Source of the DNA: Eubacteriales bacterium | GTDB lineage: Bacteria; Bacillota; Clostridia; Lachnospirales; Lachnospiraceae | NCBI GenBank assembly: GCA_030526715.1 | Contig: JAUNCG010000003.1 | Span: 16,947-80,946, forward strand | Length of the DNA stretch: 64,000 nucleotides | Reading direction: 5' to 3' | In this document: positions 1 to 64,000 of the stretch, piece after piece | Numbering within the stretch: the stretch's first letter is position 1 | Layout: each line of letters starts with the position of its first letter | Notes under the pieces: model-generated | The model's input: only the letters and a program-made list of their open reading frames with translations | Told to the model about the DNA's origin: nothing | Databases searched by the model: none | Made by a program: the position numbers and the translations under genes

Positions 1-949
1 GGGTATATTTGGAAAGCAGCTTATTCCAGTGCGATGCCAGCTGCGCAAGTGCGGCATCTACCTGCGCGTCTGTTTTATAACGCTCCAGAAGGGCGCGTGC
101 AGGCTTCTTATTGATGACGCCCGGCGCTTCCCATTTCGCATCGACGGGATTCTCGATATAACCGAGAACAAAGATCAGAGAGGTTTCTTCCCCCGGCTGC
201 AGGATGAGCCTGATCTGATGTGAGCCTACCGGCGACCATCCGCTTGCGACGGAATTGCCTGCCTTTGCAGCGGTGACCACAGCCGGAGCAGCCGGCGTAC
301 CATAGGCTCCAAGGAAGGTATCACGATCGGTATCGAAACCGTCGATCTCCCGATTTACAGAAAAAACAGCATAATGATTGCGTCGCTCGCGGTACTCCGT
401 CTTGTGATAGATATCGGAGCCGATGACTTCCACCTCACCGATGCTCAGATTTCGCTGGAAATTCGTCATATCATCCATGGCATTCCAGAGACAGAACTCG
501 ATATAAGAGAATAAAGAGATCTCTTTGACCGCATCGGAGGTATTTTTGAGGATCAAACGGTTTACTTCACAGGTGTCATCTACGGGAACAAACGCCTGAA
601 GAGAAGCCTGCAGTCCGTTCTTGGAAGAGGTCCAGAAGGAGTAACCCATTCCGTGACGGCATTCATAGGAATCTAATTCCGTCTTGGAAGGCTGCCAACC
701 GGGATTCCAGATTACGCCGCCATCATTAATATAGTAGTATTTGCCGTTGCAGTCAGCCGGAATATCGTTGTAGCGATATCTGGTGATGCGCAGAAGCTTG
801 GCATCCTTGTAGAAGCTGTATCCTCCACAGGTGTTGGATACCAGAGAAAAAAAATCACTGCTTCCGAGATAGTTGATCCAAGGCAGCGGTGTTCTGGGAG
901 TTGTGATCACATACTCTTTACGAGTATCGTCAAAATGTCCGAATTTCAT
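1..949 (-). CDS. Cellobiose phosphorylase (GH94), 5' part only
   Basis: Phosphorolyses cellobiose to glucose 1-phosphate and glucose in the cytoplasm. Only the N-terminal ~316 residues lie in the window and the frame runs off the left edge without a stop. The start MKFGHFDDTRKEYVIT, then PWINYLGSSDFFSL and GGYSFYKDAKLLRITRYRY, are typical of the N-terminal beta-sandwich of GH94 cellobiose phosphorylases; this assignment is from memory of the family. The catalytic (alpha/alpha)6 domain is outside the window. The ATG at 947-949 follows a GGAGG. The gene is divergent from a LacI-type regulator that probably controls it. A related beta-glucan or cellodextrin phosphorylase is the main alternative. 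Confidence 0.88.
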   Translation of the reverse strand, partial: MKFGHFDDTRKEYVITTPRTPLPWINYLGSSDFFSLVSNTCGGYSFYKDAKLLRITRYRYNDIPADCNGKYYYINDGGVIWNPGWQPSKTELDSYECRHGMGYSFWTSSKNGLQASLQAFVPVDDTCEVNRLILKNTSDAVKEISLFSYIEFCLWNAMDDMTNFQRNLSIGEVEVIGSDIYHKTEYRERRNHYAVFSVNREIDGFDTDRDTFLGAYGTPAAPAVVTAAKAGNSVASGWSPVGSHQIRLILQPGEETSLIFVLGYIENPVDAKWEAPGVINKKPARALLERYKTDAQVDAALAQLASHWNKLLSKYT

Positions 950-987
950 AACGTCCTCCATTTTCTGAATTGAAATCATATCGTTAT

Positions 988-1001
988 TGAAAACGATTAA
1001 G
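988..1001. promoter_or_regulatory. LacI-type / cre-like operator in the cellobiose phosphorylase leader
   Basis: TGAAAACGATTAAG has the central CG and the AAAACGATT core shared with the operator at 1198-1211, and it also resembles a catabolite-responsive element. It lies in the predicted 5' UTR of the leftward gene, about 30-40 bases after its start point, a roadblock position. Which LacI-family protein binds is inference. Confidence 0.5.
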
Positions 1002-1036
1002 TAACGGTGTAAAAAATAAAAACAAGATTTTAGTTC

Positions 1037-1065
1037 AGTATAATATAGCCATCTCTGAAAAGCAA
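1037..1065 (-). promoter_or_regulatory. Promoter of the cellobiose phosphorylase gene
   Basis: On the minus strand, -35 TTGCTT (1060-1065) and -10 TATACT (1037-1042) are separated by 17 bases. This gives a leader of about 80 nt. The rest of the 310-base divergent intergenic region holds the LacI-gene promoter and two operator-like sites; I see nothing else in it. Confidence 0.6.
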
Positions 1066-1160
1066 TAGAAAATATGATGACATATTAGGTGAAAAATACA
1101 CAAAAAATGCAGATCAAAACTGTCAAATAGGACAGTCTGACGAAAAAAGGGAAATAAACA

Positions 1161-1189
1161 TTGAGTTTTGAAAAAAAAGAATCTATAAT
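1161..1189 (+). promoter_or_regulatory. Promoter of the LacI-type regulator gene
   Basis: -35 TTGAGT (1161-1166), a 17-base spacer and a consensus -10 TATAAT (1184-1189). The start point would be near 1196, directly before the palindromic operator, so autorepression is likely. Confidence 0.75.
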
Positions 1190-1197
1190 ATTAAGAA

Positions 1198-1211
1198 CTA
1201 AAACGATTTAG
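1198..1211. promoter_or_regulatory. LacI-type operator at the regulator's own start point
   Basis: CTAAAACGATTTAG is a near-perfect palindrome with one mismatched pair around a central CG, the usual symmetry of LacI/GalR operators. It sits at about +2 to +16 of the regulator transcript. The core AAAACGATT recurs at 988-1001 in the divergent gene's leader. Confidence 0.65.
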
Positions 1212-1259
1212 AACTGAGCGAGTCAGGCACGCATTTTACAGCCGGAGAAGGAGAGAAAA

Positions 1260-2282
1260 ATGGTATCATTAAAAGACATTTCCCTAAAGTGCGGGGTGTC
1301 GGTGGCAACGGTCAGCAAGGCGCTGAATGATCAGAGTGACATCAGTGAAGAGACAAAAAAAATGGTGAAGAGGATCGCGGACGAGATGGGATATTTTCCG
1401 AACGCATCTGCGAGGGCGCTTCGCACCAGAAGGACGAATTGTATCGGGGTATTGTTTGTGGATGAGGCGGGCAGCGGACTGACTCATGATTTCTTTGCTC
1501 ATGTGCTGGATGCCTTTAAGGTGACGACAGAAGCGGGCGGATATGACATGCTGTTCATTAACAAGAACAATCGTATCGGCAGCCGTCCGATTTCCTATTT
1601 GGAGCACTGCAGATACCGCGGAGTGGACGGTGTTGTGATGGCATGTATTGATTTCCGTGATAAAGAGGTGACCAGATTGCTGGAGAGCGAGATACCGGTG
1701 GTGACGATTGACCATGTATTTGACAACCACATGGCCGTGATATCGGATAATGTCCGGGGAATGCGGGATCTGGTACAGTTTGTATATGATATGGGACATC
1801 GCAGGATGGCATATATTCATGGAGCGGATTCCTCGGTAACAAAAAGCAGACTGTGTAGCTTCTATCGCACGCTGGAGGATCTGAAGGTGCAGATTCCGGA
1901 CAGCTATATAAGAGAGGGGAATTATCGAGATACGGTTACCGCAGCCAGACTGACAAAGGAGCTGCTGGAGTTGGAGATACCGCCCACCTGTATTTTTTAT
2001 CCGGACGATTTCGCCGCAATCGGAGGTATCGGAATGATACGCTCCATGGGACTGTCGATTCCGGAGGATATCTCTGTAGTGGGATACGACGGTACGGGGC
2101 TGGCCGGTGTGATGATGCCGGAACTGACGACGTTAGAACAGGATACCGGGAAGATCGGTGAGCTGGCCGCGAAGGCGCTGATCAATCTGGTAGAACATCC
2201 GAAGACTACTCTGATACAAAGCATTGTTGTAGAGGGAAGAGTATCTCCGGGAGGATCGGTAAAACGACTGAGACAATCATAG
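1260..2282 (+). CDS. LacI/GalR-family transcriptional regulator
   Basis: Cytoplasmic DNA-binding regulator of 340 residues, normal family length. The N terminus MVSLKDISLKCGVSVATVSKALN is the LacI helix-turn-helix, followed by the hinge region SARALRTRRTNCIGVLF and a periplasmic-binding-protein-like effector domain ending in a typical VEGRVSPGGSV segment. The ATG follows a GGAGAAGGAGAG ribosome-binding site. It is divergent from the cellobiose phosphorylase gene, and matching operator-like sites lie in both leaders, so it probably controls itself and cellobiose use. The effector, perhaps cellobiose or a breakdown product, is not readable from sequence. Confidence 0.9.
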   Translation: MVSLKDISLKCGVSVATVSKALNDQSDISEETKKMVKRIADEMGYFPNASARALRTRRTNCIGVLFVDEAGSGLTHDFFAHVLDAFKVTTEAGGYDMLFINKNNRIGSRPISYLEHCRYRGVDGVVMACIDFRDKEVTRLLESEIPVVTIDHVFDNHMAVISDNVRGMRDLVQFVYDMGHRRMAYIHGADSSVTKSRLCSFYRTLEDLKVQIPDSYIREGNYRDTVTAARLTKELLELEIPPTCIFYPDDFAAIGGIGMIRSMGLSIPEDISVVGYDGTGLAGVMMPELTTLEQDTGKIGELAAKALINLVEHPKTTLIQSIVVEGRVSPGGSVKRLRQS

Positions 2283-2288
2283 AATAAA

Positions 2289-2332
2289 ATGATCGTCTCA
2301 CTTTCGTGCATACAGGATATAAGAGACGTCAT
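2289..2332 (+). terminator. Hairpin downstream of the LacI-type gene
   Basis: CGTCTC (2294-2299) pairs with GAGACG (2323-2328), extended by ATGA/TCAT at the outer ends. There is no T-run, so it may be a 3'-end stabilising hairpin rather than an intrinsic terminator. Confidence 0.35.
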
Positions 2333-2394
2333 GGAATCCGAAGCTCCATGATGCTTTCCTGCGCCGGCAAAGCCCGCGAAGAGGGTGTATTTCC

Positions 2395-2423
2395 TTGACA
2401 AACAGGGGGGAATGCCCTAAAAT
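2395..2423 (+). promoter_or_regulatory. Promoter of proS
   Basis: Consensus -35 TTGACA (2395-2400), 17-base spacer, -10 TAAAAT (2418-2423). The transcript leader would be only ~68 nt, too short for a T-box element. Confidence 0.8.
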
Positions 2424-2497
2424 GACTGGTAGCAATCGGAGTTCTGAAAATAAGAGTATCCTGAGCAATATTATATAGAAAAGAAAGAGAGAAGATC

Positions 2498-3937
2498 ATG
2501 GCAAAAGACAAGAAGCTTGTAGAAGCGATTACTTCCATGGATGAAGATTTCGCGCAGTGGTATACAGATGTAGTAAAGAAGGCTGAGCTGATCGATTACA
2601 CCAGCGTAAAGGGCTGCATGGTGATCAAGCCGGCGGGCTATGCGATCTGGGAGAATATTCAGCATGAGCTGGATCGCAGATTCAAAGAGACGGGTGTAGA
2701 GAATGTGTATCTGCCGATGCTGATTCCGGAGAGCCTGCTTCAGAAGGAAAAGGATCATGTAGAGGGATTTGCGCCGGAGGTGGCATGGGTGACCCACGGC
2801 GGACTGGAGAAGCTGCAGGAGCGTCTCTGTGTACGTCCGACCTCTGAGACGTTATTCTGCGATTTTTACGCAAACGACATTCATTCCTATCGTGATCTTC
2901 CGAAGGTATATAATCAGTGGTGTTCTGTTATGCGTTGGGAGAAGACGACGAGACCGTTCCTGCGTTCCAGAGAATTCCTGTGGCAGGAGGGGCATACTGC
3001 GCATGCAACGGCCGAGGAGGCTGAGGAGCGCACGATTCAGATGCTGAACGTGTATGCAGATTTCTGCGAAGAGATTCTGGCGATTCCGGTGGTTCGCGGA
3101 CGCAAGACAGATAAAGAGAAGTTCGCAGGCGCAGAAGCCACCTATACGATTGAGTCTCTGATGCATGACGGCAAAGCACTGCAGTCGGGTACCAGCCACA
3201 ACTTCGGTGACGGATTTGCAAAGGCATTTGATATTCAGTACACAGATAAGGATAATACTCTGAAGTATGTACATCAGACCTCTTGGGGAATGACCACCCG
3301 CATGATCGGAGCAATCATCATGGTTCACGGTGACAACAGCGGTCTGGTACTGCCTCCGCGTATCGCACCTACGCAGGTGATGGTGATTCCGATCCGTCAG
3401 CAGCAGGAGGGTGTGCTGGATAAGGCAAATGAGATAAAGAATGCGCTTGTAGCAGCAGGCTTAAGAGCAAGACTGGACGATGCGGATAAGAGCCCGGGAT
3501 GGAAGTTCTCCGAGCAGGAGATGAGAGGTATTCCGGTACGTATTGAGCTTGGTCCGAAGGATATGGAGGCAGGACAGGCGGTGATCGTGCGCCGTGATAC
3601 GAGAGAGAAGATCGTTGCGCCTATCGCAGAGCTGACACAGAAGGTGGCAGAGGTGCTGGATACCATGCAGGCGGAGATGCTTGAGAGAGCAAGAGCGCAC
3701 CGCGAGGCTCATACCTATGAGGCGACAGAGCTTGGAGAGTTCAAGAAGATCGCAGAGGAGAAGCCGGGCTTTATCAAGGCGATGTGGTGTGGATGTCAGG
3801 AATGCGAGGATGCGCTGAAGGAGGAAGCAGGCGTGACCTCCAGATGTATGCCGTTCCATCAGGAGAAGCTTGCGGATACCTGCATTTACTGCGGCAAGCC
3901 GGCCAAGAAGCTGGTATACTGGGGAAAAGCATACTAA
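2498..3937 (+). CDS. proS: Prolyl-tRNA synthetase, short eukaryote/archaeal-type (ProS type 3)
   Basis: Charges tRNA-Pro with proline in the cytoplasm. At 479 residues it lacks the large editing insertion of the ~570-residue bacterial type. Class II motif 2 is seen in the [21 protein letters not shown] segment, and [11 protein letters not shown] is characteristic. An anticodon-binding domain follows from about residue 290. A C-terminal zinc-binding segment carries Cys pairs in [12 protein letters not shown] and [12 protein letters not shown], as expected for this ProRS class. It is transcribed alone from the promoter at 2395 and is followed by the independently promoted liv operon. Confidence 0.95.
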
Positions 3938-4006
3938 GAGGAACGTAATTTACTTTATGAATCATAGTGATGTGTGATATCCATTATATAAAATAGAGGA
4001 ATAGGA

Positions 4007-4036
4007 TTGACAAAATGTCCGTCTGTGGAGTATGAT
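4007..4036 (+). promoter_or_regulatory. Promoter of the liv operon
   Basis: -35 TTGACA (4007-4012), 18-base spacer, -10 TATGAT (4031-4036). The -10 overlaps an upstream in-frame ATG at 4036, which rules that codon out as the livJ start. Confidence 0.75.
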
Positions 4037-4080
4037 TGTTCACAAAGAAAACACAGAGGTTTGTGAAGGAGGAAAGAATC

Positions 4081-5229
4081 ATGAAAAAATTTGGAAAAGT
4101 TCTCAGCGTACTGACTGCAGCGGCAATGGTAGCCGGTACGATGGCAGCGCCGGTTGCTGCAGAAGATACATTTAAGATCGGAAGCTCAGGTCCTCTGACC
4201 GGTCCGGCAGCAGTTTATGGTAATGCGGTTATGAATGCGATCCAGATCGCAGTAGATGAGGTGAATGAGGCCGGCGGAGTGAACGGCGCGAATTTTGAGT
4301 TTAATCCGCAGGATGACGAGCATGATGCAGAGAAGGCAGTGAATGCTTACAATACTCTGAAGGACTGGGGTATGCAGATGTTCCTCGGAACGGTTACCTC
4401 CGCTCCGTGTATCGCCGTAGAGGCAGAAGCAGCGAACGATAACATTTTCCTGCTGACCCCGTCAGGATCCGCAGTAGATTGTATCACCGGAGGCGACAAC
4501 GCATTCCGCGTATGCTTCTCTGATCCGTCTCAGGGTACTGCATCCGCACAGTATATTGGTAACAACGGAATCGGTGAGAAGGTAGCTGTGATTTATGACA
4601 GCTCTGATGTATATTCTTCCGGTATCTACGGAACGTTTCAGGCAGAGGCAGCGAATCAGCCGTTTGAGATCGTAGCGGCAGAGGCGTTTACCGCAGACAG
4701 CAAGTCTGATTTCTCAGTGCAGCTTCAGAAGGCGAAGGATGCAGAGGCTGATCTTGTATTCATGCCGATCTATTACAATGAGGCAGCGCTGATTCTGCAG
4801 CAGGCTGATCAGATGGGTTATGCTCCGACATGGTTCGGCGTGGACGGTATGGACGGTATCCTGAGTCTTGAGGGATTCGACACCAGCCTTGCAGAAGGAC
4901 TGATGCTCCTGACACCGTTCTCTGCTGACGCAGATGATGAGTTGACCAAGAACTTTGTAGCAAAATACGAAGAGAAGCACGGTGAGGTGCCGAACCAGTT
5001 CGCAGCGGATGCATACGACGGCGTTTATGCGATCAAGGCAGCTCTGGAGCAGAGCGGCGCTACTCCGGATATGGATGCAAGCGAGATCTGCGATCTGCTG
5101 AAGGTCGGCATGACAGAGATCACTATCGACGGTGTAACCGGCGTAGGTATGACATGGTCAGCAGACGGTGAGCCGAGTAAAGAGCCGAAGGCTGTTGTGA
5201 TCGAGAACGGCGCTTACAAGGGAATGTAA
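4081..5229 (+). CDS. livJ: Branched-chain amino acid ABC transporter substrate-binding protein
   Basis: Extracytoplasmic receptor that captures leucine/isoleucine/valine or related amino acids for LivHMGF. About 382 residues. A Sec signal peptide occupies residues 1-26 (MKKFGKVLSVLTAAAMVAG, ending near PVAAED), followed by FKIGSSGPLTGPAAVYGNAV, typical of the Leu/Ile/Val-binding (Peripla_BP_6) fold. There is no lipobox cysteine, which is unusual for a Gram-positive binding protein. The ATG at 4081 is preceded by GAAGGAGGAAAG; the earlier in-frame ATG at 4036 lies inside the promoter. It is the first gene of the liv operon. The exact ligand cannot be read from sequence. Confidence 0.92.
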   Translation: MKKFGKVLSVLTAAAMVAGTMAAPVAAEDTFKIGSSGPLTGPAAVYGNAVMNAIQIAVDEVNEAGGVNGANFEFNPQDDEHDAEKAVNAYNTLKDWGMQMFLGTVTSAPCIAVEAEAANDNIFLLTPSGSAVDCITGGDNAFRVCFSDPSQGTASAQYIGNNGIGEKVAVIYDSSDVYSSGIYGTFQAEAANQPFEIVAAEAFTADSKSDFSVQLQKAKDAEADLVFMPIYYNEAALILQQADQMGYAPTWFGVDGMDGILSLEGFDTSLAEGLMLLTPFSADADDELTKNFVAKYEEKHGEVPNQFAADAYDGVYAIKAALEQSGATPDMDASEICDLLKVGMTEITIDGVTGVGMTWSADGEPSKEPKAVVIENGAYKGM

Positions 5230-5248
5230 AATTCCAATATTATAGATG

Positions 5249-5268
5249 CAGGCATATTAAAATGCCTG
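5249..5268 (+). repeat. 3' hairpin after livJ
   Basis: CAGGCAT (5249-5255) pairs with ATGCCTG (5262-5268) around a 6-base loop. Together with the terminator 20 bases later it probably protects the livJ 3' end so the binding protein is made in excess over the membrane subunits. Confidence 0.5.
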
Positions 5269-5288
5269 TGATCAAGAATAAGAACCCG

Positions 5289-5320
5289 ACAGGGGGGTTG
5301 CATGAGCACCCCCCTGTTTT
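5289..5320 (+). terminator. Attenuating terminator between livJ and livH
   Basis: ACAGGGGGGT (5289-5298) pairs perfectly with ACCCCCCTGT (5308-5317), followed by a short T-run. No promoter is evident before livH, so readthrough of this terminator probably sets the ratio of receptor to permease. Confidence 0.75.
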
Positions 5321-5359
5321 GCAAACTATACGGAAAGAGATCCGAAAATGAGGTGTACA

Positions 5360-6244
5360 ATGAGTTTTTTATCCTATTTAATTAATGGTATCAGCCTCGG
5401 CAGTGTCTATGCCATAATTGCGTTAGGCTATACAATGGTTTATGGAATTGCCAAGATGCTGAATTTTGCACACGGCGATGTCATCATGGTGGGTGGCTAT
5501 GCGGCTATCACGATGATGATGAGTTTGAATGCGAACCCGTTTGTTGCGGTGCTCGTAGCCATTGTGGTATGTACAGTGCTGGGTATTGTGATCGAGGCGG
5601 TGGCTTATCGTCCGCTGAGAAACGCGGCTTCACCGCTGGCGGTGCTGATCACGGCGATCGGCGTCAGCTATCTCTTGCAGAACGTGGTTCTGCTGATCTT
5701 TGGTTCCAGTCCGAAGAGCTTCCAGTCGGTAGTTCCGGTGCCGGATCTGAAGCTGGCGGATGGCGCCTTGACCATTACGGGTGAGACGATGGTAACGATC
5801 CTGAGCAGTATGGTGATCATGATCGTGCTGACATTGTTTATTAATAAGACAAAAGCGGGTCAGGCTATGCTCGCAGTGGCGGAGGACAAGGGAGCTGCGC
5901 AGCTTATGGGTATCAATATCAACGGAACGATCGCTCTGACCTTTGCGATCGGCTCCGGACTGGCGGCGATCGCCGGTGTATTGCTGTGCTCCGCATATCC
6001 GTCCCTTTCTCCATATACCGGAGCAATGCCGGGTATCAAGGCCTTCGTCGCGGCGGTATTCGGTGGTATCGGATCTGTTCCGGGAGCTATGATCGGCGGT
6101 ATTCTGCTGGGTATTATCGAGATTCTGGGAAAGGCATATATTTCTTCACAGCTTGCGGACGCTATCGTATTTGCGGTGCTGATCGTAGTGCTTTTGGTGA
6201 AACCGACCGGTCTGCTCGGAAAGCAGATTCAGGAAAAGGTATAG
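5360..6244 (+). CDS. livH: Branched-chain amino acid ABC transporter permease LivH
   Basis: Inner of two membrane subunits forming the amino acid channel. About 294 residues, highly hydrophobic, with roughly eight membrane segments. MSFLSYLINGISLGSVYAII, GYTMVYGIAKMLNFAHGDV and the C-terminal GLLGKQIQ are typical of LivH. I chose the ATG at 5360 because a GAGGTG lies at a good distance; an in-frame ATG at 5348 is possible. It lies downstream of the livJ attenuator and 18 bases before livM. Confidence 0.92.
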   Translation: MSFLSYLINGISLGSVYAIIALGYTMVYGIAKMLNFAHGDVIMVGGYAAITMMMSLNANPFVAVLVAIVVCTVLGIVIEAVAYRPLRNAASPLAVLITAIGVSYLLQNVVLLIFGSSPKSFQSVVPVPDLKLADGALTITGETMVTILSSMVIMIVLTLFINKTKAGQAMLAVAEDKGAAQLMGININGTIALTFAIGSGLAAIAGVLLCSAYPSLSPYTGAMPGIKAFVAAVFGGIGSVPGAMIGGILLGIIEILGKAYISSQLADAIVFAVLIVVLLVKPTGLLGKQIQEKV

Positions 6245-6262
6245 GTGGGAGGAGTTAGGAAG

Positions 6263-7309
6263 ATGAATAAAAAATTAAAATCAAATCTGATCACCTACGG
6301 AATGGTGCTTGTAGCCTTTGTGATCATGCAGATCCTGCTCAGTACAGGGCACATTTCCAGTCTGTTTAAGGGACTGCTGGTGCCGATCTGTGTATATGTG
6401 GTACTGGCGTTATCTTTGAATCTGGTAGTAGGTATTTCCGGTGAGCTGAGTCTGGGACATGCCGGTTTTATGTGTGCCGGCGCGTTTGCCAGTGCATTTT
6501 TCACCAAGTGTACGATGGATACCATTACAGTTTCCGGACTGCGCTTTTTCCTTGCGATCCTGATCGGTGCGGCAGTGGCAGCCGTGTTCGGTATTTTGAT
6601 CGGTATTCCGGTTTTGAGACTGAAGGGGGACTATCTTGCCATCGTGACGCTGGCCTTTGGCGAGATCATCAAAAATGTGGTGAACGCATTCTATATCGGA
6701 CTGGACAGCAAGGGATTTCATTTTTCCATGAAGGATCAGTTTTCTATGGGAATGGAACCGGACGGTCAGATCATTCTGAACGGACCGCAGGGAATCACAG
6801 GAGTGTCCAAGGATTCTACGTTTATTATCGGTGTCGTGCTGATATTGCTCACACTGTTTATTGTGCTGAATCTGATTGATTCCCGTGACGGACGCGCGAT
6901 TCAGGCGATTCGTGACAACCGCATTGCGGCAAGCTCTGTGGGATTGAATATTACAAAGTATAAGCTGATGGCGTTTACCGTCTCCGCAGCATTGGCCGGT
7001 GCGGCGGGCGCGCTGTATTCTCATAATCTGGCAACACTGCAGGCATCAAAGTTTAACTTTAACACATCGATTCTGGTGCTGGTATTTGTTGTGCTTGGCG
7101 GTATCGGCAATATGCGCGGATCTGTGATCGCGGCAGTGATCCTGACAGCGCTCCCGGAGATGCTGCGCGGTCTGGCAGATTATCGTATGCTGATCTATGC
7201 GATCGTACTGATCGTTATGATGCTGTTCAACTGGGCGCCCAAAGCGCTTGAGTGGAGAGAACGCTATCTCGGACAGCTGTTCAAAAAAACTGCGAAGGAG
7301 GGCAAATAA
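6263..7309 (+). CDS. livM: Branched-chain amino acid ABC transporter permease LivM
   Basis: Second membrane subunit of the branched-chain amino acid importer, about 348 residues with many hydrophobic segments. Family landmarks are [36 protein letters not shown] and the EAA-like loop [20 protein letters not shown] that contacts the ATPases. The ATG at 6263 has GGAGG 9 bases upstream; an alternative GTG lies directly after the livH stop at 6245. One base separates it from livG. Confidence 0.92.
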
Positions 7310-7310
7310 T

Positions 7311-8072
7311 ATGGCACCAATGCTGGAGACAAGAAATCTGGGCATCTCCTTCGGAGGACTTCGCGCAGTAAATGAGTTTAATATTAAGATTGAAAAAGGG
7401 GAGCTGTACGGACTGATCGGACCGAACGGTGCGGGCAAGACCACACTGTTCAATCTGCTGACCGGAGTTTATAAGCCGAGTGAGGGCTTCGTGTTTCTGG
7501 ACGGCGAGGACATTACAGGGAAATCCACCATTGAGATCAACAAAAGCGGTATTGCACGTACCTTCCAGAATATCCGTCTGTTTAATAAAATGACGGTGCT
7601 GGATAATGTCAAGGTGGGACTGCACAATCATCATCCCTATTCTACATTGGCAGGAATTTTCCGCACACCGTCCTATCGGAAGGTGGAAAAAGAGATGAAT
7701 GAGCGCGCTATGGAGCTGCTGCATGTGTTTGATCTGGATGGAGAGGCGGACTATCTGGCATCCAATCTTCCCTATGGTAAACAGCGTAAGCTAGAGATTG
7801 CCCGCGCGCTTGCGACGGATCCGAAGCTGCTGCTTCTGGATGAGCCTGCAGCGGGTATGAATCCGAATGAGACAAAGGAATTGATGAATACGATCCATTT
7901 TGTAAGGGATCATTTTGATATGACCATCCTGCTGATCGAACATGATATGAAGCTGGTGTCCGGTATCTGTGAGAAGCTGACAGTGCTAAACTTCGGCGAG
8001 GTTCTTTGTCAGGGGGAGACTGCACAGGTGCTTCAGAATCCGCAGGTGATCAAGGCATATCTTGGAGAATAG
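7311..8072 (+). CDS. livG: Branched-chain amino acid ABC transporter ATPase LivG
   Basis: Cytoplasmic ATPase, about 253 residues. Walker A is GPNGAGKTT, the signature appears as [16 protein letters not shown] (LivG-type, replacing LSGGQ) and Walker B is [13 protein letters not shown] with the switch His in LIEHDM. The [12 protein letters not shown] segment after the Q-loop is typical of LivG. Start ATG 7311 is preceded by GGAGGGC; longer in-frame extensions would overlap livM. Pairs with LivF downstream. Confidence 0.94.
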
Positions 8073-8085
8073 GAGGAAATAACAG

Positions 8086-8796
8086 ATGGCAATGCTTGAG
8101 ATTAAAGACTTGGAGGTATATTACGGTATGATCCAAGCCATTAAGGGAGTTTCCTTCGAAGTTAAGGAAGGGGAGGTCATTGCGCTGATCGGTGCGAACG
8201 GCGCGGGTAAGACCACCATCCTTCATACGATCACAGGTCTGCTTTCTCCTAAAAAGGGAAGCGTGATCTTTGAGGGAAAGGATATCACCAAGGTTCCGGC
8301 ACACAAGATCGTATCCATGGGAATGGCGCATGTCCCGGAGGGACGAAGGGTGTTTGCGCAGCTTTCGGTCTATCAGAATCTGAAGATGGGCGCTTATACA
8401 AGAAGCGATAAGAATGAGATCGAGGAGAGCCTGCAGGCAGTGTATAAGAGATTCCCACGTCTGGAGGAGCGTAAGAATCAGCTGGCGGGGACGCTTTCCG
8501 GTGGTGAACAACAGATGCTGGCGATGGGGCGTGCGCTGATGTCCAAGCCGAAAATCATTGTGATGGATGAGCCGTCGATGGGACTGTCTCCGATTTTTGT
8601 AAATGAGATCTTTGATATTATTCAAAAGGTGAGTGCAGGCGGAACGACGGTATTGCTGGTAGAACAGAATGCAAAGAAGGCGCTCAGTATTGCAGATCGT
8701 GCCTATGTGCTGGAGACCGGCAAAATCGTTCAGTCCGGAGATGCCAAGGTATTGATGAATGATGATTCTATTCGAAAAGCGTACCTTGGAGAATAA
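8086..8796 (+). CDS. livF: Branched-chain amino acid ABC transporter ATPase LivF
   Basis: Second ATPase of the Liv importer, 236 residues. Walker A GANGAGKTT, the LivF hallmark HVPEGRRVFAQLSV, signature TLSGGEQQMLAMGRAL and Walker B KIIVMDEPSMGLSP with LVEQNAKKAL. It follows livG by 13 bases with an AGGAGG site and completes the operon livJHMGF. No terminator is visible before the promoter of the next gene. Confidence 0.94.
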   Translation: MAMLEIKDLEVYYGMIQAIKGVSFEVKEGEVIALIGANGAGKTTILHTITGLLSPKKGSVIFEGKDITKVPAHKIVSMGMAHVPEGRRVFAQLSVYQNLKMGAYTRSDKNEIEESLQAVYKRFPRLEERKNQLAGTLSGGEQQMLAMGRALMSKPKIIVMDEPSMGLSPIFVNEIFDIIQKVSAGGTTVLLVEQNAKKALSIADRAYVLETGKIVQSGDAKVLMNDDSIRKAYLGE

Positions 8797-8801
8797 AACA
8801 T

Positions 8802-8830
8802 TTGACGTAATTCTATGCAAATACTATAAT
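8802..8830 (+). promoter_or_regulatory. Promoter of the cytidylate-kinase-like gene
   Basis: -35 TTGACG (8802-8807), 17-base spacer and consensus -10 TATAAT (8825-8830). Confidence 0.75.
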
Positions 8831-8895
8831 AGAAATATAAAAATATTCCAAAAACAAGACAGAATGACGGAATATTTGCAGATGGGAGGGGTTTT

Positions 8896-9519
8896 ATGAG
8901 CAAGGTAATCGTAACGATCTCAAGACAATATGGCAGCGGCGGCAAGACCATTGGTGAGATGTACGCGAAGAAGAATAACATACCGTGTTATGGCAGAGAT
9001 ATTATTCGGCGTGCTTCTGATGTGAGCGGAATTAATGAATTGCTGTTTGCACAGGTAGATGAGAAGCTGACGAACGGAACGCTGTTTGGGATTTCCAAAA
9101 AGATCTACAAGGGCGGCTTGCTTCCGCCGAGCAGCAGTGAGTTTACCTCTCCGTATAACCTGTTCAACTATCAGGCGAAGGTGATCCGTGATCTGGCGCA
9201 GGAGGGCTCCTGTGTATTTATCGGCAGATGTGCGGATTTCGTACTGGCAGATCAGCCGGAGGTTGTGAGCGTGTTCATACATGCGCCGAAGGACTATTGT
9301 CTGGAGCAGGCGAGACTGCGTAATCCCATGAGTGGAGCGGATCTGGAGAAATTCATTGCGAAGACGGATAAGTTCCGGGGAGATTTTTATCGGTACTATA
9401 CAGGACGCGAGTGGAACGATGCGCGTAACTTTGATCTGTGTCTGGACAGTAGCAAGCTGGGATTTGACAAATGTGTAGAGGAGATCGAGGCATACATTAA
9501 GGTGCGTTTCGGAGAATAG
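8896..9519 (+). CDS. Cytidylate kinase-like family protein
   Basis: Predicted cytoplasmic P-loop kinase of 207 residues. The start MSKVIVTISRQYGSGGKTIGE is the cytidylate-kinase-like P-loop, and VFIGRCADFVL (about residues 107-117) is a family hallmark. It resembles the Cytidylate_kin2 group rather than housekeeping Cmk, and the true substrate of that group is not established, so CMP phosphorylation is not assured. It is monocistronic, with its own promoter and a strong terminator, between liv and the nucleoside-salvage genes. The proximity to cdd and pdp may be coincidence. Confidence 0.85.
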   Translation: MSKVIVTISRQYGSGGKTIGEMYAKKNNIPCYGRDIIRRASDVSGINELLFAQVDEKLTNGTLFGISKKIYKGGLLPPSSSEFTSPYNLFNYQAKVIRDLAQEGSCVFIGRCADFVLADQPEVVSVFIHAPKDYCLEQARLRNPMSGADLEKFIAKTDKFRGDFYRYYTGREWNDARNFDLCLDSSKLGFDKCVEEIEAYIKVRFGE

Positions 9520-9565
9520 AGCAGAGAGATATGAAATCCTCTTAAATGAAATAAGTGAAACATTA

Positions 9566-9588
9566 GCCCCGCTCATGCGGGGCTTTTT
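9566..9588 (+). terminator. Intrinsic terminator of the kinase-like gene
   Basis: GCCCCGC (9566-9572), a TCAT loop, GCGGGGC (9577-9583), then TTTTT. Confidence 0.92.
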
Positions 9589-9634
9589 GCATGCCTGCAG
9601 AGTATAAGAAGCTTTGCGTGTGATTACTTATACC

Positions 9635-9663
9635 TTTTCAAAACGGTCATTATCGCATATAAT
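9635..9663 (+). promoter_or_regulatory. Promoter of the nucleoside-salvage genes
   Basis: Consensus -10 TATAAT (9658-9663) with a weak -35 TTTTCA (9635-9640) at 17 bases. Confidence 0.5.
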
Positions 9664-9717
9664 AGATACCATAGCAGTAAATGAGTTGGGTAAATGCTGA
9701 TACAGGAGGAAGATGCT

Positions 9718-10890
9718 ATGGATGTAAATCGCGTTTTTGTGATCGTATTAGATAGCTACGGGATCGGGCATGCGCCGGATGCTGCGGCATTTGGAGATGA
9801 AGGGGCGAATACCCTCGGGACAATTCGCAGGTCGGAAAAATATCATACACCGAATATGGAGAAGCTTGGATTATTTTGCATTGACGGTGTAGAGCCAATG
9901 GCTGATCAGCCGGAGTTGATCGGAAGCTACGGCAGACTTTGCGAGGCATCCAAAGGGAAAGATACTACGATTGGTCACTGGGAGATCGCAGGCATTATTT
10001 CGGAAAAGCCGCTTCCGACCTATCCGGATGGATTTCCGCGAGAGGTGCTGGAAGCATTGGAGAAGGCGACGGGACGAGGAATTCTGTGCAACAAGCCTTA
10101 TTCGGGAACGGATGTAATCCGCGACTATGGAGATGAGCATGTGAAGACAGGGAAGCTTATCGTCTATACCTCTGCGGACAGCGTGCTGCAGATCGCGGCG
10201 CATGAGGAGGTGGTTCCGCTGGAGGAGCTGTATGAGATCTGCCATAAGGCGCGAGAGATCATGTTGGGTGAACACAGTGTTGGTCGTGTCATTGCGCGTC
10301 CTTTCGTGGGTGAGAGTGGAAATTATACCAGAACTCCCCATCGCCACGATTATTCTCTGAACCCGCCCGGACAGACCATGATGGATGCTATCGTGGAGCA
10401 TGGGCTGGATACGCTGGGTGTGGGTAAGATCTACGATATTTTTGCGGGAAGAGGCATCTGCAAGACGATCAGCATTGAGAACAATGTGGATGGTATGAAT
10501 AAGACGCTGGAGTTTCAGAAGGAAGATTTTCACGGACTTTGCTTCGTGAATTTGGTAGACTTTGATATGCTGTACGGTCATCGCAACGATATCGATGGAT
10601 ATGCCAATGCAGCGACGGTATTTGACGGACAGCTTGGAGAATTTATGAGCAGGATGCGTGAGGATGATGTGGTCATCATCACCGCTGATCATGGCTGTGA
10701 CCCGGGCTTTAAGGGGACAGACCACAGTAGAGAATGCATTCCGGTGCTGATTTACGGAAAAGCCGTAAAAGCAGGCGTGAATCTGGGGACAGAGCATACC
10801 TTCGCCAACATCGGAGCCTCCGTGCTGGATATGCTCGGGGTACCGGGCGAGATCCGCGGGGAGAGCTTCTGGAAGAAGATCTGTAGGTGA
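9718..10890 (+). CDS. deoB: Phosphopentomutase
   Basis: Interconverts (deoxy)ribose 1-phosphate and (deoxy)ribose 5-phosphate using Mn2+ in the cytoplasm. 390 residues, usual length. Alkaline-phosphatase-superfamily metal motifs are visible: VLDSYGIGHAPDA at the N terminus with the following EGANTLG segment, VNLVDFDMLYGHRND, and ITADHGCDPGFKGTDHSRE. The ATG at 9718 is 7 bases from AGGAGGA; the ORF extension from 9694 lacks such a site. With cdd and pdp downstream it feeds pentose phosphates into central metabolism or to DeoC, encoded at 22469. Confidence 0.95.
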   Translation: MDVNRVFVIVLDSYGIGHAPDAAAFGDEGANTLGTIRRSEKYHTPNMEKLGLFCIDGVEPMADQPELIGSYGRLCEASKGKDTTIGHWEIAGIISEKPLPTYPDGFPREVLEALEKATGRGILCNKPYSGTDVIRDYGDEHVKTGKLIVYTSADSVLQIAAHEEVVPLEELYEICHKAREIMLGEHSVGRVIARPFVGESGNYTRTPHRHDYSLNPPGQTMMDAIVEHGLDTLGVGKIYDIFAGRGICKTISIENNVDGMNKTLEFQKEDFHGLCFVNLVDFDMLYGHRNDIDGYANAATVFDGQLGEFMSRMREDDVVIITADHGCDPGFKGTDHSRECIPVLIYGKAVKAGVNLGTEHTFANIGASVLDMLGVPGEIRGESFWKKICR

Positions 10891-10962
10891 TCGGATCGAA
10901 TTCATGGCGGGAATGCACAGTATCATGGCACGCTCGCAAAGCGCGGGGAAAGGAGGATGTGT

Positions 10963-11406
10963 ATGGAAATAAAAGAGATGATTCGACTTGCATTTGAAGC
11001 GCGCGAAAAAGCGTACACTCCATACTCGGGATTTAAGGTAGGAGCTGCACTACTGGCGAAAAACGGAGAGGTATATCAGGGCTGTAATATTGAAAATGCA
11101 GGTTATACCCCCACAAACTGTGCGGAGCGTACGGCATTTTTTAAAGCAGTGTCAGAAGGAATCATGGAGTTTGAGCGTATTGTGGTCGTCGGCGGAGCGG
11201 AAGGAACAGAGATGGGGGAATTTGACCTCTGTCCTCCCTGTGGCGTGTGCAGACAGGTGATGCGGGAATTCTGTGATCCGGACAGCTTTGAGATCATTCT
11301 TGCCAAATCGGAGGAAGAATATAAGAGCTATCTGTTGAGGGAGATTCTGCCTCTTGGATTTGGACCGGATAAGCTGCTGAGCAGCTATTCGGTTATGAGT
11401 AAGTAG
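10963..11406 (+). CDS. cdd: Cytidine deaminase
   Basis: Deaminates (deoxy)cytidine to (deoxy)uridine. 147 residues, in line with small tetrameric CDAs. Zinc site residues are in NCAERTAFF (Cys and catalytic Glu) and PPCGVCRQV (two Cys). The ATG at 10963 lies 6 bases after AGGAGG; the ATG at 10957 touches that site and is unlikely. Lies between deoB and pdp, so the three genes probably form a pyrimidine-nucleoside salvage unit. Confidence 0.94.
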   Translation: MEIKEMIRLAFEAREKAYTPYSGFKVGAALLAKNGEVYQGCNIENAGYTPTNCAERTAFFKAVSEGIMEFERIVVVGGAEGTEMGEFDLCPPCGVCRQVMREFCDPDSFEIILAKSEEEYKSYLLREILPLGFGPDKLLSSYSVMSK

Positions 11407-11410
11407 CGAA

Positions 11411-11465
11411 GCGGATTGCGAATATCCGCTTGACTATACGTATGAGAATAAAGGAAACTCTCATA
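11411..11465 (+). repeat. Two hairpins between cdd and pdp
   Basis: GCGGAT (11411-11416)/ATCCGC (11424-11429), and TATGAGA (11441-11447)/TCTCATA (11459-11465). Neither is followed by a T-run. They may tune expression between the two genes. Confidence 0.35.
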
Positions 11466-11499
11466 AAATGCAGCGTTATGAAACATGGAGGAAATCACT

Positions 11500-12822
11500 A
11501 TGAGAATGGTAGATTTGATTGAAAAGAAACGTGATGGAGGCGAGCTGGACGAACAGGAAATACGCTGGATGATCCGGGGCTATGTGGATGGCGAGATTCC
11601 GGATTACCAGATGTCGGCGATGCTGATGGCAATTTATTTTCAGGGAATGACAAAAAAAGAGACGTCCGTGATGACGGACGCAGTGACGCATTCCGGAGAT
11701 GTGGTGGATCTTTCGTCGATCCGTGGCGTGAAGGTGGATAAGCATTCTACCGGCGGTGTGGGAGATAAGACCACACTGGCTATCGCGCCGATCGTGGCGG
11801 CCTGCGGGGTAAAGGTGGCGAAGATGTCCGGAAGAGGCCTCGGACATACGGGCGGAACCGTGGATAAGATGGAGAGTATTCCGGGAATGCGGACAGATCT
11901 GAATGAGGAAGAGTTCTTTTCTGTGGTAAACCGTACCGGGATCAGCGTGATCGGACAGTCCGGGAATCTGACTCCCGCAGATAAGAAGCTGTACGCGCTT
12001 CGGGATGTGACTGCGACCGTCAACAGTATTCCGCTGATTGCAGTATCCATCATGGGGAAAAAGCTGGCGGCGGGCAATGATGCCATTCTGCTAGATGTGA
12101 CGACGGGAAGCGGCGCATTTATGAAGACGATGGAGGAAGCGGTGGCATTGGCGAAGGAGATGACAGCCATCGGTGAGAGCGCCGGGAAGCGTACCGTGGC
12201 GCTGATTACGGATATGGATCAGCCTCTGGGAAATACCATCGGTAATATTTTAGAGGTGCAGGAGGCAGTGGAAATCCTGCGAGGCGGCGGTCCGAAGGAT
12301 CTTCAGGAGGTATGTCTGGCGCTGGCGGCCGATATGCTTTTTCTGGCAGGACAGGGGGATATGCAGACCTGTCGTGATAAGGTGCATGAGGTGATACGAG
12401 ATGGTCGTGCTCTGGAAAAACTCGTCGAGATGGTGGAAGCGCAGGGCGGCGACAGCAGCTATATTCGTGATACAACGAAGTTCCCGAAGGCGCCCTATGA
12501 GACAGATGTCCTTGCAGACAGGGACGGCTATATTGTACATATGAATGCGCAGGAATGCGGTGTGGCATCCTCCATGCTGGGAGCGGGTCGTGAGACAAAA
12601 GAGAGCGTTATTGATATGACGGCAGGTATCGTGCTTTTGAAAAAGACCGGAGATGAGGTCAAAAAAGGTGATGTGCTCGCCAGACTCTATACCTCGCAGA
12701 AGGAGCGTCTGGAGGGGGCGTCAAAACGTTATCAGCAGGCGATCGAGATCGGTGAAAACCGCCCGGAGCACAGAAAAGAGATCCTTGCGAGGGTTGAGAA
12801 AGAGGAAGTAGTATATTTTTAA
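11500..12822 (+). CDS. pdp: Pyrimidine-nucleoside phosphorylase
   Basis: Phosphorolyses uridine, thymidine or deoxyuridine to the base and (deoxy)ribose 1-phosphate. 440 residues. The thymidine-phosphorylase family signature is present as KHSTGGVGDKTTLAIAPIV followed by KMSGRGLGHTGGTVDKMES. The C-terminal biotin-carrier-like domain is present (KTGDEVKKGDVLARLYTS). The ATG at 11500 has GGAGG upstream; the ATG at 11485 precedes that site. The product sugar phosphate is the substrate of DeoB. Length and context favour Pdp over narrow-specificity DeoA, but specificity is inferred. Confidence 0.92.
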   Translation: MRMVDLIEKKRDGGELDEQEIRWMIRGYVDGEIPDYQMSAMLMAIYFQGMTKKETSVMTDAVTHSGDVVDLSSIRGVKVDKHSTGGVGDKTTLAIAPIVAACGVKVAKMSGRGLGHTGGTVDKMESIPGMRTDLNEEEFFSVVNRTGISVIGQSGNLTPADKKLYALRDVTATVNSIPLIAVSIMGKKLAAGNDAILLDVTTGSGAFMKTMEEAVALAKEMTAIGESAGKRTVALITDMDQPLGNTIGNILEVQEAVEILRGGGPKDLQEVCLALAADMLFLAGQGDMQTCRDKVHEVIRDGRALEKLVEMVEAQGGDSSYIRDTTKFPKAPYETDVLADRDGYIVHMNAQECGVASSMLGAGRETKESVIDMTAGIVLLKKTGDEVKKGDVLARLYTSQKERLEGASKRYQQAIEIGENRPEHRKEILARVEKEEVVYF

Positions 12823-12846
12823 AATATAAGGTTAAGCAATGTAAGA

Positions 12847-12890
12847 GGAGTGCCGCAAACTAACGGATGTAGGTTTGCGGCACTCCTTTG
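12847..12890 (+). terminator. Terminator between pdp and the leftward ribokinase
   Basis: GGAGTGCCGCAAAC (12847-12860) pairs with GTTTGCGGCACTCC (12873-12886), a 14-bp perfect stem followed by TTTGTTT. It lies between convergent genes and could also act on the minus strand. Confidence 0.9.
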
Positions 12891-12896
12891 TTTACA

Positions 12897-13820
12897 TCAA
12901 TGATCAGCAAGAAAAGCATCAACTTCTGTACGTGTCGGCATAGAAGGAGTGGTTCCTAATTTCTGAACGGAAAGTGCAGCGGTGGCATTTGCAAATCTTG
13001 CGGCATCCCATTCACTGTACCCTTCGGAAAGTGCGGTGAGAAATCCACCGTTAAAGGCATCGCCGGCTCCGGTAGTATCCAGTGCGTCTACGTGAAAAGC
13101 AGGAACTATTTCCTGACGACCGTCAGCTGAAATAAAAACGCCTTGCGAGCCCATGGTGATCAATACTTTTTCCACTCCTTTATTGTGGAACACTTCAGCA
13201 GCTTTTTTTGCGCCTTCAAGATTTTTTACTGGAATACCGGTCAATTCTTCGGCTTCCACTTCGTTAGGTGTAACCATATAGACTTTAGATAAAAACTCAT
13301 CGGAAATAGGAGCGTATGGAGCAGTATTTACGATGACTTTGGAACCATAACGATTAGCAAGCTCGATAATCCTTTCGTTTGCATCTTGATTTACTTCCAA
13401 TTGAAGAAGGACATAGGCGGCATCCTTGATAAAGTTTATCGTGCGGTCTGTATCTTCTTTAGTAATGGTTGCGCATGCACCGGGAACGATGACGATTTCA
13501 TTTTCGCTGGTGTTTTGATCCACCAGAATGAGTGCGATGCCGGTGTCAGTATCATCGGCAAAGAAAATACCGTCTTTGGGCATTCCTAATTCTGTCATGG
13601 TATTCAGTGCAACATCTGCAAAGGAATCGCGTCCCAGCTTGGTGATCATAGTCACGTTGGCACCGGTCTTATGGGCGGCAACGCATTGGTTGAATCCTTT
13701 GCCGCCCGGTCCCATTTTGAAGAAGGAGCCCTTTACTGTTTCGCCCGAAATTGGCAGATGAGGGGTACGCCCCATCAGATCGACGACAAAACTTCCGAAA
13801 ACTACGATTTTCTTTTTCAT
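12897..13820 (-). CDS. Ribokinase / PfkB-family sugar kinase (leftward arm)
   Basis: Phosphorylates a pentose-like sugar with ATP. About 307 residues. Landmarks are FGSFVVDLMGRTPHLP, the glycine-rich GPGGKGFNQCVAAHK, and the catalytic anion-hole segment DTTGAGDAFNGGF with the base Asp. The ATG at 13820 starts MKKKIVVFG and fits other ribokinases; a longer upstream start would overlap the aldolase gene. It is the last gene of a five-gene leftward operon with DhaK-like, DhaL and aldolase genes, so its substrate may be ribose, deoxyribose or a rarer sugar. A second ribokinase is encoded at 24933. Confidence 0.9.
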   Translation of the reverse strand: MKKKIVVFGSFVVDLMGRTPHLPISGETVKGSFFKMGPGGKGFNQCVAAHKTGANVTMITKLGRDSFADVALNTMTELGMPKDGIFFADDTDTGIALILVDQNTSENEIVIVPGACATITKEDTDRTINFIKDAAYVLLQLEVNQDANERIIELANRYGSKVIVNTAPYAPISDEFLSKVYMVTPNEVEAEELTGIPVKNLEGAKKAAEVFHNKGVEKVLITMGSQGVFISADGRQEIVPAFHVDALDTTGAGDAFNGGFLTALSEGYSEWDAARFANATAALSVQKLGTTPSMPTRTEVDAFLADH

Positions 13821-13839
13821 ATCAAATCCTCTGTGCAAA

Positions 13840-14688
13840 TCAGAACTTAGAAAGCTCCAGCTTTTTGACAAGATAATTCATTAAGATTTCCTGTGCGTAT
13901 CTGGCATAATCAAAGATAGCGCCGCCATCTGGATGCTCCTGAGTGTACTGTTTCATGGTATCGTGATATAAGTGGAAAAATTCTGTTCCGACATTAAACT
14001 TGTTAATACCGTGTAAAAATGCCTCATTCAGTTGGTCGTCTGGAATGCCACTTCCGCCATGAAGGACGAGTGGAGTGTCAATAGTGTCGTTGATCTCACG
14101 CAGACGTTGAATATCAAGATGCGGAGTTTCTTTATATACTCCGTGTGCGCTTCCGATAGCAACTGCGAGTGCGTCAGCGCCGCTCTCGGTTACATATTTC
14201 TTAGCTACTTCCGGCTTTGTATACATATCAAGATTGGACTGATCATCACGATTTGCGGCGAAACCGACATGTCCGAGTTCTCCTTCTACTGCAACATTGA
14301 ATGCATGAGCAATCTCGGTTACCCTTTTGGTGTTTGCGATATTTTCCTCCAGCGGAAGCATGGAACCGTCGTACATAACACAGGAAAAACCGGCCTTGAT
14401 CGCGCGGATGATGTAGTTGATATCCTGACAGTGGTCGAGATGCAGGCCGACCGGAACGGATACTTCTTCGGCAACACTTTTTACTGCTGCGGCAAAAGTC
14501 TCTGGATTACACCAGTTATTCAATTCTGCGTGTTCCGGATATAACATGCAGAGAACCGGTTTATTTACTTTCTCAGCAGCATGTACTACGGAGTCGATCA
14601 TGTTATAGTCGATACAGTTGAATGCAATTACAGATGTGTTAGCATCGCTGGCCATTTTAAGAATTTCTTTTACAGGTACAAGTGACAT
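13840..14688 (-). CDS. Class II (zinc) ketose-bisphosphate-type aldolase
   Basis: Predicted zinc aldolase of 282 residues in the FbaA/GatY/KbaY family, which cleaves a ketose phosphate to dihydroxyacetone phosphate and an aldehyde. The catalytic Asp85 and zinc His86 are in GLHLDHCQD; Glu137 in EGELGHVG, His182 in GSAHGVYK and His210 in LHGGSGIPD complete the usual active site. It lies 19 bases before the ribokinase gene and downstream of dhaL, so it probably acts on the product of one of these kinases. Substrate length and stereochemistry cannot be read from sequence; fructose-1,6-bisphosphate is less likely in this context. Confidence 0.88.
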   Translation of the reverse strand: MSLVPVKEILKMASDANTSVIAFNCIDYNMIDSVVHAAEKVNKPVLCMLYPEHAELNNWCNPETFAAAVKSVAEEVSVPVGLHLDHCQDINYIIRAIKAGFSCVMYDGSMLPLEENIANTKRVTEIAHAFNVAVEGELGHVGFAANRDDQSNLDMYTKPEVAKKYVTESGADALAVAIGSAHGVYKETPHLDIQRLREINDTIDTPLVLHGGSGIPDDQLNEAFLHGINKFNVGTEFFHLYHDTMKQYTQEHPDGGAIFDYARYAQEILMNYLVKKLELSKF

Positions 14689-14740
14689 ATTGTTTTCCTT
14701 CCTTTCTTATAAAAAAATATATGTTTTCTGCCGACGTGTA

Positions 14741-15382
14741 TCAAGCTTCGGCAGTGAAACTCTCTGCAAGCGCTTTGAAAATAATAGTTACGGATACAGC
14801 TCCGGTATCCGGATGCCCGATCGTCTTTTCGCGAAAATTTTTGGAGCGCCCCATCCGGGAAATCATGGCCTTGGTGTTCTCCATTCCGCAGACAGATGCT
14901 TTTGCGGCTTCGTTAAGCGCGGATTCAAAAGAAAGATGTTCAACGACAGAATGCTTCAGTGATTCGGATGCCTCGATCAAAGCGTCATACATGGTTTTGT
15001 CGCCGCGATTTACACGACCACGTTTTTGGATGGCTTCGGTTCCTCCGCTGATGTATGCGGAAAAATCGGCTAGCGTCAAGGATTCCTTTGATTCGATTGC
15101 GGAAAGTCCGCCGATAAAAAGTGTGCCGAAGATAACACCGGAAGTACCGCCCATTACACGGATCAGTGTCATACCTGCTTCGTGAAGCAGATGATAGGGC
15201 GACTCATAGGTCATAACGGAAAGTTGTTTGTGAAGCGCTGTGAATCCGATGCGCATCCCAATGCCGTGATCGCCATCGCCGATGACGGTATCCAGCTCTG
15301 TAAGCATGGGTTCTGCCTGAATAATAGAATCACAGACATGAAGAAGCGCGGATTTTAATTGCGCTGTGGTAATATCATGCAT
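14741..15382 (-). CDS. dhaL: Dihydroxyacetone kinase subunit DhaL (nucleotide-binding)
   Basis: Binds ADP/ATP and transfers phosphate to the substrate held by DhaK. 213 residues, usual length. The Mg-nucleotide Asp cluster is intact in LDTVIGDGDHGIGM, and MGGTSGVIFGT, RVNRGDKTMYDAL and GHPDTGAVSVTII match conserved DhaL blocks. It follows two DhaK-like genes, so it is likely their partner. No DhaM (PTS-linked) subunit is in the window, so the phosphate donor is open: either a PTS protein elsewhere or ATP directly. Confidence 0.92.
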   Translation of the reverse strand: MHDITTAQLKSALLHVCDSIIQAEPMLTELDTVIGDGDHGIGMRIGFTALHKQLSVMTYESPYHLLHEAGMTLIRVMGGTSGVIFGTLFIGGLSAIESKESLTLADFSAYISGGTEAIQKRGRVNRGDKTMYDALIEASESLKHSVVEHLSFESALNEAAKASVCGMENTKAMISRMGRSKNFREKTIGHPDTGAVSVTIIFKALAESFTAEA

Positions 15383-15410
15383 AATAAATTCCTCCTTTGG
15401 AATGTAGAAT

Positions 15411-16379
15411 TTATAAGATGAAAGATTCTGTATAAATCCGTTTGCTCAGATAGTTTTCCACGGATTTGTCCGCACAGAGAAGTGTAACGGAAAAACCATA
15501 CGAAATATCCATGCGAAGATAGTGTCCGGCACTGGTCTGCTTGATCGGATGCACGGTGCTTGCATACTGATGAAAATACTTTACAAAGGAAAATAAATCT
15601 TCGTAAAGCGTGGAAAATGTTCGACTGACGACTAAGTGAAGATTTTCATCTTTACAGGGCTTCAGATCCTGATAAAGATAATTGTACGCAAGCTTTACGG
15701 AATCTTGAAGCGTGAAACAATTTTGATGGATGATACGGGCTTTTTCTCCGGAAATACCTTCGCCAAGCATGATAGTCTGATTTTGAAAATCGTATGTAAC
15801 ATTTAGGCTGCTCATGCGATTGCCGACGTGAGAAAGCAAACTTGCTATTTCATCTAGGGACTGTCCTTCTTTTGCGGCAGCCGAGGCAATCTTGGTAGTT
15901 AAAAGAGAACCGCCGATCAATCCTGTGCGTTCGTCGCGCGGAGCATTTGCATCGACAGACAGACAATCGTCATGTACAGGTACGAGACGACCGCGATAAC
16001 CCTCTAATTCTAATAATTCCAGAGCAAGATCATTGTTTAGTCCGTCTCCCATGAAATTGTTGTAGATTAGGATGTATCCGTGCGGGCTGTTGATATATTT
16101 GGCTGCTTCGTAAATATCGTAGGCGCTTGGTGCAGCACATGGACCGCCGTTAATCCCGACATCACAAAAATCTTCTCCGGTAGGAAAACCGACGGCAAAA
16201 GGACCACCAAGTCCGCCGGCGCTGGTAATGATATTTACACGATTAGCATGAATGGGGTTGTGTAAAAGAGCTCGTCCGTTATATGAGGATTTAAGCGTCT
16301 GTACACGATCGGGATAGATCAATGCCATGCCATCGATGCAGTCTTTTGTAAGGCGATCCGGATTGGTCAGATATCCCAT
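15411..16379 (-). CDS. DhaK-like protein A, missing both substrate-binding histidines
   Basis: 322-residue paralogue of the substrate-binding subunit of dihydroxyacetone kinase. The fold is recognisable: ITSAGGLGGPF replaces the canonical SGGGSGHEP, NNFMGD keeps the catalytic Asp (Asp112), and GEGISGEK replaces GIHGEPG. So the covalent-hemiaminal His is Ser210 and the second active-site His is Gly59. The gene is full length without frameshift, so this is not simple decay. Start ATG 16379 follows AGGAGGTGG by 5 bases. It lies 28 bases before dhaL and 35 bases after DhaK-like B. It could bind a different ketose non-covalently, act as a heteromeric partner, or be a sensor; function is unknown. 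Confidence 0.82.
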   Translation of the reverse strand: MGYLTNPDRLTKDCIDGMALIYPDRVQTLKSSYNGRALLHNPIHANRVNIITSAGGLGGPFAVGFPTGEDFCDVGINGGPCAAPSAYDIYEAAKYINSPHGYILIYNNFMGDGLNNDLALELLELEGYRGRLVPVHDDCLSVDANAPRDERTGLIGGSLLTTKIASAAAKEGQSLDEIASLLSHVGNRMSSLNVTYDFQNQTIMLGEGISGEKARIIHQNCFTLQDSVKLAYNYLYQDLKPCKDENLHLVVSRTFSTLYEDLFSFVKYFHQYASTVHPIKQTSAGHYLRMDISYGFSVTLLCADKSVENYLSKRIYTESFIL

Positions 16380-16413
16380 TTTTTCCACCTCCTGTTTTGG
16401 AAAATGTGTTTGG

Positions 16414-17370
16414 TTATAGAGTGATCGGTGAATCTTCTATCCAGAATGGCTGCAGTATATCATCGACGCAGAGCATACTGACGAAAAAGCCGTGTGTATT
16501 TAGAAGATAAGTATAATAATCAATGTTGATATCAGTAATTTGATGAAGGTGTGAAGCGTATTTTCTGATCTCATTTGTAAAAATATAGGCTTCTTCGCAG
16601 CGGGTCTGTTCCAGTCGGCTGACCAGAATACTGAGTTTGTTTCCGGATTGTGGCAGCAGATCGGAGGTTAAGAGATCATATACTGTTGATGCAGCCTGAC
16701 TCATATGAAAACGATCGGGATAGGTCAATACCGGAGGCTCTCCGGAAAAACCGTTTCCCAGACAGATTGCATGCTGATGAAAATCAAAAGTGATGGTTAC
16801 GGAGCTGATGCGATCGTTAGCATGTAGAAGAATACGGTGAGTTTCATCGAGCGTTAATCCTTTGCGCACACAGACGGAACCGATCTTAAGTAAATAAAGC
16901 AAGCCTGTGAGCCCGGTTCGTTCGTGACGGGGAGTGCCGGCAGGAACGGAGAGGCAGTCATCGGTACAGGGACAGAGCCTGCTTTCTATATTCTCAAGAT
17001 GAAGCAGCTCACATGCAAGATCGTTGTTGAGATAGTCACCCATGAAGTTGTTATAAATAAGAATGCTTCCCTTGTCTCGACCGATGGCCTTCGCAGTTTC
17101 ATAAATATCGTAAGCGCTTGGAGCGGAGCGGATATTTCCGTTGACGGAAGCATCAGCCAGTTCTTTGCTCAGATATCCGGCGGACAAGGGGTAACACCCG
17201 CCTCCGCTGCTGACAATGAGTCGCACCTTGTGCTCCGGAAGATTTCTGCGAATCAAGACTCCTCCGTTGTGGGAGGTGTTGAGTGTCCGGTATTTTTGAG
17301 GATAAAGTGCGGCTAAACTGTCGATGCAATCGCGAGTGAGAGTATCGGTTTTGGTTAAATATTGATCCAT
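16414..17370 (-). CDS. DhaK-like protein B, missing both substrate-binding histidines
   Basis: 318-residue tandem paralogue of DhaK-like A and first gene of the leftward operon. Shared blocks with A include RSAPSAYDIYETAK, ILIYNNFMGDYLNNDLA and DDCLSV. The catalytic-loop Asp is kept (Asp112 in NNFMGD), but the GGGSGHEP block is SSGGGCYPL and the GIHGEPG block is GNGFSGEPP, so the hemiaminal His is Ser209. Start ATG 17370 has GAGGTGA upstream; an in-frame GTG at 17382 is less likely. The promoter is at 17408-17436. Possible roles: a heterodimer with A, an alternative ketose kinase, or a regulatory pseudo-subunit. Confidence 0.8.
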   Translation of the reverse strand: MDQYLTKTDTLTRDCIDSLAALYPQKYRTLNTSHNGGVLIRRNLPEHKVRLIVSSGGGCYPLSAGYLSKELADASVNGNIRSAPSAYDIYETAKAIGRDKGSILIYNNFMGDYLNNDLACELLHLENIESRLCPCTDDCLSVPAGTPRHERTGLTGLLYLLKIGSVCVRKGLTLDETHRILLHANDRISSVTITFDFHQHAICLGNGFSGEPPVLTYPDRFHMSQAASTVYDLLTSDLLPQSGNKLSILVSRLEQTRCEEAYIFTNEIRKYASHLHQITDINIDYYTYLLNTHGFFVSMLCVDDILQPFWIEDSPITL

Positions 17371-17407
17371 ATGCTCCGTCACCTCATTTTCCTTAATAAT
17401 TAATTTG

Positions 17408-17436
17408 AATATATCATTTTAGAATATCAAAGTCAA
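17408..17436 (-). promoter_or_regulatory. Promoter of the leftward dhaK-like operon
   Basis: On the minus strand, -35 TTGACT (17431-17436), 17-base spacer, -10 TATATT (17408-17413). The start point is near 17401, about 30 bases before the first start codon. Confidence 0.72.
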
Positions 17437-17450
17437 GATAGATAATAACA

Positions 17451-17496
17451 AAAACGAAAGCAAATAAAATCAACAAAGAAATGTTTGTTTTCGTTT
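17451..17496. promoter_or_regulatory. Probable DeoR operator pair (inverted AAACGAAA..AAA elements)
   Basis: AAAACGAAAGCAAA (17451-17464) and TTTGTTTTCGTTT (17484-17496) are inverted copies of one element, AAACGAAARCAAA. DeoR-family operators often contain CGAAA/TTTCG elements. The pair lies between the divergent promoters, just upstream of the leftward -35. Confidence 0.55.
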
Positions 17497-17600
17497 GAGT
17501 GTGAAAGAAGGGGTTAGGTCAATATGCTGCAAAAATATAAACACAAACTGTGAAAAGCGTCAAAATGACAAATATTAAAAGAAAAAATATTAAAATACTA

Positions 17601-17629
17601 TTGACATTTTATGAAAAGTGGGATAGATT
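17601..17629 (+). promoter_or_regulatory. Promoter of the deoR-ABC transporter arm
   Basis: -35 TTGACA (17601-17606), 17-base spacer, -10 TAGATT (17624-17629). The leader is ~120 nt and carries further CGAAA elements. Confidence 0.6.
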
Positions 17630-17705
17630 TAGTGCATAAAGAAAAGAAAATGAAATTTGAAACGAAATGAAAGGAAAATATCAAGAGAAATAAAACAAAA
17701 GCATT

Positions 17706-17721
17706 CGAAATAACGTTTTCG
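17706..17721. promoter_or_regulatory. Second operator-like dyad in the deoR leader
   Basis: CGAAA (17706-17710), six bases, TTTCG (17717-17721): a symmetric dyad using the same CGAAA element as 17451-17496. A further half site AACGAAAT is at 17661-17668. Together they suggest autoregulation, perhaps by looping. The rest of this 384-base divergent region is AT-rich with no other feature seen. Confidence 0.45.
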
Positions 17722-17754
17722 TAAGCCGGAGGGACTTGATAACTAAAGCAGGAT

Positions 17755-18522
17755 ATGTTTACGGATGAACGACAGGAAAAGATAGAGCAGTATATTTTAA
17801 AAAATGATTCGGCAAGTGTACAGGAATTGAGTACGCTGTTTTCTGTATCAGAAGTTACGATACGGAAAGATCTGGAGGAGCTTCAAAAAGGAAACCGAAT
17901 CGTACGTACCCACGGTGGGGCAAGAGTAAAATACTCAAATTCATCGTTATTTTATTTTCAGGATCTTGTAGTGAAATGTCCTGAGGAGAAACATATCATT
18001 GCGCAAAAGGCACTGGAATTTATAGAGGATGGAGACACGATTTTCCTGGATGGCTCTACTACTACGAATGAACTGGCTTTTCTGATTCAGGACAGTGATT
18101 TGAAGGAATTGAAGGTGATTACCAGTTCGCTGTCGGTGGCGATGCTGTTTCAGGAGAATGAATCATACTCGGTTATGGTAATAGGCGGTTCTCTGAATAA
18201 GAGAATGAACACTGTGGAAGGGGCTTTTATGGAGCTGCAGATGTCGTATCTGACAGTAGAGAAAGCGTTCATAGGAATCAATGGAATTGATGCTGAGTTT
18301 GGGTTTTCAACATCGGAAGTTACGGAAGCATCGGCAAAAAGGGCAATTTGCCGCTCGGCCAATCGCTGTTTTGTCATGGCAGATCACACAAAGTTTAATA
18401 AAAGGTATTTTATAAAGGCTTTTGATATAGACGGCGGTGCAGATTATCTGATCACAAATGACAGGTCTGATCTGATAGATTATTCACCATATGAGGAAAA
18501 AATAAGCCTCATTTTGGCATAA
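17755..18522 (+). CDS. DeoR-family transcriptional regulator
   Basis: 255-residue sugar-phosphate-responsive repressor. The N terminus MFTDERQEKIEQYILKNDSA with SVQELSTLFSVSEVTIRKDLEEL is the DeoR helix-turn-helix. The C-terminal DeoRC domain includes FLDGSTTTNELAF, VIGGSLN and FIGINGID, and ends with the MADHTKFNKRYF segment. It lies between the two arms of the sugar locus and probably controls both. The ribosome-binding site is weak (GCAGG a few bases before the ATG), consistent with low expression. The inducer is probably a phosphorylated intermediate, but its identity is unknown. Confidence 0.9.
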   Translation: MFTDERQEKIEQYILKNDSASVQELSTLFSVSEVTIRKDLEELQKGNRIVRTHGGARVKYSNSSLFYFQDLVVKCPEEKHIIAQKALEFIEDGDTIFLDGSTTTNELAFLIQDSDLKELKVITSSLSVAMLFQENESYSVMVIGGSLNKRMNTVEGAFMELQMSYLTVEKAFIGINGIDAEFGFSTSEVTEASAKRAICRSANRCFVMADHTKFNKRYFIKAFDIDGGADYLITNDRSDLIDYSPYEEKISLILA

Positions 18523-18624
18523 TTGCAGCGGCAATGCCGCATAAAAAGAGAATATTAAGGCGATGTGGGGACATTGCTTTAGTAGCAAAAACTATTTAAT
18601 ATTTTAATTCAAGGAGGAAAAAAC

Positions 18625-19602
18625 ATGAAACTGAAGAAAATTGCAGCATCTACATTAGTTGGAGTTATGATGGTGACTTCACTGTCAGCAGTAGCGATGG
18701 CAGGAAACAGCAAACCTCTCGAGATTGAGGGTGATTTTTCTGAAATGAATTGGGGCTTTATAGTTGGATCTTATGAGCATGTGTTCTATCAGAAGGTTGA
18801 CGAAGGAATCCGTTTGGGATGTCAGGAGATCGGTTTGCAGGAGGATCAGTACAATATCACAGACTGTAATCTGGAAGCGGATAAGGCAATTAATGCGATT
18901 CAGAATTTCACAGCAAACAAATGTAACGCCATTGCACTTGCATGCAATGATGCAGCAGGCTGCGTACCGGGTATCAATGAGGCGGCAGCAAACGGTGTGG
19001 CAATGTTTAACTTTGACTCTAAGGCAGCAGATCTGACAAATGTTATTTCTTTCGTTGGTACAGACAATTTTCAGGGTGGTGTACTTGGCGGAGAAGAACT
19101 GATCAGATTGTCAGAGGACGGAGATACGGTAGCGATTATAGGCAATCCGGAATCAGTTTCTACACTGGATCGCGAGAATGGCGCACTTCAGGCGTTGGAA
19201 GAGGCAGATCGTAATGTGCTTTCAGGCTATAACTATGAAGGCGACGCAAACCGCGCACAGGAAATCATGGAGACGATCCTTGTAGCAAATCCGGATTGTG
19301 CAGCAGTATTCTGCGCAGGCGATCCGGCGGCAACCGGAGCTATGGCAGCGATTAAGGCGGCAGGTTCTGACTGTAAGGTCGTTGGATTTGATGGAAATCC
19401 GGAAGCGCTTGAAGCTATGCTTGATGCAGAGAACGGCAAGACATGGGTATCCGAGATCGCACAGGATCCTGTTGGTATCGGCAGAGGTATCGTTGAACAG
19501 ATGGCGAAATATTTCACCACAGGTGAAGTTGATGATCAGGTTATCATGATCAATCCGTATATCATCACTGCTGAAAATGCAGCAGAGGAGTTGGGTAAAT
19601 AA
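18625..19602 (+). CDS. Sugar ABC transporter substrate-binding protein (RbsB-like)
   Basis: Extracytoplasmic receptor for a monosaccharide or similar ligand, 325 residues. A Sec signal peptide covers residues 1-26 (MKLKKIAASTLVGVMMVTSL, ending AVAMAGN) with no lipobox cysteine, as in livJ. The mature part shows the Peripla_BP_4 pattern: NWGFIVGSYEHVFYQKVDEG, CNAIALACNDAAG, FVGTDNFQGG and KVVGFDGNPEAL. ATG follows AAGGAGG by 8 bases. Followed by a strong hairpin and then the ATPase and permease genes. The ligand is unknown; genes downstream suggest a pentose, deoxypentose, tetrulose or polyol. Confidence 0.9.
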   Translation: MKLKKIAASTLVGVMMVTSLSAVAMAGNSKPLEIEGDFSEMNWGFIVGSYEHVFYQKVDEGIRLGCQEIGLQEDQYNITDCNLEADKAINAIQNFTANKCNAIALACNDAAGCVPGINEAAANGVAMFNFDSKAADLTNVISFVGTDNFQGGVLGGEELIRLSEDGDTVAIIGNPESVSTLDRENGALQALEEADRNVLSGYNYEGDANRAQEIMETILVANPDCAAVFCAGDPAATGAMAAIKAAGSDCKVVGFDGNPEALEAMLDAENGKTWVSEIAQDPVGIGRGIVEQMAKYFTTGEVDDQVIMINPYIITAENAAEELGK

Positions 19603-19661
19603 TCCAGCAGGAGTTTATTTTGAAAACGGTATAGTTTTATAAACTGCTTATTATAAGTTGA

Positions 19662-19693
19662 GAATATGCCGGGCAGTTATGCCCGGCATATTC
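19662..19693 (+). terminator. Strong hairpin between binding protein and ATPase genes
   Basis: GAATATGCCGGGC (19662-19674) pairs perfectly with GCCCGGCATATTC (19681-19693) around a 6-base loop; only a few Ts follow. It probably stabilises the binding-protein mRNA and partly attenuates the downstream genes. Confidence 0.65.
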
Positions 19694-19776
19694 TTATGAA
19701 AAGAAGGTTCAGTGTCACCGATGAGCGGTGTCCGTGCTCGCTGGCATTATAGAAAACAACGAAAGGAATGAAGAAA

Positions 19777-21267
19777 ATGGAAGCTTGTTTACAGGTAAAA
19801 AACATCTCCAAGACCTTTCCCGGTGTAAAAGCACTTACAGACATCAGCATTGATTTTTATCCCGGAGAAGCACATGCGCTTGTTGGAGAAAATGGTGCCG
19901 GAAAGTCAACTCTGATAAAAATAATTGCATCTGTATATACGGCAACGGAGGGAAAGATATATTTAGAAGGAAAGGAATGTACATTTAAATCACCGAAAGA
20001 GGCATTGGATGCAGGGATTTCTGTTATTCAGCAGGAACTTAGCATTGCACCAGATCTGACGGTTGCGCAGAATATTTATCTTGGGTGCGAACCGCGCAAA
20101 GGTATTTGCCTTGATTATAAATTAATGGAGAAGAATGCACAGAAGGTTCTTGATGAAATGGGATTGTCCATTGATGTGAAAGCCTATTGCCGTGATCTGT
20201 CGGCGGCAGAACAACAGATGGTTGAGATCGCCAAGGTAGTATCGAAAAATTCAAAAGTAGTGATTTTGGATGAGCCGACATCTTCACTTTCTGAAAAGGA
20301 GATCACATCATTGTTCCGACAGGTTCAGAGAATGAAGGAAAAAGGGGTTGCCCTGATTTATGTAACACACCGTATGAAAGAATTGTTTGAAATCTGCGAT
20401 CGTGTCACAATATTCCGCGACGGTTGCAAAACAAAAGAAATGATGATCAAAGATACGAATGAAAAAGAAATCGTAGCGAATATGATCGGAAGAGAGAATC
20501 TGACAGATTATTATAATCGTCACAAACATACAATCGGAGAAGAAGTATTCCGCGTAGAAGACTTTTCTAGTGGAAAGCTTTTTCAGAATATTAATTTTCA
20601 TCTTAATAAAGGAGAAATTTTAGGTTTTTATGGTCTGGTAGGAGCAGGCCGGACGGAGACGATGGAGGCTATTTTTGGTGCAACGACACATGAAAGCGGT
20701 AAAATGTATCTCCATGGAAAAGAAATTGTTTTCCGTAAACCGTCAGATGCGATAGCGAAAAAGGTCGGTTTTGTGACGGAGGATCGTCGACGTACGGGGT
20801 TACTTCTTGAAAAGGCTATTTCAGAAAATATTGGTCTTCCCAGTCTTTTAGCACATGGACACAGAGGGCTGGTGAATACGAAATGGGAAGCGGATGTATC
20901 GTCGGAATATAAAGAAAAGCTGGCGATCAAAGCGCCTGATATATCAAGTATTACGTCCACCCTTTCCGGTGGTAATCAGCAAAAAGTGATCCTTGCAAAG
21001 TGGCTTGCAGCCAATTCGGAGATTCTGATATTGGATGAGCCAACTAGAGGAATTGATGTAAATGCGAAATCGGAGTTCTATTCACTAATGTACAAGTTTG
21101 TGGAAAACGGCGGATCGATTATCATGATTTCTTCGGAAATGCCGGAAATCATCGGTATAGCGGATCGTGTATATGTTATGCGTGAGGGCAGGATCAGCGG
21201 AGAACTCGAAGCAGATGAATTATCTGAAGCATCGTTGATTGGAGCAGCAAGTATTACCTCTGCATGA
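19777..21267 (+). CDS. Sugar ABC transporter ATPase, tandem domains (RbsA/MglA-like)
   Basis: About 496 residues with two fused ATPase domains. Domain 1: Walker A GENGAGKST, RbsA-type signature DLSAAEQQMVEIAKV, Walker B VVILDEPTSSLSEKE. Domain 2: atypical Walker A region GLVGAGRTETMEAIFG, signature TLSGGNQQKVILAKWL, Walker B ILILDEPTRGIDVNAK. This asymmetry is normal for the family. The ATG at 19777 is 9 bases after AAAGGA; an in-frame ATG at 19768 is too close to that site. It energises the permease encoded 36 bases downstream. Confidence 0.93.
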   Translation: MEACLQVKNISKTFPGVKALTDISIDFYPGEAHALVGENGAGKSTLIKIIASVYTATEGKIYLEGKECTFKSPKEALDAGISVIQQELSIAPDLTVAQNIYLGCEPRKGICLDYKLMEKNAQKVLDEMGLSIDVKAYCRDLSAAEQQMVEIAKVVSKNSKVVILDEPTSSLSEKEITSLFRQVQRMKEKGVALIYVTHRMKELFEICDRVTIFRDGCKTKEMMIKDTNEKEIVANMIGRENLTDYYNRHKHTIGEEVFRVEDFSSGKLFQNINFHLNKGEILGFYGLVGAGRTETMEAIFGATTHESGKMYLHGKEIVFRKPSDAIAKKVGFVTEDRRRTGLLLEKAISENIGLPSLLAHGHRGLVNTKWEADVSSEYKEKLAIKAPDISSITSTLSGGNQQKVILAKWLAANSEILILDEPTRGIDVNAKSEFYSLMYKFVENGGSIIMISSEMPEIIGIADRVYVMREGRISGELEADELSEASLIGAASITSA

Positions 21268-21303
21268 TCATACATCATATTTTATCATAGAAAGGGAAAA
21301 CTA

Positions 21304-22296
21304 ATGAAAGAAATAAAGGTCAAAAAAATAATTTCGAATAATGTGATAGTTGTATTTCTAGTGTTGCTGTGCTTATTTTTCGGCATCATGAATACGAACT
21401 TTTTCTCAAGTATAAATGTTATGAATCTTTTGTCCCAGATGTGTGTAAATGCATTACTGGCCTCGGGTCTGTCCTTTGCCATTATTCTTGGCGGTATTGA
21501 TATTTCCGTAGGATCGCAGATGGCGGTAACGGGCGTTGTGGCAGCGCTGATCGCATCCAAGGTGGGGCAGATGAACTCTCTGACAGCGTTATTTATTCTG
21601 ATCCTGTCAGCGATAGTAATAGGTGTGATCATTGGCGGAGTGATCGGCAGTTTGATAGCATATGGTGGTTTGATCCCCATGATCTGTACACTGGCATTTT
21701 TGACGATACTCAGAGGTCTGGCCTATATCATCAGTGGAGGCGGTCCGATCTATGGACTGGATTCTAATTTCGGATGTCTCGGGGCAAAGCGCCTGATCGT
21801 TACCGGGAATTTTCCAAACGGTATGATTCCGACGAGTGTAATTTTTACGGTTATCATTGTATTTATCATGCACTTTATTCTGTCAAAGACGATTTTCGGA
21901 CGGCACGTTTTTGCCGTTGGCTCAAATAAAAATGTGGCGCATCTGGCAGGTATTGATGTAAAAAAAGTAACACTGATCAGCCATATGCTCTGTTCTGTCA
22001 CGGCATGTATGGCGGGTGTGGTTACGGCATCTAAATTACAGAATGGTCAGCCGAATATTGGTGAAGGATACGAGATGTTTGCGATTGCTTCCTGTGTACT
22101 TGGCGGTACTTCCCTAAATGGTGGACGTGGCTCTGTTGCGCGTGCGATGTTTGGCGTAGCAGTGATTGCAGTCATTAATAACGGAATGAATCTTCTGAAT
22201 ATTTCCGCTTACTGGCAGAAGGTCGTTATTGGCACGATCATCATCATCGCGGTGCTAGCAGATACCTTACAGCAAAAGCGCACGCAGAAAAACTAA
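21304..22296 (+). CDS. Sugar ABC transporter permease (RbsC-like)
   Basis: Membrane subunit of the importer, 330 residues with about ten hydrophobic segments. RbsC-family landmarks include ILGGIDISVGSQMAVTGVV, GGLIPMICTLAFLTILRG, GRHVFAVGSNKNVAHLAGID, SCVLGGTSLNGGRGS and WQKVVIGTIIIIAV. It is the last gene of the transporter set. The following 112 bases hold no clear gene before the promoter of deoC. Confidence 0.93.
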   Translation: MKEIKVKKIISNNVIVVFLVLLCLFFGIMNTNFFSSINVMNLLSQMCVNALLASGLSFAIILGGIDISVGSQMAVTGVVAALIASKVGQMNSLTALFILILSAIVIGVIIGGVIGSLIAYGGLIPMICTLAFLTILRGLAYIISGGGPIYGLDSNFGCLGAKRLIVTGNFPNGMIPTSVIFTVIIVFIMHFILSKTIFGRHVFAVGSNKNVAHLAGIDVKKVTLISHMLCSVTACMAGVVTASKLQNGQPNIGEGYEMFAIASCVLGGTSLNGGRGSVARAMFGVAVIAVINNGMNLLNISAYWQKVVIGTIIIIAVLADTLQQKRTQKN

Positions 22297-22408
22297 GGGT
22301 CATTCTGTTGTTGCTATCAGCGGTGTATGGAAGGATGACTACGGAAAATAGTATACAGAATTTGGATCAGTGAAGACGATATGTCGGTGGGATGGGTTCG
22401 TGAAATGA

Positions 22409-22437
22409 TTGACAAACATAAAGGGAAGTATCATAAT
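22409..22437 (+). promoter_or_regulatory. Internal promoter before deoC
   Basis: Consensus -35 TTGACA (22409-22414), 17-base spacer, -10 CATAAT (22432-22437). It would let deoC-dhaK-dhaL-rbsK be expressed independently of the transporter genes. Confidence 0.7.
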
Positions 22438-22468
22438 ACTACTAAATAAATTATTGGAGGAAATAGAA

Positions 22469-23128
22469 ATGCAGCCAAAAGAAATGTTACATTATGTAGA
22501 TCATACATTATTAAAGCCAACTGCGACATGGGAGAGCATTAAGCATCTATGTGATGAGGCGATAGAGTTTCAGACCGCATCGGTATGTATTCCGGCGTGC
22601 TATATTAAGAGAGTGCATGATACTTATGGTGAGAAGATCAATATCTGTACAGTTGTCGGTTTTCCGCTGGGCTACAGCGTGACGGAGGCGAAGCTTGTGG
22701 AGACACGTCAGGCGCTGGCAGACGGTGCAAACGAAGTGGATATGGTGGTAAATATTACAGATGTGAAAAACGGTGATTTTAAAGCGGTTGAGGAAGAAAT
22801 CGCAGCGCTGAAAAAAGAAGTGGGAGATAAGATTCTGAAGGTTATTATTGAGACCTGCTATCTGACAGAAGAAGAGAAGATCGCACTTTGTAAAGCTGTA
22901 ACCAATGCAGGCGCAGATTTTATTAAGACATCAACGGGCTTTGGTACTGGAGGCGCAACATTGGAAGATATTTTGCTGTTTAAGAAGAACATCGGACCAA
23001 ACGTGAAGATGAAGGCAGCAGGCGGTGTGCGTAGCATAGAAGATCTGGAAGCGTTTATTGAAGCCGGATGTGCGCGTGTGGGTACCAGTTCTGCTGTAAA
23101 ACTGGTAAAAGAAGTATTAGATAAATAA
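22469..23128 (+). CDS. deoC: Deoxyribose-phosphate aldolase
   Basis: Cleaves 2-deoxyribose 5-phosphate to acetaldehyde and glyceraldehyde 3-phosphate. 219 residues. The Schiff-base Lys153 is in FIKTSTGFGTGGA, the proton-relay Asp92 in EVDMVVNI and Lys182 in MKAAGGVRS; DHTLLKP at the N terminus is typical. The ATG at 22469 follows TTGGAGG. It has its own promoter. It may serve deoB/pdp products, or the sugar imported by the neighbouring ABC system; DeoC relatives acting on other aldols exist, so the locus substrate is open. Confidence 0.93.
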   Translation: MQPKEMLHYVDHTLLKPTATWESIKHLCDEAIEFQTASVCIPACYIKRVHDTYGEKINICTVVGFPLGYSVTEAKLVETRQALADGANEVDMVVNITDVKNGDFKAVEEEIAALKKEVGDKILKVIIETCYLTEEEKIALCKAVTNAGADFIKTSTGFGTGGATLEDILLFKKNIGPNVKMKAAGGVRSIEDLEAFIEAGCARVGTSSAVKLVKEVLDK

Positions 23129-23139
23129 CAAAAGCTGAG

Positions 23140-23181
23140 GAAATCCTGACAGGGCATAGAGAGTGGCGCTGTCAGGATTTC
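23140..23181 (+). terminator. Hairpin between deoC and dhaK
   Basis: GAAATCCTGACAG (23140-23152) pairs perfectly with CTGTCAGGATTTC (23169-23181). The following T-run is broken (TGTGCTTTTG), so it is probably a leaky terminator. Confidence 0.6.
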
Positions 23182-23215
23182 TGTGCTTTTGAAAAAAATA
23201 AAGGAGAAAAAGAGT

Positions 23216-24208
23216 ATGAAAAAAATTATGAATCGTGCAGAAGACTACACAGATGAGATGCTCAGAGGTATTTACGAGGTACATCGGGGGAGAGTGAAAT
23301 GTGCTGCAGATGATCTGAGATGCTATTGCACGGCAGAGAAGGTGGAAGGCAAGGTTGCCATCGTTACGGGAGGCGGAAATGGTCATCTTCCTTTATTTTT
23401 GGGCTATGTCGGAAAAGGAATGCTGGATGGATGCGGTGTTGGAGATGTATTCCAGTCGCCTTCCGGAAAACAGATTTATTACATTGCGAAGGAAGTGGAA
23501 GCGGGAGCGGGAGTCCTTTTTCTATATGGAAATTATACCGGAGATATTATGGTGTTTGATGATGCTTCGGAACGTCTGGAAATGGATGATATTGAGACGA
23601 TGTCTATTGTTGGGGCGGATGATGTGAACAGCAGTGATGATGTGAATGTTCGTCGTGGTGTGGCGGGAATTTTCTTTATGTACAAAGCAGCGGGAGCGAG
23701 AGCAATGTCAATGGGGAATCTTCAGGAGGTTTATGATGCGGCCCAGAAGGCCAAAGAGAATACCCGGACGGTAGGATTTGCACTGACACCGTGTATTATT
23801 CCTGAGAAAGGCAAACCGAATTTTGAATTACAGGAAAATGAAATGGCGATGGGTATGGGAATTCATGGAGAGCCCGGAGTCTGGAATGGACCGATCATGA
23901 CATCATCAGAGATTGCAAAAGAGAGTTGTGATACGATTTTAAAAGATATGGAAGTAAAAGAGGGCGAGGAAGTTGCAATTTTGATCAACGGTCTTGGAAG
24001 TACCCCTTTGGATGAACAGTATATTCTTGCAAATGACGTCATTTGCTATTTAAATTCCAGAGGGATCCGGGTTTACAGAAGCTGGGTTGGTGAGTTTGCA
24101 ACCAGTATGGAAATGGCAGGTGCATCTATCACAGTATGCAAAGTAGATGAGGAATTGAAAGCGTGGTTTGAGATGCCGGTGGATACGCCGTTTTATAAAC
24201 AGAACTGA
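23216..24208 (+). CDS. dhaK: Dihydroxyacetone kinase subunit DhaK, canonical active site
   Basis: Substrate-binding subunit for phosphorylation of dihydroxyacetone or a related short ketose such as erythrulose. 330 residues. All key residues are present: TGGGNGHLPLFLGYVGKGML (His57), NYTGD (Asp110) and GMGIHGEPG (His217, the hemiaminal His). ATG 23216 follows AAAGGAG by about 9 bases. It is directly upstream of a divergent dhaL, and the pair is the conventional counterpart of the unusual DhaK-like proteins on the leftward arm. PHLPLFLGY-type differences from E. coli DhaK make a non-DHA ketose plausible. Confidence 0.88.
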   Translation: MKKIMNRAEDYTDEMLRGIYEVHRGRVKCAADDLRCYCTAEKVEGKVAIVTGGGNGHLPLFLGYVGKGMLDGCGVGDVFQSPSGKQIYYIAKEVEAGAGVLFLYGNYTGDIMVFDDASERLEMDDIETMSIVGADDVNSSDDVNVRRGVAGIFFMYKAAGARAMSMGNLQEVYDAAQKAKENTRTVGFALTPCIIPEKGKPNFELQENEMAMGMGIHGEPGVWNGPIMTSSEIAKESCDTILKDMEVKEGEEVAILINGLGSTPLDEQYILANDVICYLNSRGIRVYRSWVGEFATSMEMAGASITVCKVDEELKAWFEMPVDTPFYKQN

Positions 24209-24238
24209 TGATATGATTCAAAAATGGAGAGGAATATT

Positions 24239-24877
24239 ATGGAAAGGATAACGATAGAACAGCTGCCGGCACTTTTTCGCTCAATTGCGTTACAGTTTGA
24301 AAAAAATGAGGAATTATTGTGTGAGATGGATAGTCGGATGGGAGACGGTGATCTTGGATTAACCATGAGAAAAGGATTCTGCGCTATGCCAAAGATACTT
24401 GAGGAAATGGATGAATCGGATTTTGCAAAAAAAATTCGCAAAATTGGAATGGAAATGACAGATATTGTTCCGTCTACCATGGGAATGTTGATGGGAACCG
24501 GAATTGCATTCGGAGGAAAAAATCTTGCGGGGAAAGACGGTATGGATGCAGAAGGTGTTGTTCTGTTTCTTGAAGGATATAGTGCAGGAATTGTGAAACG
24601 CGGAAAATGTGAGCGTGGAGACTGTACCGTGTTGGATGCCATTGCTGCTGCAGCGGATGAAGCAAGAAAAGCGGCCGAGGAAGGAAAAAATCTTGCCGGT
24701 GTATGTGTAGCGGCGCGGGATGGAGCGGAGAAAGGAGCTGAAGCAACCAGAGAAATGTTGCCGAAATTTGGGAAAGCAGCCGTACACAGAAATGTTGCGC
24801 TAGGGGTCATGGATCAAGGTGCAATGGCCGGATTGCTTTTTGTAAAAGGGCTGACAGATTATATTTTAAAGAAATAA
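24239..24877 (+). CDS. DhaL-type kinase subunit (divergent)
   Basis: 212-residue nucleotide-binding subunit partnered with the DhaK just upstream. The Asp cluster is present as DSRMGDGDLGLTM, with Leu where DHA-specific DhaL proteins usually have His. The GGxSG block reads STMGMLMGTG and the PGDKT block reads CERGDCTVLDA, so it differs clearly from the DhaL at 14741. Such divergence is known in kinases acting on tetruloses, but the substrate here is inferred only. Start ATG 24239 follows GAGAGGA. Confidence 0.85.
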   Translation: MERITIEQLPALFRSIALQFEKNEELLCEMDSRMGDGDLGLTMRKGFCAMPKILEEMDESDFAKKIRKIGMEMTDIVPSTMGMLMGTGIAFGGKNLAGKDGMDAEGVVLFLEGYSAGIVKRGKCERGDCTVLDAIAAAADEARKAAEEGKNLAGVCVAARDGAEKGAEATREMLPKFGKAAVHRNVALGVMDQGAMAGLLFVKGLTDYILKK

Positions 24878-24932
24878 AATTATTTTTTGTGAATAAAAGT
24901 TTGGTCTGGTCGGAGACGCAGATGGAGGAAAC

Positions 24933-25823
24933 ATGAAGGTATTAAATTTCGGTTCACTGAATGTGGATTATGTCTATCAGGTAGATCATATGGTGACGGC
25001 CGGGGAGACGTTGACATCGGATGGGAGAAGTATTTTCTGTGGTGGAAAGGGGCTGAATCAGTCGATTGCGTTGTCCCGCGCGGGAGTGCCGGTCTATCAT
25101 GCCGGGATCATCGGAACGGACGGGGATATTCTGCTGGAAAAGTGTAGAGAAAATCACGTGGATACCGAGTTTATCAGCAAGCTGGAGGAACCGGGTGGTC
25201 ATACGATTATTCAGGTCGACAGAACCGGTCAGAACTGTATTTTGCTGTATGCGGGAACCAATCGCCGGATTACAAAAGAATACGTGGATGGCGTTTTGGA
25301 GAATTTTGAAGCGGGAGATATCCTTGTGCTTCAGAATGAGATCAGTTCACTGGATTATATCATTGATCGAGCATACGAGAAGAAGATGATGATTATACTG
25401 AATCCGTCACCTTTTGATGCATTGCTGGATGCCTGCGACTTAAAAAAAGTAAGCCTGTTTATGGTGAATGAGATCGAGGGATATCAGATGACAGGGGAAC
25501 AGGATCCGGATAAGATTCTTGAAAAAATGAAGGAATTATATCCGGAAGCAGGGGTTGTACTCACGCTGGGCAGCCATGGATCCGTATATCAGGATCAAAT
25601 GGGAAGATATTATCAGGATATCTGTAAAGTGAAAGTGGTAGATACGACTGCTGCGGGAGATACTTTTACCGGATACTTTGTAGCAGCTATGTTAAAGCAT
25701 ATGCCGGTGCAGGATGGACTGGCGTTGGCTGCCAAGGCATCTGCGATCACGGTTTCCAGATCCGGTGCGGCAGACTCTATTCCAAGTGTGCAAGAAGTAG
25801 AAAGCTGGGCTTTCGGAGAATAA
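24933..25823 (+). CDS. Ribokinase-family sugar kinase (rightward arm)
   Basis: 296-residue PfkB-family kinase. FGSLNVDYVYQVDHMVTAGE, CGGKGLNQSIALSRAG, LNPSPF and the catalytic DTTAAGDTFTGYF with the base Asp fit ribokinases. The ATG follows GGAGG. Last gene of the rightward arm, ended by a terminator at 25832. With deoC in the same transcript it could be a deoxyribokinase that supplies deoxyribose 5-phosphate; ribose is an alternative. It is only moderately similar in sequence blocks to the kinase at 12897, so the two may have different substrates. Confidence 0.9.
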   Translation: MKVLNFGSLNVDYVYQVDHMVTAGETLTSDGRSIFCGGKGLNQSIALSRAGVPVYHAGIIGTDGDILLEKCRENHVDTEFISKLEEPGGHTIIQVDRTGQNCILLYAGTNRRITKEYVDGVLENFEAGDILVLQNEISSLDYIIDRAYEKKMMIILNPSPFDALLDACDLKKVSLFMVNEIEGYQMTGEQDPDKILEKMKELYPEAGVVLTLGSHGSVYQDQMGRYYQDICKVKVVDTTAAGDTFTGYFVAAMLKHMPVQDGLALAAKASAITVSRSGAADSIPSVQEVESWAFGE

Positions 25824-25831
25824 GATAGCGG

Positions 25832-25867
25832 AAAGAGCTAATGGCGGTTTGCTGTTGGCTCTTTTTT
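25832..25867 (+). terminator. Terminator of the rightward sugar arm
   Basis: AAAGAGC (25832-25838) pairs with GCTCTTT (25858-25864) and the T-run continues to 25867. Confidence 0.75.
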
Positions 25868-25902
25868 GAATGAATATTCTGACAGTGATGTGAGATTGTA
25901 TA

Positions 25903-25930
25903 TTGAGAAAATAAAAATACATGCTATGAT
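25903..25930 (+). promoter_or_regulatory. Promoter of the NUDIX gene
   Basis: -35 TTGAGA (25903-25908), 16-base spacer, -10 TATGAT (25925-25930). Confidence 0.55.
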
Positions 25931-25955
25931 GTTTGAAAAACATGTGGAGGGTAAA

Positions 25956-26552
25956 ATGAAAAACAAAACAGGACTCAGTACTCTGTGTTATATAGAAAAA
26001 GACGGGAAATATCTGATGCTGCACCGTACTGTGAAGAAAAATGACGTCAATAAAGATAAGTGGATCGGTGTGGGAGGGCATTTTGAGGAAAATGAGAGTC
26101 CGGAGGAATGTCTGCTGCGGGAGGTTCTGGAGGAGACGGGATATACGTTGACCTCATATAAATATCGTGGAATTGTGACGTTTGTATCCGGCGGTGGAGT
26201 GACGGAATATATGTCGCTTTTTTCGGCGGACGGATTTGAGGGAACCCCGATCGCATGTGATGAGGGGGAACTGGAATGGGTGGATATCGAGGCGGTATGG
26301 AATCTGAATCTCTGGGAAGGAGATAAGATCTTCTTTCGCCTGATGGATGAAGATTATCCGTTTTTCTCTTTAAAGCTGGTTTATGATGGTGTAGACGGAC
26401 TGGTATCGGCGACACTGAACGGGCAGCCCATGGAGCTGGTGGAAGCACGGGATACGCAGGGACGCAGGATTCTCAGAGAGCGGGGAGTAGATCTGCGGGA
26501 AAAAGCCCGGAAAAGTGCGGAAATCTCTCAAGGTAAATTGTCACAAATTTAA
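25956..26552 (+). CDS. NUDIX hydrolase (8-oxo-dGTP diphosphatase-like)
   Basis: 198 residues. The Nudix box is intact: GGHFEENESPEECLLREVLEE continuing into TGY, matching the GX5EX7REUXEEXGU pattern. The start of the domain (KTGLSTLCYIEKDGKYLMLHR) fits MutT-like 8-oxo-dGTP diphosphatases of Clostridia. A C-terminal extension of about 60 residues follows the domain. ATG 25956 is preceded by GGAGGG; an upstream in-frame start at 25866 overlaps the terminator and promoter. Monocistronic. Actual nucleotide substrate is inferred. Confidence 0.87.
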   Translation: MKNKTGLSTLCYIEKDGKYLMLHRTVKKNDVNKDKWIGVGGHFEENESPEECLLREVLEETGYTLTSYKYRGIVTFVSGGGVTEYMSLFSADGFEGTPIACDEGELEWVDIEAVWNLNLWEGDKIFFRLMDEDYPFFSLKLVYDGVDGLVSATLNGQPMELVEARDTQGRRILRERGVDLREKARKSAEISQGKLSQI

Positions 26553-26584
26553 CAGTATATTTTAGCACATGTTGCACAAAATCA

Positions 26585-26613
26585 TTGCTATTTGTCAAAA
26601 TTCATGATAGTAT
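26585..26613 (+). promoter_or_regulatory. Possible promoter of the atp operon
   Basis: -35 TTGCTA (26585-26590), 17-base spacer, -10 TAGTAT (26608-26613). Both boxes match consensus at four of six positions, so this is a weak call. Confidence 0.4.
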
Positions 26614-26699
26614 TTGACTATATGGGTTCTTGAGAAAGAGAGATTTGATAGAAACATATTTTAGGAGATTTACCAATTATGCAGACAGGAGGGCGGGGC

Positions 26700-26963
26700 A
26701 TGAAGCACTGGATGAATATATCAAAGCAGCTGACCATGCTGACGCAGTTTGGTCTTTCGTTTATTACTCCTCTGCTGGTCTGCATCGGGGTCTGCTGGTG
26801 GCTGACGGATTCCTTCGGATTCGGGGAGTGGATCTATATTCCCGGATTCTTTTTTGGACTGGGGAGCTCTTTCATGGTCGCGTATAAGCTGTACCTGACC
26901 GTGACGAAGCGCGAGAAGAAGGAGAACAGAAAGAAAAAGGTCTCCTTTAACAGACATTTATAA
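26700..26963 (+). CDS. atpZ: AtpZ-type ATP synthase assembly/ion-channel protein
   Basis: Small membrane protein of 87 residues with two hydrophobic segments (about residues 14-36 and 42-65) and a basic tail (TKREKKENRKKK). Its size, topology and place as the first gene of an F-ATPase operon fit the AtpZ family, proposed to act with AtpI in Mg2+/Ca2+ movement or c-ring assembly. ATG 26700 has AGGAGGG upstream. An overlapping ORF from 26630 in another frame is not supported. Confidence 0.75.
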   Translation: MKHWMNISKQLTMLTQFGLSFITPLLVCIGVCWWLTDSFGFGEWIYIPGFFFGLGSSFMVAYKLYLTVTKREKKENRKKKVSFNRHL

Positions 26964-26979
26964 AGTGAGGACGGAAGAT

Positions 26980-27405
26980 ATGGGGAAGATGTTTGCAAAG
27001 CTGCAGCCGGCAGTGAGGACGGAGACGAAGCGGGTAGCTGTGGGGACAGGGATCGGCGTGGTACTGATGTGGATCGCCTTTGGCGTATTTCATCTGCTGG
27101 TGCCGGATCAGGTGCCCTTTGATTATCGTGTGATGCTCGGAGGACTGGGCGGCGGTTTTGTTGTGGTGCTGAACTTTTTCCTGATGGCATTGACGGTGCA
27201 GAAGGTCGTGTCCATAGAGGATGAGTCTGCGGCGAGGAACCATATGAAGGCGAGTTATACCCAGCGAATGATGATGCAGGGACTTTGGTGCATTGTGGCG
27301 ATCGTGGCTCCGTGTTTTCAGTTTGCGGCAGGACTGCTTCCGCTGTTGTTTCCGACAGCGGTGATCAAGCTGGTGGGCATCATCGGAAGAGGCAGGAAGC
27401 TGTGA
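26980..27405 (+). CDS. atpI: ATP synthase subunit I (AtpI-like)
   Basis: 141-residue membrane protein with four hydrophobic segments, matching the AtpI topology (residues about 20-42, 50-72, 91-113 and 115-135). AtpI family members assist assembly of the c-ring. The ATG at 26980 has GGACGGA upstream; an in-frame GTG at 26965 lacks a binding site. Position between atpZ and atpB is the usual place of this gene, which supports the call more than any single motif does. Confidence 0.75.
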   Translation: MGKMFAKLQPAVRTETKRVAVGTGIGVVLMWIAFGVFHLLVPDQVPFDYRVMLGGLGGGFVVVLNFFLMALTVQKVVSIEDESAARNHMKASYTQRMMMQGLWCIVAIVAPCFQFAAGLLPLLFPTAVIKLVGIIGRGRKL

Positions 27406-27412
27406 CAAAGTG

Positions 27413-27446
27413 AATTCTCCCACATGGGATAATATATAGGAGAATT
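27413..27446 (+). repeat. Hairpin before atpB
   Basis: AATTCTCC (27413-27420) pairs with GGAGAATT (27439-27446). No T-run follows. It may be an mRNA processing or stability element in the atp leader. Confidence 0.35.
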
Positions 27447-27514
27447 TGTAGCTGTGAAGGAATTGAGCAGTTACGCAAATATTAAGACACAGCCGGATAG
27501 GAGGTGGAAAAGAA

Positions 27515-28273
27515 ATGGACATAAATATCACCGGGGGACGGATATTTTACACGTTTCCCATTGATTTTCCGATTTTGGGAAAATTCCAGATTACCGAGAC
27601 GCTGGTGGTAAGCTGGCTGATCATGCTGCTGATCACAGGTTTGTGCATATGGCTGACGCACGACCTGAAGGTGGAGAAGATCTCCAGACGGCAGGCCGTG
27701 GCAGAGATGCTGGTAGAGACGGCAGACAAGTTTGTCATCGGAAACATGGGTGAGAAGTTCCGCTACATGATTCCCTTTGTGGCGGCTTTATTTACAACAA
27801 GTGTGGTATCCAATCTGATCAGTCTGATCGGACTGCGAAGCCCGACATCAGATCTTTCGACTGAGGCGGCATGGGCAGTAGTGGTCTTTATCATGATCAC
27901 AGCGCAGAAGATCAAGACGAGCGGCTTTGGCGGATATCTGAAAGGATTTACGACACCTATCGCAGTCATGACGCCGTTTAATATTCTGTCAGAGCTTGCA
28001 ACACCGGTCAGTATGGCATGTCGTCACTTTGGCAATATCCTGTCGGGTGTTGTTATCAACGGATTGATCTACGCAGCGCTCGCAGTGGCCAGCTCCGCAT
28101 TGCTGGGACTGCTTCCGGGCGTACTCGGAGACGTACTTGCACAGATCCCGATTCTGGATGTCGGTATTCCGGCGATCCTTTCCGTCTATTTTGACTGGTT
28201 CTCGGGCGTCATGCAGGCGTTTATTTTCTGTATGCTGACGACGATGTATATCGCAAATGCAGCAGAGGGTTAA
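27515..28273 (+). CDS. atpB: ATP synthase subunit a
   Basis: Membrane stator subunit that forms the ion half-channels next to the c-ring. 252 residues with several hydrophobic helices. The essential Arg is in ELATPVSMACRHFGNILSG; LTTMYIANAAEG at the C terminus is typical of clostridial AtpB. ATG follows AGGAGG by about 8 bases. Starts the structural gene order B-E-F-H-A-G-D-C. Confidence 0.95.
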   Translation: MDINITGGRIFYTFPIDFPILGKFQITETLVVSWLIMLLITGLCIWLTHDLKVEKISRRQAVAEMLVETADKFVIGNMGEKFRYMIPFVAALFTTSVVSNLISLIGLRSPTSDLSTEAAWAVVVFIMITAQKIKTSGFGGYLKGFTTPIAVMTPFNILSELATPVSMACRHFGNILSGVVINGLIYAALAVASSALLGLLPGVLGDVLAQIPILDVGIPAILSVYFDWFSGVMQAFIFCMLTTMYIANAAEG

Positions 28274-28308
28274 TGACAACAGACAGAATTTTTATAGTTG
28301 AAAATTGA

Positions 28309-28620
<312 letters not shown>

Positions 28621-28685
28621 TAAAAACAACATTATTCTGCAGAATACCGCGGTATGCGGTAAATGTGAGAACAGGAGGTTAGAGC

Positions 28686-29189
28686 ATGCAGGTACAGGAA
28701 CTCGTAGGAATTGTGCCATGGAACTTCATTGCACAGATTTGTAACCTCTTTATCCAGATGTATCTGATCAAACGTTTTTTATTCAAGCCTGTAAAGGAGA
28801 TGCTGAAAAAACGTCAGGAGATGGCGGACGCTCAGCTGCAGGATGCAGCAAAGGCAAAGGAAGATGCCATGGCCATGAAGACGGAATATGAGCAGAATAT
28901 GCAGGACGCAAAGAATAAGGCGAATGAAATCATGACCACTGCACAGAGAACAGCGACGCTTCAGAGCGAGGAGATGATCAGGGAAGCCCAGAGACAGGCG
29001 GCTGCCATCAAAGAGAAGGCTGAGATCAATATTGCGCAGGAGAGACGCAAGGCAGTCAATGAAGTCAAGAACGAGATTGGTGAAATTGCAGTGGAGATTG
29101 CCGGTAAGGTGATTGAACGTGAGGTAAGTGAAGAGGATCACGCGAAACTGATTGATGAATTTATTGCGAATGTAGGTGAGGCATCATGA
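28686..29189 (+). CDS. atpF: ATP synthase subunit b
   Basis: Peripheral stalk subunit of 167 residues. One N-terminal membrane helix (about residues 9-30) is followed by a long charged coiled-coil rich in Ala/Glu/Lys. ATG 28686 follows AACAGGAGG. Its stop overlaps the atpH start by four bases, so the two are translationally coupled. Confidence 0.94.
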   Translation: MQVQELVGIVPWNFIAQICNLFIQMYLIKRFLFKPVKEMLKKRQEMADAQLQDAAKAKEDAMAMKTEYEQNMQDAKNKANEIMTTAQRTATLQSEEMIREAQRQAAAIKEKAEINIAQERRKAVNEVKNEIGEIAVEIAGKVIEREVSEEDHAKLIDEFIANVGEAS

Positions 29190-29725
29190 CGCAGACTGCC
29201 AGACTGTATGGCGGCAGCTTATATGAACTTGCCGCCGAAGAGCAGCTTACGGACATCATTATGGAGCAGATGAAGGAGATCCGGCAGCTTTTCCGGGAAA
29301 ATCCGGACTATATGAGACTGCTGTCAGAGCCGTCCATTCCGAAGCATGAACGGACGGAGATGATCGAGACTGCCATGGGTGCCCGGGTACAGCGCTATTT
29401 AGTGAATTTTTTGAAGATATTGTGTGAACGGGGGATTCTGCGGGAATATGCAGGATGCTGTGAGGAGTTCACACGCAGATACAATGCAGACCAGAATATA
29501 GCGGAGGCCGTGGTGACTGCAGCGGTTCGCCTGAGCGAATCACAGATGCAGGCTTTGACGGAGAGACTGGAGAAGATCAGCGGAAAACGGATTTCTCTGA
29601 TCCAGAAGACAGATCCGACGGTGCTCGCAGGTCTGCGGGTAGAACTGGAAGGCAGACAGATGGACGGCACGATTTCCGGCCGCTTGTCCGGTATTTCCAG
29701 AAAATTAAATGAGTTGGTAGTGTAA
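29186..29725 (+). CDS. atpH: ATP synthase subunit delta
   Basis: Stator subunit joining subunit b to the top of the alpha/beta hexamer. 179 residues, usual length. The N-terminal helical domain starts [13 protein letters not shown], and the C-terminal domain contains the typical [36 protein letters not shown] region in separate blocks ([21 protein letters not shown]). Overlaps atpF by four bases. Confidence 0.94.
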
Positions 29726-29753
29726 CAGATCTTATGATAAGGATGGAATAGTT

Positions 29754-31283
29754 ATGCAGTTAAAACCTGAAGAAATTTCAAAGGTCATCCGAAGCCAGAT
29801 CAAATATTATGAGAACGCTATTCAGCAGGATGAGACAGGCACCGTTTTGATGGTTGGTGACGGTATCGCGAGAGCGAGCGGTCTGATCAACTGTATGGCA
29901 GGTGAATTGCTGGAATTTGAGGATGGCAGCTTCGGAATGGCACAGAATCTGGAGGAAAACAGTGTCTCCATTGTATTGTTCGGAGACGATTCCGGAATCG
30001 GTGAGGGACAGACGGTAAAACGTACCGGCAAGGTTGTATCCGTACCGGTAGGCAAGGCGATGATCGGCCGCGTAGTGAATGCGCTGGGACAGCCGATCGA
30101 TGGTGCAGGTCCGATCGCGACCGATGAGTTTCGGGCGATCGAGAGTCCGGCTCCGGGTATCTGTGAGAGAAAGGGAGTAAATCAGCCGCTGCAGACCGGT
30201 ATCAAGGCCATCGACTCCATGGTACCGATCGGAAGAGGACAGCGTGAGCTGATCATTGGCGACCGTCAGACCGGTAAGACGACTCTGGCGGCAGATACGA
30301 TCATAAATCAGAAGGGTGAAGATGTGATCTGTATCTATGTAGCGATCGGACAGAAGCGTTCCACCGTAGCGACACTGGTGGAGAATCTGACTAAGAACGG
30401 CGCAATGGATTACACCATCGTCGTGGCAGCTACGGCATCGGAGGCGAGTCCGCTGCAGTATATTGCACCGTATTCCGGGTGCGCAATGGGCGAATACTTT
30501 ATGAATCAGGGCAAGGATGTGCTCATCGTTTATGATGATCTGAGCAAGCATGCGGTAGCTTACCGTGCGCTGTCCCTGCTGATCCGTCGTCCGCCCGGAC
30601 GTGAGGCTTATCCGGGTGATGTATTCTATCTGCACTCCAGACTTTTGGAGCGTGCAGCGAAGCTGGATGACGCACATGGCGGCGGCTCACTGACGGCTCT
30701 GCCGATCATTGAGACTCAGGCCGGAGACGTATCCGCGTATATTCCGACCAACGTGATCTCTATTACGGACGGTCAGATCTTTCTGGAGACCGAGCTTTTC
30801 CACTCCGGCGTTATGCCGGCGGTAAACCCGGGTATTTCTGTATCCCGAGTGGGCGGCAACGCTCAGATCAAGGCGATGAAAAAGGTAGCGGGAACCTTGA
30901 AGCTGATCTATTCTCAGTATCGTGAGCTGCAGAGCTTCGCACAGTTCGGTTCCGATCTGGATGCCGACACAAAGGCTCGTCTGGATCAGGGCGCACGTAT
31001 CGTTGAGGTACTGAAGCAGAATCAGAACGCGCCGGTTCCGGTAGAGAAGCAGGTGGCGATCCTGTATGCGGTAACGAAGGGTGTTCTGTCTGAAGTGGCG
31101 GTAGAGGATGTCAGAAGCTATGAATCCGGACTGTTCACATGGCTTGATACGGATGTTGACGGGGCTGCAGCGATGCAGGAGATCCGCTCGACCGGTAAGC
31201 TAGAGGCAGATACCGAGGAAAAAATGAAGAAGTCTCTGGAGGCGTATACACGACAGTTTCTGGATACGCGCCCAGCGAAATAG
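29754..31283 (+). CDS. atpA: ATP synthase subunit alpha
   Basis: Non-catalytic nucleotide-binding subunit of F1. 509 residues. Walker A is GDRQTGKTT, the adjacent [13 protein letters not shown] is typical of alpha, and the [11 protein letters not shown] and [14 protein letters not shown] segments are conserved. N-terminal beta-barrel and C-terminal helical domain are full length. Lies 28 bases after atpH. Confidence 0.97.
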
Positions 31284-31305
31284 AGAGTGATCGGAGGAGT
31301 TATAG

Positions 31306-32163
31306 ATGGCTGCAAACATGAAAGCGGTAAAACTGCGTATCAAGAGCGTGCAGAGCACGATGCAGATTACCAAAGCTATGGAGCTTGTAGCATCCTCCAA
31401 GCTGCGCAGGGCAAAGGAGCGGGCTGATGCCTGCCGCCCGTATTTTCAGACGCTGCACAGGACTTTGCAGGAGATTGCCAATGGAAATACTGATTTTTCC
31501 TCAGTATATGCCAAACAGTCGTCTGAGAATAAATGCTGCTATGTGATGATCGCGGGCGATCGCGGACTGGCCGGTGGATATAACGCCAACCTGTTCAAGC
31601 GTCTGGAGGCAGAGGTGCAGGGAAAGGATTTTATGGTGCTGCCTATCGGTAAGAAGGCGGTGGAGTATGCCAGACGTCGTGGTATAGAATGTCTGACGGA
31701 GGAATTCGCGGAGATTGCGGATGTATCTGTGGCTGACTGCTTTGAGATGGCGAATCTGCTGTGCAGGGCGTATCGCGAGGGTCGGTTTGGACATGTGGAT
31801 CTGTGCTATACACGTTTTCTGTCGATGCTTTCACAGCAGGCAGACGTGCTGGCGGCGCTGCCGTTGGCGGATCTTGTGGTGAAGGAAGAGGAAAAGAAGC
31901 CCATCAGAGATCTGATCCTATATGAACCGAATGCATCCGAGGTATTTGATGCGATTGTGCCGGAATATCTTGCAGGTCTGATCTATGGCGGTGTATGTGA
32001 GAGCGTGGCGAGTGAGCTGGCTGCGAGACGTACGGCCATGGAGGCGGCAACCAGCAATGCAGAGGAGATGATCGATCGTCTGAATCTGCATTATAACCGC
32101 GCACGTCAGGCAAGCATTACGCAGGAAATCACAGAGATTGTTGGAGGTGCGGAAGGCATCTGA
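31306..32163 (+). CDS. atpG: ATP synthase subunit gamma
   Basis: Central rotor shaft of F1. 285 residues. The N-terminal helix (RIKSVQSTMQITKAMELVAS) and C-terminal helix (ERRTAMEAATSNAEEM appears here as AARRTAMEAATSNAEEMI) are the conserved coiled-coil halves; DRGLAGGYN is the conserved inner loop. ATG follows GGAGG. 22 bases from atpA. Confidence 0.96.
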   Translation: MAANMKAVKLRIKSVQSTMQITKAMELVASSKLRRAKERADACRPYFQTLHRTLQEIANGNTDFSSVYAKQSSENKCCYVMIAGDRGLAGGYNANLFKRLEAEVQGKDFMVLPIGKKAVEYARRRGIECLTEEFAEIADVSVADCFEMANLLCRAYREGRFGHVDLCYTRFLSMLSQQADVLAALPLADLVVKEEEKKPIRDLILYEPNASEVFDAIVPEYLAGLIYGGVCESVASELAARRTAMEAATSNAEEMIDRLNLHYNRARQASITQEITEIVGGAEGI

Positions 32164-32222
32164 TACAGAGAAAATGCAAGCGATGCTTGATAAATAGATG
32201 AATCTAAGATGAAACAAAATAA

Positions 32223-33629
<1,407 letters not shown>

Positions 33630-33641
33630 AGGAGGCTGTCT

Positions 33642-34043
33642 ATGAGGACATTTCCGATCAGCATCGGTACACCGGACGGTCTGCTGTTTCAAGGCGACGC
33701 AGAGCGTATTGTCTGCAGAAGCATTACCGGAGATCTGGCGATCCTTGCGGGACACTGTAATTTCTGTACAGCGCTGGGTATGGGTGAGGCACATCTTGTG
33801 CTGGAGGACGGTACGAGACGTGAGGCGGCCTGCATCGGCGGAATGCTGACCATGATGGATGGCAGCTGCCGACTGCTTGCGACTACTTGGGAGTGGAAGG
33901 AAGATATTGACGCAGAGCGTGCGAGTCGCGCGAAGGAGCGTGCTTCCGCAAAGCTTGCTCAGGGTGGTCTGACCGATCAGGAGTATAAGCTTGTACAGGC
34001 GAAGCTGCAAAGAGCGTTGGTTCGTCTGAGTGTAAAGGAATAA
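33642..34043 (+). CDS. atpC: ATP synthase subunit epsilon
   Basis: Rotor subunit that can inhibit ATP hydrolysis. 133 residues with an N-terminal beta-sandwich (GTPDGLLFQGDAERIV, GDLAILAGHCNF) and a C-terminal helical hairpin from about residue 85. ATG follows AAAGGAGG. Last gene of the operon, followed by a strong terminator. Confidence 0.94.
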   Translation: MRTFPISIGTPDGLLFQGDAERIVCRSITGDLAILAGHCNFCTALGMGEAHLVLEDGTRREAACIGGMLTMMDGSCRLLATTWEWKEDIDAERASRAKERASAKLAQGGLTDQEYKLVQAKLQRALVRLSVKE

Positions 34044-34050
34044 TAAAATG

Positions 34051-34080
34051 AAAGCCGGGCAATGCAAAGCCCGGCTTTTT
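34051..34080 (+). terminator. Terminator of the atp operon
   Basis: AAAGCCGGGC (34051-34060) pairs perfectly with GCCCGGCTTT (34069-34078), with the T-run reaching 34080. Confidence 0.93.
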
Positions 34081-34138
34081 ACAAAGATAGGAGCGTTCGC
34101 GAATAGGCGGAATACTGTAAAACAGAAGGTGGAAACGA

Positions 34139-34849
34139 ATGTTCATAGCTATTTGTGATGACGATAAAATCTGGTCCGGAACCGTGGAGAAGATTCTGGA
34201 AAATTATGGAAAGATAAGAAAACTGGAGATAGAGACCAAGTGCTTTTGGTCGGGACAGGAATTGCTGGAAAAGCTTGAAACGGCACCGGACGTGCTTTTT
34301 CTGGATATACAGCTGGAGAATGAAATCGGTATCAAGCTTGCGTCAGAGGTGAATGAACGCTGGCCGCATTGTCAGATCGTGTATTTGACAGACTACCTTC
34401 ATTATGCGACGGAGGTTTATCATACAAAGCATGTGTTTTATGCATTAAAGAAGCAGTTTGCGGATCGTGTGGATGAGATCATGAATAAGGTATTGCATGA
34501 GCGGGCTCAGCATCAAAAGAAAATTCTTTTTACGATGTACGGCGCAAGAGAGCTTTTGCTGAGTCAGGAAGAAATCCTTTATTTTGAACGTATGGGACGA
34601 ATCACTATGGTCGTGACCGTACATGGAAATTTTGAGGTACACAATTCGTTACAGGAAATCGAGAAACGTATTTTGCAGATGGATTTCTGCAGATGCCATA
34701 ACAGCTACATTGTCTATTTTCCGGCAGTGCTGAGAAGGGATCGCGAAGGCTTTGTGATGAAAAACATGGAGCGGGTGCCTATCAGCAGAGGATATATGAA
34801 AAAGACAAAGGAAGCGTTTCTGCGTTGGGCTATGATGCAGGTGATATAA
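34139..34849 (+). CDS. LytTR-family response regulator (AgrA/LytR-like)
   Basis: 236-residue cytoplasmic regulator. A receiver domain (1-120) has the acidic pocket DDD at 7-9, the phospho-acceptor Asp56 in VLFLDIQLE and the conserved Lys region VFYALKKQ. A LytTR DNA-binding domain follows (about 130-232; ILYFERMGRITMVVT, FCRCHNSYIVY, VPISRGYMKKTK). It is paired with the AgrC-like membrane protein downstream, as in peptide-sensing agr-type systems, but no peptide precursor gene is visible nearby. Targets unknown. Confidence 0.9.
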   Translation: MFIAICDDDKIWSGTVEKILENYGKIRKLEIETKCFWSGQELLEKLETAPDVLFLDIQLENEIGIKLASEVNERWPHCQIVYLTDYLHYATEVYHTKHVFYALKKQFADRVDEIMNKVLHERAQHQKKILFTMYGARELLLSQEEILYFERMGRITMVVTVHGNFEVHNSLQEIEKRILQMDFCRCHNSYIVYFPAVLRRDREGFVMKNMERVPISRGYMKKTKEAFLRWAMMQVI

Positions 34850-34935
34850 TGCGGAGATTACGGGAAAGTGTCGGACGAATATAATGTATGAGGTACGGCA
34901 GCCGATAAACGAAACCCATAAAAGACATAAGAGAG

Positions 34936-36252
34936 GTGAAAATACTGGAATCAATGATAGCATTTCTTCAGGAAAACGGTCGCTTTATGCTGAATATAGC
35001 TATGGGCTTTACCTGCATGTGGATTATGCTGTGTACGATGCTGGAAAGGCGCAAGCATCTCTGGATCGCCATTGTGTTCTCATCTGTGAAATCCTTTTAT
35101 GCGCAATTTCTGACAACCGCAATTCTGGCAAATATGGGATCAGAGAGCGCCGCGGGCATGTATCTGCAGTTGGCAAACGCCATTGCATTGCCGCTGGCAG
35201 ATGCCGTGATGCTATGCTGTTTTTTTAAGGCGGAGCCCCCGAAGGTCCTGATTGCGGCCATAATCAGTGAAATGGTCGGAGGCGGTGCGATTGCATCAAT
35301 CGCTGTGATGATTGTAAATCTGATTGAGGGCAGGAGCAATCCGGTTATGGGACAGGCAGATCTACAGTGGGCAGATCTGCTGCTGATTCCGGTATGTGCG
35401 GCGGTTTTTGCCGCATTTTACCTACCGACCCGCTCACTGCTATTAAAGTACCGCAGCTTTGAGATCCGTCATAAAAAGATATTCAGCGTGTTATTTATCG
35501 TATTTTTGTGGTCAACTTCATGGTCATACTTTGTGAGCATGATAGACAAGCGTCAAATGTCTGCAGCCTATATGTTTGCTTTCATGGTGCATTTGCTGCT
35601 GATATTAAGTATCGGATATCTGCTGATACGGTATCAACGCAGAAAAATAAAGGAAGAGTCGGAATATTTACTGCATCAGCAGGAATTGATCGAGACACAT
35701 GCGATCGTATTGAAGCAGAATACATTGGATGAGTGTCAGCGGGTGCTGGAAGAACAGATGAGGGAGCTTGCTGCGCTCGAACAGGGACACCGTTTGATAC
35801 AGAGTGACCGCCTGCAGCGATATCTGTCAGAGCTGAAGCAACAGTATGAGAACCTTCGGGCCGGAGCATTTTGCAGGGACGCTCTGGTGGACGCCATCCT
35901 GTATTACCAGAGTGAGCGCATGGAAAAGCAGGGGCTCATCCTCGAATGCAGCTGTCACGGATATGATGCCGGAAAAATCGAACAGACAGATCTGGCACAG
36001 CTCCTGTTTCGCCTTCTGGAAACGGTGTGTCAGGAGAAAAACAGGCAGACGTGTATAGCGCAGGAGCCGGTACGACTGACATTGACGAGCTTAGGACAAC
36101 AGCTGCTGATTGCCTTAAGCTGGCAGCAGGAGCAAAAAAAGAAATTACATAAACCACGATGGCTGCGTTCATACCTGAAAAAATACGACGGAACCATGCG
36201 GATGGAAGAAAACGACGGAAGGACAGAACTGCAAATAGGACTGATGAAATAA
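34936..36252 (+). CDS. AgrC-like membrane sensor with degenerate kinase domain
   Basis: 438 residues if started at the GTG at 34936; an ATG at 34954 is an equally plausible start. Six or seven membrane segments fill residues 1-235, then a coiled-coil dimerisation region (about 236-310) and a remnant GHKL ATPase domain. The usual H-box (HDxxNH) is absent: the corresponding stretch reads LEQGHRLIQSDRLQRYLSEL. The N-box NLLDNA is FRLLETV, and no GxGL G-box is seen before LRSYLKKYDGTMRMEENDG. The domain end is still recognisable. So it is probably unable to autophosphorylate and may act as a sensor scaffold or phosphatase for the adjacent regulator. Confidence 0.75.
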   Translation: MKILESMIAFLQENGRFMLNIAMGFTCMWIMLCTMLERRKHLWIAIVFSSVKSFYAQFLTTAILANMGSESAAGMYLQLANAIALPLADAVMLCCFFKAEPPKVLIAAIISEMVGGGAIASIAVMIVNLIEGRSNPVMGQADLQWADLLLIPVCAAVFAAFYLPTRSLLLKYRSFEIRHKKIFSVLFIVFLWSTSWSYFVSMIDKRQMSAAYMFAFMVHLLLILSIGYLLIRYQRRKIKEESEYLLHQQELIETHAIVLKQNTLDECQRVLEEQMRELAALEQGHRLIQSDRLQRYLSELKQQYENLRAGAFCRDALVDAILYYQSERMEKQGLILECSCHGYDAGKIEQTDLAQLLFRLLETVCQEKNRQTCIAQEPVRLTLTSLGQQLLIALSWQQEQKKKLHKPRWLRSYLKKYDGTMRMEENDGRTELQIGLMK

Positions 36253-36321
36253 GAATCCATAATATAAAACATGCAAAGTATTACAAAAAATGCTATTTTT
36301 GAAAATATTATAAAGAATAAT

Positions 36322-36386
36322 AAAACACCGGGCATTCGTTTCCGACAGAGACCTATCTGTTTGCGGAAATGGATGTCCGGTGTTTT
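36322..36386. terminator. Bidirectional terminator with nested stems
   Basis: AAAACACCGG (36322-36331) pairs with CCGGTGTTTT (36377-36386), enclosing TTTCCG/CGGAAA and ACAGA/TCTGT stems. It lies between the convergent sensor and queT genes and has A/T runs on both sides, so it can terminate both. Confidence 0.85.
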
Positions 36387-36424
36387 GTGTTAATAGAGTG
36401 CTTATAAAATACAGTAGTTATCGT

Positions 36425-36925
36425 TCACGCATTTGTGTATGATGTATTTTTAAAAAGTACATTCTGATAGCGTTCCAGAGCCAGCAGCACGACCATTCCG
36501 AGAATACCGCTGGAGATGATCTCGCCGATACCAACAGTCAGCATCATGAACGGGATCGGAAGATTCACGCCGTATCCGTAGAAAAGTACAAACGGAACAA
36601 CGAGCACATTTGCTGCGATCGGCGGAAGCGGAACCAGCCACTTGTTAAAACGAAGCTGTCTGGAAATCATAGCCGCAACCAGAGTTGCCAGACTCCCGCA
36701 GATGATATCGATCGGAATCGCACCACCGAAGAAGTTGCCAAGCAGACATCCCACAAATAATCCCGGGATCGCTGCCGGTGTGAAGAACGGCAGAATAGTC
36801 AGAGCTTCCGCAAAACGGATCTGCACTTCTCCGAAGGATAACGGTGCAAATACCACTGTCAACACCACATAGATTGCAGCGATGGCTGCAGCCTGAACAG
36901 TAAACAACACTTTCTTATCTTTCAT
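36425..36925 (-). CDS. queT: QueT-family queuosine-precursor transporter
   Basis: Membrane substrate-binding (S) component predicted to import a queuosine precursor, probably preQ1 or preQ0, with the shared ECF module encoded elsewhere. 166 residues with about five hydrophobic segments. VQAAAIAAIYVVLTVVFAPL, FGEVQIRFAEAL and PGLFVGCLLGNFFGG are QueT hallmarks. ATG at 36925 is preceded by AAGGAG, which lies in the tail of a preQ1-I-like riboswitch; that context strongly supports the assignment. Monocistronic. Confidence 0.92.
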   Translation of the reverse strand: MKDKKVLFTVQAAAIAAIYVVLTVVFAPLSFGEVQIRFAEALTILPFFTPAAIPGLFVGCLLGNFFGGAIPIDIICGSLATLVAAMISRQLRFNKWLVPLPPIAANVLVVPFVLFYGYGVNLPIPFMMLTVGIGEIISSGILGMVVLLALERYQNVLFKNTSYTNA

Positions 36926-36935
36926 ATTCAGTTAC

Positions 36936-36979
36936 TCCTTTAGTTTTGTTTTACGTGAGGAAGGTCTCGAACTCACGTG
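36936..36979 (-). promoter_or_regulatory. preQ1-I-like riboswitch controlling queT
   Basis: On the minus strand, P1 is ACGUGAG (36978-36972) with CUCACGU (36959-36953), enclosing the loop UUCGAGACCUUC that resembles preQ1-I UUCUAG..ACACC loops. An A-rich tail (AAAACAAAACUAAAGG) follows and would pair back into the loop as the H-type pseudoknot. The tail includes the queT ribosome-binding site, so ligand binding should block translation. Size, tail and downstream gene all fit the class; the call is from memory of the consensus. Confidence 0.8.
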
Positions 36980-37024
36980 TAGATTTGCTCAAAATGCCAT
37001 ATTTATCATCCTTGAGCGATTTGC

Positions 37025-37053
37025 AGTATAGCACATGGAGATGGGAAAATCAA
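37025..37053 (-). promoter_or_regulatory. Promoter of queT
   Basis: On the minus strand, -35 TTGATT (37048-37053), 17-base spacer, -10 TATACT (37025-37030). A GCTCAA/TTGAGC hairpin (36988-37018) lies in the leader before the riboswitch. Confidence 0.65.
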
Positions 37054-37063
37054 GGCTTGTCAA

Positions 37064-37320
37064 AGATTCGAAAAATCAATTGAAGAAGAATGATATTGGT
37101 CAAGGAAGCGAAAACGATCTACAAAATGTTCACGCAAATCCTTATGGAGGAAAAAGGCGGAGATTACAGTCAATCGTAAAAACACAGTGACGGTGTTTTG
37201 TATGAATAAATTTAAGGTGGAACTAATATAAGTCAGCATGTTATAATTAAAGCAAATGTAGAAAAAATGGTATGTATATGCAACAACGGGAAGACGTTTT
37301 AGAATTTGGAGGACATTGCA
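37064..37320. other. Intergenic stretch between queT promoter and GNAT gene
   Basis: Holds a 29-codon ATG ORF on the plus strand (37090-37179) of unknown status, a small AAAACAC/GTGTTTT hairpin (37179-37199), and a consensus -10 TATAAT at 37242-37247 that probably serves the GNAT gene with no good -35. I see nothing else. Confidence 0.3.
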
Positions 37321-37815
37321 GTGTCAATTATTATAAAACAGCTTGATAAAACATTTGTAAAGGGAGCGATGGAGATATGGAATGAGGTTATTCGTGAAGG
37401 TATTGCCTTTCCACAATTAGATCTTCTAACTGAAGAAAATGCAGAAAATTTTTTTTCAGAGCAAACATACACTGGCATTGCAGTAGATGAATATTCGGAC
37501 GAGATATTGGGTCTATATATTCTCCATCCAAATAATGTTGGAAGATGTGGTCATATTGCAAATGCAAGCTATGCCGTAAGCGCAAAGGTAAGAGGACAGC
37601 ATATTGGAGAAAAGCTGGTTATGGATTGTTTAAGTAAAGCAAGAGATAACGGATTTTCACTAATGCGGTTTAAGGCTGTTGTAGATAGCAATGTTCATGC
37701 GAGGCATCTGTATGAGCGATTAGGATTTTATGAGCTGGAAAAAATACCGAACGGCTTTTTGAAGAAAGATGGTCATTATGAAGATATTCATGTTCTATAT
37801 AAAGAATTGCGATAG
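37321..37815 (+). CDS. GNAT-family N-acetyltransferase
   Basis: 164 residues with a GTG start at 37321, eight bases after GGAGG. The acetyl-CoA-binding region is AVSAKVRGQHIGEKLVMD (a variant of the R/Q-x-x-G-x-G/A motif), and the C-terminal VVDSNVHARHLYERLGFYEL is the typical GNAT end motif. The N terminus (IKQLDKTFVKGAMEIWNEV) resembles acetyltransferases acting on small molecules or amino acids. Substrate unknown. The gene is AT-richer than its neighbours, as is the glycerate kinase downstream. Ended by the terminator at 37853. Confidence 0.85.
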   Translation: MSIIIKQLDKTFVKGAMEIWNEVIREGIAFPQLDLLTEENAENFFSEQTYTGIAVDEYSDEILGLYILHPNNVGRCGHIANASYAVSAKVRGQHIGEKLVMDCLSKARDNGFSLMRFKAVVDSNVHARHLYERLGFYELEKIPNGFLKKDGHYEDIHVLYKELR

Positions 37816-37852
37816 AACATGACAGCGGCAATAACGCTAATTTGTATACTTA

Positions 37853-37892
37853 AAACACCTGTCGGATAGCAAGAATCCGGCAGATGTTTTTT
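37853..37892. terminator. Terminator between GNAT and glycerate kinase genes
   Basis: The CTGTCGGAT segment pairs with ATCCGGCAG, with outer AAACA/TGTTT and a run of six Ts at 37887-37892. The convergent arrangement allows use in both directions. Confidence 0.75.
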
Positions 37893-37921
37893 GTGGTTGA
37901 AACAAAAGTCAGGGGATTTCG

Positions 37922-39157
37922 TTATAATTTTCTGATAAGTAAAACAGAGAAATCATTTACATTTGTTCCGGTGGCTCCGGTGATGATCAGACCATTAGTT
38001 AGCTTTAGAGCATGATAAGAATTATTTTCCTTCAGGATATCATAGACATTCAAGCCGTTTTGCTTGAGAGTCTCACATGTTTTGCTATCTACATAACCAC
38101 CAGCAGCCTCTGTTGGACCATCGGTACCGTCACTTCCTACACTGAAAATGACGGCATTGGGGATACCGGAAAGAAATGGTGCCGCGGCTAAAGCTAGTTC
38201 CTGATTGCGACCGCCTTTTCCTTTACCTGTGATATGGACAACAGTTTCTCCGCCGACAATAAAGGCAAGTGATTCATTGGAATATCGATGTGTCCGAGCG
38301 ATAGAAGCAAGAAAAGAACCGGCCTCCCTTGCTTCACAAGTAAGTTGGTCGCTAAGTATAATTGGCCGATAACCGAGAGAAGCACAGCTTATAGCAGCAG
38401 CTTCGCAAAGGCTATGAACATTTCCGGTGATGATTGTTTCAACATTCGTTATATTTTTAATTGTTTCAGTTTTTAGAAGATCCCAAGCTTTCGCAGAAAG
38501 CTTTAAGTTGTATTTGTGAGCAATGCGTAATGCTTGTTCGCATGTAGATGAATCGGGATACACCGGGCCAGATGCAATCATATCGAGTGGATCGCCAATA
38601 ATATCGCTTAATACGATACAATAAATATGAGCAGGTTCACAAAGCCTTGCAAATTTTCCTCCTTTGACGGCAGAGAGACGTTTACGTAAAGTATTCATTT
38701 CCACGATATCCGCTCCACAAGAAAGCAACTGATTCGTAATATCTGCGAGTTCTTCACTAGGAATCAAAGGCTTCTCAAAAAGAGCGGAAGCACCACCTGA
38801 AAGGAGAAAGATAACAGTATCTTTTGCAGTTAGATTGCGAACAAGTTGAATGGCTGCTTCTGTAGCACGAAAAGAATTCTCATCCGGAATTGGATGACCG
38901 GCCTCAATGCAAGTTAACTTAGGTATTGGGGACTTTATGTGGTTATATTTTGAAATTACAATTCCGCCGTCAAGCCTAGAGGATAGAATTTTCTCTGTGG
39001 TATAAGCCATTTGCCATGCTGCTTTTCCGGCTGCCACAAGAAAGAGCTTCCCAGAATCAAACTTTTTATTTTCCAGAGCTCTGGATACAGCTTCATCCGG
39101 AAGAACCGCTTGGATGGAAGCTTGGATAATAATTTCAGCATCATGTCGTAGATTCAT
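37922..39157 (-). CDS. Glycerate 2-kinase (MOFRL/DUF4147 family)
   Basis: Phosphorylates D-glycerate at O2. 411 residues. The N-terminal domain has FLVAAGKAAWQMA, EAGHPIPDENS and the nucleotide-site LLSGGASALFEKP; the C-terminal MOFRL domain has FIVGGETVVHITGKGKGGRNQELAL and SVGSDGTDGPTEAAGG. All are intact. Start ATG 39157 has only a GGCGGTG upstream. It lies next to a decaying region and has AT-richer codon choice than the surrounding genes, which may mean separate acquisition. Hydroxypyruvate reductase, an older annotation of this family, is less likely. Confidence 0.88.
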   Translation of the reverse strand: MNLRHDAEIIIQASIQAVLPDEAVSRALENKKFDSGKLFLVAAGKAAWQMAYTTEKILSSRLDGGIVISKYNHIKSPIPKLTCIEAGHPIPDENSFRATEAAIQLVRNLTAKDTVIFLLSGGASALFEKPLIPSEELADITNQLLSCGADIVEMNTLRKRLSAVKGGKFARLCEPAHIYCIVLSDIIGDPLDMIASGPVYPDSSTCEQALRIAHKYNLKLSAKAWDLLKTETIKNITNVETIITGNVHSLCEAAAISCASLGYRPIILSDQLTCEAREAGSFLASIARTHRYSNESLAFIVGGETVVHITGKGKGGRNQELALAAAPFLSGIPNAVIFSVGSDGTDGPTEAAGGYVDSKTCETLKQNGLNVYDILKENNSYHALKLTNGLIITGATGTNVNDFSVLLIRKL

Positions 39158-39275
39158 ATAAACACCGCCATTAAAACTATTTAAATGAGAACCAGCGGCC
39201 GTTGATCTTCACGTGTTTGCTTTTAACATACGTTTGCTTATTCCGCTGAAATCTGATTTCTGATCCGGAGCGGAT

Positions 39276-39392
39276 CTATGTGCCGTCCGGTGTGGTGAGC
39301 GCGGTGGTTGCCTGCGCCGGGATATGGCATAACATAATGCAAAGAAAAAGTATCATAAAGCTATGTAGGATCTTGTGAACGGTAAGCTGCAT
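39276..39392 (-). pseudogene. Truncated 5' end of a secreted/sensor protein gene
   Basis: A perfect GGGAGG site precedes ATG 39392. 38 codons encode a signal peptide or membrane anchor (ILHSFMILFLCIMLCHIPAQ) and then stop at TTPDGT. This looks like the start of an extracytoplasmic sensor gene whose body was lost. No function can be given. Confidence 0.5.
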
Positions 39393-39441
39393 GTGTTATC
39401 CTCCCTTTATTTATCCGGTAATTAGGATGTTATTATGGCTG

Positions 39442-39537
39442 TCAGGCTCGACGCTCGTGTTTTTTGTCGGCATAGTATTTCTCTTTTTCACGATACATCT
39501 GTTCGTCTGCGAGTCGCAGAATTTCCTGAGTATCCAT
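39442..39537 (-). pseudogene. Remnant of a GGDEF (diguanylate cyclase) gene 3' end
   Basis: Encodes EILRLADEQMYREKEKYY followed by a short basic tail and a stop. ADEQMYREKEKYY matches the last helix of GGDEF domains and closely resembles the end of the intact cyclase at 47604 (AEKKMYKEKKEWY). The rest of the gene is missing. It lies just upstream of the truncated sensor start at 39392, as if two adjacent genes were removed around these ends. Confidence 0.6.
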
Positions 39538-39648
39538 TAAATGAAGAACATATTAAACGCTAAAAAATAACTGGTGTTTTGCCTTGATTTTTGATGCCAA
39601 TAATGTTATCCTATCTAAGGCACTTTAGGGGTTTAAAGACTTAAAACT

Positions 39649-40120
39649 TTAAACTATTGAAAGAAGCCGTTGTGCATTTTTATAGAAGATGTTTTCTTCC
39701 TCTGCTTTATCAAGCGCAAAGGATTTGAGCAGATTCACATAGAATACGAAGATAACGTTTATCATGAAAATAGACACCTTGATAATCAGGGTGGATTTTT
39801 ATTCCGAACAGACCGTGCGCTTTGATGTCATCCAGTATTTCCTCTACATTTTCGCAGTCAGGATGGATTGCGCCGGAGAAATACAGGCGGTCTTTTTTAT
39901 TCAGCTGATAAGATATCCGGTTGATGGTCTCTACCTGTGTGGGGGAGGTGGCCACCGGAAGCACGACGCTGATATCGATACCGCAAAGCTGCATGGATTC
40001 CTTCAGAGAATCTACGGTGCCGCTTCTGTGGGCGGATATTTTGCCGATGTCGGAGAGCGCAGCGATAGTTTTTTCGGCGATTTTATCAGGAAAAGTGTGT
40101 GTATGAAAATCAATAATCAT
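39649..40120 (-). pseudogene. Amidohydrolase-family gene with internal deletion and frameshift
   Basis: MIIDFHTHTFPDKIAEKTIA opens a metal-dependent amidohydrolase (HxH metal motif), continuing through VVLPVATSPTQ, SGAIHPDC and GIKIHPDYQGVY. The frame then stops after 136 residues, where the family needs about 260-270. In a shifted frame directly after, LDKAEEENIFYKNAQRLLS matches the usual C-terminal end of this family. So the central ~100 residues, with the remaining metal ligands and catalytic Asp, were deleted and the join is out of frame. Certainly inactive as an enzyme. Confidence 0.72.
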
Positions 40121-40188
40121 AGTAAAATACTTCCTTATGTTTGCTGTGGTTATTATAGCATAAATAAATGAAATAATAAGGAGAAATT

Positions 40189-41823
40189 ATGACAATCGTA
40201 GATTTATTAGAAAAAAACAGCCGAGAGCATGGAGAGGAGATTGCTTTAGTGGAGATCAATCCGGAGGCCGGCGATAATCGCAGATTTTCATGGCGGGATT
40301 ATGATCTTGTACAGGCAACCAAAAGAGATTTTGAACGACGGGAGATCAGCTGGGCGGTGTTCAACGAAAAGGCCAATCGATTTGCTCATGCGCTGATGGA
40401 TCTCGGTATCGGCAAGGGGGATAAGGTAGCGATCCTGCTGATGAACTGTCTGGAATGGCTGCCGATTTATTTTGGCATTTTGAAGACGGGAGCCATGGCG
40501 GTTCCATTGAATTTTCGATATGCTGCCGATGAGATCAAGTATTGTATAGAGCTTGCAGAGGCAGATATGCTGGTTTTCGGACCGGAATTTATCGGCAGGG
40601 TAGAGCTTATCGCGGATGAGGTCAGTGAAAACCGGCTGCTCATTTTTGTCGGGGACGGATGTCCTTCTTTTGCAGAGAATTATCATCATCTGACAGCAGA
40701 TTGCTCCAGCACAAACCCTGAGGTCACCTTGACGGAGGATGATTATGCCGCAATTTATTTTTCATCCGGCACCACGGGCTTTCCTAAGGCCATTCTGCAC
40801 AAGCACAGAGCGCTGCTTCATGCCGCAAGGGTAGAGCAGAAGCATCACGGACAGACGCATGAGGATGTATTCCTATGCATTCCTCCGCTGTATCATACAG
40901 GAGCGAAGATGCACTGGTTCGGTTCACTTATCAGCGGTTCCAGAGCGGTACTTTTAAAAGGAACTAAGCCGAAGGCGATTCTGGAGGCTGTATCGAATGA
41001 AAAATGTACGATTGTATGGTTGCTGGTTCCATGGGCACAGGATATTCTCAATGCTCTGGACAGCGGTGAATTGAAGATAGAGGATTATTCGCTGTCTCAG
41101 TGGAGGCTGATGCATATTGGAGCTCAGCCGGTGCCGAAGAGCCTGATCAAGCATTGGATGAGGTATTTCCCGAATCATCAGTACGATACCAACTACGGAT
41201 TATCAGAATCCATCGGTCCGGGTGCAGTACATCTCGGTGTGGAGAATATACATAAGGTCGGCGCTATCGGTGTTCCCGGTTACGGCTGGGAGGTAAGGAT
41301 CGTGGATGAGAACGGCGTTGACGTGGAAGGCACGGAGGTAGGAGAGCTGATACTGAAGGGCGACGGCGTGATGATCTGCTATTATAACGATGAGCAGGCG
41401 ACGGCGAACACGCTGAAGGATGGCTGGCTGTATACGGGAGACATGGCTATGAGAGATGAGGATGGCTTTATCTTTCTGGTAGACAGAAAGAAAGATGTCA
41501 TTATCACAGGCGGTGAAAATCTCTATCCTGTACAGATCGAAGATTTTATGCGCACGAATGACAAGATCAGCGACGTTGCCGTGATCGGTCTTGCAGATGA
41601 GCGGCTCGGTGAGATCGCGGCGGCGATCATCCAGATTAAGGATGGTATGTCTGCGACAGAGGAGGAGATCAATACGTTCTGTAAGGCACTTCCGAGATAT
41701 AAGCGTCCCAGAAGGACCATCTTTGCGGATGTCCCGAGAAATCCTACGGGTAAGATCGAGAAGCCGCTCCTTCGCAAACGATACGGTGCGGATCATCTGG
41801 TAAACGCACAGAATAACAGCTAA
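40189..41823 (+). CDS. AMP-forming acyl-CoA synthetase (class I adenylate-forming)
   Basis: 544 residues. ATP-binding loop YFSSGTTGFPKA, A5 motif TNYGLSES, A7 YTGD (GWLYTGDMA), and the A8 hinge DRKKDVIITGGENLYPVQIE are present, with the catalytic Lys in PTGKIEKPLL. Activates a carboxylic acid to its CoA thioester. It leads a run of six genes with a Na+/solute symporter, iorAB and paaK, so an aryl or branched acid is a likely substrate; fatty acids cannot be excluded. ATG follows AAGGAG. Confidence 0.88.
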   Translation: MTIVDLLEKNSREHGEEIALVEINPEAGDNRRFSWRDYDLVQATKRDFERREISWAVFNEKANRFAHALMDLGIGKGDKVAILLMNCLEWLPIYFGILKTGAMAVPLNFRYAADEIKYCIELAEADMLVFGPEFIGRVELIADEVSENRLLIFVGDGCPSFAENYHHLTADCSSTNPEVTLTEDDYAAIYFSSGTTGFPKAILHKHRALLHAARVEQKHHGQTHEDVFLCIPPLYHTGAKMHWFGSLISGSRAVLLKGTKPKAILEAVSNEKCTIVWLLVPWAQDILNALDSGELKIEDYSLSQWRLMHIGAQPVPKSLIKHWMRYFPNHQYDTNYGLSESIGPGAVHLGVENIHKVGAIGVPGYGWEVRIVDENGVDVEGTEVGELILKGDGVMICYYNDEQATANTLKDGWLYTGDMAMRDEDGFIFLVDRKKDVIITGGENLYPVQIEDFMRTNDKISDVAVIGLADERLGEIAAAIIQIKDGMSATEEEINTFCKALPRYKRPRRTIFADVPRNPTGKIEKPLLRKRYGADHLVNAQNNS

Positions 41824-41848
41824 AAATCATACAGGAGGGCTACGAGAA

Positions 41849-43426
41849 ATGAATGCACAGACAACAACGATGGTTTTGACAGGCTGTCTGATCATATGCT
41901 TTTTTGCGCTGATGGTCGGCATCGGCTTAAATTCAAGAAAACACGCGAGAGATATTAACGGGTTCGTGCTCGGTTCGCGAAGTGTCGGCCCATGGCTCAG
42001 TGCGTTTGCGTTTGGTACCAGCTATTTTTCGGCGGTAATTTTTGTAGGCTATGCGGGACAGTTTGGATGGAATTTTGGTCTGGCTTCTACATGGATCGGT
42101 CTCGGAAACGCATTTATCGGTTCGCTTCTGGCATGGTCTATCCTTGGCAGAAGAACCAGAATCATGACACAGCATCTTGCCTCCAAGACCATGCCGGACT
42201 TCTTCGGCGCGCGTTTTGAAAGCAGAGGCCTGCGCGTTGCGGCATCTGCCATTACCTTTGTGTTTTTGATTCCGTATACGGCATCGCTTTATAACGGACT
42301 GTCAAGATTATTTTCCATGGCGTTTCCGGCCATTCCCTACTGGGTATGCGTTATCGTTATGGCTGTACTTACCGGTGTCTATGTACTGTTTGGCGGCTAT
42401 ATGGCAACTGCGATAAACGATTTTATTCAGGGTATCATTATGCTGTTTGGTATTGTAGCGGTTATTGCAAGCGTGCTTGCGGATAACGGCGGACTCATGG
42501 AGGCGACAAAGACGCTCGCGCAGACTACCGGTGACGCGGGCTGGCAGGGGGCGTATACAGCCTTCCTTGGACCGGATCCGGTATTCCTGTTATTTGTAGT
42601 AGTTCTTACCTCTCTGGGTACATGGGGACTTCCCCAGATGGTTGGCAAATTCTATGCTATCAAAAATGAGGATTCCATCAAAAAGGGTACCTTGATCTCT
42701 ACATTTTTTGCCATTATCGTGGCAGGCGGATGTTATTTCCTTGGCGGCTTCGGAAGATTGTATGATATTGATGTCAAGGCTACCGGCTTCGATGCGATCA
42801 TTCCGACGATGCTCTCGACGCTTTCTCCGGTGATTATCGCGGTGGTGATCGTACTGGTATTGAGCGCTTCCATGAGTACACTGTCCTCACTGGTTCTCAC
42901 AAGCGGTTCTACTATTACACTGGACTTCATTGTTCCGTTGAACAAGAAGAAGATGTCCGAGATGAGAAAAATGACGATCATGAGAGTGTTTATTGTAGTT
43001 TTTATTTCGGTATCTGCTATAATAGCTATTAAGCAGGCAACGAACAAGAGCTTGTTCATTGCTCAGATGATGGGCGTTTCATGGGGAGCGCTTGCAGGCG
43101 CGTTCCTTGCGCCGTTCTTGTACGGTCTATATTCCAAAAAAACGAGCAGATGTGCGGTAGTCGTATCCTTCCTCTTTGGCATCGGACTGGAGATCATTCA
43201 GCTCTGCATTTCGCTTGGGCTGCTTGATGTCAGCGATTCTGCATTATTTAGCTTTGTATTCAGGAATTCACTGTACTCAGGTGTATTTGCAATGGTCGGC
43301 GGACTGGTGATCGTACCTGTGATCAGCTTGCTTACGCAAAAGTCCTGTCCGGCAGATGTTGAACGGATGTTCAGCTGTTACAATGATACGAAGACTGTGG
43401 AAATTACAGACAGTCTGGGTGAATAG
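41849..43426 (+). CDS. Sodium/solute symporter family (SSS) transporter
   Basis: Membrane carrier of 525 residues with about 13 hydrophobic segments. SSS-family landmarks include FVLGSRSVGPWLSAFAFGTSYFSA split over two blocks, YVLFGGYMATAINDFIQGIIM and VIVLVLSASMSTLSSLVL with the Na+-site Ser/Thr. It likely imports an organic acid or amino acid with Na+. It is encoded 25 bases after the acyl-CoA synthetase and 21 bases before iorA, so a substrate of that pathway is probable. Confidence 0.9.
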   Translation: MNAQTTTMVLTGCLIICFFALMVGIGLNSRKHARDINGFVLGSRSVGPWLSAFAFGTSYFSAVIFVGYAGQFGWNFGLASTWIGLGNAFIGSLLAWSILGRRTRIMTQHLASKTMPDFFGARFESRGLRVAASAITFVFLIPYTASLYNGLSRLFSMAFPAIPYWVCVIVMAVLTGVYVLFGGYMATAINDFIQGIIMLFGIVAVIASVLADNGGLMEATKTLAQTTGDAGWQGAYTAFLGPDPVFLLFVVVLTSLGTWGLPQMVGKFYAIKNEDSIKKGTLISTFFAIIVAGGCYFLGGFGRLYDIDVKATGFDAIIPTMLSTLSPVIIAVVIVLVLSASMSTLSSLVLTSGSTITLDFIVPLNKKKMSEMRKMTIMRVFIVVFISVSAIIAIKQATNKSLFIAQMMGVSWGALAGAFLAPFLYGLYSKKTSRCAVVVSFLFGIGLEIIQLCISLGLLDVSDSALFSFVFRNSLYSGVFAMVGGLVIVPVISLLTQKSCPADVERMFSCYNDTKTVEITDSLGE

Positions 43427-43447
43427 GCATGTAAAAGGAGTGATAAA

Positions 43448-45184
43448 ATGAGAAAATTGATGTTAGGCAACGAAGCCGTTGCCAGAGGGTTGTATGAAGC
43501 AGGGGTAAAGGTGGTTTCCAGCTATCCGGGTACACCGTCCACGGAGATTACGGAATACGCGGCCAAATATGATGAGATTTACTGTGAATGGGCGCCAAAC
43601 GAGAAGGTTGCCACAGAGGTTGCGTTCGGTGCATCCCTGCGTGGAGTACGTACAGCCTGTGCCATGAAGCACGTTGGTTTGAATGTAGCGGCAGACCCGC
43701 TATTTACGCTTTCCTATACCGGAGTCAATGGAGGCTTTGTTCTTTTTGTGGCGGATGATCCTGCAATGCATTCTTCTCAGAATGAGCAGGATTCCAGACA
43801 CTATGCGATCGCAGCCAAGGTTCCCATGCTGGAGCCGGCAGATTCCACAGAGGCGAAGGAGTTCGTCAAGCAAGCATATGAGATCAGTGAAGAGTATGAT
43901 ACGCCGGTGATCGTTCGCATGTGTACCCGCATCGCGCACAGTCAGAGCAGCGTCGAGCTGTGTGAGAGAAAGGATCTTCCGCTTCCCGCTTATGAGAAAA
44001 ATCCGAGAAAATACATCATGGCGCCGGCGAATGCCATTGCCCGTCATCCGTTTGTAGAGGAGAGAACCCAAAAGCTTGCAAAGCTGGGTGAGACGAGCTC
44101 CCTGAACAGAGTGGAAATGGGCGGAACGGAAAAGGGTATCATCTGTTCCGGTACCTGCTATCAGTATGTAAAAGAAGTATTTGGTGATAGCGTCAGTGTG
44201 TTAAAGCTTGGCATGGTGAATCCGCTGCCGACTGATCTTATAAAAGACTTTGCAGCGAAGGTAGATACCCTCTATGTGATCGAGGAGTTGGATGGCATCA
44301 TCGAGTCTCATCTGCATTCGATCGGTGTGAAGTGTATCGGTAAGGAGATGTTCCCGCCGATCGGAGAGTTCTCTCAGGCGAGTATCAGGGCTGCCTTCGG
44401 TATGCCGAAGCCGGACAGTGAGACCGCGGACAGTGAGATTCCGGTGCGTCCTCCGGTAATGTGTCCGGGATGTCCGCACAGAGGTCTGTTCTATATGTTG
44501 GCTAAGCATAAGATCACAGTGCTCGGAGATATCGGATGCTATACCCTCGGTAGTGCCGCGCCGCTGTTTGCACTGGATTCCACACTTTGTATGGGCGCGT
44601 CCATTTCCGGTATCCATGGCTTTAATAAGGCCGGCGGAGCTGAATCAGAGAAAAAGACCGCCTGCGTGATCGGGGATTCTACCTTTATGCACAGTGGCAT
44701 GACCGGTCTGGTCAATATCGCTTATAATGCGTCCAACTCTACGGTGATTATTCTGGATAACTCCATTACAGGTATGACAGGACATCAGCAGAATCCGACT
44801 ACCGGTTACAATATCAAAGGAGATCCGGCAGCTAAGGTCGATCTTGAGGCGCTTTGTCATGCGCTTGGTATCGAGAGAGTCAGAGTGGTGGATCCATATG
44901 ATCTGAAAGAGTGTGAGGAGGCGATTCTGGAAGAAATCGCGGTGGAGGCTCCCAGCGTGATCATTTCCCGCCGTCCGTGTGCGCTTCTGAAATATGTGAA
45001 GGCGAAACCTCCGGTTACGGTAGATGAGGATAAGTGTGTTGGCTGTAAAATGTGTATGAAGATTGGATGTCCTGCGATCAGTATGAAAAATGGCAAGGCA
45101 CATGTGGATCCGACGCTGTGCGTAGGCTGTGATGTATGTACACAGCTTTGCAGACCGAATGCCATGCAGAAGGGAGAGAGATAA
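43448..45184 (+). CDS. iorA: Indolepyruvate:ferredoxin oxidoreductase alpha subunit
   Basis: Oxidatively decarboxylates aryl-pyruvates (from Trp, Phe or Tyr) to aryl-acetyl-CoA and reduces ferredoxin. 578 residues. The N-terminal domain starts MLGNEAVARGLYEAGV and SSYPGTPSTEI. The TPP domain has PPVMCPGCPHRGLFY and VIGDSTFMHSGMTGL. Two [4Fe-4S] motifs close the protein: CVGCKMCMKIGCP and CVGCDVCTQLCRP. One base separates it from iorB. Known clostridial homologues prefer aromatic 2-oxo acids. Confidence 0.95.
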   Translation: MRKLMLGNEAVARGLYEAGVKVVSSYPGTPSTEITEYAAKYDEIYCEWAPNEKVATEVAFGASLRGVRTACAMKHVGLNVAADPLFTLSYTGVNGGFVLFVADDPAMHSSQNEQDSRHYAIAAKVPMLEPADSTEAKEFVKQAYEISEEYDTPVIVRMCTRIAHSQSSVELCERKDLPLPAYEKNPRKYIMAPANAIARHPFVEERTQKLAKLGETSSLNRVEMGGTEKGIICSGTCYQYVKEVFGDSVSVLKLGMVNPLPTDLIKDFAAKVDTLYVIEELDGIIESHLHSIGVKCIGKEMFPPIGEFSQASIRAAFGMPKPDSETADSEIPVRPPVMCPGCPHRGLFYMLAKHKITVLGDIGCYTLGSAAPLFALDSTLCMGASISGIHGFNKAGGAESEKKTACVIGDSTFMHSGMTGLVNIAYNASNSTVIILDNSITGMTGHQQNPTTGYNIKGDPAAKVDLEALCHALGIERVRVVDPYDLKECEEAILEEIAVEAPSVIISRRPCALLKYVKAKPPVTVDEDKCVGCKMCMKIGCPAISMKNGKAHVDPTLCVGCDVCTQLCRPNAMQKGER

Positions 45185-45185
45185 T

Positions 45186-45758
45186 ATGCAAACAAAGAAT
45201 ATCATGATCGTTGGTGTCGGCGGACAGGGGAGTCTGCTGGCAAGTAAGCTCCTCGGCGCACTTCTTACGGAAGAAGGCTATGATGTAAAGGTAAGCGAGG
45301 TACATGGCATGAGCCAGAGAGGTGGTTCTGTCGTTACTTATGTCAGATATGGCGATAAGGTGTATTCCCCTGTGATCAGTGCCGGTGAGGCAGATTATAT
45401 TATTTCCTTTGAAAAACTGGAGGCAGCCCGTCATGCAGCGTGTCTGAAGGAAGGCGGTAAGATCATTGTGAATTCACAGCAGATCGATCCCATGCCGGTG
45501 ATCACGGGAGCTTTTGAGTATCCGGTGAATGTGCTCGATGAGCTGAAGGCCAAGGGCGTTTTTGTGGACGACATTGACGCGCTGGATATGGCAAGGCAGG
45601 CAGGCAACGCCAAGAGTGTGAATATTGTTTTGATGGGAAGACTGGCAAAGTATTTTGACATTGAAAAGGAAAAGTGGATCGAAACGATCAGAAAAAATGT
45701 GAAACCTCAGTTTATTGATATTAATTTAAAGGCATTTGACCTTGGATATAATTCATAA
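45186..45758 (+). CDS. iorB: Indolepyruvate:ferredoxin oxidoreductase beta subunit
   Basis: 190-residue partner of IorA in the gamma-domain family of 2-oxoacid oxidoreductases. NIMIVGVGGQGSLLASKLLG is the conserved glycine-rich start, and VSEVHGMSQRGGSVVTYVRYG is the family hallmark. ATG 45186 lies one base after the iorA stop and its ribosome-binding site (GGGAGAGA) is inside iorA, so the two are coupled. Confidence 0.95.
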   Translation: MQTKNIMIVGVGGQGSLLASKLLGALLTEEGYDVKVSEVHGMSQRGGSVVTYVRYGDKVYSPVISAGEADYIISFEKLEAARHAACLKEGGKIIVNSQQIDPMPVITGAFEYPVNVLDELKAKGVFVDDIDALDMARQAGNAKSVNIVLMGRLAKYFDIEKEKWIETIRKNVKPQFIDINLKAFDLGYNS

Positions 45759-45781
45759 TTAATTTACCACAGGAGGACGAT

Positions 45782-47086
45782 ATGGAGAATTATTTCCAAA
45801 AAGAGATAGAAACGGCATCAAGAGAGGAAATACTTGCGCTTCAGAATGAGAAAATCAAAAAGCAGGTAAAGCATGTTTACGAGAATGTGGAATACTACCG
45901 TAAGCTCATGGATGAAAAAGGAGTGAAGCCTGAGGATATCCAGAGTGTTGAGGATATCAAAAAGCTTCCGTTTTTGACAAAGGCAGATTTAAGAGAGGCA
46001 TATCCCTATGGATTGCTGGGAACGCCTCTGAACGATTGTGTACGTATTCACTCGACATCAGGAACTACAGGCAAAAGAGTCGTTGCGTTTTATACCCAGC
46101 ATGACGTAGATCTGTGGGAGGAGTGCTGCGCAAGAGCCATTATGGCAGCTAGCGGCACCAGTGAGGATGTGGTTCAGGTAGCTTATGGATACGGACTCTT
46201 CACGGGCGGTGCGGGTCTGCACGGCGGTTCTCATAAGGTAGGAAGCCTGACGCTTCCTATGTCCTCCGGAAATACGGACAGGCAGATCCAATTTATGATG
46301 GATCTGAATGCGACGATTCTCTGCTGTACCCCATCCTATGCGGCGTATATCGGAGAGACGCTTGCGGAGCAGGGCTATCAGCCTAAGGACAATAAGCTCA
46401 AGGCCGGTATTTTCGGTGCGGAGCCGTGGACAGAGGAGATGCGCCAGAGCATTGAGAAGAGTCTGGGTATCAAGGCTTACGACATTTACGGACTGACAGA
46501 GACCAGCGGTCCGGGAGTGGCTTTCGAATGCAGTGAACAGTCCGGTATGCATATCAATGAGGATCATTTTTATGCGGAAATCATTGATCCGGATACGGGA
46601 GAGGTGCTTCCGGAGGGCTCCAAGGGTGAGCTTGTATTTACGGCGCTGGACAAAGAGGCCTTTCCGCTGCTGAGATACAGAACTCGTGATATTTGTGTAC
46701 TTACCAGAGAAAAATGCTCCTGTGGCAGAACCTTTGTCAAGATGTGTAAGCCAATGGGAAGAAGTGATGATATGCTTATCATTCGCGGTGTAAATGTATT
46801 CCCGAGCCAGATAGAGACCGTACTTCTCAATGAGGGATATTCACCGAATTATCAGATCGAGATCGATCGAAAGAACAATACAGATACGCTTGACGTGATG
46901 GTCGAGCTGACACAGGAGCAGTTCTCCGATAAGGTGGCAGATACCCAGAGAAGAGAGCGTGAGCTGGAAGGAGCTATGCGTACCATGCTCGGCATCGGAG
47001 CTAAGATTCATCTGGTTCCGCCTAAGAGTGTAGTTCGCAGTGAGGGTAAAGCAGTCAGAGTGATCGACAAGCGTAAGCTTCATTAA
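45782..47086 (+). CDS. paaK: Phenylacetate-CoA ligase family protein
   Basis: Adenylate-forming enzyme of 434 residues linking phenylacetate (or another aryl-acetate) and its CoA thioester. P-loop-like STSGTTGKRVVAF, DIYGLTETSGPG, and the C-terminal RSDDMLIIRGVNVFPSQIE are typical PaaK blocks. Encoded directly after iorAB, where homologues in anaerobes are thought to run in the ATP-forming direction, turning aryl-acetyl-CoA to aryl-acetate. Direction is inferred. 23 bases after iorB with an AGGAGG site. Confidence 0.93.
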   Translation: MENYFQKEIETASREEILALQNEKIKKQVKHVYENVEYYRKLMDEKGVKPEDIQSVEDIKKLPFLTKADLREAYPYGLLGTPLNDCVRIHSTSGTTGKRVVAFYTQHDVDLWEECCARAIMAASGTSEDVVQVAYGYGLFTGGAGLHGGSHKVGSLTLPMSSGNTDRQIQFMMDLNATILCCTPSYAAYIGETLAEQGYQPKDNKLKAGIFGAEPWTEEMRQSIEKSLGIKAYDIYGLTETSGPGVAFECSEQSGMHINEDHFYAEIIDPDTGEVLPEGSKGELVFTALDKEAFPLLRYRTRDICVLTREKCSCGRTFVKMCKPMGRSDDMLIIRGVNVFPSQIETVLLNEGYSPNYQIEIDRKNNTDTLDVMVELTQEQFSDKVADTQRRERELEGAMRTMLGIGAKIHLVPPKSVVRSEGKAVRVIDKRKLH

Positions 47087-47098
47087 TGGGAGGTAATT

Positions 47099-47518
47099 AT
47101 GGCTATTAAACAGATTTCTGCTTTTATGGAAAATAAACCGGGTAAGCTTTCAGAGCTCGTGGAGATCATTGCGGATGCAGATGTGAATCTGCGAGCAATG
47201 AGCCTTGCGGATACCAATGATTTCGGAATCCTTCGCGTGATCGCTTCCGATACAGAGAAATTTAAAGAAATCATTGAGCAGCATACGGTAGTCACCGTTA
47301 CGGAGGTCGTTGCGGTGGAGATGCCGGATGAGGTGGGCGCTCTCAGCAAGATATTAAAGGTTCTCGGAGCCGCGCAGATCAATATTGAATATATGTATGC
47401 TTTTACATCTGCAACCAAGCTCGGAGCATATACAGTGCTCCGAGTGGATGATGTGGCTGCAGCAGAAGAGTTGCTTACCGGACACGGCTTTACCGTACTT
47501 ACAGAGGCGGATATTTAA
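47099..47518 (+). CDS. Tandem ACT-domain protein
   Basis: 139 residues made of two ACT domains. The first starts IKQISAFMENKPGKLSELVEI, the second VVAVEMPDEVGALSKILKVLG. ACT domains bind amino acids. This protein type is commonly encoded beside iorAB/paaK and probably senses an aromatic amino acid to adjust the cluster, but it has no DNA-binding domain. ATG lies 12 bases after paaK. Last gene of the aryl-acid operon. Confidence 0.9.
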   Translation: MAIKQISAFMENKPGKLSELVEIIADADVNLRAMSLADTNDFGILRVIASDTEKFKEIIEQHTVVTVTEVVAVEMPDEVGALSKILKVLGAAQINIEYMYAFTSATKLGAYTVLRVDDVAAAEELLTGHGFTVLTEADI

Positions 47519-47529
47519 AACAAATTTGC

Positions 47530-47558
47530 TTCAAATAATCCATAAAATATGCTACAAT
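47530..47558 (+). promoter_or_regulatory. Promoter of the diguanylate cyclase gene
   Basis: -10 TACAAT (47553-47558) with a weak -35 TTCAAA (47530-47535) at 17 bases. It supports starts at 47604 or later and rules out longer in-frame ORF starts inside the ACT gene. Confidence 0.5.
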
Positions 47559-47603
47559 AAAAACGATACGGTAAAACAGTTTAGTAACCATATCGGTATA
47601 ATT

Positions 47604-49325
47604 ATGGAATACAGAAGGGAAGCCGGAGTATTGGAGATTACGAGAGTTGTGAATGCATCTTTGGAGATCTGGGGAAGTGTGGTTTCGCTTATCATAATGA
47701 TCTGCTTTGTGTTGTCGAGAAAGATTCAGAACAGAGGAGAAAGGCTTTATCTGGAACTGCTGGGCTGCAACATGGGTGCGATGAGTATGGATGTGCTGGC
47801 TATGTTCTTCCGAGGAAAAACGGGAAGTGTGGCAGACTTTTGTGTACGAGCGGTGAATTATCTGCAGTTTGTACTGGTGAACATACTGATCTATTTATTC
47901 CTGAAGTATATGCTGACCTACATGGAGGAACGGATCCATTTGGTGCTCAGTAAGGCATATGACAGGATCGGTATCATATTGCTGGTATTTTCCGTAGGCA
48001 GCCTGACGATAAATCTGGGATATCCGTACCTGTACAGGATCGATGCACAGAACCTGTACAGCAGGCTTTCGCTGTATCCGTTGATCTACCTCTCAGAGTT
48101 TGTCATGCTTATCATCGCGGTGCTGTTGATGGCGCGGTACGGCAAGCGGCTGAAGTGGAATGAGCGTATCAGCTTCGGAAGCTATGTGATGATTCCGGGG
48201 ATATCGCTGATAGCATCTATTTTATTTTACGGCATTACATTCGGTTACCTTGGGACGACCGTTGCATTGACCGTGCTGTTTCTGTTTCTGCAGTTTGAAC
48301 AGAGGCAGCAGCTCATTCAGCAAAATGTAATCAGTGAGGTAAATTACCTGAAAAAACATGAGAGGATCGTGAATGAAGGTATAAAGATCTCTTCGGAGGC
48401 AGAAAATGTAGAGGATAGCATTAAGATTATGCTCCGGTATCTGGGGCAGATGATCGGCGGAGAAAGAGTCTATATTTTTGAAAAAAATGAGAATAATGAG
48501 GATGATAACTCGTACGAATGGTGTGCAGTAGGCATACCGCCACAGATTAATATTTTACAAAATATTCCTCCTGAAGTATGTGCGCCATGGTATGATGCTT
48601 TTCAGAAAAATGATATAGTGGTGATTCACGATCTGAAAGATATTCAGAAAAAATTTCCTCTGATCTATGATACGCTGCTTCCACAGAATGTTCATACATT
48701 GGTGGCGGCTCCGCTTCATGACAAGAATCGTATCATCGGCTTTTTTGGTATTGATAATCCTCCGGAGTATTCCATTCATATGACAAAGGATATCCTGGAG
48801 ATCACATCCAATTACATGGTTTCTCTGCTGAAAAGAAGAGATATCGTCAGTGAACTGAAACGACTGAGCTATACGGACAGCGGAACCGGAGCCAGGAATC
48901 GCATGGCGATGTATCAGCATTTTGAGGAGCTTAAGAATCAATCGAATATCGGTATCGTATTTTGCGACATTACCGGTTTGAAGAAAGTGAATGACACTCA
49001 GGGACATGCGGCCGGAGATGAGATGATCAGAAACACCTATGAGTGTCTGAAAGAGGGCTTTGACTCTTCGGAGATTTTCCGTATCGGAGGAGATGAATTT
49101 GTCATTCTCTGCAGTGGAAATACAGAGACAGAGTTACAGAAAAAAATATCCAGGGTTCAGACTGCTTTGCAGGTCAGGAATATTGCAATGGCCATCGGAG
49201 CAGAATGGCGTCCGCATGTGGAAGATACTGTTGAAAATACCATAATGAATGCAGAAAAGAAGATGTATAAAGAGAAAAAAGAATGGTATATAAAGACAGG
49301 AAACGAAAGACGGCAGAATTCATAG
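47604..49325 (+). CDS. Membrane diguanylate cyclase (GAF-GGDEF)
   Basis: Makes cyclic di-GMP. About 573 residues from ATG 47604, which has no good ribosome-binding site; a TTG at 47631 with CCGGAG upstream is an alternative. Seven hydrophobic segments fill residues 20-235, a GAF-like domain spans about 265-400 (GGERVYIFEKNENN, LVAAPLHDKNRIIGFFGIDNP), and the GGDEF domain covers about 405-560. The catalytic motif RIGGDEFVI (495-499) is intact and is preceded by FCDITGLKKVNDTQGH. Not part of the aryl operon; ligand unknown. Confidence 0.88.
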   Translation: MEYRREAGVLEITRVVNASLEIWGSVVSLIIMICFVLSRKIQNRGERLYLELLGCNMGAMSMDVLAMFFRGKTGSVADFCVRAVNYLQFVLVNILIYLFLKYMLTYMEERIHLVLSKAYDRIGIILLVFSVGSLTINLGYPYLYRIDAQNLYSRLSLYPLIYLSEFVMLIIAVLLMARYGKRLKWNERISFGSYVMIPGISLIASILFYGITFGYLGTTVALTVLFLFLQFEQRQQLIQQNVISEVNYLKKHERIVNEGIKISSEAENVEDSIKIMLRYLGQMIGGERVYIFEKNENNEDDNSYEWCAVGIPPQINILQNIPPEVCAPWYDAFQKNDIVVIHDLKDIQKKFPLIYDTLLPQNVHTLVAAPLHDKNRIIGFFGIDNPPEYSIHMTKDILEITSNYMVSLLKRRDIVSELKRLSYTDSGTGARNRMAMYQHFEELKNQSNIGIVFCDITGLKKVNDTQGHAAGDEMIRNTYECLKEGFDSSEIFRIGGDEFVILCSGNTETELQKKISRVQTALQVRNIAMAIGAEWRPHVEDTVENTIMNAEKKMYKEKKEWYIKTGNERRQNS

Positions 49326-49336
49326 GGATATAAAAG

Positions 49337-49498
49337 ATGAAATATCAGGGATATTGTATCCGGGAGATCGAGGAAAAGGATCATCGATCGGTTGAAAATG
49401 TCACACGCAGCTGCCTGATCGAATTCGGTGCGAATCATGGGGAAACCGGACATTATTCATGTGACGTATGCTATATCAGAGACTTGCAGGATCATTAA
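49337..49498 (+). pseudogene. Truncated GNAT acetyltransferase 5' fragment
   Basis: 53 codons: REIEEKDHRSVENV, then SCLIEFGANHGETGHYS. This is the usual N-terminal alpha1-alpha2 region of GNAT enzymes (IREI..ED...V...LIEFGAN..GT). The acetyl-CoA-binding part is missing and the frame ends where the convergent permease gene ends, so it is a remnant. Confidence 0.55.
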
Positions 49499-50298
49499 CA
49501 GGATAGATCCTTTCGGATATATAGGATCTGACTGAATAAAAAGGATAAGAGAATTACGAAGATTCCCAGGGAAATTCCGGCCGTGGGGATCTTTTTATGT
49601 GCAAAGATATCCGTGGCATTCGCAAAGGAATAGGGGGAGAAAAGCTTATATTTTCGCAGAGCAGGGAGGATCCGGCTCATCAGATCATAGGCATAGAAGA
49701 ACATGGCGATCCCGATCCCGATGCCGAGCTTTGTCTTTCTGGTGCAGGCGGAAATGACATAGCAGATACCGGCGATCACCAGATCCATCAGAAGCTGGGC
49801 ACACATGAAATGGATAAGCTCCGGATACGGAACCGCTTCCCCTAACAGCAGGAAACCTGCAAGATAAAACAGGAAGCAGACAAAGGTAAAGAGCAGCAGA
49901 CTGCAGACCATATAGAGTGCTTTGGCGTGCAGTACCCTTTGACGGCTGACAGGCAGAGTATAGGTAAAGTCCGCGGTATGCGCTTCCTCCTCCTTGGATA
50001 GAAGAGGCGTCGCCAGACAGGCGGCAAACATACCGCTGCCCAGACCATGGATCGTACCGATCTCTGTCGCAAAATATCCCCCGACGGTACCGATACTCAG
50101 TGTACTCATACCAAAGGCATCCGCAAAAGCTCCCATGGAAGCAAAGCTGTCAGCAATGACCAGCATGCTGCCCTCCATACTTTTATACAGAAGAAGACAA
50201 ATGAGTCCGAGACCACCCACGAGAACACTCCAGATAAGGGTTTGTTTCCGTCCGTTTTTTAATTCAGATTTAAAAAGCGTCCACATCTGTACCTTCAC
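49495..50298 (-). CDS. ABC-2-type transporter permease
   Basis: Membrane subunit of 267 residues with six hydrophobic segments. The N terminus (WTLFKSELKNGRKQTLIWSV) and the loop ATPLLSKEEEAHTADFTYTLPVSR, seen here split over two blocks, match ABC-2 export permeases of the MerR-regulated type. It overlaps the ATPase gene by 29 bases, so the pair is coupled. Substrate unknown; homologous systems are often linked to drug or peptide resistance. Confidence 0.85.
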   Translation of the reverse strand: MKVQMWTLFKSELKNGRKQTLIWSVLVGGLGLICLLLYKSMEGSMLVIADSFASMGAFADAFGMSTLSIGTVGGYFATEIGTIHGLGSGMFAACLATPLLSKEEEAHTADFTYTLPVSRQRVLHAKALYMVCSLLLFTFVCFLFYLAGFLLLGEAVPYPELIHFMCAQLLMDLVIAGICYVISACTRKTKLGIGIGIAMFFYAYDLMSRILPALRKYKLFSPYSFANATDIFAHKKIPTAGISLGIFVILLSFLFSQILYIRKDLSC

Positions 50299-51118
50299 CT
50301 CCGTAATAATGCATAAAAATCTCCTCGATGGAAGGCTCTTCGATCAAAATATCTCCGATATGATGCCCTTCCAGCTCTTTATACAGATCATCGAGACTTC
50401 CATGATATAGATAGTCAAGCTTGATACCATCCCGGATCATCCGGATCCGTTTGGAATGCCCGCGGGTAAGGTGTGCCACACTGTTGCAGCAGAGCAGCCG
50501 TCCATCCTTCATAATGGCGACGCGGTTGCAATGATCCCGTACCTCGGACAGTACATGCGTGGAAAGAAGACAGGTGGCGCCTTCCTCAACATGCTTGTGA
50601 ATGAGATCAAAAAAGATACTTTGGATCAGGGGATCCAGTCCGCTGGTTGGCTCATCAAAAATGTAAAGGCGGGGTCTGTGCTGCATAGCGCAGACAATTC
50701 CCACTTTTTTTCGGTTGCCAAGAGACAGATCGCTTATCTTGCGATGCATATCCAGTTGAAGTTTATCGCACAGAAACTGTCGCTCTTCGCTACAGTCACA
50801 CCTTCGGGCTTCGGCGGCAAGCTTCAGGATATCATTCACCGTGACGTTTGGATAAAACCAGGTCTCGGAGGGAAGGTATCCTACCTGCTGCATGATATGA
50901 GTATGCTCTTTTTTTGCATCGTATCCCAGAACCCGCAGCTGTCCCGACTGATAGTGAATCAATCCGAGAAGAGAACGGATGGTGGTGGATTTCCCGGCGC
51001 CGTTAGGTCCCAGAAAACCGAAAATATCTCCCTGCTCGACAGTAAAGGAGACATCAGAAACACCGCGCTGCTTTCCGTAGCGCTTCGTGAGATGACAGAT
51101 TTCGATAACAGAACTCAT
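50270..51118 (-). CDS. ABC transporter ATPase
   Basis: 282 residues. Walker A GPNGAGKST, signature degenerate as DLSLGNRKKVGIVCAM, Walker B RLYIFDEPTSGLDP and the switch His in STHVLSEV. C-terminal extension of ~70 residues is typical of ABC-2 exporters. ATG 51118 is preceded by GGAGATC; a longer frame upstream reads into the MerR gene and is not supported. Operon order is merR, ATPase, permease. Confidence 0.9.
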   Translation of the reverse strand: MSSVIEICHLTKRYGKQRGVSDVSFTVEQGDIFGFLGPNGAGKSTTIRSLLGLIHYQSGQLRVLGYDAKKEHTHIMQQVGYLPSETWFYPNVTVNDILKLAAEARRCDCSEERQFLCDKLQLDMHRKISDLSLGNRKKVGIVCAMQHRPRLYIFDEPTSGLDPLIQSIFFDLIHKHVEEGATCLLSTHVLSEVRDHCNRVAIMKDGRLLCCNSVAHLTRGHSKRIRMIRDGIKLDYLYHGSLDDLYKELEGHHIGDILIEEPSIEEIFMHYYGGEGTDVDAF

Positions 51119-51158
51119 ACATGATCTCCTTTCCGGCTTCGTGTTTAAAAGTCGGTGA

Positions 51159-51539
51159 TTACGCCCCGGTTTCCTCATAGGATTTGAGCATACCTGAAAA
51201 ATATCCGATCTTGCAGTTGATTTTGTCCAGATGCTTTTGCATTTCTTCCATGCGCTCAATAACATGAGTCTGATGCGCCACCAGCATATCGCAGCGCTCC
51301 TTTAACGTATGATTCCCCTCCTGCGTCAGCTTGATAAAACGGGCGATTTCAGAGAGCGGCATTCCGGTATTTTTCAGACAGCAGATGAGTCCGAGGATTT
51401 CAAGATCTTCATCGGAATAAGAACGAATCCCTCCGCTGGTACGTTCGATGCCTGTCAATAATCCGATTTTTTCATAGTAGCGAAGCGTATGTGCTGTGAG
51501 GTCAAAACGCTTACAGACCTCCCGTATAGAATAATTCAA
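51159..51539 (-). CDS. MerR-family transcriptional regulator
   Basis: 126 residues. Winged helix start SIREVCKRFDLTAHTLRYYEKIGLL with the RYYE signature, then GIRSYSDEDLEIL and a coiled-coil dimerisation helix (about 75-115). No cysteine metal site like that of MerR/CueR is seen, so an organic or stress ligand is more likely. First gene of the ABC exporter operon, with a perfect 20-bp palindrome in its promoter region. Confidence 0.9.
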   Translation of the reverse strand: MNYSIREVCKRFDLTAHTLRYYEKIGLLTGIERTSGGIRSYSDEDLEILGLICCLKNTGMPLSEIARFIKLTQEGNHTLKERCDMLVAHQTHVIERMEEMQKHLDKINCKIGYFSGMLKSYEETGA

Positions 51540-51557
51540 AATAATTCCTCCTTGTTC

Positions 51558-51588
51558 TTGACTTAGAGTTAACTCTAAGTGCTAATAT
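51558..51588 (+). promoter_or_regulatory. MerR-type 19-bp-spaced promoter over a perfect palindrome, facing the dehydrogenase
   Basis: On the plus strand, TTGACT (51558-51563) and TAATAT (51583-51588) are 19 bases apart, the over-long spacing typical of MerR-activated promoters. The spacer is centred on the palindrome with arms ACTTAGAGTT (51561-51570) and AACTCTAAGT (51571-51580). Confidence 0.6.
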
Positions 51589-51615
51589 TGTAGCAACATG
51601 ACAAAAGAAAGTCAA
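51587..51615 (-). promoter_or_regulatory. Promoter of the merR-ABC operon
   Basis: On the minus strand, -35 TTGACT (51610-51615), 17-base spacer, -10 TACAAT (51587-51592). The palindrome 51561-51580 then covers the start point, suggesting autorepression. Confidence 0.65.
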
Positions 51616-51679
51616 GTTTTGATGCCAGAATTGGATGATTGGCTAAAAAACGATAATTACGAACTTGGAGGAGACGATC

Positions 51680-52858
51680 ATGGATAATTTTAGTTTTTAC
51701 GCACCAACGTATTTTGCATTTGGTAAAGATGCGGAGACTCAGACCGGTGAACTGGTAAAGCGGTTTGGAGGAAGCAAGGTTCTGATTCATTATGGCGGAG
51801 GCAGTGTGATCAAGTCTGGTCTGATGGGAAGAGTAAAGGCTTCTCTGGAGCAGGCGGGTATCGCCTATGTGGAGCTTGGCGGAGTAAAGCCGAATCCGAG
51901 AAGCGGACTGGTATACGAGGGCATTGAGCTCTGCAGAAAAGAAAAGGTTGATTTTATTCTGGCTGTGGGAGGCGGAAGCACGATCGACTCCTCTAAGGCG
52001 ATTGCGGCAGGTACCGTATATGACGGAGACTTCTGGGATTTCTATGAGGGCAAACCGGTGACGGAAGCGCTTCCGATCGGTACCGTATTGACGATCGCGG
52101 CAGCAGGCTCTGAGGGATCGCCGGATTCCGTTATTACAAAGGAAGATGGCATGATCAAGCGCGGCGCCAGCGGAGAAGCATATCGAGCAAAGTTCTCTAT
52201 TCTGAATCCGGCGCTGACACAGACGCTTTCACCGTATCAGACTGCATGCGGTATCACGGATATTATCGCGCATCTGTACGAAAGATATCTGACGAACACA
52301 CAGAATGTGGAGACTACGGACCGTATGATTGAGGCATTGATGAAGGCGATGATCCATGAGGGATCGAAGGTGATCGAGAATCCGGATGATTATGACGCGC
52401 GTGCAAACATTATGTGGGCAGGCATGATGGCTCATAATAATTCCTGCGGTGTCGGAAGATCTCAGGACTGGACAAGTCATAACGTAGAGCATGAGCTGTC
52501 AGCGCTCTATGATTGCGCGCATGGCGCGGGACTTGCCGTGGCGATGCCTGCGGTATTCACCTATACGCTTCATCATGATCTGACCAGATTCGTAAAGGCG
52601 GCAGTCAGAGTATGGGGTTGTGAGATGGATTATGAGTGTCCGGAGAAAACAGCGAAAGCCGGTATCGAAGCACTGCGCAGCTTCCTGATCTCTATCGGTA
52701 TGCCGAAGAATTTCGAAGAGCTCGGCGCCAGAGAGGAAGACATTGAGAAGCTTGCTCATACCTGCTGCTACGGAAGTGAAGCTGCGAACGGAACCATCAG
52801 CGGATTTACAACTCTGGATCAGAAGGATGTAGAAGCAATTTACCGTCTGATGCTGTAG
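51680..52858 (+). CDS. Iron-containing alcohol dehydrogenase (YqhD/BdhA-like)
   Basis: NAD(P)H-dependent alcohol/aldehyde oxidoreductase of 392 residues. The N terminus DNFSFYAPTYFAFGK and the cofactor loop GGGSTIDSSKAIAAG fit group III Fe-ADHs. Metal ligands are in GITDIIAHLYE (Asp and His) and in NVEHELSALYDCAHGAGLAV (two His). ATG 51680 follows GGAGGAG. Its promoter may be MerR-activated. Likely role is aldehyde detoxification or butanol-type reduction; substrate not determined. Confidence 0.9.
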   Translation: MDNFSFYAPTYFAFGKDAETQTGELVKRFGGSKVLIHYGGGSVIKSGLMGRVKASLEQAGIAYVELGGVKPNPRSGLVYEGIELCRKEKVDFILAVGGGSTIDSSKAIAAGTVYDGDFWDFYEGKPVTEALPIGTVLTIAAAGSEGSPDSVITKEDGMIKRGASGEAYRAKFSILNPALTQTLSPYQTACGITDIIAHLYERYLTNTQNVETTDRMIEALMKAMIHEGSKVIENPDDYDARANIMWAGMMAHNNSCGVGRSQDWTSHNVEHELSALYDCAHGAGLAVAMPAVFTYTLHHDLTRFVKAAVRVWGCEMDYECPEKTAKAGIEALRSFLISIGMPKNFEELGAREEDIEKLAHTCCYGSEAANGTISGFTTLDQKDVEAIYRLML

Positions 52859-52897
52859 AAACAATTAGAATGCTGTAAGAAATGGAGGATTATGGGG

Positions 52898-54013
52898 ATG
52901 GATATCACGAAAATGCCAAAGCTTGGATTTGGACTTATGAGATTGCCGGAGAAGGACGGCAAGATCGATATGGAGCAGGTATGTGAAATGGTTGATGCCT
53001 ACATGGAGAGTGGCATGAATTATTTTGATACGGCATACGTTTATCACAGCGGCTTGTCGGAATGCGTGGTGAAGGATGCGATCGTTGCACGTTATCCCAG
53101 AGAGTCATTTACGGTAGCGACAAAGCTTCCCGGCTGGATGCTGAAATGTCAGGAGGATGTTGAGCGGATCTTTAACGAACAGCTGGAGAGATCCGGTGCG
53201 GGTTATTTTGATTATTATCTGCTCCACAGTCTGGAGGAGGGGCAGAACTATGAGAATATGGAGAAATACGATTGCTTCCGCTGGGGTATGGAGAAAAAGG
53301 CGCAGGGATTGATTCGTCATCTGGGATTTTCCTTTCATGGCACACCGGCGCTGCTGGAGGAGATCTTGGACAAGCATCCGGAGGTAGAATTTGTTCAGAT
53401 TCAGTTGAACTATCTGGATTGGAAGAATCCGGTGATACAGTCCGGCACGCTGTATGAGATACTTCGCAAGCGCAATATTCCGATGATCATTATGGAGCCG
53501 GTAAAGGGTGGTACGCTCGCTGCTCTGGAACCGATGATCGAGAAGCTGTTTCAGGACTATGCGCCGGAGGCGTCTGCAGCATCATGGGCGCTGCGTTTTG
53601 TGGGATCTCTGGAGGGCGTGGCTACCATTTTGAGCGGTATGTCCAACAGAGAGCAGATGCAGGACAACATTGATACCTTCCGCGATTTCAAGCCGCTGAA
53701 TGAGGAGGAGAAGGCGATCATCAATAAGGCGGTGGCTACTATTCTGGACATGGATCAGATCGCATGCACCAGCTGTAGATATTGTTGTGACGGATGTCCT
53801 GCGCAGATCAAGATTCCGGATGTATTCCGTGCGCTGAATACTGCACGCCTGTACCCGAAGGATGATCGACAGTATTCCTACTATGCAAAGACGACGAAGG
53901 ATGCCGGAAAGGCAAAAGACTGTGTTGCCTGCGGTCAGTGTGAGGGGGTCTGTCCTCAGCATTTGCCGATCATTGAACTGATGAAGGAAGCAGCAGGAGT
54001 ATTTGATAAATAA
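52898..54013 (+). CDS. Aldo/keto reductase with C-terminal ferredoxin domain
   Basis: 371 residues. The AKR barrel includes LGFGLMRLP, MNYFDTAYVYHSG with the catalytic Tyr region, DYYLLHSL and EPVKGGTLA. At the C terminus two cysteine motifs, CTSCRYCCDGCP and CVACGQCEGVCP, could hold two [4Fe-4S] clusters. Such fusions are common in anaerobic Clostridia and probably take electrons from or to ferredoxin. ATG 52898 lies nine bases from GGAGG; ATG 52892 is also possible. Encoded 39 bases after the dehydrogenase, so the two may share a transcript. Confidence 0.9.
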   Translation: MDITKMPKLGFGLMRLPEKDGKIDMEQVCEMVDAYMESGMNYFDTAYVYHSGLSECVVKDAIVARYPRESFTVATKLPGWMLKCQEDVERIFNEQLERSGAGYFDYYLLHSLEEGQNYENMEKYDCFRWGMEKKAQGLIRHLGFSFHGTPALLEEILDKHPEVEFVQIQLNYLDWKNPVIQSGTLYEILRKRNIPMIIMEPVKGGTLAALEPMIEKLFQDYAPEASAASWALRFVGSLEGVATILSGMSNREQMQDNIDTFRDFKPLNEEEKAIINKAVATILDMDQIACTSCRYCCDGCPAQIKIPDVFRALNTARLYPKDDRQYSYYAKTTKDAGKAKDCVACGQCEGVCPQHLPIIELMKEAAGVFDK

Positions 54014-54035
54014 TCACCGGATCAGAGACTGACGA

Positions 54036-54071
54036 TCGCATCGATATCTGAGCGCTTGGGTATCGATGCGA
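54036..54071 (+). terminator. Perfect 11-bp hairpin between the reductase and oxidoreductase genes
   Basis: TCGCATCGATA (54036-54046) pairs with TATCGATGCGA (54061-54071) around a 14-base loop. No T-run follows, so it may be a stabilising or processing element rather than a terminator. Confidence 0.45.
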
Positions 54072-54101
54072 GCTTGATATCCGAAGATTTGGAGAATAAG
54101 T

Positions 54102-55238
54102 ATGAACATAGGAATATTGGGATGCGGGAACATTAGCAGTACTTATATACAGGAGATTCAGCGCATATATCCCAAGCTGCTGCAGATCGAGGCGGTTGCG
54201 GATCGCACGGTGAGCAGGGCGAAGGAGACTGCCGTCAGATACCAGATTCCGAGAGCACTGTCGATCGATGAGCTGCTGGAGGATCCAACGATCTGTCTGA
54301 TCGTGAATCTGACTGCGCCGAAGGCTCATAAGGAACTGAATCTGAAGATTTTGAATGCGGGAAAGCATGTATTCTGTGAGAAGCCTTTTGCTCTTACGGT
54401 GGAAGATGCGCAGGAGGTTGCGGCTGTAGCAGAGGAGAAGGGGCTATATATCGGAGCGGCTCCGGACACTTTTCTGACTGCGCCCATGCAGGACTGTCGC
54501 AGGCTTCTCGAGGATGGATGGATCGGGAAGCCACTGTATGTTACGGCAAATATGATATCACATGGGATGGAGACATGGCACCCGTCGCCGAAGGCTTTTT
54601 ATGAAGAGGGCGGCGGACCGCTGTATGATATGGCGGGATATTATCTGTCGGTGTTGATTCACCTGTTCGGTCCGGTAGAGGAGGTGTTTTCCTACAGCGG
54701 AAAGGCTTTTGAAGAAAGGCGTATTTACAGTCAGCCCTTGGCGGATACACGACTGAAGGTTGAGGTGCCGACACATTATACATCAGTACTTCGGATGAAA
54801 AACGGAGTGTTGGTGAATATGAATATGAGCTTTGACATCTGGTACTCTACGCTTCCGAAGCTGGAAGTTTACGGAACCGAGGGAACCATGACTATGCCGG
54901 ATCCGAACAGATCAGAGGGATTGCCGAAGATTTTCCGTAAGGAACAGGTATTGGCGGAAAGCTTTGGAATGACATCTGATATGAAGAGCTATGAGGTTCC
55001 TTTGCGCAGCCAGACGGTTTCAGATTATACAAGAGGAACCGGAGTGGCAGAATTGGCATGTGCAATAAAAGAAGGACGTAAGAATCGTGCAGGCGTTCAG
55101 ATGGCGATCCATATGTTGGAAGTGATTCAGGGTATTATGAAATCGTCAGAAAACGGAGAACGCTATGTGATGCAGACAGAGTGTGTACAGCCGACAGCAT
55201 GGGACTGGCGGAAGGCATTGGATAATACGGAAGCATAA
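54102..55238 (+). CDS. Gfo/Idh/MocA-family oxidoreductase
   Basis: 378-residue NAD(P)-dependent sugar or cyclitol oxidoreductase. Rossmann start NIGILGCGNISSTYIQ, the conserved EKP motif in HVFCEKPFALTVEDA, and GAAPDTFL fit the family. The downstream beta-helix gene encodes a predicted xylosidase, so a plant-sugar substrate is likely. Spacing to the next gene is about 40 bases. Exact substrate unknown. Confidence 0.88.
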   Translation: MNIGILGCGNISSTYIQEIQRIYPKLLQIEAVADRTVSRAKETAVRYQIPRALSIDELLEDPTICLIVNLTAPKAHKELNLKILNAGKHVFCEKPFALTVEDAQEVAAVAEEKGLYIGAAPDTFLTAPMQDCRRLLEDGWIGKPLYVTANMISHGMETWHPSPKAFYEEGGGPLYDMAGYYLSVLIHLFGPVEEVFSYSGKAFEERRIYSQPLADTRLKVEVPTHYTSVLRMKNGVLVNMNMSFDIWYSTLPKLEVYGTEGTMTMPDPNRSEGLPKIFRKEQVLAESFGMTSDMKSYEVPLRSQTVSDYTRGTGVAELACAIKEGRKNRAGVQMAIHMLEVIQGIMKSSENGERYVMQTECVQPTAWDWRKALDNTEA

Positions 55239-55281
55239 CAGAAGAGAAGACATTATAGAAAGGGGTATGAGAGACAGCGGT

Positions 55282-57294
55282 ATGAATATTTATGTAAATG
55301 CAAATGCACGATGTGACGGGGACGGTTCCAAGGAACGACCTTTCAAGAGAATCAATGAAGCAGCGAAGATTGCGCAGCCGGGAGATGTCGTTCTCGTAAT
55401 GCCCGGAATATATAGAGAGTATGTGGATCCGAAAAACGGAGGCACAAATGAGGCAAGGATCACCTATCGTTCCACAGAGCCGCTTGGAGCCGTGATCACC
55501 GGTGCCGAGGAAGTAAAATGCTGGAAACCCTATCAGGATGATGTCTGGGTAGCCAGAATCGATAACGGAGTATTTGATGACTATAATCCATATACGACCA
55601 TGGTTTACGGAGACTGGTACTTTGCAAAGGATGATCGTCATACCGGATGCGTCTATCTAAATGATAAAGCGATGTATGAAGCGCTCACACTGGAGGAATG
55701 TATCCGGGGGGAGATCTATAAGCCAAGCTGGGAGCAGGCGTGGTCTGTTTACAAATGGTATACAGAGCAGGATGGAAATGAGACATTGCTCTATGCAAAT
55801 TTTCAGGGGAAGAACCCGAATCAGGAGAAGGTGGAGATCAATGTGCGCAGAGAATGCTTTATGCCGCAGAGCGAGCATATCGACAACATCACCTTCAGCG
55901 GATTTAAGGTAGAAAAAGCGGCAACCACGTGGGCGCCTCCGGCAGCTTATCAGGATGGTATGGTGGGACCACACTGGGCATACGGCTGGATCATTGAGGA
56001 CTGTGAAATCAGTAACAGCAAGTGCTGCGGTATTTCTCTTGGAAAATATTACGATGAGGAGAATGATCATTACTTTACAACGAAGCACGTGAAGAGTCCG
56101 ACACAGATGGAGCGTGACGCTGTCTGCAGAGGACAGTATCATGGCTGGTTAAAGGAAGCAATTGGTTCTCATATCGTGCGCAGATGCAATATTCATGACT
56201 GTCAGCAGACAGGTATTGTCGGTCGTATGGGATGTGTATTCTCTGTGATTGAGGATAATCACATCCATCATATCAACAATATGATGGAGCTTGGAGGAGC
56301 GGAGATCTCCGGTATTAAGCTGCATGCGGCGATCGATGTAGTGATTCGAAGAAATCATATCCATCACAGTACCATGGGCGTATGGCTTGACTGGGAAGCA
56401 CAGGGAGCCAGAATTTCACAGAATCTTCTGCACGACAATCATGTTCCGGAGAATTCCGTTCCGCTTGAGGGAGGTATGGAGAGTCAGGATATCTTTATCG
56501 AAGTAGGTCATGGACCGACGCTCATCGACAATAATATTATGCTGTCAAGATATGGCGTGCGTCTTGCGACTGAAGGCGTGGCTCTTGTTCATAACTTTAT
56601 TGCCGGCTCCCTTACGGTCATCGGCGCCGGCGTGAACTTCACAGTGGATGGAAGAGAGCAGAGAAGATATACGCCATATCACATCAGACATCGTACCGAG
56701 GTAGCGGGAATGATGACGATTCTGCATGGAGATAATCGCTTCTATAATAATATTTTTGTACAGCATTATCCCGTGACGAATACAGAACCCAAGGAGACTC
56801 CGTATTTCCAAGAGGTTGGCACCCATGTATGGGATGAGTTCCCGACGTATGAAGAGTGGATCGAAGGCTTTGAAATGGATGTGAAAAAGCCGGATATGCA
56901 TAAGCTTGCAAAGTATCATTTCAGCTATCTCCCGGTGTGGGCAAAGGGAAATGTATACTTTAACGGCGCAAAGGCATGGAAAAAGGAGACCGGTCATCTG
57001 GTAGATGAAAAAAATTATGTGACGGTTGAACTGGAAGAAAAAGACGGAAGATATACATTGAAGACAAATGTATACCAGCTGCTGAAGGAGTTCCGGGATG
57101 GCATCATCACCAGTGATATTCTTGGCAAGGCTTTCGAACCGGAGCAGAGATTTGAAAATCCGGATGGATCGGCGATCATTTTCAATAGTGATTTCTTTGG
57201 CAACCACCGTGGTATATGGACAGTGCCGGGACCGTTGGCATTTGACGAGGCTGCGGATAGTATGCAGAAAGATTCCTTTGAGCTGATAATGTAA
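55282..57294 (+). CDS. GH120-type beta-xylosidase (right-handed beta-helix)
   Basis: About 670 residues, cytoplasmic as no signal peptide is seen. Start MNIYVNANARCDGDGSKERP leads into a parallel beta-helix. The blocks VEINVRRECFMP, TTWAPPAAYQDGMVGPHW, GIKLHAAIDV, GVWLDWEAQGARIS and IFIEVGHGPTLIDNN match my memory of GH120 XylC, in which the Asp of WLDWEAQG is the nucleophile and the Glu of VEVSHGP the acid/base. Both are present here. It would hydrolyse xylo-oligosaccharides. ATG 55267 is an alternative start. A related uncharacterised beta-helix glycosidase is the alternative. Confidence 0.8.
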   Translation: MNIYVNANARCDGDGSKERPFKRINEAAKIAQPGDVVLVMPGIYREYVDPKNGGTNEARITYRSTEPLGAVITGAEEVKCWKPYQDDVWVARIDNGVFDDYNPYTTMVYGDWYFAKDDRHTGCVYLNDKAMYEALTLEECIRGEIYKPSWEQAWSVYKWYTEQDGNETLLYANFQGKNPNQEKVEINVRRECFMPQSEHIDNITFSGFKVEKAATTWAPPAAYQDGMVGPHWAYGWIIEDCEISNSKCCGISLGKYYDEENDHYFTTKHVKSPTQMERDAVCRGQYHGWLKEAIGSHIVRRCNIHDCQQTGIVGRMGCVFSVIEDNHIHHINNMMELGGAEISGIKLHAAIDVVIRRNHIHHSTMGVWLDWEAQGARISQNLLHDNHVPENSVPLEGGMESQDIFIEVGHGPTLIDNNIMLSRYGVRLATEGVALVHNFIAGSLTVIGAGVNFTVDGREQRRYTPYHIRHRTEVAGMMTILHGDNRFYNNIFVQHYPVTNTEPKETPYFQEVGTHVWDEFPTYEEWIEGFEMDVKKPDMHKLAKYHFSYLPVWAKGNVYFNGAKAWKKETGHLVDEKNYVTVELEEKDGRYTLKTNVYQLLKEFRDGIITSDILGKAFEPEQRFENPDGSAIIFNSDFFGNHRGIWTVPGPLAFDEAADSMQKDSFELIM

Positions 57295-57330
57295 TAAAAT
57301 GATAAATAGTATGGTAGAAAAGTAAAATCA

Positions 57331-57381
57331 GGTATCCCGGGAATGTGATATAGAAGAAGCATTCCCGGAGGTATCTTTTTT
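57331..57381 (+). terminator. Terminator of the beta-xylosidase gene
   Basis: CCGGGAATG (57337-57345) pairs with CATTCCCGG (57360-57368), followed by a T-run at 57376-57381. Confidence 0.8.
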
Positions 57382-57415
57382 GTTGAACGAAAATAGAGAA
57401 TCAAAAGAATAGAGA

Positions 57416-57444
57416 TTGTGCAGAAAAAATAATTATGCTATTAT
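57416..57444 (+). promoter_or_regulatory. Promoter of the FKBP-type isomerase gene
   Basis: -35 TTGTGC (57416-57421), 17-base spacer, -10 TATTAT (57439-57444). Confidence 0.55.
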
Positions 57445-57493
57445 GAACGTGATTTCATATACAGAAGATAGTATAGAAGGAGATAAGACTATA

Positions 57494-57934
57494 ATGGAAG
57501 AATTAAAAGGACGCAATGTAGGAAAAAACTGTCGTACACATTATAAGGGTACATTCAATGATGGCACGCAGTTTGACTCATCTTATGACCGTGGAGAGCC
57601 ATTAGAATTTATTTGTGGTGCGGGTCAGATGATAAAAGGATTTGATGCAGCGGTGGCAGATATGGAAGTGGGTCAGGAGATCGATGTTCATCTGATGCCT
57701 GAGGAAGCATACGGTATGCCGAGCTCGGAGGCTATGATTACAGTGCCGCTTGCTCAGATGCCGGGAGCAGAGGAGCTGGAGGCTGGTGCCCGCGTTTATC
57801 TGCAGAATGTCATGGGACAGAGCTTCCCGGTGACTGTTACAGAGAAGAATGAGGAGACGATTACCTTTGATGCCAACCATGAGATGGCAGGCAAAGAACT
57901 GAACTTTCATATTGAGCTCGTAGAAGTGAAATAA
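57494..57934 (+). CDS. FKBP-type peptidyl-prolyl isomerase, SlyD-like
   Basis: Cytoplasmic folding catalyst of 146 residues. FKBP core HYKGTFNDGTQFDSSYDRGEP and GAGQMIKGFDAAVADMEVGQ surround an insert-in-flap domain (about residues 66-118, MPEEAYGMPSSEAMITVPL) as in SlyD. There is no histidine-rich metal-binding tail. ATG 57494 follows AAGGAG. Monocistronic. Confidence 0.9.
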   Translation: MEELKGRNVGKNCRTHYKGTFNDGTQFDSSYDRGEPLEFICGAGQMIKGFDAAVADMEVGQEIDVHLMPEEAYGMPSSEAMITVPLAQMPGAEELEAGARVYLQNVMGQSFPVTVTEKNEETITFDANHEMAGKELNFHIELVEVK

Positions 57935-58010
57935 GCTTAGACAACCATACAGGGTTGTATTATACTTTAAAGGAAACAGTTCCTAATATTTTACACATGG
58001 AGGAATTATT

Positions 58011-58991
58011 ATGAATACGAATCAACGTCCTGAATCAATGACACGCATCACAACACCGGAGCTTGCCAAGGCTTTTATCGATGAGCAGGTAGAAGCGCTT
58101 CGCGCGCAGATCGGAGATAAGAAGGTTCTGCTGGCGCTGTCCGGCGGAGTGGATTCATCCGTTGTTGCTGCATTGCTGATCAAGGCAGTGGGTAAGCAGC
58201 TCGTTTGCGTACATGTAAACCACGGATTGATGCGTAAAGGTGAGAGCGAGCAGGTTATCAAGGTATTTGGTGAAAGCCTTGGAGCAAATCTTATTTATGT
58301 AGATGCGACCGATCGTTTTCTGGATCTGTTGGCAGGAGTAGCAGAGCCGGAGAAGAAGCGTAAGATTATCGGCGGCGAGTTTATTAAAGTTTTTGATGAA
58401 GAAGCATCAAAGCTGGAGGGTATTTCATTCTTAGCACAGGGAACGATCTATCCGGATATCATCGAATCCAAGGGAGTAAAGGCACATCACAATGTAGGCG
58501 GACTTCCGGAGGACATGGAATTTGAACTGGTAGAGCCGGTAAAATTGCTGTTTAAGGATGAGGTTCGCGTAGTAGGTGACGCACTTGGTCTGCCGCATAA
58601 TATGGTATATCGTCAGCCGTTCCCGGGACCGGGACTCGGTGTGCGTTGTCTTGGCGCAATCACCAGAGATCGTCTGGAGGCGCTGCGTGAAGCAGATGCG
58701 ATCCTGCGTGAAGAATTTGATAAGAACGGACTTGCAGGAAAAGTATGGCAGTACTTCATTTCTGTACCGGACTTTAAGAGTGTCGGTGTAAAGGACGACA
58801 AGCGTTATGAAGGATGGCCGGCAATCATTCGCGCCGTGAATACTACAGACGCAATGACGGCTACCATCGAGGAGATTCCGTATCCGGTACTCCATACCAT
58901 TACTGCACGTATCACCGCCGAAGTTCCGGGGATCAATCGCGTGGTTTACGATTTGACGCCGAAGCCGACCGGCACCATAGAGTGGGAATAA
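58011..58991 (+). CDS. guaA: GMP synthase, ATP-pyrophosphatase/dimerisation part only (no glutaminase domain)
   Basis: Converts XMP to GMP. 326 residues instead of the ~510-525 of bacterial GuaA: the N-terminal class I glutamine amidotransferase domain is absent. The PP-loop LALSGGVDSSVVAALL, GTIYPDIIES, HHNVGGLPE, RQPFPGPGLGVRC and the end TGTIEWE are intact. So it must use free ammonia or recruit a separate amidotransferase, as in archaeal two-subunit enzymes; none is in the window. ATG follows TGGAGGA. The 3' end abuts an integrase, a known integration hotspot. Confidence 0.93.
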   Translation: MNTNQRPESMTRITTPELAKAFIDEQVEALRAQIGDKKVLLALSGGVDSSVVAALLIKAVGKQLVCVHVNHGLMRKGESEQVIKVFGESLGANLIYVDATDRFLDLLAGVAEPEKKRKIIGGEFIKVFDEEASKLEGISFLAQGTIYPDIIESKGVKAHHNVGGLPEDMEFELVEPVKLLFKDEVRVVGDALGLPHNMVYRQPFPGPGLGVRCLGAITRDRLEALREADAILREEFDKNGLAGKVWQYFISVPDFKSVGVKDDKRYEGWPAIIRAVNTTDAMTATIEEIPYPVLHTITARITAEVPGINRVVYDLTPKPTGTIEWE

Positions 58992-59105
58992 TAAAATAAG
59001 TGATTTCATGTCCCGGCTTTCCTTGATTTTACAGGGAATTCCGGGATTTGTTTATTTTAGTGGCTACAAAATGGCTACATCAAAAGGTTTTTTTGTAGCC
59101 AGTGC
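58992..59105. other. Probable left attachment region (attL) of an integrative element at guaA
   Basis: Lies between the guaA stop and the integrase stop. Holds the guaA terminator and an inverted repeat GGCTACAAAA (59062-59071)/TTTTGTAGCC (59091-59100), with a third GGCTACA copy at 59073-59079. guaA 3' ends are established target sites for tyrosine-recombinase elements. The exact core cannot be fixed because the other end is outside the window. Confidence 0.55.
59011..59058 (+). terminator. Terminator of guaA
   Basis: TCCCGG (59011-59016) pairs with CCGGGA (59041-59046), with an inner TTCC/GGGAA pairing, followed by a T-rich run (TTTGTTTATTTT). Confidence 0.7.
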
Positions 59106-60179
59106 TTACGGCATAATGCTGTCAAGCTGTCTGGCTACTTCAACCTGTTTGTTGGGATACAGGTGACTGTAGGTATCCATGGTGGTCTGCACCTTCTCGT
59201 GTCCGAGACGCTCCGCAATGAGTAACGGTGAGCATCCCATTTCTACAAGAAGACTTGCATGGCTGTGTCTGATATCATGTACCCGGATTCTTGTCACGCC
59301 GGATAACTTGCAGCCACGTTCCATCTCCCGATAAAGAAAGCTTTTATTATAAGGAAACAGCCGATCTGTAGGCTGCAGCTCATAGCATTGGGAAGAATAT
59401 TCCTTAATGCATTCGCACAGCCTATCAGAGATAGGTATTGTACGGTTGCTTTTTGGTGTTTTAGGAGATGTGATTACATCCTTACCATTTAATCGCTGAT
59501 AGCTCTTATTAACAGTGAGTGTTTTCTTCTCCAGATCAATATCGGCAGGTGTCAGAGCTAACAGTTCACCTTCACGGATTCCTGTATAATACATGGTCAT
59601 AAATATTGCATAGCTTGCCGGACGATCTTTCATGGATTCAATAAAACTGTGAAATTCATCTTTCGTCCAGAATAGCATTTCATCCGCTTTTTTCTTTCCC
59701 ATGCTTCCTGCCTTATGGCAGGGATTTTCTTTTAAGCCATAATACTTTACGGCATAATTGAAAATAGCGGTAAGCTGGTTATTGATGGTCTTAAGATAAG
59801 TCTGTGAATAAGGTTTTCCATTCTCATCCCGGTAAGCGGTAAGGTTATTTTGCCATTTACGAATATCAGTGGCTTTGATCTCCTGCAAAGGAATCTTGCC
59901 AAAGAAAGGAGTTACCTTTAAATCAACCAGAAACCGTTTATTTGCCACGGTAGACGGCTTCAAGCGTTGCTCCATATCTTTCATATAGAGTTCAATAAAG
60001 TCCTTGAAGGTCATGCCGAGGCTGCCAGTAGACTGACTGATAAAATCTCGTTCCCATTGAAGGGCTTCTTTCTTTGTCGGGAAGCCGCGCTTCTTTTTAT
60101 GAATTATTTTTCCTGTCCAATCCGTTACACGGATCTGAGACATCCAACGGTTGGTAGTTGCGTCTTTTGTTACTGACAT
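59106..60179 (-). CDS. int: Tyrosine recombinase / integrase
   Basis: Site-specific integrase of 357 residues that inserts and excises the element. An AP2-like arm-binding start (WMSQIRVTDWTGK) and SAM-like core-binding domain (about 55-150) precede the catalytic domain. Catalytic residues: Arg in YTGIREGELL, His-x-x-Arg in VHDIRHSHASLL, His in RLGHEKV and Tyr in MDTYSHLYP. ATG 60179 has GGAGGAGG upstream. Its stop lies 114 bases from the guaA stop. Tn916/Tn1549-type integrases are relatives. Confidence 0.94.
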   Translation of the reverse strand: MSVTKDATTNRWMSQIRVTDWTGKIIHKKKRGFPTKKEALQWERDFISQSTGSLGMTFKDFIELYMKDMEQRLKPSTVANKRFLVDLKVTPFFGKIPLQEIKATDIRKWQNNLTAYRDENGKPYSQTYLKTINNQLTAIFNYAVKYYGLKENPCHKAGSMGKKKADEMLFWTKDEFHSFIESMKDRPASYAIFMTMYYTGIREGELLALTPADIDLEKKTLTVNKSYQRLNGKDVITSPKTPKSNRTIPISDRLCECIKEYSSQCYELQPTDRLFPYNKSFLYREMERGCKLSGVTRIRVHDIRHSHASLLVEMGCSPLLIAERLGHEKVQTTMDTYSHLYPNKQVEVARQLDSIMP

Positions 60180-60219
60180 TTGTCCTCCTCCTTCCTTCAA
60201 GAATTAGGCTTTGTGATGC

Positions 60220-60822
60220 TTATTTGCTTTCAGTGTTTTTGTATTCGTTTTCTAAAAATTCATTTCGTTTTCTGATCCGTTCATCTGGATCAAGTTCCTC
60301 TGGTTCTATACATTCCACAGCATTGGCTGCGTAGTAAGCCAGTGTTTGCTCTTTCCACTTCTTATATGCTTCCTGAGTAGATGCAAAGGAACGGATGTTT
60401 TCTCGTTCTTCTTCCCATTGTTCCAGAAACAGGCACATATCAGCGTTGTAATCTGACAGGCTCTTTCCATCAAAAGAAATGGAACACATCCACTCTTTAC
60501 TGCGTGGTGGCTTCTTTACATCAACATGGAAGTCAATACCGGAAACAGTTTCCAACTTAAACAGGAAATCCATAATATCGGATAAGCTTTTAATCTGTGT
60601 GGTATTGGCTTCGTAACCCAAGATGTAGGTGGAAGTGGTTTCCAACACATCTGCAATTTGCTTGACAACAGCAATCGATACTTCAATCTCTCCGGTTTCG
60701 TATTTCTGTATGGTACGGAGGGATTTGTTTAATTGCTGAGCCAATTGTGTCTGGTTAAGTCCTTTTCTTTTTCGGAGCATTTTGATCCGCTGTCCGATAG
60801 CGGAATAATCTAAATTGTTCAT
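60220..60822 (-). CDS. XRE-family helix-turn-helix regulator of the element
   Basis: 200 residues. The N-terminal HTH is IGQRIKMLRKRKGLNQTQLA with the recognition region LNKSLRTIQKYETGEIEVS. The C-terminal ~120 residues are of unknown function and may hold the signal-sensing part. It is divergent from the strong promoter at 60897, which it probably represses, in the manner of element immunity repressors. Lies 40 bases upstream of int in the same direction, so it may be co-transcribed with int. Confidence 0.88.
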   Translation of the reverse strand: MNNLDYSAIGQRIKMLRKRKGLNQTQLAQQLNKSLRTIQKYETGEIEVSIAVVKQIADVLETTSTYILGYEANTTQIKSLSDIMDFLFKLETVSGIDFHVDVKKPPRSKEWMCSISFDGKSLSDYNADMCLFLEQWEEERENIRSFASTQEAYKKWKEQTLAYYAANAVECIEPEELDPDERIRKRNEFLENEYKNTESK

Positions 60823-60896
60823 ATCTAATTCACCTCATTCACATCCTATCATATCGTAATGTGTATTGCAAGTACATATTTTTCGTTCGTTTAGTG

Positions 60897-60925
60897 TTGA
60901 CAAATGTATTTAGTATGCATATAAT
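60897..60925 (+). promoter_or_regulatory. Strong promoter of the element's rightward small genes
   Basis: Consensus TTGACA (60897-60902), 17-base spacer, consensus TATAAT (60920-60925). The short repeat TTCGTTCGTTT just upstream may be part of the XRE operator. Confidence 0.8.
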
Positions 60926-60983
60926 GAAAAACGCATCGAAAGTGCGTAAAATAAAATGAATAAGCAATTATATGGAATAAAAA

Positions 60984-61130
60984 GTGCGCAATCTTTCAAA
61001 AACAGAAAAATTTGGAAGACTTCTGGAAGAACATTATGTCCGCTACGAGAATAAGGCAAGGCATTCCGGACGTCGTGTAAGACTGACCTATATGATCGTT
61101 GATGCTGAAGAAAGCGAAGTCATCAATTAA
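60984..61130 (+). CDS. Small conserved-looking mobile-element protein
   Basis: 48 codons from GTG 60984 to TAA 61130: TEKFGRLLEEHYVRYENKAR, then a basic SGRRVRLTYM and an acidic DAEESEV tail. An upstream ATG at 60972 is closed by a stop, so GTG is the start; GGA lies 8 bases before. It resembles short proteins seen at this place in clostridial integrative elements. Function unknown. Confidence 0.55.
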   Translation: MRNLSKTEKFGRLLEEHYVRYENKARHSGRRVRLTYMIVDAEESEVIN

Positions 61131-61146
61131 ACAAAGTGCGACGGCT

Positions 61147-61201
61147 GCGACGGTTGCAACGATAAAAAAGATACTGTCGAGAACACCGTTGCTATCGTCG
61201 C
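61147..61201 (+). repeat. Imperfect 15-bp inverted repeat between small ORFs
   Basis: GCGACGGTTGCAACG (61147-61161) pairs with CGTTGCTATCGTCGC (61187-61201) at 13 of 15 positions. The left arm also contains tandem TGCGACGG copies (from 61136). Could be an RNA hairpin or a protein site. Confidence 0.45.
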
Positions 61202-61229
61202 AATCGTTACGGAAAGGATAAGATGCGAT

Positions 61230-61475
61230 ATGAAAAATATACAGATTTCATACGAGTTGTTTGTAGATTTGGTTTTGTATCATTTAAGTGGCAATGAAGA
61301 CCACAGAGAAGAAATATGTAGGGGACTGGAACAAAAGCTGGATGCATTGGTAAATCGCCAGTTATATTCGCAGTCTAAGACTGCACCAACGAAAGAAGAA
61401 AGGGAAAAGGCAAGACAGGAATATCTTGATCGCCGTGGAGTGCCGGAAAGCTTCCGCTGGAATACTTCGCCTTGA
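61230..61475 (+). CDS. Small mobile-element protein of unknown function
   Basis: 81 residues, hydrophilic: ISYELFVDLVLYHLSGNEDH at the N terminus, a helical middle, and EREKARQEYLDRRGVPESFRW at the C terminus. It looks like the small DUF-type proteins (DUF6103-like) found between the regulator and mobilisation genes of clostridial integrative elements, by memory only. The next 365 bases hold no gene but several hairpins and an oriT. Confidence 0.65.
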   Translation: MKNIQISYELFVDLVLYHLSGNEDHREEICRGLEQKLDALVNRQLYSQSKTAPTKEEREKARQEYLDRRGVPESFRWNTSP

Positions 61476-61494
61476 AGGAATATGACAGGAGCGT

Positions 61495-61517
61495 GACACG
61501 CCCCTGTGATAAGCAGA
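61495..61517 (+). repeat. Hairpin after the 81-residue ORF
   Basis: ACAGG-A-GCGTG (61495-61505) pairs with CACGC-C-CCTGT (61507-61517) with a very short loop. First of four strong hairpins in the 61476-61840 non-coding stretch. Confidence 0.55.
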
Positions 61518-61614
61518 CAAGGCAATGCATTGGATGTGGCGGTTGTACGTTGTTGCTGACCGAAAGTGAAGCATAAGGCGGATAATACTGCCGATTTCCG
61601 GGAGTGTGAAGAGA

Positions 61615-61642
61615 GGGAGCCTTTTCTAAAGGCATCCTTTTT
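61615..61642 (+). terminator. Intrinsic terminator of the small-gene operon
   Basis: GCCTTT (61619-61624) pairs with AAAGGC (61628-61633), extended by GGA/TCC, followed by TTTTT (61638-61642). Confidence 0.75.
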
Positions 61643-61667
61643 GGTCTCGCCTTCCGGATCGGTCGGT

Positions 61668-61709
61668 GCTTCTGCCGTCAGAAGCCGACAGAGGTCGCCA
61701 CTGGCGACC
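61668..61709 (+). repeat. Two adjacent hairpins upstream of oriT
   Basis: GCTTCTG (61668-61674)/CAGAAGC (61679-61685) with loop CCGT, and GGTCGCC (61693-61699)/GGCGACC (61703-61709) with loop ACT. They lie between the terminator and the oriT and may mark a transfer-initiation region. Confidence 0.55.
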
Positions 61710-61750
61710 CGCACCCTCGGAGAGCCCACGGTACTTTGCAGACGAAGGAT

Positions 61751-61788
61751 GAAAGTATCATAGTGGGTTATTACACTTTCGCAAAGTG
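61751..61788 (+). other. oriT: MobV-type origin of transfer (oriT)
   Basis: GAAAGT (61751-61756) and ACTTTC (61775-61780) form an inverted repeat around TAGTGGGTTA (61761-61770). In the pMV158/MobM family the nick is TAGTG(T/G)G|TTA within such a repeat, so the predicted nick is between 61767 and 61768. A second overlapping palindrome CACTTT-CGC-AAAGTG ends at 61788. It lies 53 bases before the MobV relaxase gene. Confidence 0.78.
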
Positions 61789-61840
61789 CAGTTTTTATGA
61801 ATTCTTCTCAAAAAATCAACAAGGAAAGGGGTGAGTAAGC

Positions 61841-63097
61841 ATGGCAAGAAATGATGGTATTGATCGTACCAGTGCGAGAAACAACAAGTTGACTGCTGAG
61901 GATGTTAGGAAAGCACAGGCTCATAACGAGCGTGAAAAAGATACTTATAGTAATCAGGATATCGTTCCGGAACGCAGTTTTATGAATATCCATTTCAAAG
62001 CACCTACAGATGACTATACAGCGATGTTTGATCAGATGGAGTCAGATGGGATAATTTCAACAAGAGGACTGAAGGCAGGTGCGTCTAAGTTTGGAGAAAT
62101 GGTCTTGGATGTGAACAGTGCCTATTTTTATAATCATGGCGGTTATGAATATGCGAAGCAATTCTATGCAGATGCCTATAAGGCTGCGGCGAAGATTCTC
62201 GGTGGCGAAGAATATATTTTGTCCGCTGTTATGCATGCCGATGAACGGAACCGGGCAATGTCGGATGCACTTGGTGAAGATGTGTTTCATTATCATCTCC
62301 ATGTGGTGTATATTCCGGTAGTGGAAAAAGAAATCCGCTGGTCAAAGCGGTGCAAGGATGAATCACTGCGAGGAACAGTAAAAGAAGTGATCCACCAGGT
62401 TAGCATGAGTAAAAAGTGGGAATCCAAGCCTGTTCTCGATGAGAATGGTAAGATATTACGCACGAAGAAAGGAAAAACCGTACTGCGACCGTCTTACTCT
62501 GTTCTGCAGGACGATTTTTTTGAATATATGAAGGCTGCTGGATATACGGATGTTGAGCGTGGGGAACGAGGAAGTTCAGAAGAGCATTTGACAGTAACCC
62601 AGTTCAAGGTAACAAAAGAACAGGAGCGGTTATCCTCTCTCACAGAACAGACACAGAAGAAAGAACAGGAAGTAACAAAGCTAGGAAAGAAAATCGAAAA
62701 AATCAAAAAACAAAAGGTCGATGTAGCAGCAGTAGAAAAGATTCAGCCACGGTCAATTCCACTGTCAAATAAAGTTGTATTAGATAAGTCAGAATATGAT
62801 CACCTTGCAACGGCAGCGAAAAAGTATGCTGTACAGGAAAAGAAAGAAACAAAGCTGCAAAAGGCATTGGATGTTGCCAATAAAGCAATCGCAGAATTGA
62901 AGAAGCAGGTTGCTTCCTTGTCTGCTGAACTTTCTAAATATAAATCGATCAAAGGAAAACTTAAGGCGAATGAGTTAGAACTTGAAAATAAGAAACTGCG
63001 GAACAAGATATCGAGATATGAGGATGTGATTGATCGGAAGAATCTATGGCATTTATTTGATAGAGAAAGAAGTAGACCATGTATAAGGGAGCATTAA
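61841..63097 (+). CDS. mobV: MobV-family relaxase (Pre/Mob)
   Basis: Nicks oriT and leads the strand during mobilisation by a helper conjugation system. 418 residues. The N-terminal domain (1-200) carries the histidine motif AVMHADERN with HYHLHVVYIP, equivalent to the HxDE...PHxH metal site. A long charged coiled-coil follows (about 270-390, KKEQEVTKLGKKIEKIKKQK). No type IV secretion genes are visible, so the element looks mobilizable rather than self-transmissible, within the limits of the window. ATG follows GGAAAGGGG. Confidence 0.9.
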   Translation: MARNDGIDRTSARNNKLTAEDVRKAQAHNEREKDTYSNQDIVPERSFMNIHFKAPTDDYTAMFDQMESDGIISTRGLKAGASKFGEMVLDVNSAYFYNHGGYEYAKQFYADAYKAAAKILGGEEYILSAVMHADERNRAMSDALGEDVFHYHLHVVYIPVVEKEIRWSKRCKDESLRGTVKEVIHQVSMSKKWESKPVLDENGKILRTKKGKTVLRPSYSVLQDDFFEYMKAAGYTDVERGERGSSEEHLTVTQFKVTKEQERLSSLTEQTQKKEQEVTKLGKKIEKIKKQKVDVAAVEKIQPRSIPLSNKVVLDKSEYDHLATAAKKYAVQEKKETKLQKALDVANKAIAELKKQVASLSAELSKYKSIKGKLKANELELENKKLRNKISRYEDVIDRKNLWHLFDRERSRPCIREH

Positions 63098-63172
63098 CGA
63101 TAACAGATTTACTGAACTGTGGGTAACCACTCGGATCAGTCAATAATTATTTGCAAATTATAAAAATTTAAG

Positions 63173-63200
63173 TGTAACTACAGAGATTAGAATGCGACTA
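63173..63200 (+). promoter_or_regulatory. ECF-type promoter of the sigma/anti-sigma genes
   Basis: TGTAAC (63173-63178), 16-base spacer, CGACTA (63195-63200) resembles ECF -35/-10 elements and suggests autoregulation. A consensus TATAAT at 63199-63204 overlaps it, so a housekeeping promoter is possible too. Confidence 0.5.
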
Positions 63201-63242
63201 TAATAGTAGAAGCTTCAAACGTTAGCAGAGGAGGTTAAAAGA

Positions 63243-63800
63243 TTGGATGATAAAGACATCATAGAGTTATTTCTATCTCGAGATGAAATTGCAATTCATG
63301 AATTAAGTGGAAAGTATGGTTCATTTTGCCATAGAATTGCTTGGAATATTTTAAGAAACCACGAGGATTCGGATGAATGTGTAAATGATGCTTGGATGGC
63401 AGTTTGGACAAGTATCCCACCGCATGAACCGAATTCATTGGCCGGATTCAGTGGAAAGATAGTGCGTCGTATATCAATCGATAGATTGCGGAAAAGATGT
63501 GCACTTAAGCGTCCTGATACTGCTTTTATAAATATAGAAGAAGAACTTCGATTTATGGAAGAATTTACCGTAAAATCTGTCGAGACAGAATACTTAGAGA
63601 AAGAAACATTACATTCGATAGAAAAATTTTTGCAGCAACAGCCAGAGTTTGATCGAGTTATTTTTATACGCAGATACTGGTATTTCGATTCATTACAGGA
63701 AATTGCAAATGTATCGGGGAAAAGTGTTGGCAGCATAAAAATTAAATTACACCGTATTCGAGCAAAGCTGAGCAAGTATATGGAAGAATTGGAAGAGTAA
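63243..63800 (+). CDS. ECF RNA polymerase sigma factor
   Basis: 185 residues with a TTG start at 63243, eight bases after AGGAGG. Region 2 (YGSFCHRIAWNILRNHEDSDECVNDAW in blocks) and region 4 (FIRRYWYFDSLQEIANVSGKSVGSIKIKLHRIRAKL in blocks) are present with the linker of an ECF factor. Followed 18 bases later by a membrane-anchored partner typical of DUF4179 anti-sigma proteins. Whether it is cargo of the mobile element depends on the element's right end, which lies outside the window. Confidence 0.9.
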   Translation: MDDKDIIELFLSRDEIAIHELSGKYGSFCHRIAWNILRNHEDSDECVNDAWMAVWTSIPPHEPNSLAGFSGKIVRRISIDRLRKRCALKRPDTAFINIEEELRFMEEFTVKSVETEYLEKETLHSIEKFLQQQPEFDRVIFIRRYWYFDSLQEIANVSGKSVGSIKIKLHRIRAKLSKYMEELEE

Positions 63801-63818
63801 AGTGTGGAGGTGATAGGT

Positions 63819-64000
63819 ATGAGCAAAAAAGATATTGTACCAATAGAACTTTTAAATGATCTGGATGATCAACTGATCGTACAAACAGATATTGTATGGG
63901 AAAACATGAAAATGGCTTCGAAGAAAAAAAAGACGTTTTGGAAAAACTCTATGGTGAAAGCAGCCTGCATACTTTTGGTTATTATGTCTGTCAGTATGAT
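63819..64000 (+). CDS. Anti-sigma factor, DUF4179-like, 5' part only
   Basis: ATG 63819 follows GGAGGTGA. The visible 60 codons encode a cytoplasmic start (IVPIELLNDLDDQLIVQTDI), a basic stretch with KKKKTFWKNS and the beginning of a membrane helix (ACILLVIMSVSM). This layout is typical of anti-sigma proteins encoded after ECF sigma genes in Bacillota. The frame runs off the right edge. Confidence 0.72.
   Translation, partial: MSKKDIVPIELLNDLDDQLIVQTDIVWENMKMASKKKKTFWKNSMVKAACILLVIMSVSM

Follow-up and report, generated by a model that had tools for sequence, protein, structure and literature searches.

Dihydroxyacetone kinases are marked out by the covalent binding of their substrate to a histidine, as in the human and Citrobacter enzymes (PMC6429413). 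A literature search whose coverage excludes most subscription papers returned no title or abstract opening on a DhaK branch without these histidines. In E. coli DhaK (L004), the reference for all residue positions here, we take His56 and the covalent His218 to be the substrate histidines and Asp109 to be the catalytic residue, and the roles of Ser80 and Lys104 are likewise assumed. The same fold also occurs in DhaQ (2iu4, 2iu6), a DhaK paralogue that co-activates the dha operon in L. lactis; DhaQ binds dihydroxyacetone and partners a TetR-type regulator. Here we describe a distinct, conserved and rare DhaK branch that has neither substrate histidine. Such a branch, retaining both DhaL and an aldolase, would indicate that the DhaK scaffold can function in the absence of its covalent hallmark.

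Two such proteins lie in tandem in the window, a 64,000-nucleotide stretch of a Lachnospiraceae genome. DhaK-A (16414..17382) and DhaK-B (15411..16388) are adjacent, intact and full-length minus-strand ORFs separated by 25 bp. They are followed, with short gaps, by DhaL (14741..15382), a class II aldolase (13840..14688) and a PfkB-family ribokinase (12897..13871; TIGR02152 320.6 bits, cut-off 299.65), all on the minus strand. Homologues suggest that translation starts at the ATG at 17370 for DhaK-A (318 aa) and at the ATG at 16379 for DhaK-B (322 aa). Running in the opposite direction on the plus strand are a DeoR-family regulator (17755..18522; PF00455 and PF08220), a sugar-binding protein (18625..19602; PF13407), a putative ATPase (19768..21267) and a putative permease (21304..22296) of an ABC importer, a deoC-like gene, a canonical DhaK (23183..24208; PF02733 360.7 bits), a second DhaL (DhaL2, 24224..24877; PF02734 120.5 bits) and a second PfkB kinase. 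The ATPase and permease were assigned from their neighbours and inspection by eye. The host genome (2.4 Mb in 133 contigs, 97.96% complete) contains three Dak1 genes, all of them within the window. A scan for promoters and terminators gave matches no higher than the shuffled-sequence level.

Neither DhaK-A nor DhaK-B has a histidine at either substrate position. As the original prediction held, the covalent His218 is replaced by serine in both proteins (Ser213 in ORF numbering; codons 16744..16746 in DhaK-A and 15750..15752 in DhaK-B), and His56 is replaced by Cys63 in DhaK-A (17194..17196) and Gly61 in DhaK-B (16206..16208). Alignment to E. coli DhaK also places the catalytic aspartate where it was expected, with Asp109 retained as Asp116 in DhaK-A (17035..17037) and Asp115 in DhaK-B (16044..16046); all six minus-strand codons were re-read. 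The motifs APSAYDIYE and NNFMGDxLNNDLA are indeed common to the two proteins. A PF02733 profile search scored DhaK-A at 135.6 and DhaK-B at 114.2 bits, both above the cut-off of 31.4. Both fall below the DhaK equivalog cut-off of 406.25 (TIGR02363; 109.7 and 95.9 bits), as does the window's canonical DhaK (337.2 bits), which carries the motifs GIHGEP and GGGNGHLP. An AF2 model of DhaK-A (pLDDT 93.5) found the DhaK structures 3ct4 and 3pnk as its top Foldseek matches.

The absence of both histidines is invariant across a wider subfamily. We selected members by the pattern GDxLN(N/C)D, which is independent of the histidines, and aligned 49 proteins, comprising 47 from 44 outside loci and the two of the window, with one protein cut by a contig end (L037) left out. 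Histidine is absent from both the 56 and the 218 places in 49 of 49; Ser80 is replaced by alanine and Lys104 by asparagine in every protein, and Asp109 is kept in every protein. Position 218 is serine in 48 and alanine in one (L047). By comparison, 21 canonical DhaKs have His56 in all 21, Ser80 in 20, and either lysine (9) or glycine (12) at position 104; because this set was selected on the GIHGE motif, all its members have His218 by definition. By alignment, no compensating histidine takes the place of those lost: no column of the 49-protein alignment contains histidine in more than 30% of rows, and none reaches at least 80% among the six A-type or the eleven B-type proteins. Seven A-type database relatives (P0006-P0012) have a histidine one column past the His56 place (GGGCHPL), which is absent from the other 88, the window's DhaK-A included.

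Database relatives and phylogeny set the subfamily apart from canonical DhaKs. Two protein database searches found 73 and 78 relatives, 105 in all, and residues were counted in the 96 longer than 290 aa, leaving out nine shorter ones. Serine at 218 with no histidine at 56 occurs in 95 of these 96, the window's pair included, which makes the histidine loss more than a chance oddity; the remaining protein, P0105, is a canonical DhaK. Asparagine (34), glycine (27) and cysteine (14) are the commonest residues at the 56 place among the 95. A careful tree of 69 proteins, from which L035 was left out, separated 48 subfamily rows from 21 others (canonical DhaKs including that of E. coli, plus L051) with support of 100/99, and DhaK-A and DhaK-B fall on the subfamily side. 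Additional ORFs from L050-L068 had been chosen by a pattern permitting either histidine or serine at the covalent place. This well-supported clade, together with a gene module conserved across loci, bears out the proposal of a distinct DhaK subfamily.

The subfamily is rare and, in the one genome pair measured, under purifying selection. Outside the tandem lineage, loci with a taxonomic label belong to Bacillota, Synergistota and one Treponema. Among the matches listed from 391 genomes drawn class-wide and searched at E <= 1e-80, the window's own genome stood alone, so we consider the subfamily rare; the genome scan, which used two subfamily peptide patterns, says nothing on frequency or on other DhaKs without histidines. 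In the single genome pair measured (L008 and L011), dN/dS was 0.147 for A and 0.045 for B, indicating purifying selection. The retained family-invariant residues and the low dN/dS of this one pair led us to reject the idea of degenerating pseudo-enzymes. Between the window and L005, whose genome, judging by identical positions, seems to be G004, a member of the window's genus, the DhaKs are 60% and 68% identical and DeoR 66%, compared with 86% for the aldolase and 91% for the binding protein. The faster divergence of the DhaKs and DeoR could reflect relaxed constraint.

The histidine-free DhaK (DhaK') travels with DhaL and an aldolase. All three genes lie on the same strand in 36 of the 44 outside loci, and a 37th (L013) has a cut aldolase. 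DhaL precedes the aldolase in all 36 trio loci; some have a DeoR gene between DhaK' and DhaL, and six have a canonical DhaK-DhaL pair between DhaL and the aldolase. A contig end cuts four of the eight non-trio loci (L034, L035, L037 and L013, where the aldolase has begun). The other four have no aldolase beside DhaK' though the contig continues (L007, L010, L041 and L047), and L007 is also without DhaL.

Sugar import and sugar phosphorylation genes recur around this core. Counting neighbours by BLAST against proteins of the window or representatives, with a coverage of at least 45%, we found components of a ribose/allose-type ABC importer in many loci (binding protein in 28 of 44, ATPase in 35, permease in 32). 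A DeoR gene is present in 24, and the other 20 are without one in the fetched DNA, some on short contigs. Tagatose-kinase-like PfkB genes occur in 17 loci (that of L005 scores 263.6 bits against the tagatose kinase model, cut-off 420), canonical DhaK in eight, with a ninth cut off in L034, GatZ in six and a ribokinase-like gene in five. Four loci carry a CUT1 importer together with genes for a rhamnulokinase-like FGGY kinase and a protein of the class II aldolase/adducin type. Among the trio loci, seven of 36 have no further recognised sugar kinase in the fetched DNA, with ROK kinases uncounted and some contigs short. Since just these seven are without one, the substrate of the aldolase could come from a different kinase in many trio loci.

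The histidine-free DhaKs own the more orthodox DhaL. DhaLs beside DhaK', the window's included, carry GDGDHG in 42 of 42 cases, bar one neighbouring Ala/Gly difference, whereas those beside canonical DhaK in the same loci carry GDGDLG in nine of nine. In E. coli DhaL the former motif corresponds to D35, D37 and H38; D30 ahead of it is also kept, and we take D30, D35 and D37 to be the Mg/ATP-binding aspartates. The window's DhaL (PF02734 163.9 bits), a predicted ATP-binding partner, passes the DhaL equivalog model TIGR02365 at 165.1 bits (cut-off 138.3), whereas DhaL2 fails it at 97.1. The canonical DhaK had been put forward as an internal control, and this holds for its two histidines but not for its partner, since DhaL2 has leucine in place of His38. 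DhaL genes are present in 41 of the 44 loci; of the three without one, L035 and L037 lie on contigs that end inside the DhaK gene. A search of the window's own genome (97.96% complete) for EIIA-man (PF03610), run with a control that matched in five of 14 genomes, gave no hit and hence no sign of a PTS-driven DhaM partner there.

The module aldolase has features that suggest a 1-phosphate substrate. We compared 37 module aldolases, the window's (PF01116 275.7 bits) included, leaving out the cut aldolase of L013 and moving the second aldolase of L029 by hand to a bisphosphate-type reference group. All 37 keep HLDH, G(S/N/T)AHG, HGGSG and N(V/I)GTE, and all 37 have tyrosine, aspartate or leucine at the place of KbaY Thr50 and no C-terminal DP[RK]. 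An ML(Y/D/L)P loop of their own is present in 37 of 37, and a distinctive C-terminus in 36 of 37. E. coli GatY and KbaY keep both Thr50 and DP[RK]; five GatY-like aldolases of related loci all have Thr50, and all but L036 (DQK) have DPK. We take the S/T50 and DP[RK] positions to lie on the side that holds the second, far phosphate in tagatose-bisphosphate aldolases, and their change in the module suggests an enzyme acting on a ketose 1-phosphate. YdjI, annotated as an octuluronate-1-phosphate aldolase, likewise has neither S/T50 nor DP[RK]. The pattern is not unique to the module, because two other class II aldolases of the window's genome (L090 and L091) are also without both features; L089 and L092 keep both, and one fragment keeps Ser50. 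The window's aldolase passes only the broad cbbA subfamily model (TIGR00167, 229.6 against 215.6) and falls below the fructose- and tagatose-bisphosphate equivalog cut-offs (TIGR01859, 228.5 against 343.05; TIGR01858, 206.9 against 443.55).

A cluster of candidate operators separates the importer's regulator from the kinase operon. The divergent intergenic region between DhaK-A and DeoR (17383..17754) holds three TTTCGTTT/AAACGAAA sites (17452, 17489 and 17660), which we predict to be DeoR operators. Read on either strand, TTTCGTTT occurs three times in these 372 bp and at one other intergenic site in the 64 kb, intergenic space being defined by mechanically chosen ORFs. This clustering suggests shared control, and the importer and DhaK' operon of the window are likely regulated together. 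In 17 loci, the window included, DeoR and either DhaK' or the binding-protein gene are immediate divergent neighbours; 11 of these have at least one TTTCGTTT/AAACGAAA-type site and six have none. Compared with PDB sequences, the window's binding protein gave many weak matches, ribose and allose binders among them, and we dropped a substrate call from this protein because such matches are not diagnostic.

We propose that DhaK'-DhaL is a non-covalent, ATP-dependent ketose 1-kinase that feeds a ketose-1-phosphate aldolase, a reading that we hold with slightly better than even confidence. The ABC transporter would import a ketose, and DhaK-A/B would hold it without a covalent bond in a pocket enlarged by the replacement of His56, Ser80, Lys104 and His218. 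The retained Asp109 equivalent would act as general base, and DhaL would provide the predicted ATP site, with ATP as donor. Transfer of phosphate to O1 would yield a ketose 1-phosphate, which the aldolase would split into dihydroxyacetone phosphate and a free aldehyde. Non-covalent binding of a ketose other than dihydroxyacetone is supported indirectly by these four replacements, seen in 49 of 49 proteins, and is consistent with the aldolase next door. The substrate is likely a larger imported sugar rather than dihydroxyacetone. Our leading guess is a ketohexose, based on the tagatose-kinase-like PfkB (17 of 44 loci), GatZ (six) and canonical DhaK-DhaL (eight) genes. In those eight loci, the second, canonical DhaK-DhaL could act on D-glyceraldehyde.

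Other placements of DhaK'-DhaL in the pathway are less likely. A PfkB or FGGY kinase might make the ketose phosphate, leaving DhaK'-DhaL to act past the aldolase and phosphorylate a small aldehyde or ketone without covalent capture. Human TKFC, a DhaK relative, phosphorylates trioses (PMC6429413), and tagatose-kinase-like PfkB (17 loci), ribokinase-like (five) and rhamnulokinase-like FGGY (four) genes could supply the earlier step. We consider this order unlikely, given that seven of 36 trio loci are without another recognised sugar kinase in the fetched DNA, that canonical DhaK-DhaL, the obvious triose kinase, is also present in eight of 44 loci, and that the pocket changes would favour a larger ligand, not a smaller one. 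The PfkB kinases found near the module in many loci would also fit a sugar-phosphate 1-kinase that converts a PfkB-made 6- or 5-phosphate into a bisphosphate for the aldolase. This is extremely unlikely, as all 37 module aldolases are without the tagatose-bisphosphate aldolase residues at the two positions presumed to face the far phosphate. The original prediction had also offered a ligand sensor, with A and B acting as sensors or co-activators that report sugar levels to DeoR, either like DhaQ or as DhaK acts on DhaR. Regulatory DhaK folds do appear among the structural matches (DhaQ, 2iu4 and 2iu6; DhaR-DhaK, 4lrx), and 24 of 44 loci have a DeoR gene. Yet DeoR is missing from the fetched DNA of 20 loci, part of it on short contigs, and the DhaQ model TIGR02362 scores 73.3 (A) and 61.1 bits (B) against a cut-off of 413.25. 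DhaL accompanies DhaK' in 41 of 44 loci with its catalytic residues retained, and the kinase's metal-binding aspartates persist in 42 of 42 DhaLs beside a histidine-free DhaK. With the DhaL partner intact, we rejected a DhaQ-like sensor as the main reading and regard it as very unlikely.

DhaK-A and DhaK-B may work either as a heterodimer or as two homodimers. Together they form one clade (100/99), within which the B clade is well supported (100/99) and the A clade more weakly so (93/87), a topology that makes A and B sister duplicates. They stand in tandem in five genomes (the window, L005, L006, L008 and L011), where a ribokinase-like gene always follows the aldolase; in all four loci outside the window this gene is a close relative of the window's ribokinase. 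A sixth genome, a MAG, carries its A-type copy and its B-type copy on two separate contigs (L007 and L014). An obligate heterodimer in which one subunit is catalytic and the other structural or regulatory, served by a single DhaL, would account for this joint retention, for the adjacency of A and B, which share one DhaL gene, and for the type-specific 56 place, which is cysteine in six of six A and glycine in 11 of 11 B locus proteins (valine in four database relatives, three of them, P0003-P0005, A-type). We judge it quite unlikely. The assemblies of L010, L012, L013 and L015, some of them MAGs that may be incomplete, contain a B-type protein but no A; loci of other branches have a single copy; and the family-invariant residues are present in both A and B. 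The heterodimer that had been suggested thus fails as a feature of the subfamily, given one DhaK' copy in the fetched DNA of 40 of 44 outside loci, but may hold in the five tandem A+B genomes. Muricomes intestini and Blautia schinkii are among the bacteria with a single-copy orthologue.

The module may represent a second chemistry within the DhaK family. In this bolder synthesis, which we regard as doubtful, a rare branch found in at least three bacterial phyla dropped histidine capture and became a ketose 1-kinase; where both DhaK kinds co-occur, DhaK-type kinases alone would support a fructolysis-like route, and the window's lineage would further have evolved a hetero-subunit A/B enzyme. Such a route would run from ketose to ketose 1-phosphate, then to dihydroxyacetone phosphate and glyceraldehyde, and finally to glyceraldehyde 3-phosphate. 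The subfamily offers a compact, testable sugar-degradation module. Its few named members carry labels such as 'dihydroxyacetone kinase subunit DhaK' in the sources; if our reading is true, these names misdirect the reconstruction of pathways in rumen and gut bacteria, to which the titles of many loci point.

Canonical DhaKs (E. coli, 3pnk/3pnl; L. lactis, 3ct4; Citrobacter, 1un8/1un9) share 21-23% identity with DhaK-A/B in structural alignments. Unlike them, the subfamily has replaced both substrate histidines, Ser80 and Lys104 (lysine or glycine in our canonical set), and is linked with an aldolase and, in many loci, a sugar importer, with no EIIA-man found in the window's genome. DhaK-A/B differ from DhaQ in having their own intact DhaL and in scoring far under the DhaQ model cut-off. 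GatY and KbaY share their Pfam family and the HLDH/AHG/HGxS motifs with the module aldolase, whereas the module enzymes have lost two positions presumed to hold the far phosphate, and the window's aldolase lies below all equivalog cut-offs. YdjI of the E. coli YdjH/YdjI pair resembles the module aldolases in having neither S/T50 nor DP[RK], but these have their own loop and C-terminus, and YdjH, which we take to be a PfkB-type kinase rather than a DhaK, carries the annotation of a separate sugar kinase. The mammalian fructose route, with human triokinase/FMN cyclase, follows the same logic of ketose 1-phosphate, aldolase and DhaK-type triose kinase as the loci in which canonical DhaK-DhaL is also present. 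It opens with a PfkB-type ketohexokinase, whereas the opening kinase here would be of the DhaK type.

Histidine loss in DhaK may have occurred more than once. A DhaK from a different species of the window's genus (locus L051, G005:C9:72-1028) also lacks both histidines, with GSGND and GGGFSGES at these sites. It is placed on the canonical side of the DhaK tree, outside the histidine-free DhaK' clade, on a long branch (0.96). L051 possibly represents a second, independent loss.

The window's canonical DhaK may itself form a variant pair with its partner DhaL2 (24224-24877), because the leucine of the GDGDLG that replaces GDGDHG in DhaL2 is common to all nine DhaLs adjoining canonical DhaKs in the window and related loci. 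The GG(A/T/S)SG motif is also missing from DhaL2, which has a PST stretch there.

Gene content around DhaK' varies among loci. In the window, the ribose/allose-type importer is followed by a deoC-like gene, the canonical DhaK-DhaL2 pair and a second PfkB (22409-25823); in the other tandem A+B loci (L005, L006, L008 and L011) a tagatose-kinase-like PfkB takes their place. Directly past the window's ribokinase, on the opposite strand, lie genes that by eye resemble nucleoside catabolism genes (deoB, cytidine deaminase and pyrimidine-nucleoside phosphorylase; 9694-12822). In L007, an A-type DhaK' (6929-7990) adjoins the importer with neither DhaL nor aldolase nearby; a B-type DhaK' with both lies on a separate contig (L014) of the same MAG. 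In four further loci (L030, L033, L044 and L045), the companions of DhaK'-DhaL-aldolase are a CUT1 importer and three other genes: one of ROK type, a rhamnulokinase-like FGGY and a class II aldolase/adducin. Each of these loci may hold two kinase-aldolase pairs.
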